Assembly (NCBI GenBank): GCA_944990035.1 | Contig: CALYLX010000143.1 | Span: forward strand, 868,001-932,000 | Source: Clitopilus passeckerianus | Taxonomy: Eukaryota; Basidiomycota; Agaricomycetes; Agaricales; Entolomataceae | Direction of reading: 5' to 3' | DNA length: 64,000 bases | Shown here: piece by piece, positions 1-64,000 of the stretch | Position numbering within the stretch: position 1 is the first letter of the stretch | How the letters are laid out: each line of letters opens with the position of its first letter | Program-made: the position numbers and the translations under genes | Notes under the pieces: model-generated | The model's input: the letters and a program-made list of their open reading frames with translations, nothing else | Database searches by the model: none | What the model was told of the DNA's origin: nothing

Positions 1-269
1 CCATGTAGCGCTAAGCGCTAAGCTTCCATATTCCTCCAAAGAACAATAACTAATACCAGATTGGGCCTATACGCGACCTTGACCGGATCCGATATCGGTG
101 GCTGTGGTTTAACCTGAGACGCCCGAGGAGGACTTCCGAGTCTGTCATCAGAATAACCTCGCTTGAAGTCTCCGCGTTCTGCTACTTATAAAATACGACG
201 TGTATGTGGGGGAAGGGAACTATTGGTTTCCTATTGCTTCCTACCCGGATCCTTGTTTTCGTGATCACG

Positions 270-1681
270 ATGCCCTATGAATTTCTAATATGGCCACTTG
301 GAGCTGTATGGATCTCGTTCCAATCCAGTGTGGAGGGGATCGTACCTCTTGTCTTGCTCGCTGTGATAATGGGTAATGAAACACATCCTTTTGCCACGGC
401 GCCGTTTTTCTCGGATTCATCTCCTTCTCAGGTTTCGCGTTCGTCATGCTGCCTATTAGTGTCGTTCTATTCCTGTGAGCTTTTTTGAATACCAGTTCCA
501 TCGTCATCATTGCTCACGATATACATCTCCTTGATCATTCTAGGAAACGCCAAAATCGAAATCGTGCATCTTGGGTGTTCTTCGCACTGTCAGTACTGTC
601 CCTATTGTCCCTCCTCTTCTTTGCCGCCTCGCAACTTCGCCTGGCATCCTGGAACTTGAGTAACTTCATCTGCATGCGAAGCAGCAGGATGTTACGTAGA
701 AAGACTCGATGTGTCAATCCATTTGACCAGGGTACGTCGCCGGGGATAACTATGGTCAATTTTATAACGCAGGCAATCTTGGTGAGATATCGCAGTTTTT
801 CGTCGACGAAAGAATGTAAATCAACAGGAATTTCCCATGGGTTGAAGCCCATTCTTAGCGATTCCGCGATCGTTTTCCGGATATGCTTAATCCGGAGACG
901 CGGCTTTGTCAGAATTGTCCTAATCCTTGTATGGGGGTTATCATTACGTGCGTGAATCTCCGTCTGCAAAACACCAAATAGAAGTTGACTTGCTCGCCAG
1001 TGACTGGGGCGTGGTGCATCTTCACGTTGTCTCTGACGCTCACGACAGATAGAACCTCAACCGAGCTCGCAATAGCCACCGCTGGTGGGTATACCTCCTT
1101 TTCTTATGTGGCTACGTCGACCGCTTGTAATGTGTTGACCACGGGTTGGGTCGCTGCGATGCTTTGGTCAGAACATACATACTTATGAGCTTTAGAAGAG
1201 TCGTAACGCTGATACATTGACGTTCTGATGGTACAGGTCACATCGGAGGCAGTTGAGGGTCGAACTTGGGATCAAAAACGCTAGAATGACGCTTCCGCAG
1301 AGGATACTGGCGTTACTCGTTGAGACTGGTTCCATCTACTGCCTTTGCCAGGTTGGCCTGTATGGATAATATCAGGCAACGATGCGAACCTAATAACACT
1401 CCTTCAGGTCACATATCTAATCCTGATATCGCTTACACCGATCCACAGTGGGATCACGGAGAGTATGAATGTACTTCAGAGTCTTTATACCGGGATGTCG
1501 GTCAGTTTCAGTTCCTTCAGATTGATGATGTAGTCTTTGTTGACGAAAGTTACTGAATCATGTGAACGATTTCTAGGGCTTATACCCGTCGTTTCTCTTT
1601 GCTATTCTATGTATTCAAGCAGCGAAACCGGATGAGCCTACGTTCATCACGATCGGTTCCTTTTCCGGTCGGGAGAGTTGA
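270..1681 (+). CDS. Multi-TM membrane protein, subfamily A (copy 1)
   Basis: Spliced from about eight exons. It belongs to the expanded Agaricomycete 7-TM family of unknown function. The hydrophobic exon FAFVMLPISVVLFL is followed by RNRASWVFFALSVLS, then the family signature PILSDSAIVFR near 850-900, a TM block ending in AAMLW (about 1160), the basic-plus-TM block RILALLVETGSIYC (about 1300-1340), and a last exon starting GLYPSFLFAILC that ends at TGA 1679-1681. Frames stay open across all inferred GT-AG junctions, so the gene looks intact. The ATG at 270 is preferred because exon 1 then runs straight to the donor at about 371; an upstream ATG at 204 is in another frame. Its 3' end converges on copy 2. 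The closest relative in the window is copy 3. Exon edges are approximate. Confidence 0.72.
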
Positions 1682-2107
1682 ACTTGTTATGTCATAGCGC
1701 AGGTTCTGTAGAATGAATGGCATCAGATTTCCACTTTCCCTTTGTCGTCGTGATGTTGATAGTCCGTCTTATTGTGAGAGTGAGCGTGGTTTTCAGTTCA
1801 TCCCTTGGTTAAATGATCTGCTCTGACGCTTTTCCTCCTAAAATGTCGTTCCCAATGGCCTTAGAAGGCAGGTGAGAGGGCGAGAAAACGAAAGCCAGTG
1901 GCCCCTGGTCTGGTTAAATCGGGCGAGCACGAATGTTGGGCTTTCATCATAGCAAAACGAAGAATCCACCTCAAGGAGAGATCGAAATAAATAGTCATAA
2001 TAATTTACATTACAATTACCATAAAGCCAGATATCCACCCTTAGCCCAGTATGCAAGATAATAATAGTCGGATAATGCAGAACCCTTGCTTCAATCCCCG
2101 GTCATCG
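1682..2107. other. Convergent 3' intergenic space
   Basis: This stretch separates the convergent 3' ends of multi-TM copies 1 and 2. The ORFs in it are short and have no family signature. No repeat or RNA gene was seen. Confidence 0.6.
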
Positions 2108-3609
2108 TCACACCTCTTCGTACGGTTGCACCTTTCCTTTCTCCTTGTCTCCATCCCGACTAGCCTGACTCCGACTTGGATCCCACATATCGGTTCTCGA
2201 TCCATTTATGGTGGAGAGTTCTTCTTCCTCGTGCGTGGGGCGGCCATCCCCGAAAAGTATTGTTTCCAATCGCGTTCCAGGGTTGGTTCGAGAATGGGGA
2301 TTTGACTTCGGAGTGTGGACGCCCGTACGTACGATGACCAGGGAGAAGATTATACCGACTAGGGGTGTGGCCTATGGACAGCAGAGGGTAAGAACATGAG
2401 TCACCGGAGAAGATAAATGAGCGTGCCATGTCAATTATGATTGGAACGGATCCTCTTCCTCCTTTCTCGACCTGAAGAACGATGATATAGGCGATGAGGT
2501 AAACCGTATTCAAGATGCCACTCTCAATTATGATGAGTGCAATTGGGCGAAGCTTCGGACGATTAGACGGATTATACGTGTTTCGGCGACGCGAGATTGA
2601 GCGAGCAACGGGGAAAACTGAGTTGGGAGGGTTCCGTGAATCCGTATGGGTACGGTCCGTGGTTGCCGTGGTTGCTGTATGCCCGGAGTGTGAGCTATAG
2701 TGTACGTGATGTTTGGAGAACTGGCGGTCGATGTACCAGAGCCGATACGCAACAAGAGCTACCGAAAGTCCTTCACTTTGTGTCTGCGGGAGGGATGGCG
2801 TTGGAAGACTTACATGTTGCGATTATGTTGGCGACCAAGGAGAGGATGAAAGTAGCTAAGCCCCAGACGTATGCACGGACGAGAATGAACCTTCCGGCAA
2901 CGAGGTGTTGGGTTGCCCAGATGGACATATAGCAGAGAACTAACATAATTCGTGCCAATAAGTAAGGCGAAGCCAACGGGCGGGGGACAGGTCGTACCGG
3001 CACTAGCCAACGCGCAAAGCGAAGGAACTATGATTAACCACCAATTCTTCATCCAAACGATGTAGCATCTGTAGATCTGTAGGCGATGATCAGTCTGGCT
3101 CATCCTGCAAAGCTGAATGATGCCTCACGTACCGCAATGAAGTCTCCAAGGATCATCATGGTGAAGAAAATCGCTCGCTTGGCAATATTTATGGGAAGTG
3201 TCAAATCCAGTAACAAGGCCTGCCGGTGGGGTCGATCGAGGTCAATGAAGGCATCGAATACAGTCTTCGTGTTAAGTGTCATTTGGATAGTGGCGAGGGC
3301 AAACATCAAGCTAGAACGGACGTCGGACGGTGTCATGTTGTTGAACCATTGGTACGACATACAGGGAAGTTATGATGTACGGCACATTCAAAGGTCCACC
3401 CCGGCGTTTCCAGAGGAGGCCATGAAGCGTAAAGATTGTCAGAACAAAGAATACACCTGTGAGGTCGGTCTGTTAGAATGGTGACGACTAAGGACTAGAG
3501 ATTGCAAGGGGACGAGGACGTGGAAAGGGAGGGGATATAGAAATGTATACGAACCATACAAACCGGCCTCGAAAACTAGACCAGCCAGTTCAGCGACGTC
3601 GTTCTGCAT
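2108..3609 (-). CDS. Multi-TM membrane protein, subfamily B (copy 2)
   Basis: Start ATG is 3607-3609. Exon 1 (starting MQNDVAELAGLVFEAG) is followed by the TM exon GVFFVLTIFTLHGLLWKRR. A long block containing FDAFIDLDRPHRQALLLD comes next, then the signature IYRCYIVWMKNWW near 3040-3060. After that are the TM block RAYVWGLATFILSLVANII, RPIALIIIESGILNTVYLI near 2480-2530, and a last exon starting VGIIFSLVIVRTGV with an acidic, hydrophilic tail (HEEEELS). Stop TGA is 2108-2110. The IYRCY-type signature and overall plan match the second common Agaricomycete 7-TM family and differ from copies 1, 3, 4 and 6. Function is unknown. It appears intact, but splice sites need transcript support. Confidence 0.7.
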
Positions 3610-5087
3610 GACGCAGCAGTGGAGAGACAATGTTCGGGGGAAGGGTAAGATGCCTGTCAGTGTCAGTTCATAAAGGCTGCCTCGGTGTCGCTTGAGCTTG
3701 GGAGATCATCGACAGGAGGCATGTGATGGATTCCGTCGAATGATGGATGCAGGCTCCAAGTTGTCAGGGTCGCCCTCATGTCGTGCAATGACGGCAGCGA
3801 TGCTTGGGTGCTGACCTTGGTTCTTTCTGAAAGTAGCCGGAATCGATCTCTTCGGAGTGGTGGGGAGGCTAGGAAATCAGTGATCAGTAGGGCGGGGAGG
3901 ATGCTGAAACGTTCACGACTGAATGTGCTACCGAAGTAAGGTAAATAACGTCTTTCTAATTGGCCACTCGCACCTAATATTGGCTGACGCACCATATGCT
4001 CCGAAGCTGAGCGAGGTCGGCTGATGGGGAGCATCAGTCCCGGATCGATCAGTTTCACTTGACCAGTGAGGTGTGCTGCGATCTCCACCTGTGGCTGAAC
4101 TTGGCAGCTTCTAGGCTAACCCTACTGACGTTGGTTTCGGTAGTCGGTGCTTTTCTGTTGTATTGTATGAATATACTTGCGTAACAAGAGGAGGATCGGC
4201 TCGGATTCTGTATAAAATCTGAATTCGTTGCGGTTTGGAGATCGATCGATTCTCACCCGGATCTTCTTCGGCTTCGTGGCAACCACACAGCCACACAGTC
4301 ATCTTTTCCCACCATCGGCCAAAATCTTTTGAGTCCGCCATTGACACCCTTTTACACCGTGAACTTTAACGTTCAACGTTCGACTTTCAAGGCATCGTCC
4401 CTCTATAGGCGGGAGAGTCATGCCGCTCTGTTGAATATAGCGATTCTTGCTGTATGTTTGCCTACTAATATTCCCATCGTTTAAAAACCTTAACTCCATT
4501 CATAGAATCCGCGGGTTTCTGAAGCCCACGTATGTAACAGGCGTGTGCCCCATACTACAATCCGCTCCCAGGCCCCGTTGAACCAGATCCGAAGTATTCA
4601 CGTGCAATTGTCGTGCTGCGTCCATTTTTGATTCTAGCGCTACGGTGCGTTTGAGCGGTTTGAAAGTAACGCAATGAGGGTGAAATGGTCCCATAATCGG
4701 CCTACAGGAACATACGTGAACGGCGAGAACTTTGGTGTGCATCCATCGACATTGACATAACCTCTTGATTGAATCAACCCTTTCGCAGGGCTGAATTTCC
4801 CTGTTCAAATGGCATCATTAGCACCTTCCCTGCCTTCCCAAATCATCAAGAAAGATCATTGCTTGGAATCGTTCTTCGTTCCGCGTGACTGATTGGGCGT
4901 CTATTTGGAGGATAGATGGATTCTCGCCATGCCATCGCCTCGTGGTTGGGGCGCTCCTGGCCGGAGGCCAGAACCATCCGGTTGACCGATTTGATGACCA
5001 AGATCCCTTTTTCTCGTATCGCCTTCCGCGAAGATTAATCATGGCCATGAAAATTGAAGCCGCACAGCAGCTTTCGAGCTTCCAACA
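3610..5087. other. Divergent intergenic region
   Basis: About 1.5 kb lies between the divergent starts of copies 2 and 3, so it presumably holds both promoters. Minus-strand ORFs of 100-165 codons occur here, but some begin only at GTG/TTG, none shows hydrophobic or domain signatures, and they overlap one another. No gene is called. Confidence 0.5.
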
Positions 5088-6444
5088 ATGTTTTACGACC
5101 CTCCTTCGTCTGGGCAAAGCTTCCCAGATAGCCTTCTCCCTGCGAGTGCTCCATTGACTAGGACTATCATCCTTGCCGGGTACAGCTTTCTCATCGGTAA
5201 GTCCTCGGTGTGGAAATCCTCGTCTTCTCTTCTCATGAATACCAGGGACAGCCTGCGTGCTTTTGTGCATCTCTTCTCTTCTGTTTCGGTTGGTTGAGCC
5301 TTTCTCACCCAACATTCGCCCTGAAGCTTATGGAATGGTTGAAGACAGCGTCAAGGTCGCAATCGTGCATCATGGATCTTCTTTACGATGTCAACACTCG
5401 GATTGGCAGCTCTGTTATTCTTCTCTGTCGCTGAGGTACGACTCGGCGGTGAAGAGATTTCGAGGGTTTCTTGTCAGGGCGGTAGCCCTCAATCCGATCT
5501 ACCAACAGATGGGAATGGGTTTACGAGACAATGCGCTGCCACGGCGGGTGGTTTGTGGAAGGTATTGCTTACCATTCAGGCTTTTCTGGTAAGTACACAC
5601 ACCCCACCGAAGCAGCGTTACTCATCAATCGTTTAGCCCATTCTTAGTGATACAGCCATCCTATACCGAACAAGCATGATATGGCGACAGTCGACGCTTA
5701 GTGTGCTGCTGATGGCAGCATGGATTGCATCTTTCGGTTCGTACACAGGTCATTTCATGATTAAGGCCTTTTTGTTGAGTATTCACAGTTGCAGGGGTTC
5801 TATACGTAGCCTTGTATCTTCGGTCAATCCATGCCTCCCAAGATCCACGTCAATGGCATACGGACCACGACGTTTCATTCCTATGCTATGCACTGATTGG
5901 TCTTTCTACGTTCTGTAACATTGCGGCCACGACGTTGACGGGTGCAAAGCTATGGTGCGTGTCCGTGCCTTTCATCAGACATTGATTAACCATTCATCTC
6001 CCAGGTCCCACCGTCGATATCTGAGGAAAGATCTCGGGATACGACGCCACAAGATGACCCAATCTCAGAGAGTCCTGGCGCTACTCGTCGAATCTGGCAC
6101 CGTTTACTGCATCTTCCAGGTACATACGTTCTTGCATTTACCAAATCATTCGTCCTGATATCAGAGGGCAGCTTGTCTACATTGGGCTGGTTGTTGGGCA
6201 ACTCCCAGGTATACATATGGGAGTCGGCGGACACATCTCCATTGTACGATCGATCTATACCGGAGTTTCGGTGCGTGGTTTTCTGCCCCCGAGCAAGTTG
6301 ACACTGGATGACTGATCGTTTGAAATGCAGGGCTTGTATCCTGCTCTGTTGTTTTTCGCGCTGAACGCGCAGGTACTGTGGCTTCCAGATGACGATGCCC
6401 TCGGAATCCTTGACTCAGTCATCGCGACCTCCGTACTGGACTGA
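5088..6444 (+). CDS. Multi-TM membrane protein, subfamily A (copy 3)
   Basis: Exon 1 starts MFYDPPSSGQSFPDSLL and ends in a TM segment. The next exon GTACVLLCISSLLFRL is followed by RNRASWIFFTMSTLGLAALL (about 5350-5430), closely matching copy 1. The signature PILSDTAILYRTSMIWRQS is at about 5638-5695. Then come FCNIAATTLTGAKLW, the block RVLALLVESGTVYCIFQ (about 6070-6118) and the last exon GLYPALLFFALNAQ. Stop TGA is 6442-6444. Intron positions match copy 1, for example the break just before PILSD. The gene looks intact and is most likely a paralogue of copy 1. Function is unknown. Confidence 0.72.
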
Positions 6445-6847
6445 TTCATTATATCAATAGAGATTATACGTCTATAGAAATGTTCTTTGATTGAAAGCGG
6501 GGTAGTAACACTATAATATCGAAATGATCAATTCACATGCTACAAATAGGAAAGTCGTTTCCCGACTACACAGGTTCCGAACCACACCTAGAGGTCCAGT
6601 GGATCCGACCAATGTCTCCTAGCTCCACGCCTCCAGATTCGCTGCCGCTACAAAGGGAATTCTCGGATCGGGTTTTCGTGCGTAGGCTGTAGAGAGAACC
6701 ATGTCGAAATTGGTGCCCGGTTATGAGGGATACTGAGCACGACACGAACGTCAATGGTTGGTCAGCAATAGTAATTTTCGACGCACCTTGACCCCGGCTG
6801 CCTTTCGTAGAGCAGACGACATTCTGAATCCATCCACTACCCATCTC
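6445..6847. other. Convergent 3' intergenic space
   Basis: Space between the 3' ends of copy 3 (+) and copy 4 (-). A 92-codon minus ORF here lies downstream of the copy 4 stop and has no start context or signature. Nothing else was recognised. Confidence 0.5.
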
Positions 6848-8212
6848 TCAACTTCTCTTGTCACCTTCATTCGTTCCCAAGATGCTAACAATGCTCATCG
6901 ATCGTGTTTCCCTGTAAATGGCCTGGAGGCTCAGCAAAATCAAAACCACGCTTGGGTATATTCCCTGGGGGTCGATACGTGGTCAGAACCGCCAAAAACC
7001 ACAGTACACCGAGAATAACTTACGCATATGCCGGTAAATATTATCTGAAATAAGGAGGTAATTGGGGCAAGCTTGGCGTATTGATCTGGTCGAACGCCCG
7101 CCACGGTTGTCAGGACGCAGAAAACAATCTATGAACTATGAGATTTCTGTTTCTCTAGAACCTGGTCCTCCATACCTCGAAAACACAGTATATGGATCCG
7201 GATTCGATGAGTAAGATGAGAATTCTTTCTGGGTGTGAGACTCTGCCGGAGCGTAGATTGACCCCCTTCCTTAGGAATTTTCGGTAAGACCTAAGTGGGA
7301 CTCCAATATCAGTCTTCGTTCAGGGAAACTAGGGTCTCGATGGGATACTTACCATAGTTTCACTGCAATTAGGGCAGTGGTGATCAGATGACAGCATATC
7401 GACGAGTAAATATACGCGTAGGGCATGAAGTCAACCAATGGTAAGCGTTCGGAGGCTACTACGACGGTAGTCTCTATCGTCAAGAAGTGCATGACCAAGC
7501 TAACAGCACCGGTAACTGAAGCCCATATGAGAAAAGTGTAGGCGTAGACATGGAGGGACCTACTGGTGGAGATCAGCCAAATGACGACCACTATCACGGC
7601 CAGTACAGTACGTTGCCACAAAACTCGGGTCCGATAAACGATAATGCTGTCACTCAACACCGGCTAATCAAGTATCAGCATTTATCCTCGCACTCGAAGG
7701 CTTAAAATCACCAGAAAGATATGAAATATAAAGATAGTATCGATCCACCCCTTGGTTATCAGCTCGCCGGCGCTATGCGGTGCAGTAGCGCACAGCGTCC
7801 CAGCAGGGTAGAACTTGTCGTTGGAACCAACGTAGGAGCAAACCGTTGCGGGCAGAACTCTCATTCTCTCCCAGATCTCTACCACACACGTCATTAAGAG
7901 CCCAAATAGACCCACTGTTGTTGCTGCAAAAAGAATCCATGGAATAAGTCCTCGTATTTGACGTTTCCTAGACGATATAGCTCAGTTGAGACGCCCATAC
8001 TATAATGTCGGACTCACCAAAAGAGAAAGGTAGAGACGCATAGGAGGGCAAAGGAGAAGCCTGTAAATCATTTAATAGGCAAAATGTCACTGAATCCGTG
8101 AGAACTCGCCGAAGATCACGCTTAAAGCAACGTGACGGAGGACCTCGAGCTCAGGTGAAAGCCAATCAACGCTCCAAGTGGCGAGTGTCCCTGAGGTCCC
8201 GAAAAGGGGCAT
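6848..8212 (-). CDS. Multi-TM membrane protein, subfamily A (copy 4)
   Basis: ATG is 8210-8212. Exon 1 (starting MPLFGTSGTLATWSVDW) ends VIFG. The next exon FSFALLCVSTFLFW leads to KRQIRGLIPWILFAATTVG. The signature LSDSIIVYRTRVLWQRT is at about 7600-7655. The TM block ends TTALIAVKLW at about 7350, then RKFLRKGVNL and RILILLIESGSIYCVFE near 7190-7290, and the last exon GIYPSVVLILLSLQA. Stop TGA is 6848-6850. The first intron seems to use a GC donor (gcgagt) with an AG acceptor; no GT site keeps the frame. All other junctions are GT-AG. The gene appears intact. It is paralogous to copies 1 and 3 but inverted. Confidence 0.68.
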
Positions 8213-8262
8213 CGAAGTATCCTCGTCTCTCGCTGGAGGTCTATTTATGCAAGAGATCACTA

Positions 8263-9010
8263 TCAGATTGATTGGAGAACAGCCATTGTGAGGTGCAAAT
8301 CCTCCCCGAATGTGTGCTTCATCGTGAGAATGGGCTTTTCACCGGAGGTGGGCGCGCCAGGTTGTTGAGTGAAATGTCCCATTATGTCGTAATGAGATAT
8401 CATTCTGTATGGCGACGGCTGAGGGCAATGGGTGAAGGAAGGCATGACGCTGTGGCGCCAAGGATCCAGCGTTGCGCTGATAAATAATCCAATCCTCTCC
8501 TCGTGCGCAGAAAACAGCTGGCGTTCCGGGTCATGGAACTTACGGGCAGCTCCATTTCGTCCACACGAGGTCCATTGATGGTTTTACCTGGGCTTCAAAA
8601 TCCGATCTTCTTGAGCTCAGAAAAGACTGGCCAAGAAGCAAGAAAGCTTTAATTGCTGGGACGACTCGACAGATCATCATGAGGTAAATTTGCGCAATCA
8701 ATCGAAATGATAGTGATGGACGTGACATACATATCAGAAGCGAGAGGATAACGGACATTTACTAAGTACCAGCAGGAGCAAGTACACCAGCCGACAGTTA
8801 AAACCAGTCAATACCCAGAGGTAGTTATGGCAAGGACAGCGATGTCGGGTGGGCCGCAGTCTGGTGGTAGTTTGAATCCCTATGAAAAACATAACAGAAG
8901 AAGACAAGGCAGAGTATATCAGAAGCCCTTGAGCTTGGACCCTTTCCAAATACATCGGAACAACTGGGCTTCGTGACCGTCGATACGGTTTTTACCGTTC
9001 CGAGCATTCT
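8263..9010 (-). pseudogene. Decayed multi-TM gene remnant
   Basis: The minus strand holds scattered hydrophobic pieces (LLIYSALSSSVMFFIGI, FRLIAQIYLMMIC, VVPAIKAFLLLG) and a hydrophilic tail ORF at 8263-8445. Their order resembles the last exons of the neighbouring multi-TM genes. They are in different frames, several stop codons intervene, and the SD(x)IVxxR signature is missing. I read this as a relic immediately upstream of copy 4, but the assignment is weak. Confidence 0.3.
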
Positions 9011-10068
9011 TGCTGATACTCGTAGTAGATGCTACATCTCCCTCTAGGGTACGCAATCGGAGCTTAGACGCGCAGAAAGAGCTCAAGTTTTTAGCGCATA
9101 GTAGTATAGATAGCCCTGCGGCGCGCGCAAGCAAGCATCCACTCCACTTTCGAGGTATTTCAGCCATGTTCAACATTATATGGAACTTTAGAGGATTGTC
9201 GGGTATAGCCGAAATTTCGAACAAAGTTTGGCTGTGAACATGGACTCAGGCCTACGTAGTCAAGATAAGATAAATTCCTCCATCTTATCTGGCTTACGCC
9301 AAGTATCCGGAACTCGAAGCGAATCTTCCGGCTTGTATTTGTTCGTCCCGATCCAACAATCTGCTCCTCTTTGGTCTTCCACTTTAGCGGATCGACTCGG
9401 CAAATGCTTGGACTCTGCACCTGTACACGCCACCAGTAATATCTAGGACTTCCTGAATCGCTGTCCTCATTCGAACCTCCATCGACTGCGACGTGTCTTG
9501 GCCTGCAGTTTGCTTTCCGCAGCCCCCGATGGGAAGCTTGGTACAGTCAGATACTTCGACCACCAACGATCATTATTTCGGCTTTCAACCAAGTAAACTA
9601 TATCAGTATATCACTTATCAGGCACGCAGGCCCATTCATCTTGTCAAGGACCCTGGTGACGTTCATATCATTCCACTGGTGTCATTACGCCGCAAGCAGA
9701 CGGGCCACGAGGCAGGGCCGGGAAGAATGAAGCATGTAACGGAGGACTCTTTGCGAGTGAGTAAACCATGGCTTCGAATGACTCTTCAACAAGCTCACAT
9801 GGGAGAACGAACGCTCACGAATCGAGGTACCATTGTCGCTCCTCGAATGATTGGAGTACTTCGGAGGACACTGAAACATTGTTCTTCACACCACAATACG
9901 AGGACATGATCTGACACGCCTGCACGTCTGCTGAGGCTATGTCTAGGGTCCATCTCCACGAGGATGCATATATCACACCGAAGTGCCAGTTAACGCCTTG
10001 AGCTACCTTCCCCACATATTGTACTCGTAACTTGCTTCGGCTGGCTTATTTCAGTTCTTGCGACCTGG
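9011..10068. other. No gene recognised
   Basis: About 1 kb upstream of copy 6. A 138-codon plus ORF (9493-9909) is basic, lacks a domain signature and is open opposite another ORF, so it is not called. The region probably carries the copy 6 promoter. Confidence 0.5.
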
Positions 10069-11465
10069 ATGGTAGATCTTCTTACGCGAGGTTGGAGTAC
10101 TAGCCGTCGTGCTCTTCCTGGCGATGGTGTTGCATGGGATACTCTACTGGGACTATTCGGCCCGTTCGTGATTCCGATGGGTCCTATTCTTCTTGGTACG
10201 TCTTACCTCAGATACCACGGACTTCTAATACTCAAGGTGCCATGATCAGGAATTGCCTTTGGAATGACGATTGCTTGCCTTGTTCTCTTCGCGTACGTCC
10301 AATTCGAGGCTTCCGCAAGTGGTTGAAGCACTATAAGGCTGACTATGTCACAGCAACCTCAAACGACGTAGGCTAGCATCTTGGATCATTCTGGGGTCCA
10401 CCATCCTCTGTTTGCTCAGCTACCAATTATACTGCATCATGCTGGTTCTTCGGTCCTTCGATGAGATTGCGTTTGACCTTTGCGTGGAAGATCTATCGGG
10501 TTGGGGCTGCGCCTCGCCTTCACGTGTTAAGGCGCTTAATAACATTGGGCTTCGTCTGTATCCTTGCTGGGTATGTGTATCTCACACACTTTAGATGGCT
10601 TAACTTAACGGAAGTCTGAACTTTAGCAAGTCATCAGTGACGGTATAATTGTTTATATGGCGGGGTCCATTTATCCGGGCAAACGGAGGATTAGGTTCGT
10701 AGTCTGGTTATTATGGATGGGAACGCTGGGTAAGTGCAGATTCTAAGCATGTATCGGGCCGTATCAAAGGCTGACGCCGAACGTAGTGGCTGGTATCTGC
10801 TGTATAGCCACGAAACCCGGCCTTACCAACTCCACCAATGCACTGTGGTGGGGATTCTCCGGGCTGTCATTTCTCACAAACGTTACGGCTACATTCCTCA
10901 TCGCGGCCCGGCTATGGTGAGTCTCCCGACATACGGTCTAATATTCAGTTCGATGGACCGAACAAATCTCTTTTAGGGCTCACAGAAGGACATTTGGAAC
11001 GATCCTAGGTCTTCAGGCGTGCAGTAGTCATATCTCAAGGGGGGAACGTATCCTCTTGACACTAGTTGAGTCAGGAGCGGGCTATCTGTTGGTTCAGGTG
11101 AGTGAAACGCGTAAAGTATGTCTTTGTGTCCCGTGTATTGAATAGCTCAATCCAGTCATCGTATACCATACTTGAAGGTTATATCAAGGCCAAATCGGTT
11201 ATGGGGGTCGTTGGGTTCAAGAACGAGCTCAGTTTCAACTTCTATACGAATGTAGAGAATCTTCTACTAGGCCTCACGGTACGTTAGCCGCCCCTAAATG
11301 ATAACGAAGTCATTGACATCAGATTGCAAGGCGCTATATCCGGGGCTGAATTTCATTCTTACTAAGGTTCAAGTGCTTCAGGAGGACTCTTCGGAGGTTA
11401 TTAATTGCGTCACAACCACCCAGCAGGAGCAAGAGGCACCGAATAAACGAGTTGATACAACATGA
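10069..11465 (+). CDS. Multi-TM membrane protein, subfamily A (copy 6)
   Basis: Exon 1 from ATG 10069 contains TLLGLFGPFVIPMGPILLG. It is followed by GIAFGMTIACLVLFA, then LKRRRLASWIILGSTILCLL, the signature VISDGIIVYMAGSIYPGKRR (about 10627-10690), SFLTNVTATFLIAARLW, and RILLTLVESGAGYLLVQ (about 11045-11100). Next is an exon starting SSYTILEGYIKAKS, reached only by choosing the acceptor at ccag 11158. The last exon is ALYPGLNFILTKVQ, stop TGA 11463-11465. The upstream acceptor (aatag) would give an early TGA, so the ccag choice is what keeps the gene open. Exon boundaries elsewhere agree with copies 1 and 3. Confidence 0.66.
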
Positions 11466-12397
11466 ATTTCACTGACTTTTGCCCTTTGAGTTTTACATCC
11501 GACTAGGCTCCAAGGGAGCCAGCCGGCCAGCAGAGGCCCGGGGTACACATTTTACTCTATTCGAATGAATGTTTCCATCATCCCTCGAGAGACACCGTTC
11601 GCGCCCGACGACTCCAATGTACGATGATCGATTGTAGAATAGAGCAGCCTGATGAATCGGCCAGGAATTTTGCTTTCGAAGAAAATCGTGTTCGGTAAAT
11701 AGAGGCATTCGTCGCAAGATTGGCCGCTGTACATTCAAAGCTTGTGAATCTATGACGAGATCCCAACGCATATCATATCTTGCCTAGCGACGATGAACTT
11801 CAGATCGAAAGGCCAGATCATACATTTTGCTTCCGCTGATTCTACTCCTTAAGCGCCTTTGACATGCACTGACCAAGCATCCATGCTTGTTTGGCTATCG
11901 CTTGGCAGTCAAATAATGCGTCATTAATATCTTCGCTACTCGGCGCTTGTCCCGGTTTCAAAATTCAGTGCTTCAACATCTGCTAGCATCAACCCTCGAG
12001 GCACCGCCCTGATAAGTGCTTAGTACTTAGTCTAAACGTGTGATTTTAGCTGTTTCGACTGGCGATCACCGGGTTGTAAAGTCTCCTTCACCAAGACATT
12101 GAGTCGTTACGCGACTCTCCATTGTGCGGTCTCTCCATTGAAATCCTCTGTTGACTACTTGCTTGGCGACCAACTGGCGATGTAAACCCTTTACTCAGGC
12201 AATAATCAGCTCATCTTGTGTAAAAACATCTCTCTCTTGCGATAACCAATCCCCAGCCGAGAATATCTTCGACCCTGCGCCAACAGTGCGGAAGTTCGCA
12301 GTGGCGTCGGAGGTGCCTCCTCGATGGCTTGCGCTCATCCGGAAGTTACCTTAAAGTCTGGATATTTAAGGACAACGTGCTGAATCCGGACCCCTCG
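11466..12397. other. No gene recognised
   Basis: About 0.9 kb between copies 6 and 7. It contains overlapping minus ORFs of 60-92 codons without hydrophobic or domain signatures. It probably includes the promoter of copy 7. Confidence 0.5.
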
Positions 12398-13768
12398 ATG
12401 ACGCCTGAGGAGCAGGCCTTTTTTCGCCACCTCGCTGTCACGTTATACCACACCCTTATTCGACCAGTGGCAAGCTCGGTTCTTTATGGTGAGGGTTATC
12501 CTTCGGCATGCTTAGATGGACACCTTTTGACGCTATTTTTGCCTCACCAGGAATTTCTATCGCTCTTTTTGTTCTTGTGGCCCATCTCTTTAGGTTAGTA
12601 CACTCTTGGGTATTGGGGTTCTCTCTGATTCGAACCCCTTCTAGAAAAAAAAGAATCCGGGGGCGACCTGCGCGGATAATGGCTTCAGTCGCTGTAGCAT
12701 GCTTTCTCCTGACCACTGCCAACTTTATAAGTTTAGCTATGACGATAACAAGCCAGTTTCAAACAGTATTGGGCTATGTCACGTCACCTCATGGTGGAGT
12801 ACTCAGTCAATCCAACCTATGGATACCTGTCAGGGCCTACGACTTGTATTTCTTCACACAGTATATCATCGTAGGTGAGCTATCGCAACATTTCCGGATC
12901 CAGGACTCACAGATGTTCTCACAGCTAGCTATCAGCGATACCATTGTTGTGTGGAGGACCCAGGCCCTATATCCCGACCGACCAACGCTCTATCGCATCC
13001 CTGGTATCTGCCTACTGGCATCCATCTGTGAGCCATGCCTCAATTCGAAATCTTCTCCTCGTTAACTCATAGACATAGCTTGTCTTATCGCTGCATTCTT
13101 TGTTGAGCACCGGCAGGCGGGTTGGCCAATTGTACGCAATGATTCACTCTCGCAAACGGTGGATGAGATCGGACAGGCGTTGTCGCTTTTCACCAACGTG
13201 ATAACGACCTTCCTGGTTGGAATCAGGCTCTGGTAAGTATCCGATTTCATCATCAAACATCTTGGACAATGATTTCCTAGGTCTTATCGCAAGTGGTTCG
13301 TCAAGCACAACGCAGGCAACAGCGGTAGCAGGTTTACGGAAATACAGAGAAAAATACTACTGCTATTCGAAACAGGTGCTCTGTTCTGCATCGTTCAGGT
13401 ACGTCTTTGTCGCTGTCTGGTAGGAACACACGTCTAATATCCACTAGCTCCTTGCGGTGGCTTACACGATTAACGTTGATTTCCGTACCAACCAAGAGTT
13501 GCCTTGCGATAGTGCTTGTATCTTTACTAACTATGCGTTAAGCCGCTTTCGCTATGTCTTCGCGGTCAATATCCCTTCCTCTGACTCGAATCCATGTGCT
13601 AATTCAATTATACAGGCGAACTATTCCATCATTGTCCTGGTTCTTGTCCATAACAAAAGCTCTTTCGCGGACGTTGGCTGGGTTGGGTCTCCGGGGGAGG
13701 ACGAAATGACTGAGAGCAGACGGAAAAGCCAGGACGACATGGAATTGGATCCCATTCCTCAAACATAG
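12398..13768 (+). CDS. Multi-TM membrane protein, subfamily C (copy 7)
   Basis: Starts MTPEEQAFFRHLAVTLYHTL and continues through GISIALFVLVAHLF. A basic loop RKKRIRGRPARIMASV precedes TM segments. The signature ISDTIVVWRTQALYPDRP is at about 12930-12980, IGQALSLFTNVITTFLVGI ends before an intron at RLW (about 13232), then YRKWFVKHN, LFETGALFCIVQ, and the last exon ANYSIIVLVLVHNKSS with an acidic C-tail (stop TAG 13766-13768). All junctions keep frame. The MTPEEQAFF start and the D/N-rich loop are typical of a large Agaricomycete family of seven-helix proteins of unknown role. It is the tandem sister of copy 8. Confidence 0.78.
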
Positions 13769-14708
13769 TGCTCTGCCATGTAAATTATCTCGACACTTTC
13801 ATTCTATAGTTTACCCCTGAACGAGACTCTTAAAGAACTGACAGCTATAACGGAACATGTGTTTACAAACGTAGTCATGTCCTACAGGGATGCCTTCTGT
13901 TCGCTGGCTCTTGATACCCTGCCTTGATTATTACCTCCTCGGACTTTCGCTCACGGAAGGGTACTCGTCTGTTACCTACCAAGCGAGCTACTCGCGGAAT
14001 CTCGCTGAGATGCCGCGACCCCGCTCTGTGGGAGACATTGCCTCGAAATGGCCCAAATGCTCAACTCCATCGTCAAGGTGGCGCCCAAGCAGGGCAAACG
14101 AGGACAGATTTCCGTGGATCTTCACGACACGATTCTATTCTCGGCTCAGCACGGGTGTGATGCGGGACTATCACGGTCGAGGCCCTCGTAACCCTTCCCT
14201 CCAAACTTTAATGCACCTTGACCTGGGCTAGCGACGCTGCTTTCGAGGCACCGAGACGACCCAGATGAGTGGATGTTTGAAAATTACTACGACGTTTCTT
14301 GCTAATGAATTTTCAAACTGATCACTACCCGCTATGATCACCCTGTGAGGACCCTGATTGGCGTATCAACTCAGAGCCAGAGCCATGCCATGAACTCATT
14401 GTGTTTTGCGGATTAACGCATTTCTCCATTCTTTTGCTACCGTATCGCTCCCTGTATCTAGCCCTCGGCGAGTCATTCGCTGCCTTCTCACAGTATTCCA
14501 CGAATGCTTACATCAAGGTAATTGGATTGCGGCTTCGGCGGCAACGACCCTGATCTTGAAAGGGACCCTGACGCATGTCAGACCTGGCCTTGTCAGCACT
14601 TCTGGAGACAATTCGATAGAACCCAACACTGCGGGTTGCTCTTACGCTGATGTGGATCGCAAATTGTGTTATAATAGCGACTTGATTGGGTGGACAGCCA
14701 TCCCTTCA
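13769..14708. other. No gene recognised
   Basis: About 0.9 kb between sister copies 7 and 8. A 113-codon plus ORF (13890-14231) has no signature and a second frame is also open, so it is not called. Confidence 0.5.
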
Positions 14709-16088
14709 ATGACTCCCGAGGAGCAGGCTTTCTTTCACCAGCTCGGGAGAACGCTTCTCAGAGACTTTGCTCGACCGGTAGCAGGCTCAATTCTCTACGG
14801 TATTAGTTTCCGAGTTGCCACTTGCGACGATCCACTGAGCGCCTTTGCCTTCATTCTAGGTACCTCTGTCGGGCTCTGCGGATATGCTTCCTACCTCTTC
14901 CAGTAATATCGCTCCCTCTTGAAACCTCTGACCACGTCGCTAATTGCGTCCCTACTAGCACCAGACGCCTCAAAGGACGACCAGCATGGATCATCCTGAT
15001 CACTGCTCTCGTGTGCTTTCTATTGACCACTGTAAATTTCGGTGGACTAGTGGCCTCCATATCCTATGAGTTCCGCATTGTGGTCAAGCGTGCGTCAGTC
15101 ATACCTGCCGACATATCTGGAGTCTTCACTCCACGGGACAACAAGAAACTGGGCGACTCATATGTTGTATATTTCTTGACCCAATACATCATCGTAAGAC
15201 TTCACTCCATTGAACTCCCAGCACCAGGAATGGCGGGAACTGACCCTCCTACCAGCTAGGTATCAGTGACGGAATTGTCCTCTGGAGGACACGGGCTTTA
15301 TATCCCGACAAGCCTCATATATTCTGGATCCCCATCATATTCCTCATCGCATCCGCGGGTACGCAATGTTACTCACCTTCCGGAAATCAAATTTTACTGA
15401 CTGTGCCTGCGAAGCTTGCCTTACTTCAGGATTTGCACTCGAGAAAGGGCTCCCCGGCTGGCCATCGACCCATGCTCAGCCAATTGGACGTGCAGTCGAC
15501 GATATTGGTCAGGCCTTATCGCTTCTCACCAATATATTCACTACCGTCGTCGTTGCCCTGCGCCTCTGGACTCACCGTAAATGGGTCAGCAAGCACCTAG
15601 ATCGACCGAAGAAGCAGAACGCCCTTACACCGGTACAAAAGAAGCTCGTGGTTCTTATAGAGACTGGCGCCCTGTTCTGTCTGGTCCAGGTCAGTCATCC
15701 TATTTCTCCGTTGGCCGACTTTTATGGATTTATACATACAATAGATGCTTGCCGTTGGCTGCGTTGTAACCATCGACACCGTCTCTGCCACTGGCCGAGT
15801 ATGTTCCGGCCCATGTATGACGGCGAACTGGATTATCAGCCGCTTCCGCTTCGCATTCGCTGTACGTCCCTTGCTTCTTGAACTGTTCACCAGCTAGATT
15901 CAAATTTGATCCTCCAGGCCAATTACTCGATAATCGTTCTCGTCCTGGTCTACAGTAAAAAGTCTTTCGCCGATACTTGCTATTGTTCTTCATCACAATC
16001 GGACCAGTTCTCAACCGTAGCAGCCACCCCATCGTCGACCGACCTAATAGAGGTTATAGAACTCGAATCCCGGAAGACACCTCCATAG
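14709..16088 (+). CDS. Multi-TM membrane protein, subfamily C (copy 8)
   Basis: Starts MTPEEQAFFHQLGRTLL, then GTSVGLCGYASYLF, the basic loop RRLKGRPAWIILITALV, the signature ISDGIVLWRTRALYPDKP (about 15260-15315), GQALSLLTNIFTTVVVAL, THRKWVSKHLDRPKKQ, VLIETGALFCLVQ and the last exon ANYSIIVLVLVYSKKS. Stop TAG is 16086-16088. Exon order and phases match copy 7 except that the intron copy 7 has between RLW and RKW is absent here: the coding sequence runs straight through RLWTHRKW (about 15568-15590). That is a clean intron difference between sisters. The gene appears intact; function unknown. Confidence 0.78.
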
Positions 16089-16341
16089 ACTACCAATTTA
16101 AACTCATGTGTCAGAATCCGGATGTATCATAGTGTAACTCAATATAATTTAAATATTCAGCTATCTCTGTTTCAAACGAGACGTGCCTGCATGTATTTTC
16201 CGAACAGAATAGTGAATAGGGGCTTGGCGGACAAATTCCATATTTATCTTGGACAATTGCGACAAAGGTGTGTTCGCTTTAGTTTCTGCCCACAATCTAT
16301 ATCGCATCCCCCCACCATACCATAGGTTGAACGTGTAAAAA

Positions 16342-16864
16342 ATGGACGGTGAGTACCCCCGCTAGTCCCTCGAAGCCGGAGCTGATATCCTTGTAGATCA
16401 GGTCAATGCTATTGCTAGCAACTGTCACCCACCTCCCCAAGATCAGGACGAGCCTCATTCAGGTACCGACTACATTGTCGTGTTCACGGGCTACATAGAG
16501 CGACGTTCTCGAGCCAAAGTCAATGTCAGGAAACGAACGAGAGGTAAGCATCGTGAAATTATCTCTCACTCCGCAAGCCTGAGATGCTTACCCTTTCACG
16601 CCCTCAGCCCAACAGATTAAGAATAAGCTTCGGAAGGAAGTCCTTTACCGCAGCTGCACCGAGTACCCCATCGCAATACGGCGGCTTTTTAGCCACATCC
16701 AAGTCGCCATACAACTCAACAGTGCAGCAATGGCAGCCACACTTGGCTCCTCCAGCGATGGAGGAAGCACAATGGTCGACGATCTGATATCGTTGGTCAA
16801 CCAACACTTTCATCCCGCACTTGTCCATGACGCTGGTCTTGAGGGGTATATTGGTTTTACATGA
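16342..16864 (+). CDS. Small protein of unknown function, three exons
   Basis: Proposed exons are 16342-16348, 16397-16543 and 16608-16864, giving 136 residues with all frames consistent (introns 48 and 64 nt, GT-AG). The first exon is only 7 nt (ATGGACG). The product starts MDDQVNAIASN, has a basic stretch RRSRAKVNVRKRTR at about residues 38-51, then KNKLRKEVLYRSC and an amphipathic C-terminal half (MVDDLISLVNQHFHPALV). There is no signal peptide, TM segment or family I recognise. The ORF is short and the micro-exon is inferred, so this is a candidate gene only. Confidence 0.45.
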
Positions 16865-17173
16865 CTCTCTATGCGTGCCTTTAGGATCTTGTTAACCATT
16901 GACATCTTCCCTGCACATTTGAGTAAATCCCTGGACTTTGGTAGCGGAATTGTCCCAAGAAGGTAAATACATCGTTGACAAAGACTCGGTGTATAGAACA
17001 GTAAGATTGGTCACGAAATATTAAGGATGAGGGCAACATCAAATACGACGCGAATGAGACAAAGAGGCGATCGACCAAGGCCTTGGCAAGGCATCTGAGT
17101 AATCGTCTTTGTTTTGACATGTCGTGCTGCGATCGGCACGTTTCAATGAACTGAGATTCAGTCATGACCTCGA
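16865..17173. other. Short intergenic region
   Basis: 309 bases between the small unknown gene and the PD-(D/E)XK-like gene; presumably promoter. Nothing specific was seen. Confidence 0.5.
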
Positions 17174-18263
17174 ATGAGACAATGGCCAAACCTCTCCTTC
17201 GACCTCCACATTCTAACCGATATAAATATGTCCAAGCGCGAGTCTATGGCACTTCCAGGAGAGAAATGGGAGGCATCAACACTTGAAGACCTCAAGATTC
17301 AAATCGAACAAGTGGATGCCACGACCTTCTTCGGCGCTTCACTCGACAGATTACCAGACCCTGATGTGCCAAGCTCCATTCTGGAATGCGAGGATCAGCC
17401 ACAATACCCTCTGTCCAAGGTGGAAAGGCATTTCTTTGGGTATCTTAGGGATGCTGTTTACACAGTCCCGCACGATCACATGCTTACTGGAGTAGAGTTT
17501 CTCACCTACGTCCTCTCTCTGCTTGGGTTCGACGATGGTGGGTTCAGGCTGCACAGAAATGTTAGGAGTCGCCTCTTCATGGCGGAAAAATACGTCTGGT
17601 GTCAGGCAGATGCGGCTTTGGGGAGTCATTCGCCCAGACTGGTCATACAGGAGGCGAAAGTGAGTGCTATCGATCTGATGGTATTAGGCATTAACAAACA
17701 AGAGCAGAATAATATATACGACACTCAGCCGTTGCTCATTGCGGCTTCTATAGCGTCAGGAGGCGAATGGGTAAAGAGGATAGCTAGTGAATGCAGGGAG
17801 GATGAGGACGATTCAGATCCAGAAATTGTCGTACCAGGCATCATCGTCCATCATTCCGCTGTTGTCTTGTACAAGATTCCCATTCGATTATCCTTCCTCA
17901 AAGGTGTTGGGAGCCTAGGCGGGGGCTCTGAGTTCCCAAGTCTTCCTGATGGACTAACCGAGCCAACTGTGGTACAGATGTTCATGCCAACACTCGATAA
18001 ACCTTCGCGATATTTATTCGTCTATTCCGGGATGAAACGGCTAAGGCATAGAAAACTAGCTATGAGGGCCCTTGAAGCCTTTAAAACCTTTGTTTTTGTG
18101 AGTATCTTTTGGTGGTTTATTCTACGCAGAACTTGAAATTTCTACTCTCAAGGACTTGGATAGCGAATTGAGGCAACGCATTCACCACGAGACTCCCTCA
18201 GATGAAGAGGCTGAAGGATCACCAGTTCTCGTGTCAACGTCGTGTACTGTTGACAGTGGCTAA
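17174..18263 (+). CDS. Agaricomycete-expanded protein, possible PD-(D/E)XK nuclease-like fold
   Basis: Exons 17174-18097 and 18153-18263 (donor gtgagt, acceptor tcaag, phase 0) give 344 residues; starting at the second in-frame Met (17228) gives 326. The core reads WCQADAALG...PRLVIQEAK, a D followed about a dozen residues later by Q-E-x-K, as in the D...(D/E)xK motif of restriction-like nucleases. Downstream elements such as DTQPLLIAASIASG and a C-terminal helix (KLAMRALEAFKTFV) match my recollection of a very common Agaricomycete family with an LxVQExK motif. The second exon adds an acidic tail (SDEEAEGS). The nuclease fold is inferred from the motif only; activity is unknown. Confidence 0.6.
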
Positions 18264-18795
18264 TGTAGAGGGTAGTCCCTTTGGACAAGGCGTCCGGGGA
18301 CAACTCGCGTTGTAACATGAGCAAGAGCAATGGGTACAGTTGAATAGAGACGAACGAAATCATACAATGTACTTTTTTAAGCAGCGCCGATGACAGGAGA
18401 AAAAGGGCACGTAACTCATGCCTTACCTGGCAAGGTGAATATTGCTGAGAATTCGATGGAATACACCGCTTTACATCAGGCGTAAGGATGGTTTAACATA
18501 GTGGATGCATTGATGATTGTTGTGTACTAGATTCGAAAGAATGTGCAGTATGAACTCTGGTCCAAAAGCGATATTCACAAACGAGGAGTCAGTAGTAGGT
18601 TAGTGACGACTGCGTGAAGTATCCACAGGGTAGGGTAAGGTAAGATAAAGTAACGACTGTATGCAGATAAAGTATCGACAGATAAAAATGTGCATGATAA
18701 CGAGGGTCGGGCAACAGCAAAATGAAGTGTCAAGGGTCAAAAGGAATGAAATGATATGCAAATAAAAAGAAGGAATGGGGGAGAAACCAGAGTCA
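18264..18795. other. Convergent intergenic space
   Basis: 532 bases between two convergent 3' ends. It is AT-rich with repeats of the type gataaag/gtaaggtaag near 18630-18690. No gene recognised. Confidence 0.5.
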
Positions 18796-21790
18796 CTACC
18801 TCGACGTAGTCCGTCCGAACCCGCTGTTCAACGACATCGAATCTGTATAACTCTCCCTCCTGAGTCCACCTCCCAACCGCTGACTATTCCTCGCAGCAGT
18901 ACCCACACCCGCCATCCCACCTCCTCCCTCTTCCGGAATCACACCAAACTCGTCAAACTCTCCTCCACTCCCACTCCCGCTCCCTCTTCTCCCACCCATA
19001 CCACCATCAACGGCGTCAAGCAGTGGCACCGCAGCGCTGAACGACCTCTGATGCGTAGGCGAAGGTGGCGTCAACGGAACATGGTTCGGTGTAGGCGGGT
19101 AGGAAGACGGCCTCAACGTATCCCCATCCAGGGCATCCGGTCTCAAGAACCCATGTTCGTCACTACCCCCAGCTGCTGCAGCGCTATCTGCCCCATCTGA
19201 GAACCTCCTCGAAGTCGGGTTGACGAGCGTATCCTCCGCCCACCACGTATCCCCCGTCTGCACAGGTTTATACCCCAACTCGTCCGCTCCCGTCCCACTA
19301 TGCGAATGTCCATGCCCAGGAGATCCTTCGGCGTCGTTCGAGTCTTCGCTGAAGCGTGATGTATGAGAGCGGGAGCTAACAGCAGCTAGCGCAGCTCCCA
19401 TCCCAAGTCCAATTCCAGGCGGCGGGATATCCACATCCTTCCCTTCTCCATGTCCATCATCCGCTCCTCCACCTCCTGCCAGATCCTTTCCTCCGCCTAT
19501 CCCACCAACCCCTCCCAAATGCGAACCCGCAGGCGTCGCAGTCCCCGACCTCGACCCCGACTCGGTATCATTCGCCTGGTTATACTGCATATACGCCTCA
19601 TACCTCAAATCCCGCATCGTATCCTCCGTAGGAACCACATCCCCCTCCCCACGCATATAAGCCTTATGCCTCCTCTTCTTCTCCGCCGCCTCCGCCGCAG
19701 CTGCAGCCAGTCCAAACGCCGTGAGTTCCGCACCACCACCTCCAGTCCCTCCAGCACCGGCTGCACCTCCCTTCCCAGACCTAGACGAGAACCCAGTCCG
19801 GTACCGCCGTCTGTACAACCACCACCTCAACGCGAATAGGCCAAAGCACAAAGCGAAGAATGCGAGGAGGGATATTAGGACGATTATCCCCACCGACAGG
19901 CCTTTCCTCCCTCCCCCACCGTCGTTTGAGCCATTACTCTTCCCCGTATCCCCTCCATTCGTGATAGGCTGGTTGAGCACCCTCACGCGATGGAAATCGT
20001 CCAACGCCGCTGTTGGGTCTGTCAGAGGGAGCAACCCCAACCTCGGTCTTATAGCGCTGCTGGACGCCTCCTCTTTTGAAGAGTTGAGTCGGGGGAAATC
20101 ACCGTCGTCGTCAGGAACGGTGTACGCCATGACGGTGTAGACGTTTCTTAGAAATGGGACGCCGAGGATCATGTCCCCTACACTCGTAGATTGCCCGAGG
20201 AAAGGGTCGGCGGCTTGGATGAGCCCGATGCAGTAAGTTGCTGCGTTGTCTTTTGGGGGTTCGGTGGTTAGATCCAAGGGATGGAGGGGGATTTCGGGTC
20301 GGTCGTCCAGGGTGATGGTTAGGTTAAGTGGGGTGGCGCAGGGGACGTAATCTATCGATATGAATCTCCATCAGTACACCTAAAAACCACAATAGAGAAG
20401 AGAAAATAACTAACACTGCCCATCACTCCCCGGCCCAATCCCCAACGCCCCATACACCCCATTCGCCACATCCCTCGTCGTCAATATCACAGGAACCCCC
20501 GAATCTAATATCGCACTGGGGAACACCGACCCCGTCCCACCCCGGCCCACCTCGACGGGCATGGGGTGGGAGTCGACGTAGACGGTGATGGCGCGGACGC
20601 CGACTTTCCAGTAGAGGATACCGGGTTTGTCGGAGACGAGGGTGTCGTAGAGGATTTCGGGCGTGCGGTCGTAGGGTGATGAGGGGGTTGGGGAGGGGGT
20701 GGAGGTTGATGCTGTTGAGGTCGCCGTGTCTGATGAGGACGAGGACGAGGAAGAAGAAGAGGTGGAGTGAGGGGTGTAGGAGGTGATAAACGACGGATGT
20801 CGGCCGATGCCTAACATCGATGGAATCCTGTCGTCTCCTGGTCTGTCGAGCAAGAGTGAGAGAAACCTCGCGCCTGGAGCGGAGGAGATAGGTGTTATGG
20901 AGAATAAGTTGGACGCCCATGCAGCTCCGTCGGGTGCGTTTGTCGTTACGGGTGTGAGGAGTCCTGCGATGATGGAGTTGAGTGGGAGGGCGAGGCCTAG
21001 GATGCCGTTGAAGTCGGACGAGAGTGGTTCGTTGGTTATGGTATCTGCCGCAGCTGTAGACGAGGTAACAGGATCTCGTTAGTCAAGAGGAATAAGAGGG
21101 GGGGAGAAAGGAAATGCGTACCGAAAGCTTGATTATCAATCGAGTATCCACCAATCTCGACGGTATCCCATACGATTGGGCCCTCAACCTGACCAGAGAG
21201 GTAGTCGATTTTGAAGTGTTCGCCTGTATCTTCGGATGTTGATGGGTCGTAAGAATGGCCACTTGTTTGGGAGCAGACGGAGGTGCTACATGATCGGGAG
21301 GTTACCCACTGCAAAATAGTATGTTAGCACGGGGAGAAGTATAATGTAAAATTGTAAGGGACGTACGAGGTCAGAAGAACCTGTATCGACTTGGAGAGAA
21401 AAGGTTTGGCTGGGTCCAATCTTGACATCCAACGAATATACACTGTACACGAAACAAATCCTGTAAGCAACCAAAATTCGCTGAAGAACGCGATCGTGGA
21501 ACTTACATGTCAGTCGTCCCGCTCCCGCTCGATCGTAGTGGAAGGACAATGCCGTCAAGTCCACCAGCGCCTTCTGAAGATGTTGAACCACTCAAGTCCC
21601 GCGCCTTTCCTTTCGCAGCCCAGCTCGGCATCGCGTCTTCCTCTTGGTGGTGCTTGGTCCTCTTTGAGTTATGGAAAAGAGAAATGAGTGAGGATTTGCT
21701 GGCTTGGCTGGCTGGGGTCAACAGACTAGCCGATGGATCCGACCGATCACCTAAGGGTATCGTAGTAATGAACGAAAAAAAGACGAGCAA
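18796..21790 (-). CDS. Membrane-anchored pepsin-like aspartic protease (A1)
   Basis: Spliced minus-strand gene. A hydrophobic N-terminal stretch (LLVFFSFITTIPLG) is followed by an A1 domain with the first catalytic motif QVDTGSSDL (Asp codon about 21385-21387) and the second AILDSGVPV (about 20495-20510; the usual Thr/Ser after DSG is Val). A Ser-run inserts between them. After the lobe (DMILGVPFLRNVYTV) comes a TM helix, SVGIIVLISLLAFFALCFG, then basic WWLYRRRYR and a roughly 300-residue Gly/Ser/Pro-rich cytoplasmic tail ending at 18796-18798. No in-frame ATG precedes the hydrophobic stretch: the frame opens after a TAA with only TTG/ATT codons. A spliced start at ATG 22045 (exon to about 22013, acceptor gacgag) would keep frame but is speculative. 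The 5' end is therefore uncertain. Confidence 0.75.
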
Positions 21791-22049
21791 ACGAATGCGC
21801 TCGTCGTCGTCGCCGTTGTCGCGTTATCTCAGCCGCCAGAAAGAGCGTAGAGAGTGAAGCAGGGAGTTGGTGTTGGCGGAAGAGAGAGGCCGTTGAAAAC
21901 GACGGCAACGACGACCACGCCTGTCGAGCTCAGGTAGGGTTTGGTGTCACGGGATGTCACGCTGAGGGATTGTCACGTAATGAATTGGTGGTGCCTGGGT
22001 TTTTATTAATACCCGCTTTTGTCGTTTATGCATCTTTCCCCGCATCGCC

Positions 22050-22172
22050 TCAATTCCAGTTCATCACTGTGGACGGTCTGGATATGCCGTTGTACGGGTG
22101 CTTTGGTTTTTGTTCAGCATCCTTTGCAACAACGAACTGAAAGGAGAGGACGAGAAAGAAAACAAGGGACAT
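22050..22172 (-). CDS. Possible tiny secreted peptide (40 aa)
   Basis: ATG 22170-22172 opens a 40-codon frame with a good signal-peptide-like start (MSLVFFLVLSFQFVVA) followed by 24 hydrophilic residues rich in Lys/Pro (KDAEQKPKHPYNG) and no cysteine. It lies just upstream of the aspartic protease on the same strand, so it could instead be an alternative first exon of that gene, which lacks an obvious ATG. Short ORFs like this occur by chance, so confidence is low. Confidence 0.25.
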   Translation of the reverse strand: MSLVFFLVLSFQFVVAKDAEQKPKHPYNGISRPSTVMNWN

Positions 22173-22842
22173 TGAGGAACGTTTTACGTTCAGGTTGAGT
22201 GAATTGTTTGGATGCCGAAGCGGCAGAGTTTCAAAGACTCTATGTCTGGAATACACATTCGACGGAAGTTTGATGATCCTTCAAGATCGGCGAATATCAA
22301 CGTGTGACCCTGAATTCAGGCAGATCAGGCGGGTATGTTGCCATCCGTTCTATTCTCGTCAACGCACTCCGCCCGCACGAGCTTCCTCTGAGAATATCTG
22401 TCTCACCAAGACTATGACTGCGACTGTGTGGGTACAATTGTTGGATGGAAAACATGACTTGAAGAACGTAGGCGGATTGACATCAGCAGCTGAGCGCTGA
22501 TGACGGTGACGGTTGCTCTTGCTTCCTATTTTACTCCACTCAGAATATTCGACGGCTCATGTGAATTTCGACTTACATTCCAACCGTGCTGAACGGAACT
22601 GAATGTCCCTCTTCAACGACAAGTGGACACCAAGAGAGGCCAAGAGAAGACAGTTCTTGTCAATATCATGATGCGCCTCCCGCGCGGTCTCGGCCTTTAA
22701 ACGCTTGGTACCGCAATGGGCGCTTGTACCCAATTGAGGCTTTTTGCGTGACCAGGCGCGTCACGCGTTTGTTACTCTGCCTCCCCGTACAATCAGTGAA
22801 GTCTCCAAACTGTTACACTCAACACGAAGATTCGCCTCGACA
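22173..22842. other. Intergenic / left edge of duplicated unit 1
   Basis: No gene recognised. From about 22650 the sequence (tcaatatcatgatgcgcctc and following) recurs, diverged, near 26180, 28785, 33100 and 36140, marking the left part of the five-fold duplication. Confidence 0.5.
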
Positions 22843-24246
22843 ATGGCATCGCAGCCTCGTGGATTCTCTGGACCTAGTAATCCCAACACACAGAAGAGGC
22901 GATACCAAGGTCAAGGCTCTCGAACGCAGAAGTCTCAGAAGGAAACGAGGGTCAGGCCAACTCATTGTACGTCCTCATTTCCCCATCCAAACGTTCCCTA
23001 CTTACTCACATAATCCAGTCATCGCAATACCTTTGGTCCGTATCCTCTTTTTGCCTCCCATCTCCTCCCTCCCAATCCATCCATACGCCTGAACGCTAAC
23101 TCCACATTCACCACCAGAATACGAACCCACACCTCCGCCACCGTATCACCTCCTTCCAAAACCACATCCTCTCATCCAGCGAAGGTCAGCATGGAGGATA
23201 TATCCGAGGTCTACACCCCTCCATCGTCATTAATCCGGTTAGGTTCCATTTGACGATTGGGGTTATGGGGTTGAAGGATGATACTGTGGCTGGACCAGCT
23301 TCAACTTACGTTGAGGAGGTGCAGGAGGAGGTGGAGGAAGAGAAAACGGTTTCTGGGGCGTTGGAGCTGTTGAGGTCGCTGAAGCCTCAAATGCAGGAAA
23401 TCTTGGCATCCCAGTCATCAGCGTCGGCGACCTCGTCTTCATCGGCGGCACCTCTGAAAGTCCGGCTAGACCATCTGGAGGTTATGCGGCTCGTGAATCC
23501 GCCGAAACCCAGAGACCAGCAAGTGTCTGCTCCTGGCCCTGCTGACGAGCCAAGGCAGGACGAGATGTGGGCAGACGTCCTGTACCTCGCACCGAAGGAA
23601 GATGGTGAGGAGGGTCTGAAGTTGAGGAGACTTGGTGGTATGTTACATTTCTTCTTCCGCATTCCATCGTGGCAGTTCTGATGGTTTCTCGTTTCGTTTA
23701 GATCTCATAAATTTAGCGTTTAGAAAAGCTTGGTACTTGACTGATACGAGACCGTTGAAGGTGTGTCCCCTCTTCCTTTCCCCGTATACAGATCCTAACT
23801 TTGACCTCAACTACTAGCTCCATTGCACGATCCTAAACACCTCCCATCGTAAACCATCCCGGGACCGAAAACTTCCCTTCTGTTATTCGGATATCCTGGG
23901 ATGTGAAGAGGGGATGAAGAGTTTGTTTGCTCAGCCGCCTTCGCTTCCGACTACAGGGCGTTCGGGCTTGGGAACGACTGCGTCTGCGTCGACGGCAGCA
24001 GTTCCGACAACTTCCACCGCGCCACCACATCCTCGAAGCTCACGAAACCCTCGTCACCCCCAACCTCTACCTCAAACCGCACCGAAACTTCCCCTCGGAA
24101 CCCTCCCTCACCCTCTCCTCGGAAGCACGAACGCGCACGATGAGTGGATGGAAGTCGAAGTAGAGGAGGTCGGATTATGGAAGATGGGGTCGTGGGATAG
24201 GGAGGGGAGGTATGTTAGTTGTGGGAGTGTTAGGTTGGGGGCGTAG
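22843..24246 (+). CDS. 2H-phosphoesterase domain protein (AKAP7-NLS / ASCC1-like)
   Basis: Exons 22843-22966, 23019-23035, 23118-23637, 23702-23760 and 23818-24246 give 382 residues in one frame. The two HxT motifs of the 2H superfamily are visible: FHLTIGVM (HLT at 23247-23255) and LHCTILNT (HCT at 23821-23829). FIAIPL before and LKVRLDHLEVM between them are as expected for the AKAP7-NLS domain of ASCC1-type proteins. The N-terminus is a basic, Gln/Gly-rich tail. The C-terminus (EVEEVGLWKMGSWDREG) resembles the family end. Activity on 2',3'-cyclic or 2'-5' phosphates is the family theme, not shown here. A Ser/Pro/Thr-rich insert at residues 245-335 differs in frame from the corresponding unit 2 fragment, so the middle of exon 5 may have shifted and recovered. 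Confidence 0.72.
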
Positions 24247-24379
24247 GAGGAGGAGAGGGAAGCGGGGAGGAGCTATTGGGTGAATTGAGAGGTGGTGAAA
24301 CGAACGCCGCATTCTCATGCGGTAAGGGTCCTTGGTCGTTTTTACAACTATCGCCTGTACCTGATTCACGGAATCTTAC

Positions 24380-24564
24380 ACATATGGATTTCCTCAGACG
24401 ATAACACTTTATCTCGACATTGAGATACGGGAGAATTCAGACGCTGACTTGAGTTCAATGATGGGTAAATTGGAGCTTGGTAGATCGAAACAGTCGCAAA
24501 TGGTTTGGTGTACACTGCCACGAGTAATTACAACAGCGAATCGTGCAGATCTAGCATGTTATAG
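24380..24564 (+). pseudogene. Convergent short ORF relic, unit 1
   Basis: A conserved block downstream of the 2H gene in each unit. Here it ends NYNSESCRSSML with TAG 24562-24564, 9 bp before the stop codon of the opposing peptide gene. In units 2, 4 and 5 the corresponding end reads NYKRHSCRDLAC, NYNRESCGDLAC and DYKRELCGGVAC. Upstream frames are interrupted. It could be the decayed 3' exon of a further secreted protein, or a conserved 3' UTR. Confidence 0.3.
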
Positions 24565-24573
24565 ACTTCGTTC

Positions 24574-24848
24574 TCAAATGTAATGCGTGGAGCCATCGGG
24601 ACAAGTGCAACTGAGAGAGATGAGGAAAGTAACGCGTCAGCCGTGAGTGATTTGTGTTCAGATGAAATAGACACCTACATCCTCGAGTGATTGTCATATG
24701 TGCCCTTGCAATCAAGTTCGCACTGGGCGGCGTATGACCACCAGGTCCTTTTAACGACGGTGTCGGAGCCTTCAACTGGATTGGGTCCCGGGGCGGCAGC
24801 GACGATGGAAACAAGGGTTGCAGCAAGGGTGATAGCGAACAACTTCAT
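24574..24848 (-). CDS. Secreted Kex2-type four-Cys peptide, copy 1 (short class)
   Basis: Exon 1 is 24679-24848 and exon 2 is 24574-24610; the 68-nt intron starts gtaggtgtc and ends ctcag. Product is 68 residues. The signal peptide starts MKLFAITLAATLVSIVAAAP, a short propeptide ends in the dibasic site VVKR, and the predicted mature peptide of about 36 residues contains CELDC then ICTCPDGSTHYI. Four cysteines have spacing CX3C-X10-CXC. The last two Cys lie in the 37-nt second exon; reading through the intron stops at once (ATG TAG). The TATA-like element is degenerate (tgtacaaaaag at 24937-24947). No known family recognised. The plan (signal, pro, KR, Cys core) fits an antimicrobial, signalling or effector-like peptide. 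Confidence 0.7.
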
Positions 24849-26145
24849 GATTGTCTGAGTATTTGAAAGGGCTGGTTTATGGTCGGGTGGAGGCGAGAGG
24901 TTGTTGTTGATAGTTCGGTCACTGGTATTACTAGGCTTTTTGTACATTGGGATGAAGTAGAAAGAGCGTACAGAAGTCAACTGAGATACCCGAGGACGGC
25001 GAGAGAATGCCATCCTCCACTGTCATGTCCGGATCTTCTGGCCGAAGGGGAGAACGAGGTCGAGTTTCATGCGAACTCGAAATCATCGATATGATACATT
25101 ATCGCCTACTCCGTGTAGAGTAAATCAGAGAGCCAAGATTGAGAGTTTCCTCTCAACGTCACTTACAGGAAACGCGCGGAGGTATAAAAACGACGGTGAT
25201 TAACTCCTCTAAGCAATTGAGTTTAAGCCGTGAAAATCATCGAAGTATGGCGAGATTATTGACTAGCATTGAGTCGATCAGATACTCACCGAGGTCATTA
25301 CCACGACGTTAATCCCTCTCGAGAATCAAGATCATTGATGAAAATGATCTTCCAGTACGGCCCCCCGTAAATCTGCTTCCACATGTGGTGGCAGCTTCGT
25401 CCAGTTATTTCCCGAGTAGACGGGATATCGTTGTCCACTAGCCAGAGCTAGCCAATATCGTTGCTTGTTAAGGCTACATCTCGAGAATAATTGACACACA
25501 AATACGACGGCCGTGCAAATCCTCAGACGACGCCACCGGACTTTTCCATCATGCCTAAAGGATCCCGACCTTGGCAGAGCCCCCATCTCTCTATCTCCCC
25601 ACAGGTGTCTTACGGCAGCTTGTTCGATACTTTTTGCACCCCCACGCGTCAAACAACGAGACTACAGGCTATCAGGCCAGAAAGGTCCAGTCATTCTTAT
25701 TAACGTTCGTGATCATAGCGACAATAGTATATACCAACAGCACTTCCTCTATCGTATAAGGGACAACCAACTCCAGATCTGAGTACGATCATGCGAGTCC
25801 ATAGCTTGACTGGCTGGATCTGACCGGGGCAGCGTTCCGCAGCATGAGCAGAGTTATATCCTATTATACTGGAAGTTCCTATTATCACAATGGTGGTTTA
25901 CTGAGTTCAGACACATGTACACATGAGGAAGTGGCACACAGGCTCCGTCCGGCACCCCGTCATCATCATCCTCATTATCAAATCCACTGGCGGAATTATA
26001 CTCAGGAAATTCTAGCTGCTCGTATTTCCTAGGCTTCGATACAGTTCCGCCGACCAACCAAAATTTACCCTACTCGTACCCTAACTCATACAGTCAAAGC
26101 GACATTAGGTACATGATCCTCCTCGATAACAAGCCCCCAATAATC
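24849..26145. other. Spacer of units 1/2
   Basis: Promoter of peptide copy 1, then repeated spacer blocks shared with the other units. ORFs here are short, open on both strands and shared with the repeats. No independent gene. Confidence 0.5.
25506..25549. repeat. 44-bp marker block, occurrence 1
   Basis: gacggccgtgcaaatcctca followed by gacgacgcca and ending cttttccat. It recurs almost unchanged at 27887-27930 and 32718-32761, and diverged at 39009-39047. Each occurrence follows a gaataattgaca stretch. It is an unambiguous marker of the duplication. Confidence 0.85.
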
Positions 26146-26199
26146 CATGTCCATCGCCATTTCAAGCATTTCTTGTCAATATCAATATCACGATGCGCC

Positions 26200-26532
26200 T
26201 CCTCTGGTCCCGATCGATTCTCATTTTCCGTGACCACAGCCGCGTCACGCGGCTGTGACTCTCCTCGATCAGAACCGCCATTCCAGTGGCGATGTGCTGA
26301 GTCCTACTGCCGCCTTTATCCTCGGATATCCCACCCGACGCATCCGACCCCCGACCCGCTCGAAACCTACGACATCCTTTACGCCAAACCCCACCTCAAC
26401 TCGCACTCGGAACCTTTCCTCATCCTCTCTCCTCAAACGGACGCAGACGACGAGTGGATGGAGGTCGAAGTGAAAGAGGTCGGGTTGTGGAAGGTGGGAT
26501 ATGGAGGGGTGGAATGTGAGTTGTGCCTATGA
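26200..26532 (+). pseudogene. 2H-phosphoesterase C-terminal fragment
   Basis: Only the 3' part of the unit 1 2H gene is recognisable: LYAKPHLNSHSEPFLILS followed by DDEWMEVEVKEVGLWKVG. This matches the C-terminal block DEWMEVEVEEVGLWKMG of the intact gene. The HxT-bearing exons are missing, so it cannot encode an active domain. Compared with unit 1, the block before DDEW is in a different relative frame. Confidence 0.7.
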
Positions 26533-26779
26533 TTGAGGAGGACGGAGGCGCGAGCCGTGTGAATGAGAGAAAATGGTCTCGAAAAGCGAAAACATAGCCC
26601 TTAAATGCTTCAACGCCTCTTACCTACTTCACGTTTACGTCAAGATTATCGTTCTACGAAGTTCCATGTAAACCTTTGACGCCGATGGCTAGGGTCTAAC
26701 ATCCTTTCTTGGTGCTTCCCCACATTCCATCGATAAAAAGTGACCACTGTGCTCCAATTCCATGTGCCCGACTTCGTCA

Positions 26780-26971
26780 TGGCGGTAGTAGTTGCCATTC
26801 TGTTCCGACGCTCTGATACGTAAGACTTCAGATGTTCGATTTAACTTCACCAGGGCAGACTCCAGCCGCCACACATTGTAGGTGTTGGAGATGGAAACAT
26901 TCGCAAGTGAATTGCTGGTCAACACCGCAGGTAATTACAAGAGACATTCGTGTAGAGATCTAGCTTGTTAA
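26780..26971 (+). pseudogene. Convergent short ORF relic, unit 2
   Basis: Reads ...VRFNFTRADSSRHTL, then TAG, then METFASELLVNTAG and NYKRHSCRDLAC, ending at TAA 26969-26971, 11 bp from the opposing peptide stop. The METFASELLV part aligns with KTFTNELVVNMAG in unit 3 and with LASE/LMSELV in units 4 and 5. It is a relic of an unrecognised coding block; a 23-codon ATG frame is the most that remains open. Confidence 0.3.
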
Positions 26972-26982
26972 CTATTCGGTTC

Positions 26983-27281
26983 TCAAATTTGGAACATGTA
27001 ACCATCGGCGCAAGTGCAGGTTTCGAGCGCAAAGAGAAAAGTACAGCGTCAACCAGGAGTGACATACTATCAGACGAAATAGACACCTACAACCTATTCG
27101 CAGAATTATATGTGCCCGCACCACGCTTAACCTGTGTGCAGTAGTAGTTGCAGAGGTACCCAGGCGGAATAACGACCCTTTTAGCGATGGGGCCGGATTC
27201 TCCTGCGATTGGGGTGAGTCCTGGAGCGGCAGAGACGATAGAAACAATGGTTGCAGCGAGGGTAATAGCAAGCGGCTTCAT
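26983..27281 (-). CDS. Secreted Kex2-type four-Cys peptide, copy 2 (long class; splice acceptor changed)
   Basis: Exon 1 is 27091-27281. A homologous exon 2 lies at 26983-27019, giving 75 residues if joined. Features: signal MKPLAITLAATIVSIVSAAP, dibasic site IAKR, CNYYC, then TQVKRGAGTY, and in exon 2 CTCADGYMFQI. The intron donor gtaggtgtc is intact, but the expected acceptor AG is AC (intron end cgaaac), and no AG lies close by. Without splicing the product stops right after exon 1 and loses the CXC pair. It is either a recent loss-of-function allele or a shortened product. TATA box at 27380-27387. Confidence 0.55.
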
Positions 27282-27379
27282 GATCGCTAGAGGAGTTGAG
27301 AAAAGAAGTTTGTGGCTAGTCGTAGACGAGATATTTGTTGATAGAGAGGTTGTTGATAGTTTGTTCACTACTATTGGGC

Positions 27380-27387
27380 TTTTTATA
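27380..27387 (-). promoter_or_regulatory. TATA box of peptide copy 2
   Basis: Minus strand cagtataaaaagccc, about 100 bp upstream of the ATG. The same element in near-identical context precedes copies 3, 4 and 5. Confidence 0.6.
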
Positions 27388-27886
27388 CTGTAGGATGGTG
27401 CGAAAGGGGCATACAGAAGCCAAATGGCACCTACTTGAGGCCGACGGAAGATTGTTATCCTCCTGCCTGCCCGGATTCTTTGGCAGAGGGTAGATTTAAG
27501 TTCGAGTTTCACGCGAATTCGGAACCCCAAAAATGAAGCTTTACAGGGCTATTCCATATGGATAGATCCAGAACTAAGAGATTCGCCATTTGGGAACACA
27601 CGGGAAGATGATGATAGATTCTATGTAAGTGATTAAGTCCAAAACCCATGAGAATTGCGGATTCGTTGAAGTATGTGAAGTTATTGGCCAGCTTCACGAG
27701 GATTATGGTAGTGATCTTCCTTGTACGACCCCCATGAATTCGCTTCCACGGGAGGCAGCAGCTTCATCCGTGACCCGTTACCCTGGCAGTAAACCTGAAT
27801 GGAATCTCATTTCGTCTTTCTTTCAACTAGCCAATGACACCGTGACTGGTTAACCTTGCATCTGAAGAATAATTGACATTCACGAC

Positions 27887-27930
27887 GACGGCCGTGCAAA
27901 TCCTCAGACGACGCCAACGGGCTTTTCCAT
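27887..27930. repeat. 44-bp marker block, occurrence 2
   Basis: Same block as at 25506, one of three near-identical occurrences. Confidence 0.85.
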
Positions 27931-28830
27931 TGCGACCACGGAACCCTTATCTTGGCAGAACCATTATATTTCTATCTCCTCACCGACGTCTTCGGGTAGC
28001 CTGTTGAATCACCTACCTCACTGCACGCGCTGACGAAAGACTACAGGCTACCAGCCTACCCAGTTGTTCTACTTGACGTTCGTGATCATGGAAACGTTGC
28101 TATATTGTACCGTACTGACAGGGCTTACTCTAACGTGTAAGGTCTATTTCCGACATAGCAGAAGTAGGGACAACCAATGCCAGATCTGAGTACGGGAATG
28201 CGAGCCAAGAGCCTTATAGTCCCCAGTTGGGTTAATTCCAAAGAGGTCATCCCCTATTAGATCACAGCGGTAGCCCGCTCACCTTTGACTCGTCCATTCA
28301 ATATGATTGCGAATTGTAGAGTCGTCGGACCCCCGAGCAATCCGATATTGATCTAGGATCAAGACCTACCATGGACCCATTCTGTGTGCGGCACAGTCTC
28401 AGGTGACTTTCGAGCTTTCCATTAGAAAAGCCATTCCCAAAAATTTGAAATACCAGGTGACGTACGAGTGGGTGGTAGTGCTTCTTGACGAATTGGACGC
28501 CAGACTATGGAATCGAAGAGATGGGGAAGATGTAACGGAAGAATCCGGGTGGATGAGGGAATATGGATTCCTCGAAGGAATGCGTAGAATAATAAAGAGA
28601 AAGAGACGAAACGAGATAAGGTCTGAAGAAGTATATCTTACTTCCACTATCCACTTTAGGACGCAGAGCCTTCTCCCCGACTTCAGCCGCCGCAGCTCGC
28701 CTGCCTTGGTTCGTATTACAAGGCTGCCACTTAAAATCGACATCAAGTGTACAACGTTGACGCTCGAAGCAGTTTTTGTCAATATCATGATGTCCCTCCG
28801 GGCGGATTTGGCCTTCAACGTCTCCTGAGT

Positions 28831-29767
28831 TATGCGCATCGTTCCGCAGGTCTGCGGGAGGCCTCGCAAGCTAAAATCGAGATAAAGTGGCAACATAATG
28901 CCTAGGAGAGAGGGGTCGTCTTGGTGCTGCGATCCTTGGGAAGGTGCACCACAATTCGGATGGGTACTGAGACTGTGGCCAATGTTTAGGGACGAAACGT
29001 GCCAGATGGAGAAGAGGAAACACACCGAAACTACGCCTTCCTTCTGCATGACTCATTAAATCTCCAACTGAGATTTTCCTAATGGTAAAATCCTCTCAAC
29101 ATCCTCCGAGGTTATGTGCGCCGTTCCGTTGGAGGAAGGCATCACACCTGGAGGGGCCTCGACGACAGGGAAGAACGGCAGAATATGTCACTGTACACGA
29201 GAAGTTAAGTGAAACTGCGGTTCCAAGATGAAAAACGTACCTCAGAGACCGGCGTACCCCCATACGATGTGTGATGCAACGCTCTAACATGGAGAGAAAG
29301 GAAGGACAAGCGACGGAAAGAGACAGAAGTTCAAGAATTGACAGTTGTGGCTGTGAATCAGTTCCCCGTTTGGCTAAATTCATCTTATCTTATCTCCCTC
29401 TCATTCGGATCAGCCGGGCGCCGCATCCACGATGAACATCCGCTGAATATCCAACGCCACGATCCGCGGGTCAAGTCAACCAACGAATACATTCTCCTCC
29501 GCCTGACCACCCGGTCAAGTACGCCTCCGGTCATTACGGTTGATCCTCTTCAAAGATACCCATGAATGTCAATCCACGCATTCACGGGAGTGCTCACATT
29601 CAATCAACCATCGATGACCATCAGGAAAACCATATGGTCGTCTAACACAGAGCCGCCATTTAAGCACGAAAGCAGGTTCTGGGTGGTCGACACACTCGAG
29701 CTTTCGTATTAACCCTGTCCTTAACAAGATAATCTCATCTTCATAGCGCACTTGGACTTGACTGACT
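28831..29767. other. No gene recognised
   Basis: A long minus ORF (28399-29049) overlaps this stretch but is open opposite a plus ORF and made of repeat-unit sequence, so it is not called. Nothing else is recognisable upstream of the carboxypeptidase relic. Confidence 0.5.
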
Positions 29768-31530
29768 ATGTTTCCCTCCTTTCTCACCCTATTGGTGTTC
29801 AGCACCACCCTCCTGACGTTGTACGCCGCCGACCCTCTCAATACCTCTACACCAACCTCCGCTACGTCGAGGGCTCTGGGATCTGCGAGACCACTCCTGG
29901 GGTGCATCAGTACTCCGGATACGTCGATATTGGGACGAATATGTCCATGGTTAGTCTCCCATTTCCCTCTTCCCTCAAAGTATTCGGAAGCTTCGATAGC
30001 TGATGGCGCGTATAGTGGTTCTGGTTTATTGAATCTCGCAAATACCCAGAGAGCGCGCCGCTTATGATCTGGTTAAATGGAGGTCAGGGTTGTTCAAGTA
30101 TGATTGGAATGTTCAGAGGTTCGTCGCCCCATCATGCCTCAAAGTCTTGCCCTGGTTGCTAAAGGGTCTATATTCGTCCAAATTGTACAGGACACGGCCC
30201 ATGCAGAGTAGACCCCCACAAAACCACAACTAAACTCAACCCGTACAGCTAGAACGAGTTTTCTAATAGTACGTTTGTATTCCTCTTCCGATTTCTCCTC
30301 TCTCCCCTCTCTTCTGCTCATCTCTTCGCCTCGCCTTAAATTCTAAATTCGATAACAGTGATATACATCGACCAACCCATTAGCGTGGGCTTCTCTTACG
30401 GCACCGTGACTAGTTCTCCCCGTACGCGAAGAACGAGTGCGTTTGTTTTCCTTTCCTTTCATTCCCTCCCTCATTCGCGTTTTCATCCCTCGTAAAGGAT
30501 TATACTCGGGACTGAGAGCTACAGCGGCCACTACGGGCCCTCTTTCATTGCCTACTTCAATTCGCAGAATGCCAAGATTCGAAGTGGGGAGTTGGAGGAA
30601 TTCCCGATTGTGGTGGAGACGCTGATGATCAACAGGCAAGTCTGCTTTTCTTCTTTCTTCTCTTCTCACCCACCCAATGTCGAAATTTACACGTTCCTCT
30701 CCCCCAGTGGCTGGTACGACCCCCTAATCCAAAATGGCGCATACATCCCCTTCACCACCTGCGCACCTCGCTATGGCCCCTTACAGAACGCCTCCATCCT
30801 CGCCACCATCACGAAGAACTACTACGCCCCCGGGGGGTGTTTAGGCTTGGAATGACAATGCTATAAAGTCGGGGACAAAAAGGACGAAGCATCGATTGGT
30901 GGTTTGCGCGAATGCTACGACGAATTGCATGAGTCCAGTCTCATCTCTCCTCCCTGTCGTAATACCTCGGACTTATACACATCTTTCTCCTCCTTCTTAG
31001 TTAAACATAGATATCGTGTCATTTACCTGACGTCAACTTCCCCCACCCCTGATTTCTGGGCGGGAAATGCTGATATTATGTACGTTTCTCTCTATTCCAC
31101 CTCCCCGCATCCCTCTCCTCATCTCGCTCTCCCCGTTCTTATCTAATTCTCACCCCAAATTCAGCTGTAACTGGATTGGAGCCCTCGAAGTTAGATCCTC
31201 CATGTCCTGGTACGGCCATCCCCGCTTCGCCTTGGCTCCATTCTACAACATGACCGTTGGGGAAAAATCTATCGCGTCGGTTAAGAATATGGACAAATTC
31301 TCGTTTGCGTACGTTCTCATTCTCGCTCCTTCCTGATCAACTAGCTGATATAAATGGACAGGAGGGTATATGATGCTGGAGATTTAGTGGTGAGTCCCAA
31401 AGGTGGTTTTATCCGAATGGGGAGATGCTGGATGTTGACGTGGAGAAATACTAATAGGCGGCGTTCCAACTTGAGTCTGCGTTTGAGATTGTCAAGCGGA
31501 TTGTTGCTGATTGTTGCTGGGGAGCCTTTA
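29768..31530 (+). pseudogene. Serine carboxypeptidase (S10) pseudogene
   Basis: Starts with a signal-like MFPSFLTLLVFSTTLLTLYA. It then carries S10 landmarks: [41 protein letters not shown] (canonical GGPGCSS), IDQPISVGFSYG, the nucleophile region TESYSGHYGPSF (about 30510-30545), GWYDPLIQNGAYIPF, CNWIGALEVR and VYDAGDLV. Lesions: a frame change between the signal and ICETTPG (about 29830-29880), TAG in NPYS*NEF at 30250-30252, TGA at 30853-30855, and the catalytic His of the usual YDAGH replaced by Asp (codon 31381-31383). Intron positions remain recognisable. Family role: secreted or vacuolar C-terminal exopeptidase. This copy should be inactive. Confidence 0.85.
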
Positions 31531-31602
31531 CATTCCGTCTGGTGCTCCCAAACTCATTTCTCGGATACATCCAGGGTGGGAGCACATGTCACTCGGTCTT
31601 GA

Positions 31603-31827
31603 ATGGTTCCCGTTTGTGATGATGTATATATCACTGTCAGAGATCTTATGTATCCGACGACTAGTAGAATCGAATTGATGAAGGATATCCCAGACGTCCG
31701 CCGTGACTTCACCCGCGCGGACCCTGGCGGACACGCATCGTATGTGCTGAAGATGAAAACATTCACAAATGAATTGGTGGTCAACATGGCAGGTAATTAC
31801 CACAAGACGATCGGTGTACAGATCTAG
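31603..31827 (+). pseudogene. Convergent short ORF relic, unit 3
   Basis: Longest open version of the block facing the peptide genes: DVRRDFTRADPGGH, then KTFTNELVVNMAGNYHK, ending TAG 31825-31827. The conserved ...SC..DLAC end is lost by a small indel. It begins at TTG/ATG-poor sequence, so no credible start is seen. Confidence 0.3.
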
Positions 31828-31846
31828 CGTGTTCACGACTGGGTTC

Positions 31847-32139
31847 TCAAATTTGGAACGAGTAACCATCGGCACAAGTGCAACTTTTGAGTTGGAGGGA
31901 AGCAAAGCGTCAACGAGGAGGAACATATGATCAGATGAATTAGACACCTACATTTTAGTCGCAGAGTTATATGTACCTGCACCGTGCTTACCCTGTGTAC
32001 AGGCGTAACCGCACAGATCCCCAGGGGTAATAACGACCCTTTTAGCGATGGGGCCGGATTCTTCGATTGGGTTGAGTCCTGGAGCGGCGGAGACAATGGA
32101 AACGATGGTTGCAGCGAGGGTGATAGCGAGTAACTTCAT
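31847..32139 (-). CDS. Secreted Kex2-type four-Cys peptide, copy 3 (long class)
   Basis: Exons 31952-32139 and 31847-31883 encode 74 residues; the 68-nt intron runs gtaggtgtc to aaaag. Signal MKLLAITLAATIVSIVSAAP, propeptide ending IAKR, predicted mature peptide of about 42 residues containing CGYAC, TQGKHGAGTY and KICTCADGYSFQI. Cysteine spacing is CX3C-X16-CXC. All splice sites and the dibasic site are intact, so this is one of the four apparently functional copies. TATA box at 32238-32245. No known family recognised. Confidence 0.72.
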
Positions 32140-32237
32140 TATGATTGGACGATTTGGGAGAACTAGTTTGTGGCTGGGTATGGACGAGAGATTTGTTGAT
32201 ATCGAGGTTGTTGATAGTTCGTTCACTGCTTTTGGGC

Positions 32238-32245
32238 TTTTTATA
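32238..32245 (-). promoter_or_regulatory. TATA box of peptide copy 3
   Basis: Minus strand agtataaaaagccca about 100 bp before the ATG, followed by the shared gaactatcaacaacct leader. Confidence 0.6.
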
Positions 32246-32717
32246 CTGTACGACGGTATCAAACGAGCATAAAGAAAGCCGAATGGCGGTTACCCGAGGC
32301 CGACGAAAGATTGCTATCCTCCCGCCTGCCCGGATTCTGGCAGTGTGTGAGTTTGAGTTTGAGTTTCACGCGAGTGCGGAACCCCGAAAATGAAGCTCTC
32401 CACGGCTATTCCATATATATAGAGCCAGAATTAAGAGATTCGCCTTGATATCGCACATTTGGAAACATACAGGAAGATAACGATAGATTCCATGTAAGTG
32501 ATTGAGTTCAAAACCCATGAGAATCGTTGAAGTATGTAAAGTTATTGCCTAGCTTCACGATGATTGATGGGGTTGATTTTCCTTGTACGACCCCGCCTAC
32601 CCGAGGGCCAGCAGCTCCCCCCAGAGTAGATGGAATATCATTTTGTATGCCCTCCAACTAGCCAGTAATACAGTGACTGGTTATCCTGGCATCTGAAGAA
32701 TAATTGACATTCACTAC

Positions 32718-32761
32718 GACGGCCGTGCAAATCCTCAGACGACGCCAAGGGGCTTTTCCAT
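32718..32761. repeat. 44-bp marker block, occurrence 3
   Basis: Same block as at 25506 and 27887, with two substitutions near its end. Confidence 0.85.
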
Positions 32762-33179
32762 TATAAGTACGGAACCCTTACCTTGGCAGAGCCAACATCG
32801 AGACAAAACGTCAGATCTGAGTACGGGAATGCGAGCCAAGAGTCTCATAGCCCAGTTGGGTTGATTTCTATAAGTCGTTGGAGGTCACATCTCCAATAAG
32901 GCCACAGCGGCAGCCCGACCGATGAAGAACTCTGAAGAAATATACCTTACCTCCACTTTAGGATGCACAGGTTTCTTCTTTAACTGACTTCAATCCATGG
33001 TCTTCGTACCATTGCAGCTCGCGTTCCATACTTCCTCCTACGAGGTTACCACTACAAATCGACATCAAAAGTACCACCTCGGCGCTTGTTTCTCTCAATA
33101 CCCTGATCGATGCTCCTCCCGAGCGGTCATGGCTGTCGGAGCTTCGGTACCGTTGGTTATTCTGCCCAAATCGAGCCAT

Positions 33180-34430
33180 CGTCTGTGACCACAATCGCCT
33201 CACGCATTTGTGACCCTATTTCGTGCGATCGAGCAAGTCTCCAAACTGTTATCCTCTTCCTCTCTACGATGGCGTAGATCATTGAAGCCTCGAGTTCAAG
33301 ATATCCTGCTGATGTCCTTCCAACCATCCGTGTCGTTTTTCTCGACTCGTGAATCCACCGAACCCCAGAAAACAGTCCCAGCCTAACAGGAGTACGGTTC
33401 TTATTGCCGCTATTAAAACAGAGCGGAACTCGGACCTCCAAGCATCTGGCACTGGTGATGAGCAAGAGCCAGCCGGGATGTGAGCAGAGGTGCTATGTTT
33501 CACACCGAAAGAAAATGGCGTGGAGGGTGTGAAGTTGAGGATGCTTGGTGGTGTGTTACCGTTCCTCTTCTGCGCTCAACTGCGGCAGTGCTGATCGTCC
33601 CTCTTTTCGTTTTGGTTAAATGTCAAGATGCCTGGATATTTGACTGATACGAGGCCTTTAAAGGTACGTTCCTCCTCTTGTCTCTTTGTAGGTGAGGATA
33701 CGATGTGTACTAATTGACTGACCTCGCCAGTTCCATCGTACGATCCCGAACACCTCCCACCGTAAACCATCTCGGGAGATGTAAGCTTGGGGTGACTTGA
33801 GGGTACCCTTTTTGTTACCGGAACCTTTCATGAGAATGCGATTGCTGACTTAGTTTCTCTGCTCGTTTCGTGTAGATCTCATAAATTCGACGTTAGGAAG
33901 GCTCGGTACCTAACTGATATGAGACCGTTTGATGTACGATGTACGTTCATGTTCCTCCTCCTGTTTCCCTTGACGTGAGTATACACGTGTACTAACGGGC
34001 GACCTCGCCAGCTCCATCGAACGCCTCTCACAGCAAACCATCTCAGGATCGAAAATTTACGTTCTGTTATTCGGATGTGCTGACGTTTGAGGAGGGGACG
34101 AAGAGTTTGTTTGCTGAATCTCCGGCTCTTCGCTCACGGGCTACGGGGTTGAGACCGATCGCGCCTGTATTGACAGCACCACTACTTCCAACTGCTGCCA
34201 CCCCAACAACCCGTCTACGATCCGCTCGAAGCGCACGGCATCCCCATCCCCATCCTCAAACCGCACCGAAACACCCACTCGGAGCCCCCCCTCACTCTCT
34301 CCTCAACATCATGGACGCGCACGACGAGTACAGGGAGAAGAGATGAAGGAGCCCGGATTGTGGAAGATGGGGTCGTGGGATAGGGAGGGGAGGCATGTGG
34401 GTTGTGGGAGCGTGAGGTTGGCGGCGTAGG
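33180..34430 (+). pseudogene. 2H-phosphoesterase pseudogene with internal exon duplication
   Basis: Remnants of the unit 1 gene: the PPK/PRTP region near 33340, the CTCHR-like exon start, and the C-terminal exon (FCYSDVLTFEEGTKSLFA, about 34060-34110; IMDAHDEY near 34310). The short exon plus the start of the HxT2 exon occurs twice, at about 33600-33780 and about 33880-34050. In the first copy the motif region reads FHRTIPNTSHRKPS-like; in the second the catalytic His-x-Thr is lost (SIERLSQQTI-like). Multiple frame breaks make it non-coding. Confidence 0.65.
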
Positions 34431-34599
34431 AGGGGGAAGGAGAGGAGGAGCTGGAGCTGGAGGAGGGAGGAAGGGAGAGGAGTTGTTGGATAAATCAAGA
34501 GGTATTGAGGCGAACACCGCATCCTTCTGCAGTAGGAGACCTTAGCCGTTTCTACAACTATACCCTGTGTATAATTAACTGAACCTTGAGCATGCGAAA

Positions 34600-34767
34600 T
34601 TCTTTGGCCTTTTACCGACACCGAGATATGCAAGATTTCAGACACCTGGCTTAATTTCACCAACGGTGAACTTGGCGATTGGGAGATTAAACCACTCGCA
34701 AGCGAAATTGATGTCCACCGTCACTGGTAATTACAACAGAGAATCGTGCGGAGACCTAGCGTGTTAA
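34600..34767 (+). pseudogene. Convergent short ORF relic, unit 4
   Basis: Reads SDTWLNFTNGELGDWEIK, LASE, then in another frame VTGNYNRESCGDLAC with TAA 34765-34767, 11 bp from the opposing peptide stop codon. One frame break separates the two parts. Confidence 0.3.
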
Positions 34768-34778
34768 CGACTCAGTTC

Positions 34779-35047
34779 TCAAATATAATGCGTGGAGCCA
34801 TCGGGACAAGTGCAACTGAGGGAGAAAGTAAAGCGTCAGCCATGAGTGATATGTGTTCAGATAAATTCGACACCTACATCCTCGAGTGATTGTCATATGA
34901 GCCGTTGCAATCTAAGATGCATTGGTAGTAGTACGGAATGACGGTTCTTCTCATGAGGGCGTCGGATTCTTCAATCGGATTGACTCCCGGAGCGGCAGCG
35001 ACGATGGAAATAAGGGTTGCAGCAAGGGTGATAGCGAGCAACTTCAT
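34779..35047 (-). CDS. Secreted Kex2-type four-Cys peptide, copy 4 (short class)
   Basis: Exons 34878-35047 and 34779-34815 encode 68 residues, with the same exon lengths as copy 1. Signal MKLLAITLAATLISIVAAAP, dibasic site MRR, predicted mature peptide of about 36 residues with CILDC, NGSYDNHSRI and CTCPDGSTHYI. Cysteine spacing CX3C-X10-CXC. The last 20 or so residues are nearly identical to copy 1, while the segment just after the dibasic site (TVIPYYY versus TWWSYAA) differs. Intron acceptor ctcag is intact. TATA box at 35130-35136. Confidence 0.72.
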
Positions 35048-36099
35048 GATTGTTGAGGATCTGAAGTTAGCTGGTGGTTGGGTGGAGATGAGTAATAGTT
35101 GATAGTTAGTTCACTACTTCTTCGAGGACTTTTATACTGTAGGAGGGAGTAGAAGGAGTGTGCAGAAGTCAACTGAGATACCGGGCACGGCGGAAGATTG
35201 CCTTCTTCCACTACTATGTCCGGATTTTCTGGGCGAAAGGGAGATCAACTCTGAATTTCCGCTGTGATTTCACACAGGAAACACACAGGATCACGAAAGA
35301 GACGATGGTAGACGCCATGTAGGGGATTCAGAGTCAGGCCCATAAGAATCATTGAGGTAAGGTAAAGTTATCGACAAGTATCGAAAAAATCGGATGCCCA
35401 CCGGGCACGGCGCCCTCCAACGTCCAAGGTCCATCTCAGGAAGAGTAACCATATGGACAATCAAGCGCCAAGAGTATGACCATCTGAGCTCAGAGTCTGA
35501 CTACCTAGATCTGGCTAGTGGGACGGCCGCGTTCCGCAGCCCAAGCCTGAGCGGAGTTCTACCCCATTACACTGGATGTTTCTACCCGTCCCAACGGGAC
35601 TTTATTGACTCTAAGTGTCGGGGCCGGAATTCCATAATGAAGTTGATTAATTACTGGATAACCGAGGAACGTTTGAACGATCCAGATCGTGCTCAATGCC
35701 ACGAACCCACCATTGTACGCGGTGTGATCCTCGACAACAAAGTCCCCAACAATACATGTACGGAGCCATTCGAAGTAGTTCCTACCATCGGAGCCCTTCA
35801 GAAACGCCGTGAAGTCATCCATTCTGACTGACCAAAAAACCCCCTCTGATCCGACTTGACTGGACAGCATCGTCGAGCATTTTCGCGTAAGGAGCACTAT
35901 TGATGGCGATATTGGCCACTTTAGAGGCAATTTTGGGACACTGACGACGAGGTCGTGGTTTGAATCACGCTGACATGAGTTTTTAATGTGACTGTCCCAT
36001 TAGACGAGGGATTTCTTTCCGAAGGCGACGATATAACCACGACAAGACTATTCCACGAGTACAGAACGTTTGACTGCCCCTGGTCCGGTGTCCTTAATC
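35048..36099. other. Spacer of unit 4
   Basis: Promoter of copy 4, then a 145-codon plus ORF (35394-35831). Its sequence aligns with non-coding spacer in other units, so it is treated as repeat, not a gene. Confidence 0.45.
35130..35136 (-). promoter_or_regulatory. TATA box of peptide copy 4
   Basis: Minus strand acagtataaaagtcc about 85 bp upstream of the ATG; same context as copies 2, 3 and 5. Confidence 0.55.
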
Positions 36100-36119
36100 G
36101 ATCAAAGTACCCGTCAGTG

Positions 36120-36810
36120 CTTTTGAAGAGCTCTTTCTGTCATTACCAGAATCACGATGGGCCTCCCTTGCAGCCTTTAAAGGTTCGGTACTGCGGGCGC
36201 TTCTATGGGCGCTTGTGCCCAATTAAGCCATCTCCATGTGACGAGGCGCGTCACGCGTCTGTTACTCTCCTCGGTCAGAACGGCCAGTCCGGTACAATCT
36301 GCCAAGTCTTCATTCTCATGCTCTCTTCGCGAATATTGTCCATACTATGGCATCGTAGCCGCATGGGACCTCTGTATATGGTACCCCGAGTCAATCCAGG
36401 AAACGATATCACGGCGCAGGCTCCTGCGTTTGAGCCTAAGAGCGAAACAAGAGCAGGCCTACCCACTATAAGTCCTCATTTCTCCCTCCAAACTTTGCCT
36501 ACTAACCCAAAATACGACAGACCTCGCAATACCGCCTGTACCCCTCTCCCTCTTTGTCTTCTACTCATTTCCTATACACGGGTACCAACGAAAGATCGCG
36601 TCGCCAGGGCACAAACCCACACCTGCGGCACAGCACATCCTTATTCCAAAACCCTCATCTAGCGAAGGTAAAATACGGACATGTTGGTTCCACTTGCGTT
36701 CGAGAACCTATATCGCCGTTAGTCTAGAATCCGAAAGCGCACGACAAGTGGATGGAGGTAAAAGTGAGAGAGGTGGGGGTATGGTTTCGGGAGTGTGAGT
36801 TTGGGCCTAC
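36120..36810 (+). pseudogene. 2H-phosphoesterase fragment, unit 5
   Basis: Similar to the 5' part of unit 1 (gagacgaggcgcgtcacgcg-like stretch at about 36241, the CRNTACTP/IAIP region near 36510). It also keeps a short trace of the C-terminal block (HDKWMEVKVREVGVW-like, about 36740-36780). Both HxT motifs are missing and frames are broken. Confidence 0.55.
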
Positions 36811-36879
36811 GGGGAAGAGATAGAGGAGGAGGCTGACAGAGGGAGGAGAGAGAGGAGCTGCATTGGGAGCGTTTCAGTT

Positions 36880-37950
36880 TCAATTTTAGATGATGCTAAT
36901 ACATATCGACATCAGATGGTACCCTCATCTTACCAGAAGCTCTGTCCAAATTTGTCATTTATCGAGGGCGACGGTACGAGCGTCGTGCACAAATGGGTAT
37001 TATACCGCTGTGGAAGGGTATCCTACCCTTCTCGCGGATTTCCGAAACCAGGTCGTTCCGACCTTCAAGATGGTGTCTCACTCGCTCTCCGTCAAGATTC
37101 CGGAGCTCGTTCATAGACAATCAAGAGATCCCTTCGGGGATCAGTCTACTATTTCCACTCGGAATCCACGCTGTGCATCAGGACCGTCAAGCTTCCGGTT
37201 CCCTCGTGTAAGCCACGCACCCACCCTGGGATGGATTGGAAAGGATTTCGAGGTCAAATTTCTGTTTATTGTTTCTTTATTACAGCACATTACATTTTAC
37301 TATTATTCTTCGTTTCAGGCTATTTCTGGTGCGGGTATGATCATGAAGATCAGTACCTTGGTGGACATAGGGTCGAGATCCACACCTAGGACGCGTAAAA
37401 GGCACTGTTGGGGTCACAGTGCGCCTACGCGAGTGGAATCTCCCCGAGTCATTGCCATCCGGGTGCAGATTGGATTGTGATTGCCTTATCCGGTTGTAGA
37501 CCTGCCTTTTCCGTAGTATTTCTCTTCGTCTCGTGATCATGTATTCTCGCGCGCGTCGGCGGCGTCGCGCGTCTTTGAATGAATCAGGTTCTTGACACCT
37601 CACCACCACGATCAGATTCACGGTCAACCAGTGACCGTTCATTCAGTATCGAGGATCACACGGATCCTCACCTTCTCGGCAAGTTACAGATTAGCTAGCT
37701 GAGTATTTCATTCAATCTTCATTTTCATTTCTACACTACATTCGTAGTTGTATCGAGAAGCCTACGGCTTCTCTTGTTACGCTACATTTCCGACTGATCC
37801 CTCTTCTCTCCCCACTCCTCTCTTACCCAGGTACCCGGACCGAGCCCAGTAGAGTCGGCACCCCGCGGCTAGGAGGCTCTTTCTTCCTCACCGCTCAAAG
37901 CTGATGTCTGTTTCATCGGCCAGACTTTCTTATTCCGGCAGCGACGCCCA
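36880..37950. other. Unit 5-specific insertion, possible LTR remnant
   Basis: Not shared with the other units. It includes plus ORFs of 66-196 codons with no recognised domain and a GC-rich stretch cgcgcgcgtcggcggcgtcg (about 37548). A U5-like sequence (tcattcaatcttcattttca, about 37710) is followed by a perfect hairpin gagaagcctacggcttctc (37758-37776). The hairpin and tract suggest a solo LTR or other element end, but no target-site duplication or element ORF could be shown. Confidence 0.3.
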
Positions 37951-37974
37951 CCGCTCCATATTCAGACTTTAGAC

Positions 37975-38111
37975 ATCTAGCTTAACTTCGCCAATGGGGA
38001 CTCTGGCAGCCATGAGTTGTATGAGTTAGAGCCGGGAACCCTCATGAGTGAATTAGTGGCTATCACGCAGGCGATTACAAGAGAGAACTATGTGGGGGTG
38101 TAGCGTGTTAA
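37975..38111 (+). pseudogene. Convergent short ORF relic, unit 5
   Basis: Reads LNFANGDSGSHELYELE, LMSELV, then in another frame AGDYKRELCGGVAC with TAA 38109-38111, 11 bp from the opposing peptide stop. Confidence 0.3.
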
Positions 38112-38122
38112 CGAATGGGTTC

Positions 38123-38414
38123 TCAAATTGTAAACTGGTAACCATCGGCGCAAGTGCAACTGTCAAGTTGGATGAAAAGCAAATGGTCAACCATGTGTGA
38201 TGTATGCTCAGATAAATTACACCTACATCCTCGTCTTATAGTCATATATACCTGTACCACGCTTAATCTGGGTGCAATCCCAGTTGCATAGTGCGTCAGG
38301 CGGAACAACGGTTCGTTTAACGGTGTTATCGAATTCTGCGATTGGGTTGAGTCCCGGAGCAGCAGAGACGATGGAAACAACGGCTGCAGCGAGGGTGATG
38401 GCGACCAATTTCAT
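38123..38414 (-). CDS. Secreted Kex2-type four-Cys peptide, copy 5 (long class)
   Basis: Exons 38227-38414 and 38123-38159 encode 74 residues. Signal MKLVAITLAAAVVSIVSAAP, dibasic site TVKR, predicted mature peptide of about 42 residues with CNWDC, TQIKRGTGIYDYKTRI and CTCADGYQFTI. Cysteine spacing CX3C-X16-CXC. Intron gtaggtgta to gacag is intact. An internal KR (in TQIKRG) is shared with copy 2 and could be a second processing site. TATA box at 38501-38508. Confidence 0.72.
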
Positions 38415-38500
38415 GGTTACTGAACCGGCGTATATGAAAGAACTGGATTATCGCTAGGTGGAAACGAGAGGTTGTTGATAGTTCGTACACCCTCCTAGGC

Positions 38501-38508
38501 TTTTTATA
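38501..38508 (-). promoter_or_regulatory. TATA box of peptide copy 5
   Basis: Minus strand ccagtataaaaagcct about 90 bp before the ATG; shared promoter context. Confidence 0.6.
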
Positions 38509-39620
38509 CTGGAGGATGCTGTAGACGGGGCATATGGAAGGCAGCATACCTACCCGAGGCTGACAAGAGATTGCTATCCTCCACCGCCTGTCCGGATTGT
38601 CTGGCCGAAAATGAGATCGAGTTTGAGCTTCACCCGTTACTCCCCATAGGAAACCCAACAGAGTATAAAGGGGCGGTAATAGATTTGTGAGTGTTTGCGT
38701 GCAAAGTCCATGATGGTCGTTGAGGTAAGGTGACCTTATTAACCAGTATTGAGTAGATCGAATGCCCACTGAGGTCATTAGACCGTCGGTAGTTCCGTTA
38801 GACTCACGACGCTTCATGATAGTGATCTTGCCTGTTCGACCCCCGTAAATTTACTTCCGCGGGCGGCGGTAACTTCATCCGTCACCAACCACCGTAATAC
38901 TTACTTCCCGGGTACTAATTAGATGCGATATCATCTTGTATCTCCTACAGCTAGCCAATGCAGCGACTTGATAACCTTGCATCTGGAGAATAATTGACAC
39001 TTGAATATGACGGCCGTGAAAATCCTCAGACGACGCCACCGGGGTTTTACAGAACCCTGACGTTGGCACAACCATCACACCTCTATCTCCTCAATGATGC
39101 CTTTGGGTAGCATATTCAATGACTTCCTTTGCCCGTTCGCGTTCACCAACCAGACTACATGCTCGAACGCCCTAGTCGTTATTATTGACGTTTGGGGCAT
39201 AACAAGGTTACTATATTATACCGACAGGACTTCCTCTGATGTACAAGGTCGCACCTCCGACACAGCAGAAGTACAAACAACCAACTCCAGATCTGTATAC
39301 GATAATGCCAGCCCAGAGTCTTGTAGCCACCGGTTGGGTTTATGTCGAGTACAAGCCATTACAGGTCTTATCCCCAATAAGGCCACAGCGGTAGCCCACT
39401 TGCCTTCAACTCCATCACTGAGACGATCGATGATTGCAGAGTCCACAACGTTTTGAACAATCCAATCATACTCAAAGGCCCAGACCTACCGTTAACTCGT
39501 GTTATACGTGGCGCAGTGCCAGGTGATTCCAAGCTTCAACAGCAAACGTAAATGATGATAACCGTCTAATCAAACGAGGTCATTGCCAAACAACTGTAGC
39601 GCTGTAGGTGACCGAGAACA
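38509..39620. other. Spacer of unit 5
   Basis: Repeated spacer blocks. The 120-codon plus ORF (39094-39456) aligns with interrupted sequence near 28000-28330, so it is treated as repeat sequence. Confidence 0.45.
39009..39047. repeat. 44-bp marker block, diverged occurrence
   Basis: gacggccgtgaaaatcctca then gacgacgccaccgggg; the cttttccat end is altered. Confidence 0.75.
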
Positions 39621-40340
39621 TCACGCAAATCGCAGACTCGAATGCGGCAGTCTCCCTGAAAGGGTCGTTTCTACCCATCGACCAGAGGGACCATCTGGTC
39701 TCCACGACATCCCATCCCACCATTTATGATAAACGGCCTCGTAACGCCCTGTATGAAATAAATCTATCCTGTTAACACCATACGAAACCGCACAGGGCCT
39801 CCCGTTCACAAGAGTTCCGCCGAGGTAGATAAACCCACTCCACCCATGACCATCCCAGAACTTATGGTATAACGTCTGGTCTCTCGCGACGAGAAAGACA
39901 TCGAGTCTATTCGGACCCCAAGAAACGACTGTGGGTATTTCGTACCATTCCCCACCAAGCCGTTCGTAACCCGTTTGATTCGGCAACCATATTTCCCCAT
40001 TCCACCATTTGTGATGGAGGGCAAAGTCATGCCCAATTATGAAGACGTCGACACGGTTGGGACCCCAGGAAATTGGGACTGGATCGAGAATAGCAACTCC
40101 TCCGAGAGACTCCCAAGGAATCCAGTGAGTTCCGTTCCAGAATTTGTGGTATACAGCGGAATCGCCGCCAACAACGAAGACGTGATGTCGGTTTTCGGGA
40201 ATAGAGGTCACTGGCTGGAGGGATTAAGACGCGTCTAGGGTTTTTTTTTGAGCAAGGTGGACATACTGGGTAGTTACTTGAGATGGTGCTCAGTCCTCAC
40301 AATTGACGAGCTGAGTATTTGAGCTTTGCGTCGGGGACAT
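39621..40340 (-). CDS. PLL-like beta-propeller lectin, four repeats
   Basis: Four tandem repeats of about 45-50 residues, each with D(V/L)F, an aromatic-H-K-(F/W)-W-(D/N)-G core and a following W (YHKFWNGTHW, HHKWWNGEIW, YHKFWDGHGW, YHKWWDGMSW). This is the W-motif repeat of the PLL/PHL-type (DUF346) and related fungal sugar-binding seven-bladed propellers. Members usually carry seven blades; this one has four. The 3' exon frame opens only at GTG 40211. An upstream exon 40301-40340 (MSPTQSSNTQLVN) joined by a 90-nt GT-AG intron to 40210 restores an ATG and gives 209 residues. There is no signal peptide, as in many cytoplasmic fungal defence lectins. Ligand unknown. Confidence 0.78.
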
Positions 40341-40658
40341 TCGCGTAATTTCTAGCGTAATACGACCACACCAGCGTCACCCTAAGAGCATGAGCAATTC
40401 AAACATTATGAAGAAAATCCTATCTGATGGTTTTCTACTGTGGATAAGGCGGAGGTATGAGTGTGTCGTGTCCGTCGTCCTCGAGGCGATCACATGGAGG
40501 GGTAAGCCAAAGTGTCAAGGTGAGCACGTGCAGCACTGGTGCGAAAAGATCCTAATCCTGACACTAAAGGGTGACGACAACTTTTACAAACATCGTCCAC
40601 CTCGAGCCTCCGATTGAACCTACCCGCAGACAGATCAGCGACGATCTATCAAGCTGGT

Positions 40659-41933
40659 ATGCAGAAAACGGGTCGCTTAGTACCCCCGGAGCTTCATGCG
40701 GGGATAATCTCTTCACTCGTCGAGGAAGGTCAAACACTACAGACCTGCTCGCTGGTTTCTAAATCATGGTATCATTTCGCCATGCAAACCTTTTGGTCAC
40801 GTCGCCCTCTTCTGCTACATATCCATGACAGAGACAGCATCATACGGACAGAGAGGCTTCGTGAACTCCTAGAAAATCCGCAGTGCAACTTCATTTCCTA
40901 CCTTCAGCTTTTGGTACTCAGCTGCCTGTCCATGTCCTCTGGGTCACAAAGCCATCGGGCCGCTGTAAACGCAACGTTCGGCGGCATCCTTAAACGTCTC
41001 TTAGGCTTCCCTTTGGATTTGACGGACATACGTATTGGCCGCCTCTATCTTAACGGACGTGGCAAAAGATTTGATCGGAAGGCGACATCACTTCTGGATC
41101 CGAGCTCGCTTGGGTTTCACGGGACCACATTCCCCAACCTCGACTCAATGGTTCAATTCCTCTCGCCGTTCAGTACCCTTCAACGGGTCAGCCTGCTGGG
41201 ATGCAAAGTGGGAAACGACCCCTGGCGGCCGGATTCTGGCCCCGGGAATCCGAACAGGGCACCGATGGGAGTTGAAAGCATTGACCTTCACGATCTACTA
41301 GACGTTGAGATCGACCTCAGCGCCGGTTCCAACATCCCCATATTGCAGATACTGAATAAAGCACCTGCTCTTCAGTCACTGCACCTCGCCAATCTAACTC
41401 CGTCGGCATTTAATGTAGCTGCACGGGTACTTACGCAGGTCGGCGCAAGCCTTACATCCTTGAGACTCCATATGAGATTTGAGTCTGGAAATTCAATCGG
41501 TCAGGAATTTTTTGAAAATAGCAGTTTCAATTCGTTGAATTCAAAACGTCTAGATTTTCCAGTCAATCTCGCTTCAAGTGAGAACCTTTCGTACCTGGGA
41601 GTCCGAGTCGACGCCCCCGCCGGTGATCCAGATTTGATATGCGACTGGCTTCTCCACCTTCTTCAATCCATCGAATCTGCTTCGATAGAAGTGTTGTGCC
41701 TCAAATTCTGTGATTGCATACATTTATTCAATGATGACCACTGGAGCAAATTAGAGAAAGGGCTTTTATCAAACCGACACTTTGATTCTTGGGGCCGCAT
41801 TGAGTTAGGCTTCAAGTTAGTCGGGAGGAGAGTGTCGAATTCCGGTCACGTCTGTCGACTTTGGAGGCAAGCAAGAAATTGTATGTGGTATCTGGGTATT
41901 GAGGAATATAGGGAGATCGAAGTAGCTCACTAA
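40659..41933 (+). CDS. F-box protein with LRR-like region
   Basis: 424 residues, single exon from ATG 40659 (an upstream TTG at 40614 is in frame but has no ATG). The N-terminal F-box reads VPPELHAGIISSLVEEG, then SLVSKSWYHFAMQTFW, with the Pro-Pro-Glu-Leu and Leu-Val-Cys/Ser-Lys-x-Trp features of Agaricomycete F-boxes. The remainder has irregular Leu-rich strands (LQRVSLLGC, LQSLHLANL, LTSLRLHM) typical of substrate-binding repeats. Likely role: substrate receptor of an SCF ubiquitin ligase; target unknown. It is divergent from the lectin gene. Such F-box genes are highly expanded in Agaricomycetes. Confidence 0.75.
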   Translation: MQKTGRLVPPELHAGIISSLVEEGQTLQTCSLVSKSWYHFAMQTFWSRRPLLLHIHDRDSIIRTERLRELLENPQCNFISYLQLLVLSCLSMSSGSQSHRAAVNATFGGILKRLLGFPLDLTDIRIGRLYLNGRGKRFDRKATSLLDPSSLGFHGTTFPNLDSMVQFLSPFSTLQRVSLLGCKVGNDPWRPDSGPGNPNRAPMGVESIDLHDLLDVEIDLSAGSNIPILQILNKAPALQSLHLANLTPSAFNVAARVLTQVGASLTSLRLHMRFESGNSIGQEFFENSSFNSLNSKRLDFPVNLASSENLSYLGVRVDAPAGDPDLICDWLLHLLQSIESASIEVLCLKFCDCIHLFNDDHWSKLEKGLLSNRHFDSWGRIELGFKLVGRRVSNSGHVCRLWRQARNCMWYLGIEEYREIEVAH

Positions 41934-43108
41934 TTAGCCATGCATTTCTTACCAGCTGGCATAGGGCAGGGGAAACATGACAAAGAGGTGTCCGATACTC
42001 TGAATGTTCCAACTCTTCTTACGAGCAACCGTCAAGCTGCGGGGCGAGGAAGGAAGCTCGCTGAAGTGACATTAGATAAATAGTACACAGATCCCCAAAC
42101 TCGATGAATCCGGACGAAAGCGGGCAGTTGGACCCCGGAGCAGGTGCCGCAGGGGTCAGCACAGGTACTTGCACCTGCTGGAGGGGGCATATGATCAGTG
42201 GATGGCGACAAATGGTCAATTCAGGCGGCCAGAGGAAACACGACGCCGGCTGTCCATCCACCTAACGACACGACTCAGGTCAATATACTGGATGGCTTAC
42301 GGATGCCGAAGGCAGAAGTCTAATTAGCGTCATGTGGGGAACAACTTCCACGGGTAGTGAGCTGTGCTTTAGGCGAAGCGCCAAGGTCCCTCATGGTCTG
42401 TCGGTAATTCACCGGTAGGCCTTGAGGAGCTTTGTGGCCGCGATGTGGGCGAAGGCTACTCAAAATCGTACGATTCTAGCGCCTCGGCTTGTGAAGGAAT
42501 GCAGGGGCCTTTTGGGTGCGGTGCCTATCTGAAATAGTATAGCTTCGTGGAGGGACAATCCGATAATATTGATCGTACAGAGTAACGGATGGTATACGGT
42601 AAGAGCAAGGAAGGATAAGAACGGTACACTGCGTCATAGAGGCGGGCCGCAAAGCTATACACCCTGTACAAAGATTTTTCCAGAGGGTCCGGAGCTTTGT
42701 AGATGACGAAAGCGGCCGCCTACTGCCCGAAAAACGAAGATCAGGCAACATGGCGGTACGAAGAAGCCACGTCGGCAGCGAGGATGACAGCGAGATCGCA
42801 GGATATGACGTCGAGCTTGTCCAAGGCGGTGTCGATAAGCACGATGAGCGGGGGTGGCTATTCGACAACGGCGCAATGAGCGGTGCAAAGGCGATGAAGA
42901 GGATTGATGAAATTGCCACGCACGGACCATTTTGTTGAAGTGCCACCAGGATTGAACCGGAGCTTAAAAATCGGAACCACACGAGGGCATCACAGTCAGC
43001 TCATTCCGTCCAGCACAAAACCCCAGCAGCTCGCTACACACCGCTGCCAATAACTCCCCCTCCTCATCGTCCTCCCCGTCCACTAACGATCTTTTATACG
43101 CTCTCGTC
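41934..43108. other. Intergenic, RHO1 promoter side
   Basis: About 1.2 kb without a recognised gene. Overlapping ORFs on both strands (for example minus 42476-42982) have no signatures. Part is presumably the RHO1 promoter and 5' UTR. Confidence 0.5.
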
Positions 43109-44056
43109 ATGTCCGAAATCAGAAGGAAGCTTGTTATCGTTGGAGATGGTGCTTGCGGAAAGGTATGTTCGACAAAACAAGTCAACCAACACCCCTCTTG
43201 TGGAGCGACTGCTGCAACTCGTGGCCTAGCTTCAATCCGCCTCCATGCTACTCCTCGCTGTTGTAACAGAGCACTAACTTGGTCCTTTCTCTTGCAGACA
43301 TGTCTCCTGATCGTGTTCTCGAAAGGCACATTCCCCGAAGTATGTCACCAACAGCTTTATTCCAACACGTCCATTTTCTGAACTAATATTATTTTTACCT
43401 TAGGTCTACGTCCCTACTGTCTTCGAAAACTATGTTGCCGACGTTGAGGTCGACGGAAAGCATGTTGAGCTAGCTCTATGGGATACGGCTGGTCAAGAAG
43501 ACTACGATCGTCTGCGACCTTTGTCCTACCCTGACTCTCACGTCATCCTCATCTGCTTCGCTGTCGACTCCCCCGACTCTCTTGACAACGTACAAGAGAA
43601 GGTTCGTATGACATATCATGACGGAGCCTACAAGTTCTGACCATGGCGTTACAGTGGATTTCTGAGGTCATGCACTTCTGTGCTGGTCTTCCCATCATCC
43701 TTGTTGGCTGCAAGAAGGATCTCCGCAGGGACCCCCGAGTGATAGATGAGCTGAGGAAGACAAGTCAACGACCGGTTACCCCGGAGGAGGTAAGTTTGAA
43801 CCCCATTTTCCGCCCCTCGTGTTAGCCGCTCTTGGCTAGCGCCTTCGCTTCCTTTCCCGTGCTGCTGCGCAAACTAGGCGCTAACGTCGCTTATCAGGGT
43901 ATGGCCGTCGCCCAGAAGATTGGTGCAAAACACTACCTCGAGTGCTCAGCCAAGACTGGTGAAGGTGTCCGCGAAGTCTTCCAGTACGCTACCCGTGCAG
44001 CGCTGCTCTCGCGCACCAAGAAGCACCGCAGCTCGGGCAAGTGCCTCATCTTCTAG
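43109..44056 (+). CDS. RHO1: Rho1-type small GTPase
   Basis: Exons 43109-43162, 43298-43339, 43404-43601, 43655-43789 and 43898-44056 encode 195 residues, full length for Rho. Motifs: P-loop GDGACGKT, effector loop [33 protein letters not shown] (catalytic Gln present), guanine-specificity CKKDLR (NKxD variant usual in Rho1) and ECSAKTGEG. The C-terminus [14 protein letters not shown] is a polybasic stretch plus CAAX box with Phe end. Known family role: activates beta-1,3-glucan synthase and Pkc1, and organises actin in polarised growth. It lies 6.6 kb upstream of TOR on the same strand. Confidence 0.95.
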
Positions 44057-44514
44057 AGGACCCAACTAGACCCAGTTCCGCTGGAAGGCAGGGAGGATAG
44101 GGAGGTAGATGCAGGATGAAGCACTGGTCATAGAGAAGCGGGAGCTTGTCGATGTCCTCAGGATTTTGGGCTTGTTCCGTGCAGGTCACGCCAGTCTTGC
44201 GCTTTGATATTTATCCCAGTCTTCTCGTTGACCTATCTTGACATTTCTACCATCTACGCATTCTGCGCTACTTTCGTATTCTTCCCCTTACTTCACCCTT
44301 TCGAGCACTCATATCTTCTTGTCCCTTCGTAATCGATCGTATTAGTACAATACCCACTTTCGCTCCCTCTCAGACCGTTGTCTTTTGTTGTTCATTTACA
44401 TATTGTCACGAATGTTTCACGTCCGTTGATCATGCAAAATGCTTGCCTCATTCATTGGAGCTGAGACCGCAAGCGACTCCAGGTGTGACAAGAAAGAACG
44501 TACAAAAAGTAAAT
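44057..44514. other. RHO1 3' UTR and intergenic
   Basis: Pyrimidine-rich 3' flank of RHO1. No gene. Confidence 0.5.
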
Positions 44515-44585
44515 ACACCGAACGGGAATCGAACCCGTGCCGCTTGCTTGGAAGGCAAGCATGATAACCACTTCACCATCGGTGT
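44515..44585 (-). tRNA. tRNA-Gly(UCC)
   Basis: 71 nt with all arms visible: acceptor acaccga/tcggtgt, D-loop with agtggttatc, anticodon loop cttccaa (anticodon UCC at + strand 44550-44552) and T-arm with ggttcgattcc. No intron. 3' CCA is not encoded, as usual in eukaryotes. Confidence 0.95.
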
Positions 44586-45272
44586 TGTACTAGGCCTCCC
44601 TGAGTAAAGCCTAGAGCCCGCTGTACCGAAGTACTGGTGGCCCTTACGTCCTTGTTCGATTCTCCACCAAGGGCCTGGCGGGTATTTGCGGAGCAGCGAC
44701 GTTTGCAGGAAGTTAAAGCTGCTGATAAAACAAGTCAGTTATGCGACGACTAAGAATGTATGAAGAGATGACGGAAATTGACGCAGCGGCGGTTCAGATT
44801 GCAAATTATTTCACCGTCATCCGGCCCTCGAGACTCCCACAAACCCTCGAGGCGGTTAACAAACGAGAGAGGCCGAGGGGCCTCCGACGGCGAAACTCAG
44901 CCTTGAGAGAGGGAAAATAACGAAGTTGGAATGCCGTTTGGGAAGGTGCTTGGTATCATCCCGGCGGCCCTGCTGCTTGATGTAGAAGGGCAAAACCCAC
45001 CATGTTAACACGGGACCCAAACGGCATGAGGGTGCCATGGGTAAGCACTTGAGTGTCCATTTGCCAGTTGATGGTCGAAGATCACAGTCAACACCTGCCT
45101 GATGCTTTCGGTGACCAGAAATTTCCTCACGGAACTTGCCGAACACGATATACATTCAGCATTTCGGGGCCAATTCAGAAGGATGTATGTACAGGTAGTG
45201 CATATGGAAGGCGAGCATAGTTTCGTTGTACGAATATGAGTCGAGAGGGTATATACAAAAATGTTTTGATAT
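44586..45272. other. Intergenic
   Basis: Between the tRNA gene and the 3' end of the beta-glucosidase. The 99-codon minus ORF (44856-45155) lies downstream of the GH1 stop and has no signature. Confidence 0.5.
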
Positions 45273-47751
<2,479 letters not shown>

Positions 47752-48739
47752 GGCCAGCCGAGAGGTAACAAAACGCGAATGTGAGCTTCAAACCGCCAGG
47801 ACTTATATTTGAACTAGGAACGCGTCCACCCCCATACATGGTGACATCCGAGAAATGTCCGCCGTCGTTCGAAGCAGGAATCAGATTGGGATATGCAGGT
47901 GTTGCGACCGGACCCAGACGGCATTTAGCCGCAAAAAGAAACCAGGGACACTCCACTATTGGTGGATCAGATTTCGCCTTGGATTTACAGACGGGCGAGC
48001 TCCCCGTTCAGCAAGAAGTTCCCTTGTAAGTTACGAGAGTGTTCAACCCCTGACCATGCTCGAGAACCAACACCTAAACCGGAGGTATCCTAGAAGCCAC
48101 GTTCCAGTCCTGAACGAGGTTGCTTGACAATTTTGGCAGCTTCTGATCCATATCTAGCTGTTCAAGGAAGTGCCGGTGACGACGTATCCTCCAGCGCCTT
48201 GGGAGTCCTGGCTTCGGTGAGAGATAAGCGACTGCATGATGAGAGAGGAAGGCATTTCTTCGGCGAATCGTATAGCCGCGATACACTTGCTTGTCGCTGC
48301 TTACCTAGGGCTTGGCAATTCAACATCAACTCAATCAAGCTCCGTTCTCTTGTTGCCGATTGCGAATGTTATCACCATTTCTGCGGACAAGCGCTCAGGC
48401 ACGAACATATCGAGGGAAGTGGGCTATTCCTGCACGAAAACGCAAAATACTCTATCATTTCGACCCGTCATTCATTCATCAGCCTGAAGGATGTGGAAAA
48501 CAGGGACACCTGCGCAGATCTATCAACATGAGGCTCATCGAGGCCGTCTGGAAGACGAGGTTTAATGGAACCTGTCAAAGAACCTACCTGTGTTTGATGA
48601 TACCAACCTAGGCTCAATACATTCGAGCGTCGATTCTCCGTGTCATGTGAATGGCATTACACACATGCACGGTCAATACTGAACTGTGCCTGTATGTTAA
48701 AAGGTACGTCTGCCCTCGTGGAGGCTAAAGATATCTAAA
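47752..48739. promoter_or_regulatory. Divergent promoter region GH1 / CBM1
   Basis: 988 bases separate the starts of the beta-glucosidase (-) and the first CBM1 gene (+), two cellulose-related genes. ORFs inside have no signature. No specific regulator site was identified. Confidence 0.45.
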
Positions 48740-49318
48740 ATGACCCACCTCTCTTTCTTCGTGCTCGCCGCTGCTTATTTCGCGACTTACACAGTACGAT
48801 CGCAAACTTTAATTGTTCCAGCTTGTGATAATGACGTATTTCCATCCTTAGGTTGCAGGTAATGCCCCACGAGCTGCGACCTCGCCGACTGGTACAGCTA
48901 CGACCACAGGAGGTCCAAGGACAGACTATTGTTACACGACAACCCTTCCTGTTCCTACTAAAACGACAACCGCTACGAATACACCTGCACCCGAAACAGG
49001 AGTAAGCCTGGTAAGATTATTCTGTGGCAAATTCCCTCATATCTCTCTGACGTTCGTTCGCCTAAAGTGGGGTCAATGTGGCGGTAGGTTGTCGATTACA
49101 CTGCATGAATTTGGCTTACATTCACTTAGGAATTGGATATACCGGAGGCACAGTCTGCGCACCTGGTGGCACTTGCGTCAAGATCAATGATGTACGTGCT
49201 GCCTACTCGGCTTGCGATCCTAATCCTAATTATCGCTCAGTGGTACTCTCAATGCATTCCCGGCCAGACCACTACCACCAGCGCTCCTCCAACCGTTACG
49301 TATACCATTTGTGCATAG
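48740..49318 (+). CDS. Stand-alone secreted CBM1 protein
   Basis: Exons 48740-48793, 48852-49010, 49068-49083, 49130-49191 and 49241-49318 encode 122 residues. Signal MTHLSFFVLAAAYFATYT, then a Thr/Pro-rich linker (TATTTGGP..., PTKTTTATNT). A complete CBM1 follows: WGQCGGIGYTGGTVC, APGGTC, KINDWYSQC, with four Cys and the planar aromatics W, W(31), Y(32). The tail is Thr-rich (TTTTSAPPTVTYTICA). There is no catalytic domain, so it is a binding-only protein: cellulose binding by family, with a possible expansin-like, adhesin or effector role unproven. Introns inside the CBM are 46 and 49 nt. Confidence 0.88.
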
Positions 49319-49712
49319 AACCCTAAAAGACATGTTAATCCCATAAATCATCTATTTTTGTCGCTTAACTGCACATCGGTGGAGCCCTTATCAAATGGGC
49401 CCTTGCGAGCACTCGCTCTTCCCCTCAAGTCAAGGCCCATCTGTGAATTCTGGAAAGAGTACCTGAATTCTCCGGTCACGCGTATCCGGGGTATGTATTT
49501 CCGAGAAAGACACGTACATTATCTCCCGTGATTGTGAAGAACTTGAGATACACCGATAATTTCCCAAAGTAGATAATCCGATCATTTCACAGTGAGCTCA
49601 GGTTCCTCCGCCTTGGAATTGAAGTCGTGTCGCGTTCCCAGCTTCGGATGAATAGACGACGTCTTGGATCTTGACGACGACGACGATAGCGACGACATAG
49701 GACGAACGACGG
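49319..49712. other. Intergenic between the two CBM1 genes
   Basis: 394 bases; 3' flank of copy 1 and promoter of copy 2. No gene seen. Confidence 0.5.
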
Positions 49713-50252
49713 ATGCTGTTCTCAACGAATGTAGCTCAGGCGATTATGGCTGGTGCGCTCATGGTGGGTGGGGTTTATGGCGACTGAGTGGTTCCTGAGG
49801 AGTTTGGACTTACCTCCGTGGATAGGCAGGGGAATCGATGCTCGTGCCAGATCTTCCGACTAAAACGTCTGCTCCCACTGCGTCTGTTGTGACTTCTGCT
49901 GCGATAATGGCGACGACTCCGTGTTATAAGCCTGAGTTCCGGGAGAATGCTGTCCCCATGGTTCGTGTTCTGAAGTACTTTTTGTATTCTTTTGCTGAAA
50001 ATGACACAATATAGTGGTCTCAGTGTGACGGTACCTTACTCTGCTCGTTGGGTGGGACGTTTCTGATTAATCTCTTATGACAGGCAAGGATTATAAGGGA
50101 TCAACAGTGTGCGTTGCTGGAGCAGAATGTCATTACGTGAATGAGGTGAGAATTCCAGGAATATCTTGCGTGGATGAATCTAAAATAACCTTCCATAGCA
50201 CTACTCTTCATGCCAGCCCTTTCACCAAAACGACGTTATCGCATGCACATGA
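49713..50252 (+). CDS. Diverged tandem CBM1 copy
   Basis: Exons 49713-49763, 49826-49960, 50015-50030, 50084-50145 and 50199-50252 encode 105 residues. Exons 3 and 4 are 16 and 62 nt, exactly as in the upstream gene, proving duplication. The module reads WSQCDGKDYKGSTVC, VAGAEC, VNEHYSSC: all four Cys kept, but one of the three aromatic binding residues (position 31) is His. The N-terminus (starts MLFSTNVAQAIMAG) is a weaker signal peptide than in copy 1; the linker TKTSAPTASVVTSAA is shorter. The frame is open throughout, so this is either a neofunctionalised or an early-decaying copy. Confidence 0.72.
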
Positions 50253-50671
50253 TCTTTCACGAGGACGCTTGTGAAGTGTGAACCATCTCGGAGCCCGACT
50301 CGGATATTGGCCAGAGCTTTGAAAGGTGGAAGAGGGTTCGCCGCGCCGTAGATGTACGAAGGGAGGAGAAACTCAATAACTTAAGCTATACTACCTGGAT
50401 GCATTTTATACCCTGTCAATTATGCTGTCGTAACCTCCAATGACACTGTAAATTAACTCGAAAGCAGTTCTAGTCAATGTCAAAAGTCATTTTGCATCGG
50501 ACCGTAACTCCGTGATTGGCGATCCTCCTGTTGGAGGCTGTTGCCAAACAAGTGCAAGCTGTTTTCCGGACCTGACGTAGGCTTTACCGGAACGCAGGCA
50601 ACGTTCGAACTGCCCACCAACAGTGCCCATGCTGGATAACCTCGCCTCTCGGTAGCTTCGTATAGATCAAG
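50253..50671. other. TOR promoter region
   Basis: 419 bases between the second CBM1 gene and the TOR start. No other feature seen. Confidence 0.5.
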
Positions 50672-53600
50672 ATGGACGAGATATTTGAACGCTTGAAGAA
50701 CAAGGACAAGGGAGTAAGGCTGGACGCAGCACGCGATCTTAGACGTTATGTGAGCAGTTTTTACTCAATTCATTGGCTGGTGCCTCGTTCCTAACTTTCG
50801 TCGTCCAGGTGGAACAACTGAACAGCGAGGTATCTTCAGGGGCTGAGGGGAGAGCGCTGGGCGAGAAAGTGAACAGGAAGCTGTTTGATCTCGTCCGTAG
50901 TCGCAACAGTGCAGAGGCATGGGGTGGGCTCGTGGCCATCAGTATGTCTCGCTGTTCATCTCAGTTGAACTCGGAAATCTGACCTGCCTAATAGCAAACT
51001 TACTAGATCTCGACGGCGAAGGCAAACTGAACTTGTTTCGGTACTACAACTATGTCAAGGCCCTCCTCCCTAACGACGATGTCGCCCTCATGGTGGACGC
51101 TTCCAAAACACTCGGGAAGATTGCTGGATCCGGAGGCGCTTCGTTTGGAGAAAGGTTCATGGAGAAAGAAGTCCCAGCTGCGGTGGTTATGCTGGGAACC
51201 GAAAATCAGCGTTTCGCCGGAGTTCTGATCCTGAAGGAGCTCGCACTCAACAACCCCACCTTTTTCCAAACCCACCTCCCCATCGTCTTGGACTCGATCC
51301 TCCAGCCCCTTAGAGACCACAGGCTACCTGTGCGCGAAACTGGCGCCGATCTCCTCGCTGCATGCCTAGACGTGCTATCCCAGAGGGAGGCGTCTATCCG
51401 GGAGAAACACCTAGCACACATCCTCGAAGAAGCTGGGAGGGGCTTGAAGCAGCTTCAGCCGGAAGTTATTCACGGATCTCTCCTCACATACCGGGAACTC
51501 TTCAGACATGGAGGAATGGTAAGGCTGCTTCTTTACAAGAATCTACATCGTACTCATGCAGATACAGTTCATGCACGACACCTTCCTGGCCTCCGCCGAG
51601 CGAATACGAGGATGCAAGTCCCATAAAGACGTTCTTATCCGCAAGACTGTCATCTCACTCATCCCTACCCTCGCCGAATACGATACCGAAACATTTACCT
51701 CAAATCTCATCGGCCAGAGCATGAACCATCTCCTTTCCGAGCTCAGCAATACCGAAGACCAAGCAGAAGGTACGTACTCGAATTTCTCGGGGTTTCAGCT
51801 ATGCTAACATACCACGACAGCCTTCGTCGCCATCGGTCGTACCGCCTCCGCCGTCCGTAGCGACATCAAGCCCTATCTCGAACCCATCATGCAACACATC
51901 CGAACTTGCCTATCTTCAAACGGGTAAGCCTCATTTTTCGTCCCCCTGCTCAGATTCTTATCAGTCCCTTTAGGAAAAAGCATCCCGTCCCAGAGGCAGC
52001 CATTTTCCGGTGCATAGGCCTTCTTGCAGCTGCAGTCGGACCTCACCTCACCAAGCTCGTTCAGGATATACTGAACCTTATGTTTTCTCGTGGACTTAGC
52101 GAGCCGCTCGTTCAGGCGCTGGATGAGATTGTTCGTTGTATTCCGCCATTGGTTAAACCTGTTCAAGGTACGACTATTTCTTTGGAGGAGGATTGATACT
52201 AACTGATTATATCTCACTAGAACACCTGCTGGACCTTCTTTCCATCGTGCTTAGTGGGCGGAGATATCACCAGATAGGTGCTCCAATCACAGAGCCAGCG
52301 CCGACACCTGCGTCAGTGAAGAGGGCTCAGACGACCACGGTAATCAAGCTTGCTCTGACGACACTAGGCTCTTTCGACTTCACGGGTATGTTTTCATATT
52401 GCATTTGCTCGAACTCGTGACTGACGAACGTTACCAGGCCACTCCTTGAACGAAATCATTCAAGATTCAGTACTCCCCTACCTAGACCATAAGGAGGCCG
52501 AGATTCGAGCAGCTTCAGCATTGACGACGAGTCTCCTGCTCGCCCATGACCCAATCTGCTACCAGTCGAGCAGCCATTCTTTGGAGGTCATTAGCACGAT
52601 CTTGACCAAGCTCATCTCAGCGGGAGTAGCAGATTTGGGTAAGTCGTTGCTCGTTTTCATGTATGGCTGAGACTCACCCGTTGATAGATGCTGACGTTCG
52701 CTTGACTGTCCTCAAGTCGCTCCAGCCACCATTCGACAAGCACCTATCACAAGCAGAGAATATTCAAGCACTCTTCATAGCTCTTGACGACGAAGTCTTT
52801 GAGAATCGTCTTGCGGCTGTGTCGCTTGTTGGAAGATTGGCGCGGCATAATCCGGCGTATATCCTCCCGTCGTTGAGGAAGGCGCTCATTCAGTTGCTTA
52901 CGGAGCTTGAGTATTCTACGTCACAGTGCGTTCTTCAATCTTCCATCGCTCTCAGTTGGCTAATGTGTCCTTTTCTCGCTAGACGTGGAAAGGAGCAATG
53001 CACCCAGCTACTCGCCCTCTTGCTGAGCGTCACGCAGAGGTTAATCAAGCCATACGCGCTCCCAATGCTCCGGGTCCTTCTTCAGAAAGCAGAAGACCCC
53101 AACCCCATCGTCGCTGCCCACGTTCTCCTCTGTCTTGGTGAACTCGCCGCCATCGTCGGAGAGGAAGGCTCAAAGCATATATCGGAGCTGATGGAAATCG
53201 TCGTTCCTCGCATCACGGATACGATTCCAGTCAGACAAGAAGCAGCCATCCGCGCGCTGGGTCAGATTTGCTCGAATATGGGATACGTCATTCAGCCGAT
53301 GTTGGATTACCCGGATCTTCTGGAGAGGCTTGCTGGGCTACTGGAGGGAGAGCCGACGGTGGTGATACGGAGGGAGGTGTTGAAGGTGCTGGGGATATTG
53401 GGTGCCATGGATCCTTTGAAGTTCAGGGTAAGTATCCTTGGTTCTGCGTGAAGTGGTGCTGTTTCTGATATGGATCTGTAGAATCGGAAAGATGACGGAA
53501 GTCGGAACCGGACTGGCCAGACTACTAATGGCAATGGCACGGCATCGGCGGCGGCACCGAATCCAGACGACTTCTTCCAAGATGTCGTATTCACGATTCT

Positions 53601-56600
53601 TCTCCGTGTCTTCGACGACAGGAACTTGTCGCATTACTATCCGAATGTGACTGAAGCTATCATGTCGATCTTCAAGACGCAGGGGCTCCGATGTGCACCC
53701 GTTCTCTCTCAAGTAAGTTTTTTGTCATGTGGAACGCGTTCAGTGTTGACCTGTACCCTCAGGTTATCCCAGCGTTCTTCAAGATCATGCGTCTTCCGGG
53801 AGCACGCCTCGGCTTCTACCTCGAGCAACTCACGGTGCTCGTTGGGATTGTGAAGCTCCACATCCGGAAACACGTGCACGATATCTGCTCCCTCCTTTCG
53901 GAATTCTGGGAGAACACGAGCTTCCACCTCCCTATCATCGCCCTCATTGAGGCCCTCGGTCGCGTCACGAAAGCCGAGTTCAAATCCTGCATTCCTCTCG
54001 TGCTCCCACTCCTTCTGAAGGCATTCGATAACGATACCAACCCGATGATACAGGCCCGTATTCTCGAGACGATCTCGGCGTTCGGCAGCATAATGGAGGA
54101 TTACCTCTACCTCATACTCCCCGCCATCGTCCGTTCAGCCGAACGCAGCGACAGTCCACGTACACCGATCCAGGTTCAGAAGAAAGCGGTTCAATGTTTG
54201 CACGTTCTCAGCAAACAGATTAACCTCTCCGACCACGCATCCCGTATCATTCTTCCTCTCGCTCGCCTCCTGAACACGAAAAGCAACGAACTACGTGCTA
54301 TCATAATGGAAACCCTATGTTCCCTCATGTTACAGCTTCAGTCCGAGTACGCCATCTTCGTCCCCACCGTGCAGAAGGTATGTAACCATTGGCCAAATAT
54401 GATTGTATTCCATCGTTCTGACCTCCCTATTTGTAGTGCATTGACGAAAACCAAGTTGCACATACGCAATACCAGGCGTTGGTTGACAAGCTGATAGGTG
54501 GTGAACCACTACCTCATGAAGATCACGCAGCACCGTACGTCGCTTTTCTTGTTTACTTTAACTGTTCCTGATAGCATCTCTAGGCTTCAGCTACCCGAAT
54601 ACTCGGCTGCCGCTGAACCGTCTGCTATGAGCGTAAACCAGCAGCAACTAAAGTCTGTTTGGGACGCCTCATCGGTCCGCACTTCCGAGGATTGGATTCA
54701 GTGGTTCCATACCGTGATGATTGAGTTCATCAAGGAGTCGCCCTCGTATGCCCTTCGGGCGTGCATGACGCTCAGCGATATCTACCCACCGCTTGCCAAA
54801 GAGCTCTTCAAGCCAGGCTTCTTGTCGTGCTGGAATGACCTTACAGACGATCATCAGGTACGTGTAGCCATAGCCAGGCTCAACGTTTCATGACAACCGA
54901 GGCACGTTCACAGGAGCACCTTATGCGTACAATTGAGCTTGCCATGAACTCCCCCAAAACACCTATGGATATCGTTTTATCCCTGCTCGATCTCGCCGAA
55001 TACATGGAGCATGAGGGGAAGACGCTTCCCTTGGAGGCGAAGTCGCTAGGAGACTTGGCGATGAGTTGCTCTGCATACGCCAAGGCATTGCATTACAAGG
55101 AACTCGAATACTTCTCCGACCCCTCACCCAACGTCATCGAATCCCTCATCTCCATCAACACTCGTCTCCAGCAGCATGATGCTGCTTGGGGCACTCTCGT
55201 CGTTGCACGAGATCGCTATGACATCAGCAAGCACGAAGAGTGGTACGAGCGCCTAGGTCATTGGGAAGAAGCCCTCGTCGCTTACGAGGCAAGAGCGAAA
55301 TCCGACCCCAACAACTTCGATGTCTCTATAGGCAGAATGAAGTGCCTCCATGCATTAGGAGAATGGGAGGAACTCGCGCTTAAGGTTGGAGAACTATGGC
55401 AACATGTGGACGTGGAGGTTCGGCGGGAGATTGCCCCGATGGCTGCAGCAGCTGCCTGGGCATTGGATTCTTGGGATCTCGTGGACAGCTACTCATCCGC
55501 GATTCGAGTCGCATCTCCTGAACGTCCGTTCTATCGAGCTATTCTTGCCGTTCACCGCAATCAGTTCTCGAAGGCGTTGGGGCAAATCTCGAAGGCTCGT
55601 GATCTCCTGGGATCCGAATTCAAATCCATTACCGGAGAGGGCTACAGCCGTGCCTATAAGTAAGCTAATATCTTCCCCATGTCCATTCTTTGCGTCTAAC
55701 ATGTGTCCCCAGTTCTATGGTGCGAGTGCAGATGCTTTCAGAGCTCGAAGAGATTCTGTCCTACAAGCAGTATGCCGATCAACCCGACAGGCAGAAGTCG
55801 ATGCAACGTACCTGGATGAAAAGGTAAGTTTTCTACTGCTCTATGGCGGAAACACATATTTAGCGGCTGACTTAATGCAGGTTAGACGGATGTCAACCCG
55901 ACATTGATGTCTGGCAGCGGGTTCTGCAAGTCAGAAGGCTGGTATTGAACCCACTGGAAGATACGGGATCGTGGATAAAGTTTGCAAACCTCAGCAGACG
56001 ATCCGGGCGAATGACTCTCGCCGAGAAGACGCTCAATCTCCTCATACCAAGAGACCACGTACGTGGTTACTTTTCGATTCTCTGAAGTCGGGTTGGGCTC
56101 ATTTTCGTCAATTGATATATAGCACCATAAAGCACCTCCTGAAGTCATTTACGCCCAGTTGAAGTACATGTGGGCCGACGGCAAGCAACGTGGAAGCTTA
56201 CAGTTTCTGCGTCAATTCACTTCTAGCCTTGCGAAGGACGTCCACAGTGAGTCAGGCGATGCGGGCTCACGGGTGGCGAAACCCAAGCTGCAAGAAATGA
56301 CACAGTTGCTTGCCCGTTGTTACCTCAAACAAGGCGAATGGGAGTTCGAATTGGAAGATCACTGGGGAAGCGTGAGTCGTCACCTTTGTTTACCAGTCGA
56401 GTCAAATGTTCACGCGTCGCTTAGCGTGATACTGAGGACATTCTGAACTCTTATCACTCCGCCACTCATTTCGATCCGACGTGGTACAAGGCGTGGCACA
56501 CTTGGGCGATGGCGAATTTCGAGATCGTTCAATTCATGGAGAATCAGGTTACGACCCCTACCAGCCCGGGTCTTCACGGCGGCGTGGTTGTACATGTCGT

Positions 56601-59231
56601 TCATGCCATTGATGGTTAGTCCTGCCCTTGTCTCGTATTTAGTCTTATCTCTGAAAGTACTTTGTTTTTAGGGTTCTTCCGTTCTATTGCACTACGCACT
56701 GAAGAGCGGCTTCAAGACACTCTCCGGTTGCTCACGCTCTACTTCAAGTATGGAGCCACGCTCGAGGTGGACCGCGTCATGGCGCAAGGGATTCCATCCG
56801 TCGACGTGGAGACTTGGCTAGACGTTATACCTCAGGTAGGATTTCCTCGATAACACAATACGCATTAACTCATTGCTCCTGTATCAGCTTATCGCCCGCA
56901 TTCAAACACCATATGCGCCGATTCGGCAGAACGTCAATCATATTCTGACGATCATAGGTCGCCAACACCCGCAATCTCTTGTGTTCCCGTTAGCCGTTGC
57001 AACAGGATCCTCGAGCACGCCACGTCGACATGCGGCATTAACGATAATGGACCGCATGCGGGAACATAGCTCCAAGGTTGTGACGGAGGTAATGTTTCCT
57101 TTTTCCTTCCGTCTTGGAGCACACGCTAACCTTGAAACGTCAGGCCATTTCCATCAGTCAAGAACTCCTTCGCGTCGCCATTCTATGGACCGAGATGTGG
57201 CATGATGGACTGGAGGAGGCTTCTCGGCTTTTCTTCGCAGAGAAGAATCCCGAAGGAATGATCGCCACCCTCGAGCCCCTGCACAAGATGCTTGACGCTG
57301 TAGGATCTTCGCTTTCTGATTCTTTCTTGAGGTATTGATATGATCGTAGGGCCCAACCACCCACGACGAAGCAGCTTTCGTCCAATCCTTCGGGAAGAAC
57401 CTTCATGAGGCCAGTGAAGCATGTCGGCGTTGGCGTGTTCACGATGATGGCCGAGAACTCGACAAAGCTTGGGACCTTTATTATCTGGTACGCAGTTCAA
57501 TGTACCCCAATCTCTGTTAACTAAAGTTCTTCCCCAGGTATACGTCAAGACGAAGAAGCATATCGATAAACTCGCCAATCTAGAACTCCAATACGTATCA
57601 CCAGTACTCCTAGAAGCGAAGAATCTAGACCTCGCTGTTCCTGGTAGCCTCTTCTTTCAGCTTCAACTTTGCTTTATACTCACCTGCTCCACTCAGGAAC
57701 GTATAGAGTTGGCCGACCTCTCACCAAGATCTCCGGTTTTGACCCCAAGCTGACCGTCATCAAGTCCAAGCAGCATCCGAGAAGGCTCATAATTAGGGGC
57801 CATGATGGCAAAGAGTACACGTATGGTCTCAAAGGTTCGTTCTGCCTGTCATTTACAAAGAGATGAGCCTGACGTTCACAACCAGGACACGAGGATCTTC
57901 GTCAAGATGAACGCGTCATGCAGTTCTTCGGGCTCGTCAACAGCCTTCTAGCCGTTGATCCTGACAGCTACAAGAGACGCCTGCATATCCAACGATACCC
58001 AGTCATACCACTAGCACCAAACGCGGGTTTGATGGGATGGGTGCAAAACAGCGACACGCTACATGTTCTTATCCAAGAATACCGACATACGAAACGGGTT
58101 CTGATAAACATTGAGTACCGGCTGATGACTCAGGTATGGTTCTTGGCTATTTCCCATTCATGCTGAGCTGACGACCGCCCAGATGGCGCCGGACTACGAA
58201 ATCCTTCCTCTCATGAACAAGATTGAAGTCTTCGAGGACGCCTTGGATCACACTCGCGGCCAAGATCTCTACCGTATCCTCTGGCTCAAGAGCTCGAATT
58301 CTGAGCACTGGCTCGACCGGCGAACCACATATACTCGCTCCTTGGCCGTCAACAGCATGGTTGGCCATATCCTGGGCCTGGGAGACCGTCACCCGTCAAA
58401 TCTGCTCATTGCTCGAGCTACTGGAAAGGTCGTTCATATCGACTTTGGTGATTGCTTCGAAGTTGCTATGCAGCGAGAGGCATATCCGGAGAGGGTGCCA
58501 TTCCGACTTACGAGAATGCTGGTTTACGCTATGGAGGTAGGAGATTTGGTCACATCGGAAATGACATCCAACTCACTTCTTCATAGGTCAGCCGTATAGA
58601 GGGAAGCTTCAGGAAGACATGCGAGATATCGATGCACCTCCTGCGGAACAACCGTGAATCCCTCTTGGCAGTCTTGGAAGCTTTCGTTTACGACCCTTTG
58701 ATCAACTGGAGGCTTATGAGAGCTGATACCGACGGTCGCGAAGAAGGTAAATATTTTGACACACTCCCCTCATACTCGGGCTAACGAATGTACCAGCAAC
58801 AGCAATTGCTCATTCTTTCCGAGAAGCACAAGTTGATCCAGCACATTCTTCCAAACTTGCACCTCACCCTCAAGGCCACGTTCGCAAGCCGAAGACGGAT
58901 GAAAAGGACATCTTCAATGGTACGTTCCATTCCTGTTCCACCTGTCTTCGTTGCTGAATTCTATTTCAGAGGGATCTGGACAACTCGGAGCGCAAGAGGT
59001 TCGTAACGAAAAGGCCCTATCTGCGTATAATCGCGTGCAGCAGAAGCTGACAGGTAAGGCTTTTCATCCCATTCCGAATCTGACGAAGCTGACTTCTTCC
59101 CTCATCAAGGTCGAGATTTCGATCCGGACACTGCTCTTGCAGTTGATGTCCAAGTTGAACAGCTCATCCAGCAAGCTACGGCGGTTGAGAATTTATGTCA
59201 AGCTTTCGTGGGGTGGTGTGCGTTTTGGTGA
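50672..59231 (+). CDS. TOR: TOR kinase (PIKK family)
   Basis: ATG 50672 ([17 protein letters not shown]), more than 20 exons, stop TGA 59229-59231. N-terminal HEAT repeats (50.8-54.4 kb), FAT region (54.6-56.8 kb), FRB domain ([20 protein letters not shown] and [10 protein letters not shown], about 57160-57560; Ser of EASRL and Trp of KAWDLYY, both needed for rapamycin-FKBP12 binding, are kept). The PI3K-like kinase domain has [25 protein letters not shown] and HIDFGDCFE (about 57780-58500). The FATC end is [14 protein letters not shown] to FVGWCAFW. Known role: nutrient-responsive kinase of TORC1/TORC2. Intron count and exact edges are not fully verified. Confidence 0.95.
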
Positions 59232-59538
59232 TATACATCAGACATGTTATTATTTATTAGCACGATTTCTACTCACGTACTGTATATACATCTGCATTTT
59301 TGTTTTCTCTCTTTTGTCTTTCAATCTCAATAGAACTTTCTTCGTATTCCGGAACGACATATTATTATGAGGACCACGGCGGAAATGTGGAAACCTCCAC
59401 GAGGAGGCGAGGTCTTGATTACATACGTCATTGGCGCAGTCCACACGTGCGATCCTCGCTTCAATTTATAGGGTCCAATCCAGTTTGTTCTTGCACCACC
59501 ACCTTCACGACTTTAAGACCAACAAATTGCCCGCTATC
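59232..59538. other. TOR 3' flank
   Basis: 307 bases between TOR and the small Cys-tailed gene. AT/pyrimidine-rich 3' flank; no gene. Confidence 0.5.
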
Positions 59539-59829
59539 ATGGCCGTCAGCAACAACATTAGCTACCCACCACAAGCGCACACAGCGATTCCAGCGCCAAT
59601 TGGCCAACAGCCACGCGCCGAAGCACGCATGTCGCTGGATGGACGACCTGCACAGTCAGACGTCGAAGTACCCCAGGAGCAAAAGCAGAAGGAAGAGCCA
59701 ATGCGACCTCGTGGCGGATGCATCCCCTGCCCAGTATGCCTTACCTTTGCTTTAATTGTACCAATGCTGACCGTTTTTTTTAAGGACGGAAGCGTTTGCT
59801 ACATCATACCGATCCCCTGTTGCTGCTAA
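59539..59829 (+). CDS. Small protein with Cys-rich C-terminal tail
   Basis: Exons 59539-59733 and 59785-59829 (51-nt intron) encode 79 residues. The N-terminal two-thirds are disordered and Pro/Gln/Glu-rich (PAPIGQQPRAEARM, VPQEQKQKEE). It ends RPRGGCIPCPDGSVC then YIIPIPCCC. There is no signal peptide. Six cysteines near the C-terminus recall Cys-rich membrane-tail (CYSTM-like) or lipidated small proteins, but the hydrophobic stretch is very short, so neither is certain. The splice is supported by frame and by the intron falling between CIPCP and DGSVC. Confidence 0.6.
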   Translation: MAVSNNISYPPQAHTAIPAPIGQQPRAEARMSLDGRPAQSDVEVPQEQKQKEEPMRPRGGCIPCPVCLTFALIVPMLTVFFKDGSVCYIIPIPCCC

Positions 59830-62800
59830 ATGGCCGCATAATTGACTCCTCTATCTTTGAGCTATCCCCTATTTTCAACCGTAATCTGTTAGCAGTATCT
59901 TGTAATCCAGTCTACTAGTAGGGTTCCATTTATCATCAATACACGGATTTCGGACACAATCTCAGTTCCTTGACTAATTTCCCTCGTCGATATTGCGACT
60001 TTGGAGCGACATTCCCTTGTGAATACCGACCCATTCAAGAGCCTAAACTTCGGAAACGAGAAAGATTGAACGCTCATTCTCGCCGACGCCCCGAGATTGC
60101 GAATGCTATCTTGGCCGAATACTCGAGGCGCTCTGTTAGGAGGTACGCCATGGAGGTGACTCCACTATGTTTAACTCAACATTATAATATTCGATACGAA
60201 TGTAAGTAGCCTCTAGCAATCAATTCTGTACGTTGGATGAAGGTCATAGGGGGAAATATCTGAACGAGATAATAGCTACGGTAAAGGGCTACAGAGGTGC
60301 AGGTCAAGATTGAACATTTGCAAATGAAAACCGATAGCAAGAGTCCATCAAGCGCTGGCTATCGCTAAGTAATATACGTCAAGCCAGGGGTCGTTAGTCT
60401 CAGAGGCGTTTCAAGCAGGTTGATATATCGCAAGAAGCAGCTGTAAAGGTAATATGAACGATTGAGGATGGTGAGAGATGTAGAACGGACGTACCACCAA
60501 CCAACAGGCAATCGATATATATATTCCGGGGTCGTGCCCCAGAGCGAAAGCTGCAGCATGATTCCGGCGAAGGACTGCTGGAAAGAAGGCCTCCTTGGCC
60601 AAAGCGCTTCCACGAATACGACAATCTGGTTTGTATGTGGCTGTGCACCAGGTCGATAAGGTGAAAACACATCCCGAATTTTAACTCACCAATGGCAATG
60701 ACGACCAGCTTCAACCTTCAGGAGAGGCTGCGCCTAATGTTCGTGCATGCTTTCCCGGAGTTTGCTGCGAGTTGGTGTCGCCGAAGGTGAGTTATTGGGA
60801 GTCCTGCCCCGTCACGTAGATGAACAACTCGAGCGTGTCTTTTGAGGCCGGTGGTACTCCATGATGACGACGGAGGTTACTAGAAAGGACCCATACAGCC
60901 TGATCGTATACCTGGACAAAACTGCTATCAACGTCGCCACGAGGTACAACCAAGAGACCTGTACCCACCAGCTATACCGGCGTTTTATCTGGCGTTTTCT
61001 GCTTCGTTATGTCCGGCGAAGCTCGACATCGAGCCTGGGTGGCTCCAGGGGCTTGAGAAAACCAATATTATCAGGCTGTATAGATGTCCTCTGTTCAAAA
61101 GAATATCAGAGAAGAGGTTGACGAATCCTGGCAGAGCATACCTTGTATTCACCGGGGTCTGCCCGTTCACCGCGCCCAGTTAAGCGCCTGCAAGGATTAA
61201 AGTTGCACAGAAGGTCCTAGGTCCGTCAGGGCGCAGGAAGTTGCCTAGCAGTTTTGCGTAGGTTCCTTGCATCGTCTTCTAGCACAAGTCACGGCTCCAA
61301 GTACTAAGGGATTTCGTGCACGCAGACTTGGATTCCATTAAAGCCTCTGACAGAGCTCTGAATAAGTACAGGAGCCATTCCCAGCGCAAAAATGTGATAC
61401 ACACCACTCCGAATGAGCGGTCAAGAGATCCCTTTGCCCTCGGAATGTTGTGCGAAAAATCGTTCAATCAAGGCCATGAGTATGCGATTTTGCAGGCGCT
61501 GAAGCTTTAAGTTTGGGGGCCAGGCGGGATGGGAGGTTTACTCTTCGTCGTTGGTCTGGGTCTGGCGGTTAGACCGAACACCCAACAGGTCACGTGAATC
61601 GGCAAAAGACCGAAACTGCGAAATTATTAATAGGTAATAGGAAGGATTGAGATTTCCCTCTTCTTTACGAAGTTACGTCCAGCCTCCGCCCTTTCGTTCA
61701 ACCCATCGAGTCTATCACTGTGTAGGATGAGAAATGGAGGTGTTCAGAGGATGATATGTTGAGGCTAAACTGCTTTTTTAGTCCGACCTCACGCACAAGT
61801 TCGGAAAGCCACATTGCATATAACGCCATTGTTCAGCAATTGGTAGACATATTACAGAACAGCTACACCAACTCCTCCTCACAATCACCAGGTGGATAAA
61901 GGGTTAACAGAGCATAGGGCGTCAACGGAATATCATTCTTCCACATCTCCAAAGAAAGTCAAGGCTGTAAAGTCGCACTTGTGTCAGCGTTATGAGTATC
62001 TATGTCAGAGGGACAGGGTGACGAAAATTTCAAGATGAAATACCTCCCAAACGCAGTCAACCCTTCAATGTCTTCAGCTCGCTTAACCATAGTCGAGGAC
62101 GAGGCGACCTGAGTTAATAATGGCTGCATTCATTCGTACTCCCATCTCTTCTGATCTGTTGTGAGCTATACCTGACCTATGGACCACTCAAAAGGTCACA
62201 CAGACTACGTCAAATAGATGAATTACCGGAAATCCACTGACGTCTGATCTGCCTTTATACCGCATGGGTGTAACCAGGATTAACGCCGTCGTGGATAGCT
62301 GAGACATTAGCGGTGCAATCAGCAAGATGTTGACATATCGACGGTAGACACGGTTGTTTACGGATGGGGCCTCTCGTTATTCATAATGACAGCCAATCTC
62401 TCTGCCTTACTTTATCACATGAGTTTTGTCTTCCGCCGCACAAGCCTTCACTTTGTCCGAGCGTACTCTACTGCGTGCTTCTCCACTAATATGATGTCGC
62501 TTTCCTCTCAAGGCCACTCCGCCCCTCTGACGAATGGCAAACATCTGGGGTGTATGTGTGACTTTCATTCTTGAAGCTTGAAGTTCGAGCCGGACCCCGC
62601 TTATTATTTGAAACCCGTCAATGAGCTTGATCCGGGCCGTAATTCAACTATGGATACCCATTAGAGAGCTGTAGCAGCACAGAAAATACCACATCGCCCC
62701 AAAGGGGTACAATGGTATTGGCAAAAGAGAGAGTCTACGACGGTGGCATAGAGGAATGACATTAGACACTGCTCTGCTGTGTAATACACGCAGTAAAAGC

Positions 62801-63334
62801 CCATTTGGCTCAGGAGGTTCGCAGGCTTGAGAAGAAATTGAGATATATTTTCACTCGTGCTCATTGAAACCTTTTCCTCATCTCTGAGGATCCCCGAGAA
62901 GACGGGATCACAGGAAGTCTTGCCTCGATCTCAATGCTGAATTTGAATTCACAGACATTGCTTCCGCGTCACGATCAAAATCAAACCACTCCAGGGATCC
63001 TTCGGAGTCATTTCCCCGAGCGCCAAGATCACCGTGAGATTCGCCTTCCCCCCTCAAACCCTCTTTACACCCCCCCCCCCCGGTCAAGCTATGTTACTCC
63101 TAGAGAGAATATTCAGGGAACGTTTCGGCTGCCGCAGTTCATCGTAACCAATCTCAGGCGGCGGCGAGCTCCCAGGATACCGACATTCGACGCCACGATC
63201 AATACCTTCGGCACATATAAACTTTCGATGGACCAGTTGTTCGTCTAAATTTCGATTCATTTGGCATCCTTTCCTCTTTTCTGCCTCTGTTACATCAACG
63301 CTTCGTCCTAATGCAAGTAACAATAACTCGCGAC
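59830..63334. other. About 3.5 kb with no convincing gene
   Basis: Many ORFs of 60-104 codons on both strands, none with domain motifs. A possible mitochondrial-like N-terminus (MSFVFRRTSLHFVRAYS, about 62420) ends quickly. A 12-base C run lies at 63070-63081. The region may hold relics of genes or a poorly conserved gene. Confidence 0.45.
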
Positions 63335-64000
63335 ATGGAGCAGTATCTCACCCGCCTCGATCTTGTCAAGGTCTGTTGATTTCAAGTTGACATGCACCAT
63401 CTTTTAACATCGTACAGCATGCAAAAGGTCCGGCGATTTTCTTTAGTTTGATGCGAATAAGCTTCCCACTGAGGTTGTATCTGTCAACTTAGTTGCAAGC
63501 TTTGCACTCCTTGTAAGTTGTGAGAACACACGTTAAACACAGTAAACTCATTCGCGACTCACTCTAAAGATTTACGACTATTTTCTGACTCTCGACGCCG
63601 AGGTACACTCGTGTTACCACTTTTCGCACATTATTCTCACTCTTTGTAGGTGAAACTGGTCTGGCAGTCAAAATGGAGCCTCGGCAAGATTGTATTTTTA
63701 TTCGCTCGGTATATCATTATCATTGCCATGCCAATAGTTCTGTATTGTGAGTTGGATTCCACACCAGCTCGCACCTAAAATGGTAACTTTGACCGTAGAT
63801 TTGTTTGCTTCCAACATCTCGCCAGAGGTTATATTTCAATATCAGTGGTAGCGAAACGTCCTCATTATCTACAGGCTTGTCATAGACTCTATTCTGCGAC
63901 TACTTGTGAGTCAACTGTTTTAGTGTCTACAATCATGTTGACTCGTTGTTTCCAGGGCTATTCTTGGCAGATATCTTTTGGGCAGAAGGTATGGTGTCTA
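63335..64000 (+). CDS. DUF6533-type multi-TM protein (truncated by window end)
   Basis: Exon 1 from ATG 63335 (MEQYLTRLDLVK), then FDANKLPTEVVSVNLVASFA, the signature IYDYFLTLDAE and VKLVWQSKWSLGKIVFLFAR, then IIIIAMPIVLY. This matches the N-terminal DUF6533 domain (YDYxLTL...E...W...W..GK.LFL..RY). Following exons (LFASNISPE, ACHRLYSATTWAILGRYLLG) are open across GT-AG introns up to the last base. The rest lies outside the window. Function unknown; a fourth subfamily of multi-TM proteins in this window. Confidence 0.82.

Follow-up and report, generated by a model that had tools for sequence, protein, structure and literature searches.

On the minus strand of the window, by which we mean the whole 64,000-nucleotide stretch of Clitopilus passeckerianus DNA that was analysed, five related loci lie between positions 24574 and 38414. 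An earlier note had described them as five genes for secreted, dibasic-processed peptides. The loci are where it placed them, but only four (copies 1, 3, 4, and 5) give complete gene models, each with CX3C followed by CXC. A signal-peptide-like start (judged by eye), a short pro-region, a KR or RR site, and CX3C are present in all five, as is the 37-nt last stretch with CXC. The features are as follows.

24679..24848, minus strand: copy 1 exon 1, with signal, pro-region, KR, and CX3C
24611..24678, minus strand: copy 1 intron, phase 2, 68 nt, GTAGGT..CAG
24574..24610, minus strand: copy 1 exon 2, 37 nt, end CTCPDGSTHYI
27382..27387, minus strand: TATAAA upstream of copy 2
27091..27281, minus strand: copy 2 exon 1, frame open up to a GTAGGT donor
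26983..27019, minus strand: copy 2 exon-2-like stretch, without a preceding AG acceptor
32240..32245, minus strand: TATAAA upstream of copy 3
31952..32139, minus strand: copy 3 exon 1
31884..31951, minus strand: copy 3 intron, phase 2, 68 nt
31847..31883, minus strand: copy 3 exon 2, 37 nt
35131..35136, minus strand: TATAAA upstream of copy 4
34878..35047, minus strand: copy 4 exon 1
34816..34877, minus strand: copy 4 intron, phase 2, 62 nt
34779..34815, minus strand: copy 4 exon 2, 37 nt
38503..38508, minus strand: TATAAA upstream of copy 5
38227..38414, minus strand: copy 5 exon 1
38160..38226, minus strand: copy 5 intron, phase 2, 67 nt
38123..38159, minus strand: copy 5 exon 2, 37 nt
35245..38902, no strand: segment holding copy 5, missing from the other haplotype (C60) in the haplotype alignment

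The phase-2 intron proposed earlier was found in the four intact copies, but its length had been given as 67-71 nt, and the real GT-AG introns measure 68, 68, 62, and 67 nt. Likewise, the mature peptides had been put at 36 or about 42 residues; counted from the dibasic site, those of the intact copies have 34 or 40. The statement that copies keep coding fails for copy 2, which has lost its acceptor AG: the gap between its two coding stretches is 71 nt and ends in CGAAAC, and a splice-model search of the locus gave no GT-AG model that yields the CXC end. With no acceptor AG ahead of the exon-2-like stretch, splicing of copy 2 to CXC is improbable.

The assembly contains two apparent haplotypes that are about 89% identical, and the family is spread over what look like both of them. 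Along with short introns and the gene content, this pair of haplotypes points to a fungus that is probably a dikaryotic basidiomycete. The allele of copy 1 (C60:418840) is intact, and that of copy 2 (C60:426065) gives an intact model, unlike copy 2 itself. Copy 3 has its counterpart at C60:430498, while that of copy 4 (C60:433595) is broken and lacks an acceptor. Copy 5 has no counterpart on the C60 haplotype, where C60:431999-433787 aligns to window positions 33403-35244 and C60:433787-436794 to 38903-41970. Judged from the assembly, the two haplotypes hold partly different gene sets.

The window copies are the tail of a longer array, and the description of a five-member array does not hold: there are at least 86 loci genome-wide, 30 of them on the window's own contig (C140). 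This count is a lower bound obtained from successive genome searches (54 + 31 + 1) and comprises 77 intact models and nine broken or odd loci. A weak extra match, C106:11108 (E 0.11), lies outside the 86.

Gene architecture is uniform across the family. The intron is in phase 2 in 77/77 intact models, even with phase left unscored, and lies 1-3 codons ahead of CXC in the 76 models measured. As our initial model picker required C.C after the intron and rewarded phase 2, we re-ran it with the phase bonus and the C.C requirement both removed. The chosen donor was then among the top-scoring models in 76/76, with phase 2 the sole top in 69/76 and tied with other phases in 7/76, and the phase-2 pattern is thus no scoring artefact. 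TATAAA occurs within 130 nt upstream at 73 of 85 loci, compared with 2.7% of random 130-nt stretches, and its distance is similar in most family members. The residues before the mature part are KR in 66, RR in four, QR in five, and ER in two of the intact models, so that a true dibasic site is present in 70/77. With their predicted signal (by eye) and dibasic site, the precursors appear to follow the pattern of Kex2-processed secreted proteins. A proprotein-convertase P domain was found at two places in the genome. A sister gene carries a KR unit repeated four-fold.

Four cysteines are present in 57 of the 67 distinct mature peptides, with CX3C in 59 and CX4C in eight; CXC occurs in every model by construction, since the models demanded it. 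No cysteine stands ahead of CX3C or CX4C in any of the 77 mature peptides, so the usual Cys1 is absent, and the canonical six-cysteine CSalphabeta framework (Cys1..Cys2X3Cys3..Cys4..Cys5X1Cys6) is not found in the family. What the predicted peptides do share with the CSalphabeta superfamily is its CSH core, CX3C and then CXC. At the place of the gamma-core (GXC), 63/76 have Gly-x-[YFWLHC], and 7/76 have Cys at about that place. The members with this cysteine form one clade in the tree, and their two extra cysteines are therefore one event; the six-cysteine members end with CX9C. Net charge, with His not counted, is negative in 62 of the 67 distinct peptides, zero in three, and positive in two. 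The cationic mature peptide that marks antibacterial defensins is not the rule here, and the negative charge of these 62 is unlike that of typical antibacterial defensins.

To compare rates of change, we estimated dN/dS for the leader and the mature part separately using NG86 with Jukes-Cantor correction, a crude estimate. For 21 haplotype pairs, hand-picked from 27 reciprocal best pairs, pooled dN/dS was 0.17 (0.10-0.30) in the mature part and 0.48 (0.30-0.72) in the leader; for all 26 non-identical reciprocal best pairs, it was 0.26 and 0.41, respectively. For 35 close paralog pairs, which were selected by dS limits and are non-independent, and among which two near-identical C96/C140 pairs could be haplotype copies, the values were 0.67 (0.57-0.76) and 0.47 (0.40-0.55). 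Mature dS is high in the binned paralog pairs (935/945), with medians of 1.19-1.48 and many values saturated, and the paralog contrast therefore rests on the 35 low-dS pairs. The mature part is thus conserved between haplotypes, yet evolves faster than the leader among close paralogs. Synonymous divergence, too, is greater in the mature part than it is in the leader, and part of the contrast may therefore come from gene conversion or from constraint on the leader. Across 27 intact C140 genes, the exon-1 mature part is 64% identical and the adjoining intron 73%, with 60% expected by chance in each case. The paralog ratios and these identities bear out the earlier observation of a conserved leader and a variable segment after KR. 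Selection on the peptide, which had also been suggested, is supported by the mature ratio of 0.17 between haplotypes (21 pairs, pooled); ratios near 1 in all copies, named beforehand as the outcome that would count against it, were not seen.

To place the family, we compared three profiles with PDB sequences, each covering part of the family: A1 (42 full-length precursors), A3 (47 of the 67 distinct mature peptides), and A4 (19 mature peptides, with one row, from C113, shortened at its end). With A3, eight of nine matches at E <= 10 were defensin-like, the best at E 3.5e-4. This best match scored 22.1 bits, compared with a mean of 3.0 and a maximum of 11.2 for 100 shuffles over the same stretch, in which columns were permuted within segments and cysteines kept in place; the 9ub0 stretch was not separated from its shuffles (12.9 vs a maximum of 13.3). 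The significant matches seem to be variants of one protein, and two of the eight are named brazzein. With A4, five of six matches were defensins or defensin-like, the first being “defensin, mutant DEF-BBB” (E 0.18), and family GTY stands opposite defensin GYC in the alignment. The best A1 match had E 0.58 and its best defensin-like match E 1.2. Plectasin, micasin, and eurocin were absent among the matches at E <= 10 for all three profiles. Similarity to solved CSalphabeta members is thus indicated by A3, and more weakly by A1 and A4. The phase-2 intron appears to sit in the c-loop, as reported for micasin-type fungal defensins (PMC4165938). The CSalphabeta-like disulfide pairing proposed for structure prediction gains from the A3 profile, its shuffle control, and the intron position, less from A4, and stands as a predicted pairing.

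Searches against family databases fit the earlier statement that no named family is recognisable, in that Pfam gave no match with a printed score above its cut-off, but the superfamily can be named. Gamma-thionin (plant defensin) reached E 0.00089 on one GTC-bearing member, below the Pfam cut-off. The NCBIfam matches were to five unrelated families, one member each (best E 0.022), and were rejected. A genome search with PF01097 for a six-cysteine defensin found three places, all below cut-off, and these were rejected as defensins because no signal peptide or gene-like frame is present there. The corresponding PF00304 search found none, a weak negative, as an exon-by-exon search misses the present family too. 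Protein-database comparison covered two candidates and one candidate, with no match at E <= 1, and is uninformative on homologues. Four family sequence words had no occurrence in the literature searched, a body without preprints and most subscription journals.

Because the usual Cys1 is missing in every member, we place the family, as a likely CSH-type variant, among the fungal defensin-like peptides; most members would have two disulfides rather than three. Another way to read the mature peptides is as EGF-like fragments, in which C.C.DG(Y) would close an EGF module and the remainder would be a reduced EGF fold. Among 47 members, EGF-type Pfam models match more often than defensin models (FXa_inhibition 8, JAG1-like_EGF2 5, and EGF_FBN_1st 5, vs Gamma-thionin 3 and Toxin_3 2). 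JAG1-like_EGF2 reaches E 0.0016, EGF_Teneurin occurs in 3/47 and cEGF in 1/47 (E 0.0028), and the PDB matches include an “EGF family domain-containing protein” chain (E 0.99, A4) and Micronemal protein 6 (E 2.6, A3). The CX9C end of the six-cysteine members is also near EGF spacing. However, the EGF-type Pfam matches printed with scores are below cut-off, some span only 7-17 residues around C.C..G, and the profile comparison with PDB sequences points to defensin-like chains instead. EGF modules have six cysteines paired 1-3, 2-4, and 5-6, whereas 57/67 peptides here have four; lacking the third and sixth EGF cysteine, these would leave two partners unpaired. Having weighed this, we rank the EGF reading below CSH and think it improbable.

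The function of the peptides invites other readings. That the family is a decaying or neutral set of functionless duplicates seems very improbable: nine of the 86 loci are broken or odd, among them copy 2 and C60:433595 without acceptors, but 77 are intact, the mature ratio between haplotypes is low (0.17), and TATAAA is kept at 73/85. A signalling or nonself role among hyphae or nuclei, with Kex2 processing as in pheromones, would account for the KR-processed precursors, the presence/absence differences between haplotypes, and the four-fold KR unit of the sister gene. Against this, pheromones are not known to have two to three disulfides or a defensin-like profile, and none of the listed products has a C-terminal CaaX; we hold such a role to be distinctly doubtful. 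Secreted effectors or signals acting on a plant or other partner, defensin-like in scaffold only, are a possible though somewhat unlikely alternative. The net negative charge and large arrays fit it, and a study of anionic Zymoseptoria peptides considers an effector role for these too (PMC5234102), but nothing links the present genes to host contact.

Our best explanation, which we consider rather probable, is that the family is a large, tandem-expanded set of predicted secreted, Kex2-processed, two-disulfide defensin-like (CSH) peptides, probably with targets outside the fungus. The peptide would be secreted and cleaved by a Kex2-type protease at the dibasic site, and the CX3C cysteines of the helix would pair with the CXC cysteines of the last strand. 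CX4C in 8/67 strains this helix-pairing model. The acidic mature peptide may bind a specific partner rather than lyse membranes, and its role is likely to be defence against, or antagonism to, microbes or grazers. Tandem duplication, with the mature segment then diverging, would have built the repertoire; such divergence beside a stable remainder is what one would expect if the peptides are directed at other organisms. If this is true, the fungus would have an extensive repertoire of minimal, two-disulfide defensin-like peptides. Its members would form a natural series for studying loss or replacement of the Cys1-Cys4 bond, and would supply dozens of different acidic peptides for target testing. 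Because standard gene finding may pass over short genes with one tiny last exon, families of this kind could be commoner than annotations suggest.

Legume NCR peptides combine a conserved leader with a variable mature part, and their cysteine spacing is other than that seen here. It is tempting, if tentative, to see in the present family their fungal counterpart: a defensin fold stripped to two disulfides and expanded to dozens of genes for acidic peptides in each nucleus, with change concentrated in the mature segment, which is flanked by a conserved leader and a conserved intron, and with sets that differ between the two nuclei of the dikaryon. NCR peptides are from plants, and the likeness is by description only. 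Brazzein and the plant defensins (PF00304) are likewise from plants and have four disulfides; they share with our peptides a profile match across the helix, the KH/GH loop, and CXC (E 3.5e-4), although the Pfam match is below cut-off.

Closer parallels come from fungi. According to PMC4165938, fungal defensin-like peptides (fDLPs) resemble the family in their signal, mature peptide of about 40 residues, CSalphabeta cysteines, and tandem copies, with a propeptide in fDEF1 and fDEF2 like the pro-region here. The abisins of Agaricus bisporus have one intron, in the helix or c-loop, and are acidic (-2.8 to -3.8), as are most of our peptides, but the family here is far larger than these three. Members here also differ from fDLPs, which were compared by description rather than alignment, in lacking Cys1 and mostly Cys4, and hence the Cys1-Cys4 bond, and no phase-0 helix intron occurs in our models. 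In Zymoseptoria, the accessible text of PMC5234102 describes 195 fungal defensin-like genes, more than 70% of them neutral or negative, and one peptide that was inactive on the microbes tried. These Zytrisins and lambda-Zytrisins match our family in size, in altered CX3C spacing in some, and in mostly neutral or negative charge. Z. tritici genes share the phase-2 intron, which interrupts their Cys4 codon, and pseudogenes occur in some isolates, as broken copies do here. The Zymoseptoria genes differ in keeping six cysteines and in an additional phase-0 intron that follows the signal peptide, and that part of the description does not mention a dibasic pro-region. AdDLP of Anaeromyxobacter is bacterial and lacks the GXC/CXG motif, whereas Gly-x-(aromatic, Leu, His, or Cys) occurs in 63/76 here, but like most of our peptides it has only the four CSH cysteines, and a defensin-like structure is reported for it (PMC5116183).

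The window occupies C140:868001-932000 in an assembly of 64.8 Mb, and the five peptide loci proposed in the earlier note were borne out at their coordinates, all on the minus strand and all of one family:

24574-24848, minus strand: copy 1, complete model, phase-2 intron of 68 nt, mature peptide of 34 residues
26983-27281, minus strand: copy 2, first exon and donor kept, broken model
31847-32139, minus strand: copy 3, complete model, phase-2 intron of 68 nt, mature peptide of 40 residues
34779-35047, minus strand: copy 4, complete model, phase-2 intron of 62 nt, mature peptide of 34 residues
38123-38414, minus strand: copy 5, complete model, phase-2 intron of 67 nt, mature peptide of 40 residues
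52663-55660, plus strand: TOR kinase exons, from domain matches

Copies 1, 3, 4 and 5 share one layout: a signal-like start is followed by a short pro-region, a KR or RR site and a CX3C segment, then by an intron that begins with GTAGGT and ends in CAG or AAG, and CTC-x-DG and the stop are encoded by a last exon of 37 nt. In copy 2, we found no AG acceptor ahead of the last stretch, no GT-AG model reached the CXC end, and the unspliced frame meets a stop codon shortly past the intron start. Adjoining the array is a minus-strand ORF (39621-40211) with repeats of DUF346 (E 5.6e-10), the beta-propeller lectin type of PVL/PLL.

At E <= 1, genome searches with exon 1 returned overlapping sets of 82, 69, 48 and 79 places, and 86 loci were modelled (54, 31 and C136:518600). 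Nine of these (copy 2 of the window, C140:837898, C140:812273, C60:365133, C139:266678, C60:433595, C60:355922, C34:770053 and C93:105834) are either broken or odd, and all 77 intact models have a phase-2 intron of 47-77 nt (median 61). The first model picker gave phase 2 a bonus and required C.C past the intron; rerun without either, it still placed the chosen donor in the top-scoring set for all 76 models, phase 2 standing there alone 69 times and sharing the top score with a different phase 7 times. In the 76 models measured, the codon that the intron splits is 1 to 3 codons upstream of the first CXC cysteine, and the mature part is preceded by KR in 66 of the 77, QR in 5, RR in 4 and ER in 2. 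TATAAA occurs within 130 nt upstream of 73 of 85 loci, compared with 2.7% of random stretches, and in 63 of those 73 it lies 78-100 nt ahead of the ATG. The pair C140:807481 and C60:353146 has no TATAAA at the usual upstream place, and in a third copy nearby, C60:355922, the signal-peptide start is replaced. The plus-strand gene at C93:105834 (in the extracted stretch C93:105534-106534, L063) has a TATA box, a signal-like start and four copies of the pro-region unit HVAGHVQEADTV-x-KR; it reaches a stop with the CX3C part gone, and an exon-2-like CNCVDG remnant lies downstream. The gene resembles a Kex2-processed repeat precursor that arose from the propeptide.

The TOR exons carry an mTOR domain and HEAT matches at 52663-53448 and FAT at 54890-55660. 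The first exon (52663-53451), used as the haplotype anchor, has a single other place in the genome, at C60:447559 (89% identical), and 16 C140/C60 gene pairs keep the same order along both contigs; we therefore interpret C60 and C140 as two haplotypes, probably those of the two nuclei of a dikaryon. Their array content differs, because copies 1 and 3 are intact on both, copy 2 is intact only on C60 and copy 4 only on C140 (each has a broken counterpart), and copy 5 lies in a segment (35245-38902) absent from C60. No partner for C60:421884 could be placed in the window. Upstream of copy 1 (about 24930-24945), TACAAAAAG replaces the TATAAAA of most copies and its C60 allele has TATAAGAAG there, so this promoter may be weak on both haplotypes.

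Between alleles, the mature part is conserved. For 21 haplotype pairs (from 27 reciprocal best pairs; 16 of the 21 are C140/C60), pooled NG86 dN/dS was 0.17 in the mature part (pair bootstrap 0.10-0.30) and 0.48 (0.30-0.72) in the leader, i.e. signal plus pro-region; over the 26 non-identical reciprocal pairs the values were 0.26 and 0.41. Among 35 close paralog pairs, which were selected for low dS in both parts and are not independent, the mature part gave 0.67 (0.57-0.76) versus 0.47 (0.40-0.55) for the leader. Across the 935 of 945 paralog pairs in four leader-dS bins, medians were dN 0.58-0.73 and dS 1.19-1.48 (many saturated) for the mature part, and dN 0.20-0.29 and dS 0.25-1.21 for the leader. 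The earlier claim that the pro-region is conserved and the part after KR varies held among the 27 intact C140 genes (351 pairs), where median identity was 0.77 in the leader versus 0.64 in the exon-1 mature part, 0.73 in the intron (reversed-sequence chance 0.60 for both of the latter), 0.70 in exon 2 and the 120 nt upstream, and 0.65 downstream. The mature segment is thus more diverged than the adjoining intron, and conserved between haplotypes. As its synonymous divergence also exceeds that of the leader, part of the contrast may come from conversion or constraint acting on the leader.

Four cysteines are present in 57 of the 67 distinct mature peptides, five in 3 and six in 7; spacing is CX3C in 59 and CX4C in 8, and net charge, leaving out histidine, is negative in 62, zero in 3 and positive in 2. 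No cysteine precedes the CX3C/CX4C in any of the 77 intact models, and the family fails the six-cysteine test for canonical defensins. One clade of seven (support 94/83, just under the tree tool's starred level) has a cysteine at about the GxC position, that of the fourth defensin cysteine, and all seven carry another near the C-terminus; elsewhere C-terminal cysteines occur only in C113:173578, which has two and lacks GxC. The extra cysteines of the clade are a single event, and their positions only suggest that they pair with each other.

Against PDB, a profile of 42 full precursors gave 10 matches at E <= 10, eight defensin-like, led by 9ub0 ('EC88 protein', E 0.58; top defensin-like chain E 1.2). 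A profile of 47 mature peptides gave nine, of which eight were defensin-like (best E 3.5e-4), apparently variants of one protein, with brazzein named in two; the ninth was Micronemal protein 6 (E 2.6). When profile columns were shuffled within inter-cysteine segments (100 shuffles), the best-match stretch scored 22.1 bits versus a shuffle mean of 3.0 and maximum of 11.2, and a second stretch of that type 22.8 versus 3.4 and 12.2; the 9ub0 stretch was not set apart (12.9 versus a maximum of 13.3). A subset profile of 19 mature peptides gave six matches, five of them defensins or defensin-like and the sixth an EGF-family chain (E 0.99). Its top match, 'defensin, mutant DEF-BBB' (E 0.18), aligned GYRGGYC to the family's GHGxGTY, so the fourth defensin cysteine would here be a tyrosine or other residue. 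In Pfam, Gamma-thionin matched one member of the GxC clade below cut-off (0.00089; 19.9 bits, cut-off 25.1), and EGF-type models match more members than defensin models do, weakly; we regard an EGF-type peptide as unlikely. Three similar places (L069, L070 and L071, on C133, C43 and C47) were rejected: a Defensin_2-like stretch, ACxNHCSLLGYCGA, fell below cut-off and no gene-like frame was seen.

Secretion, cleavage and fold are predicted from sequence, and with some confidence we favour secreted, two-disulfide defensin-like peptides aimed outside the fungus. Their acidic charge argues against membrane lysis. Changing outside targets would fit the expansion, the haplotype differences and the mature-focused divergence; among predicted roles we place defence or antagonism first, and a host-directed effector or signal next.

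Published accounts describe comparable systems. In genes of the micasin type and of fDEF8, the helix is interrupted by a phase-0 intron and the c-loop by one of phase 2, and the acidic abisins of Agaricus bisporus have a single intron in helix or c-loop (PMC4165938). Across the genus of Z. tritici 195 genes are reported, over 70% of them neutral or negative, and the sole peptide assayed was inactive on the microbes tried; in Z. tritici, a phase-2 intron interrupts the codon of the fourth cysteine (PMC5234102). A four-cysteine CSH core (CX3C plus CXC) is also described, and AdDLP is said to possess nothing beyond this core (PMC5116183). Our family shares a phase-2 intron in the loop ahead of CXC; on these grounds it is best placed with the fungal defensin-like peptides, as a putative two-disulfide (CSH-type) variant.
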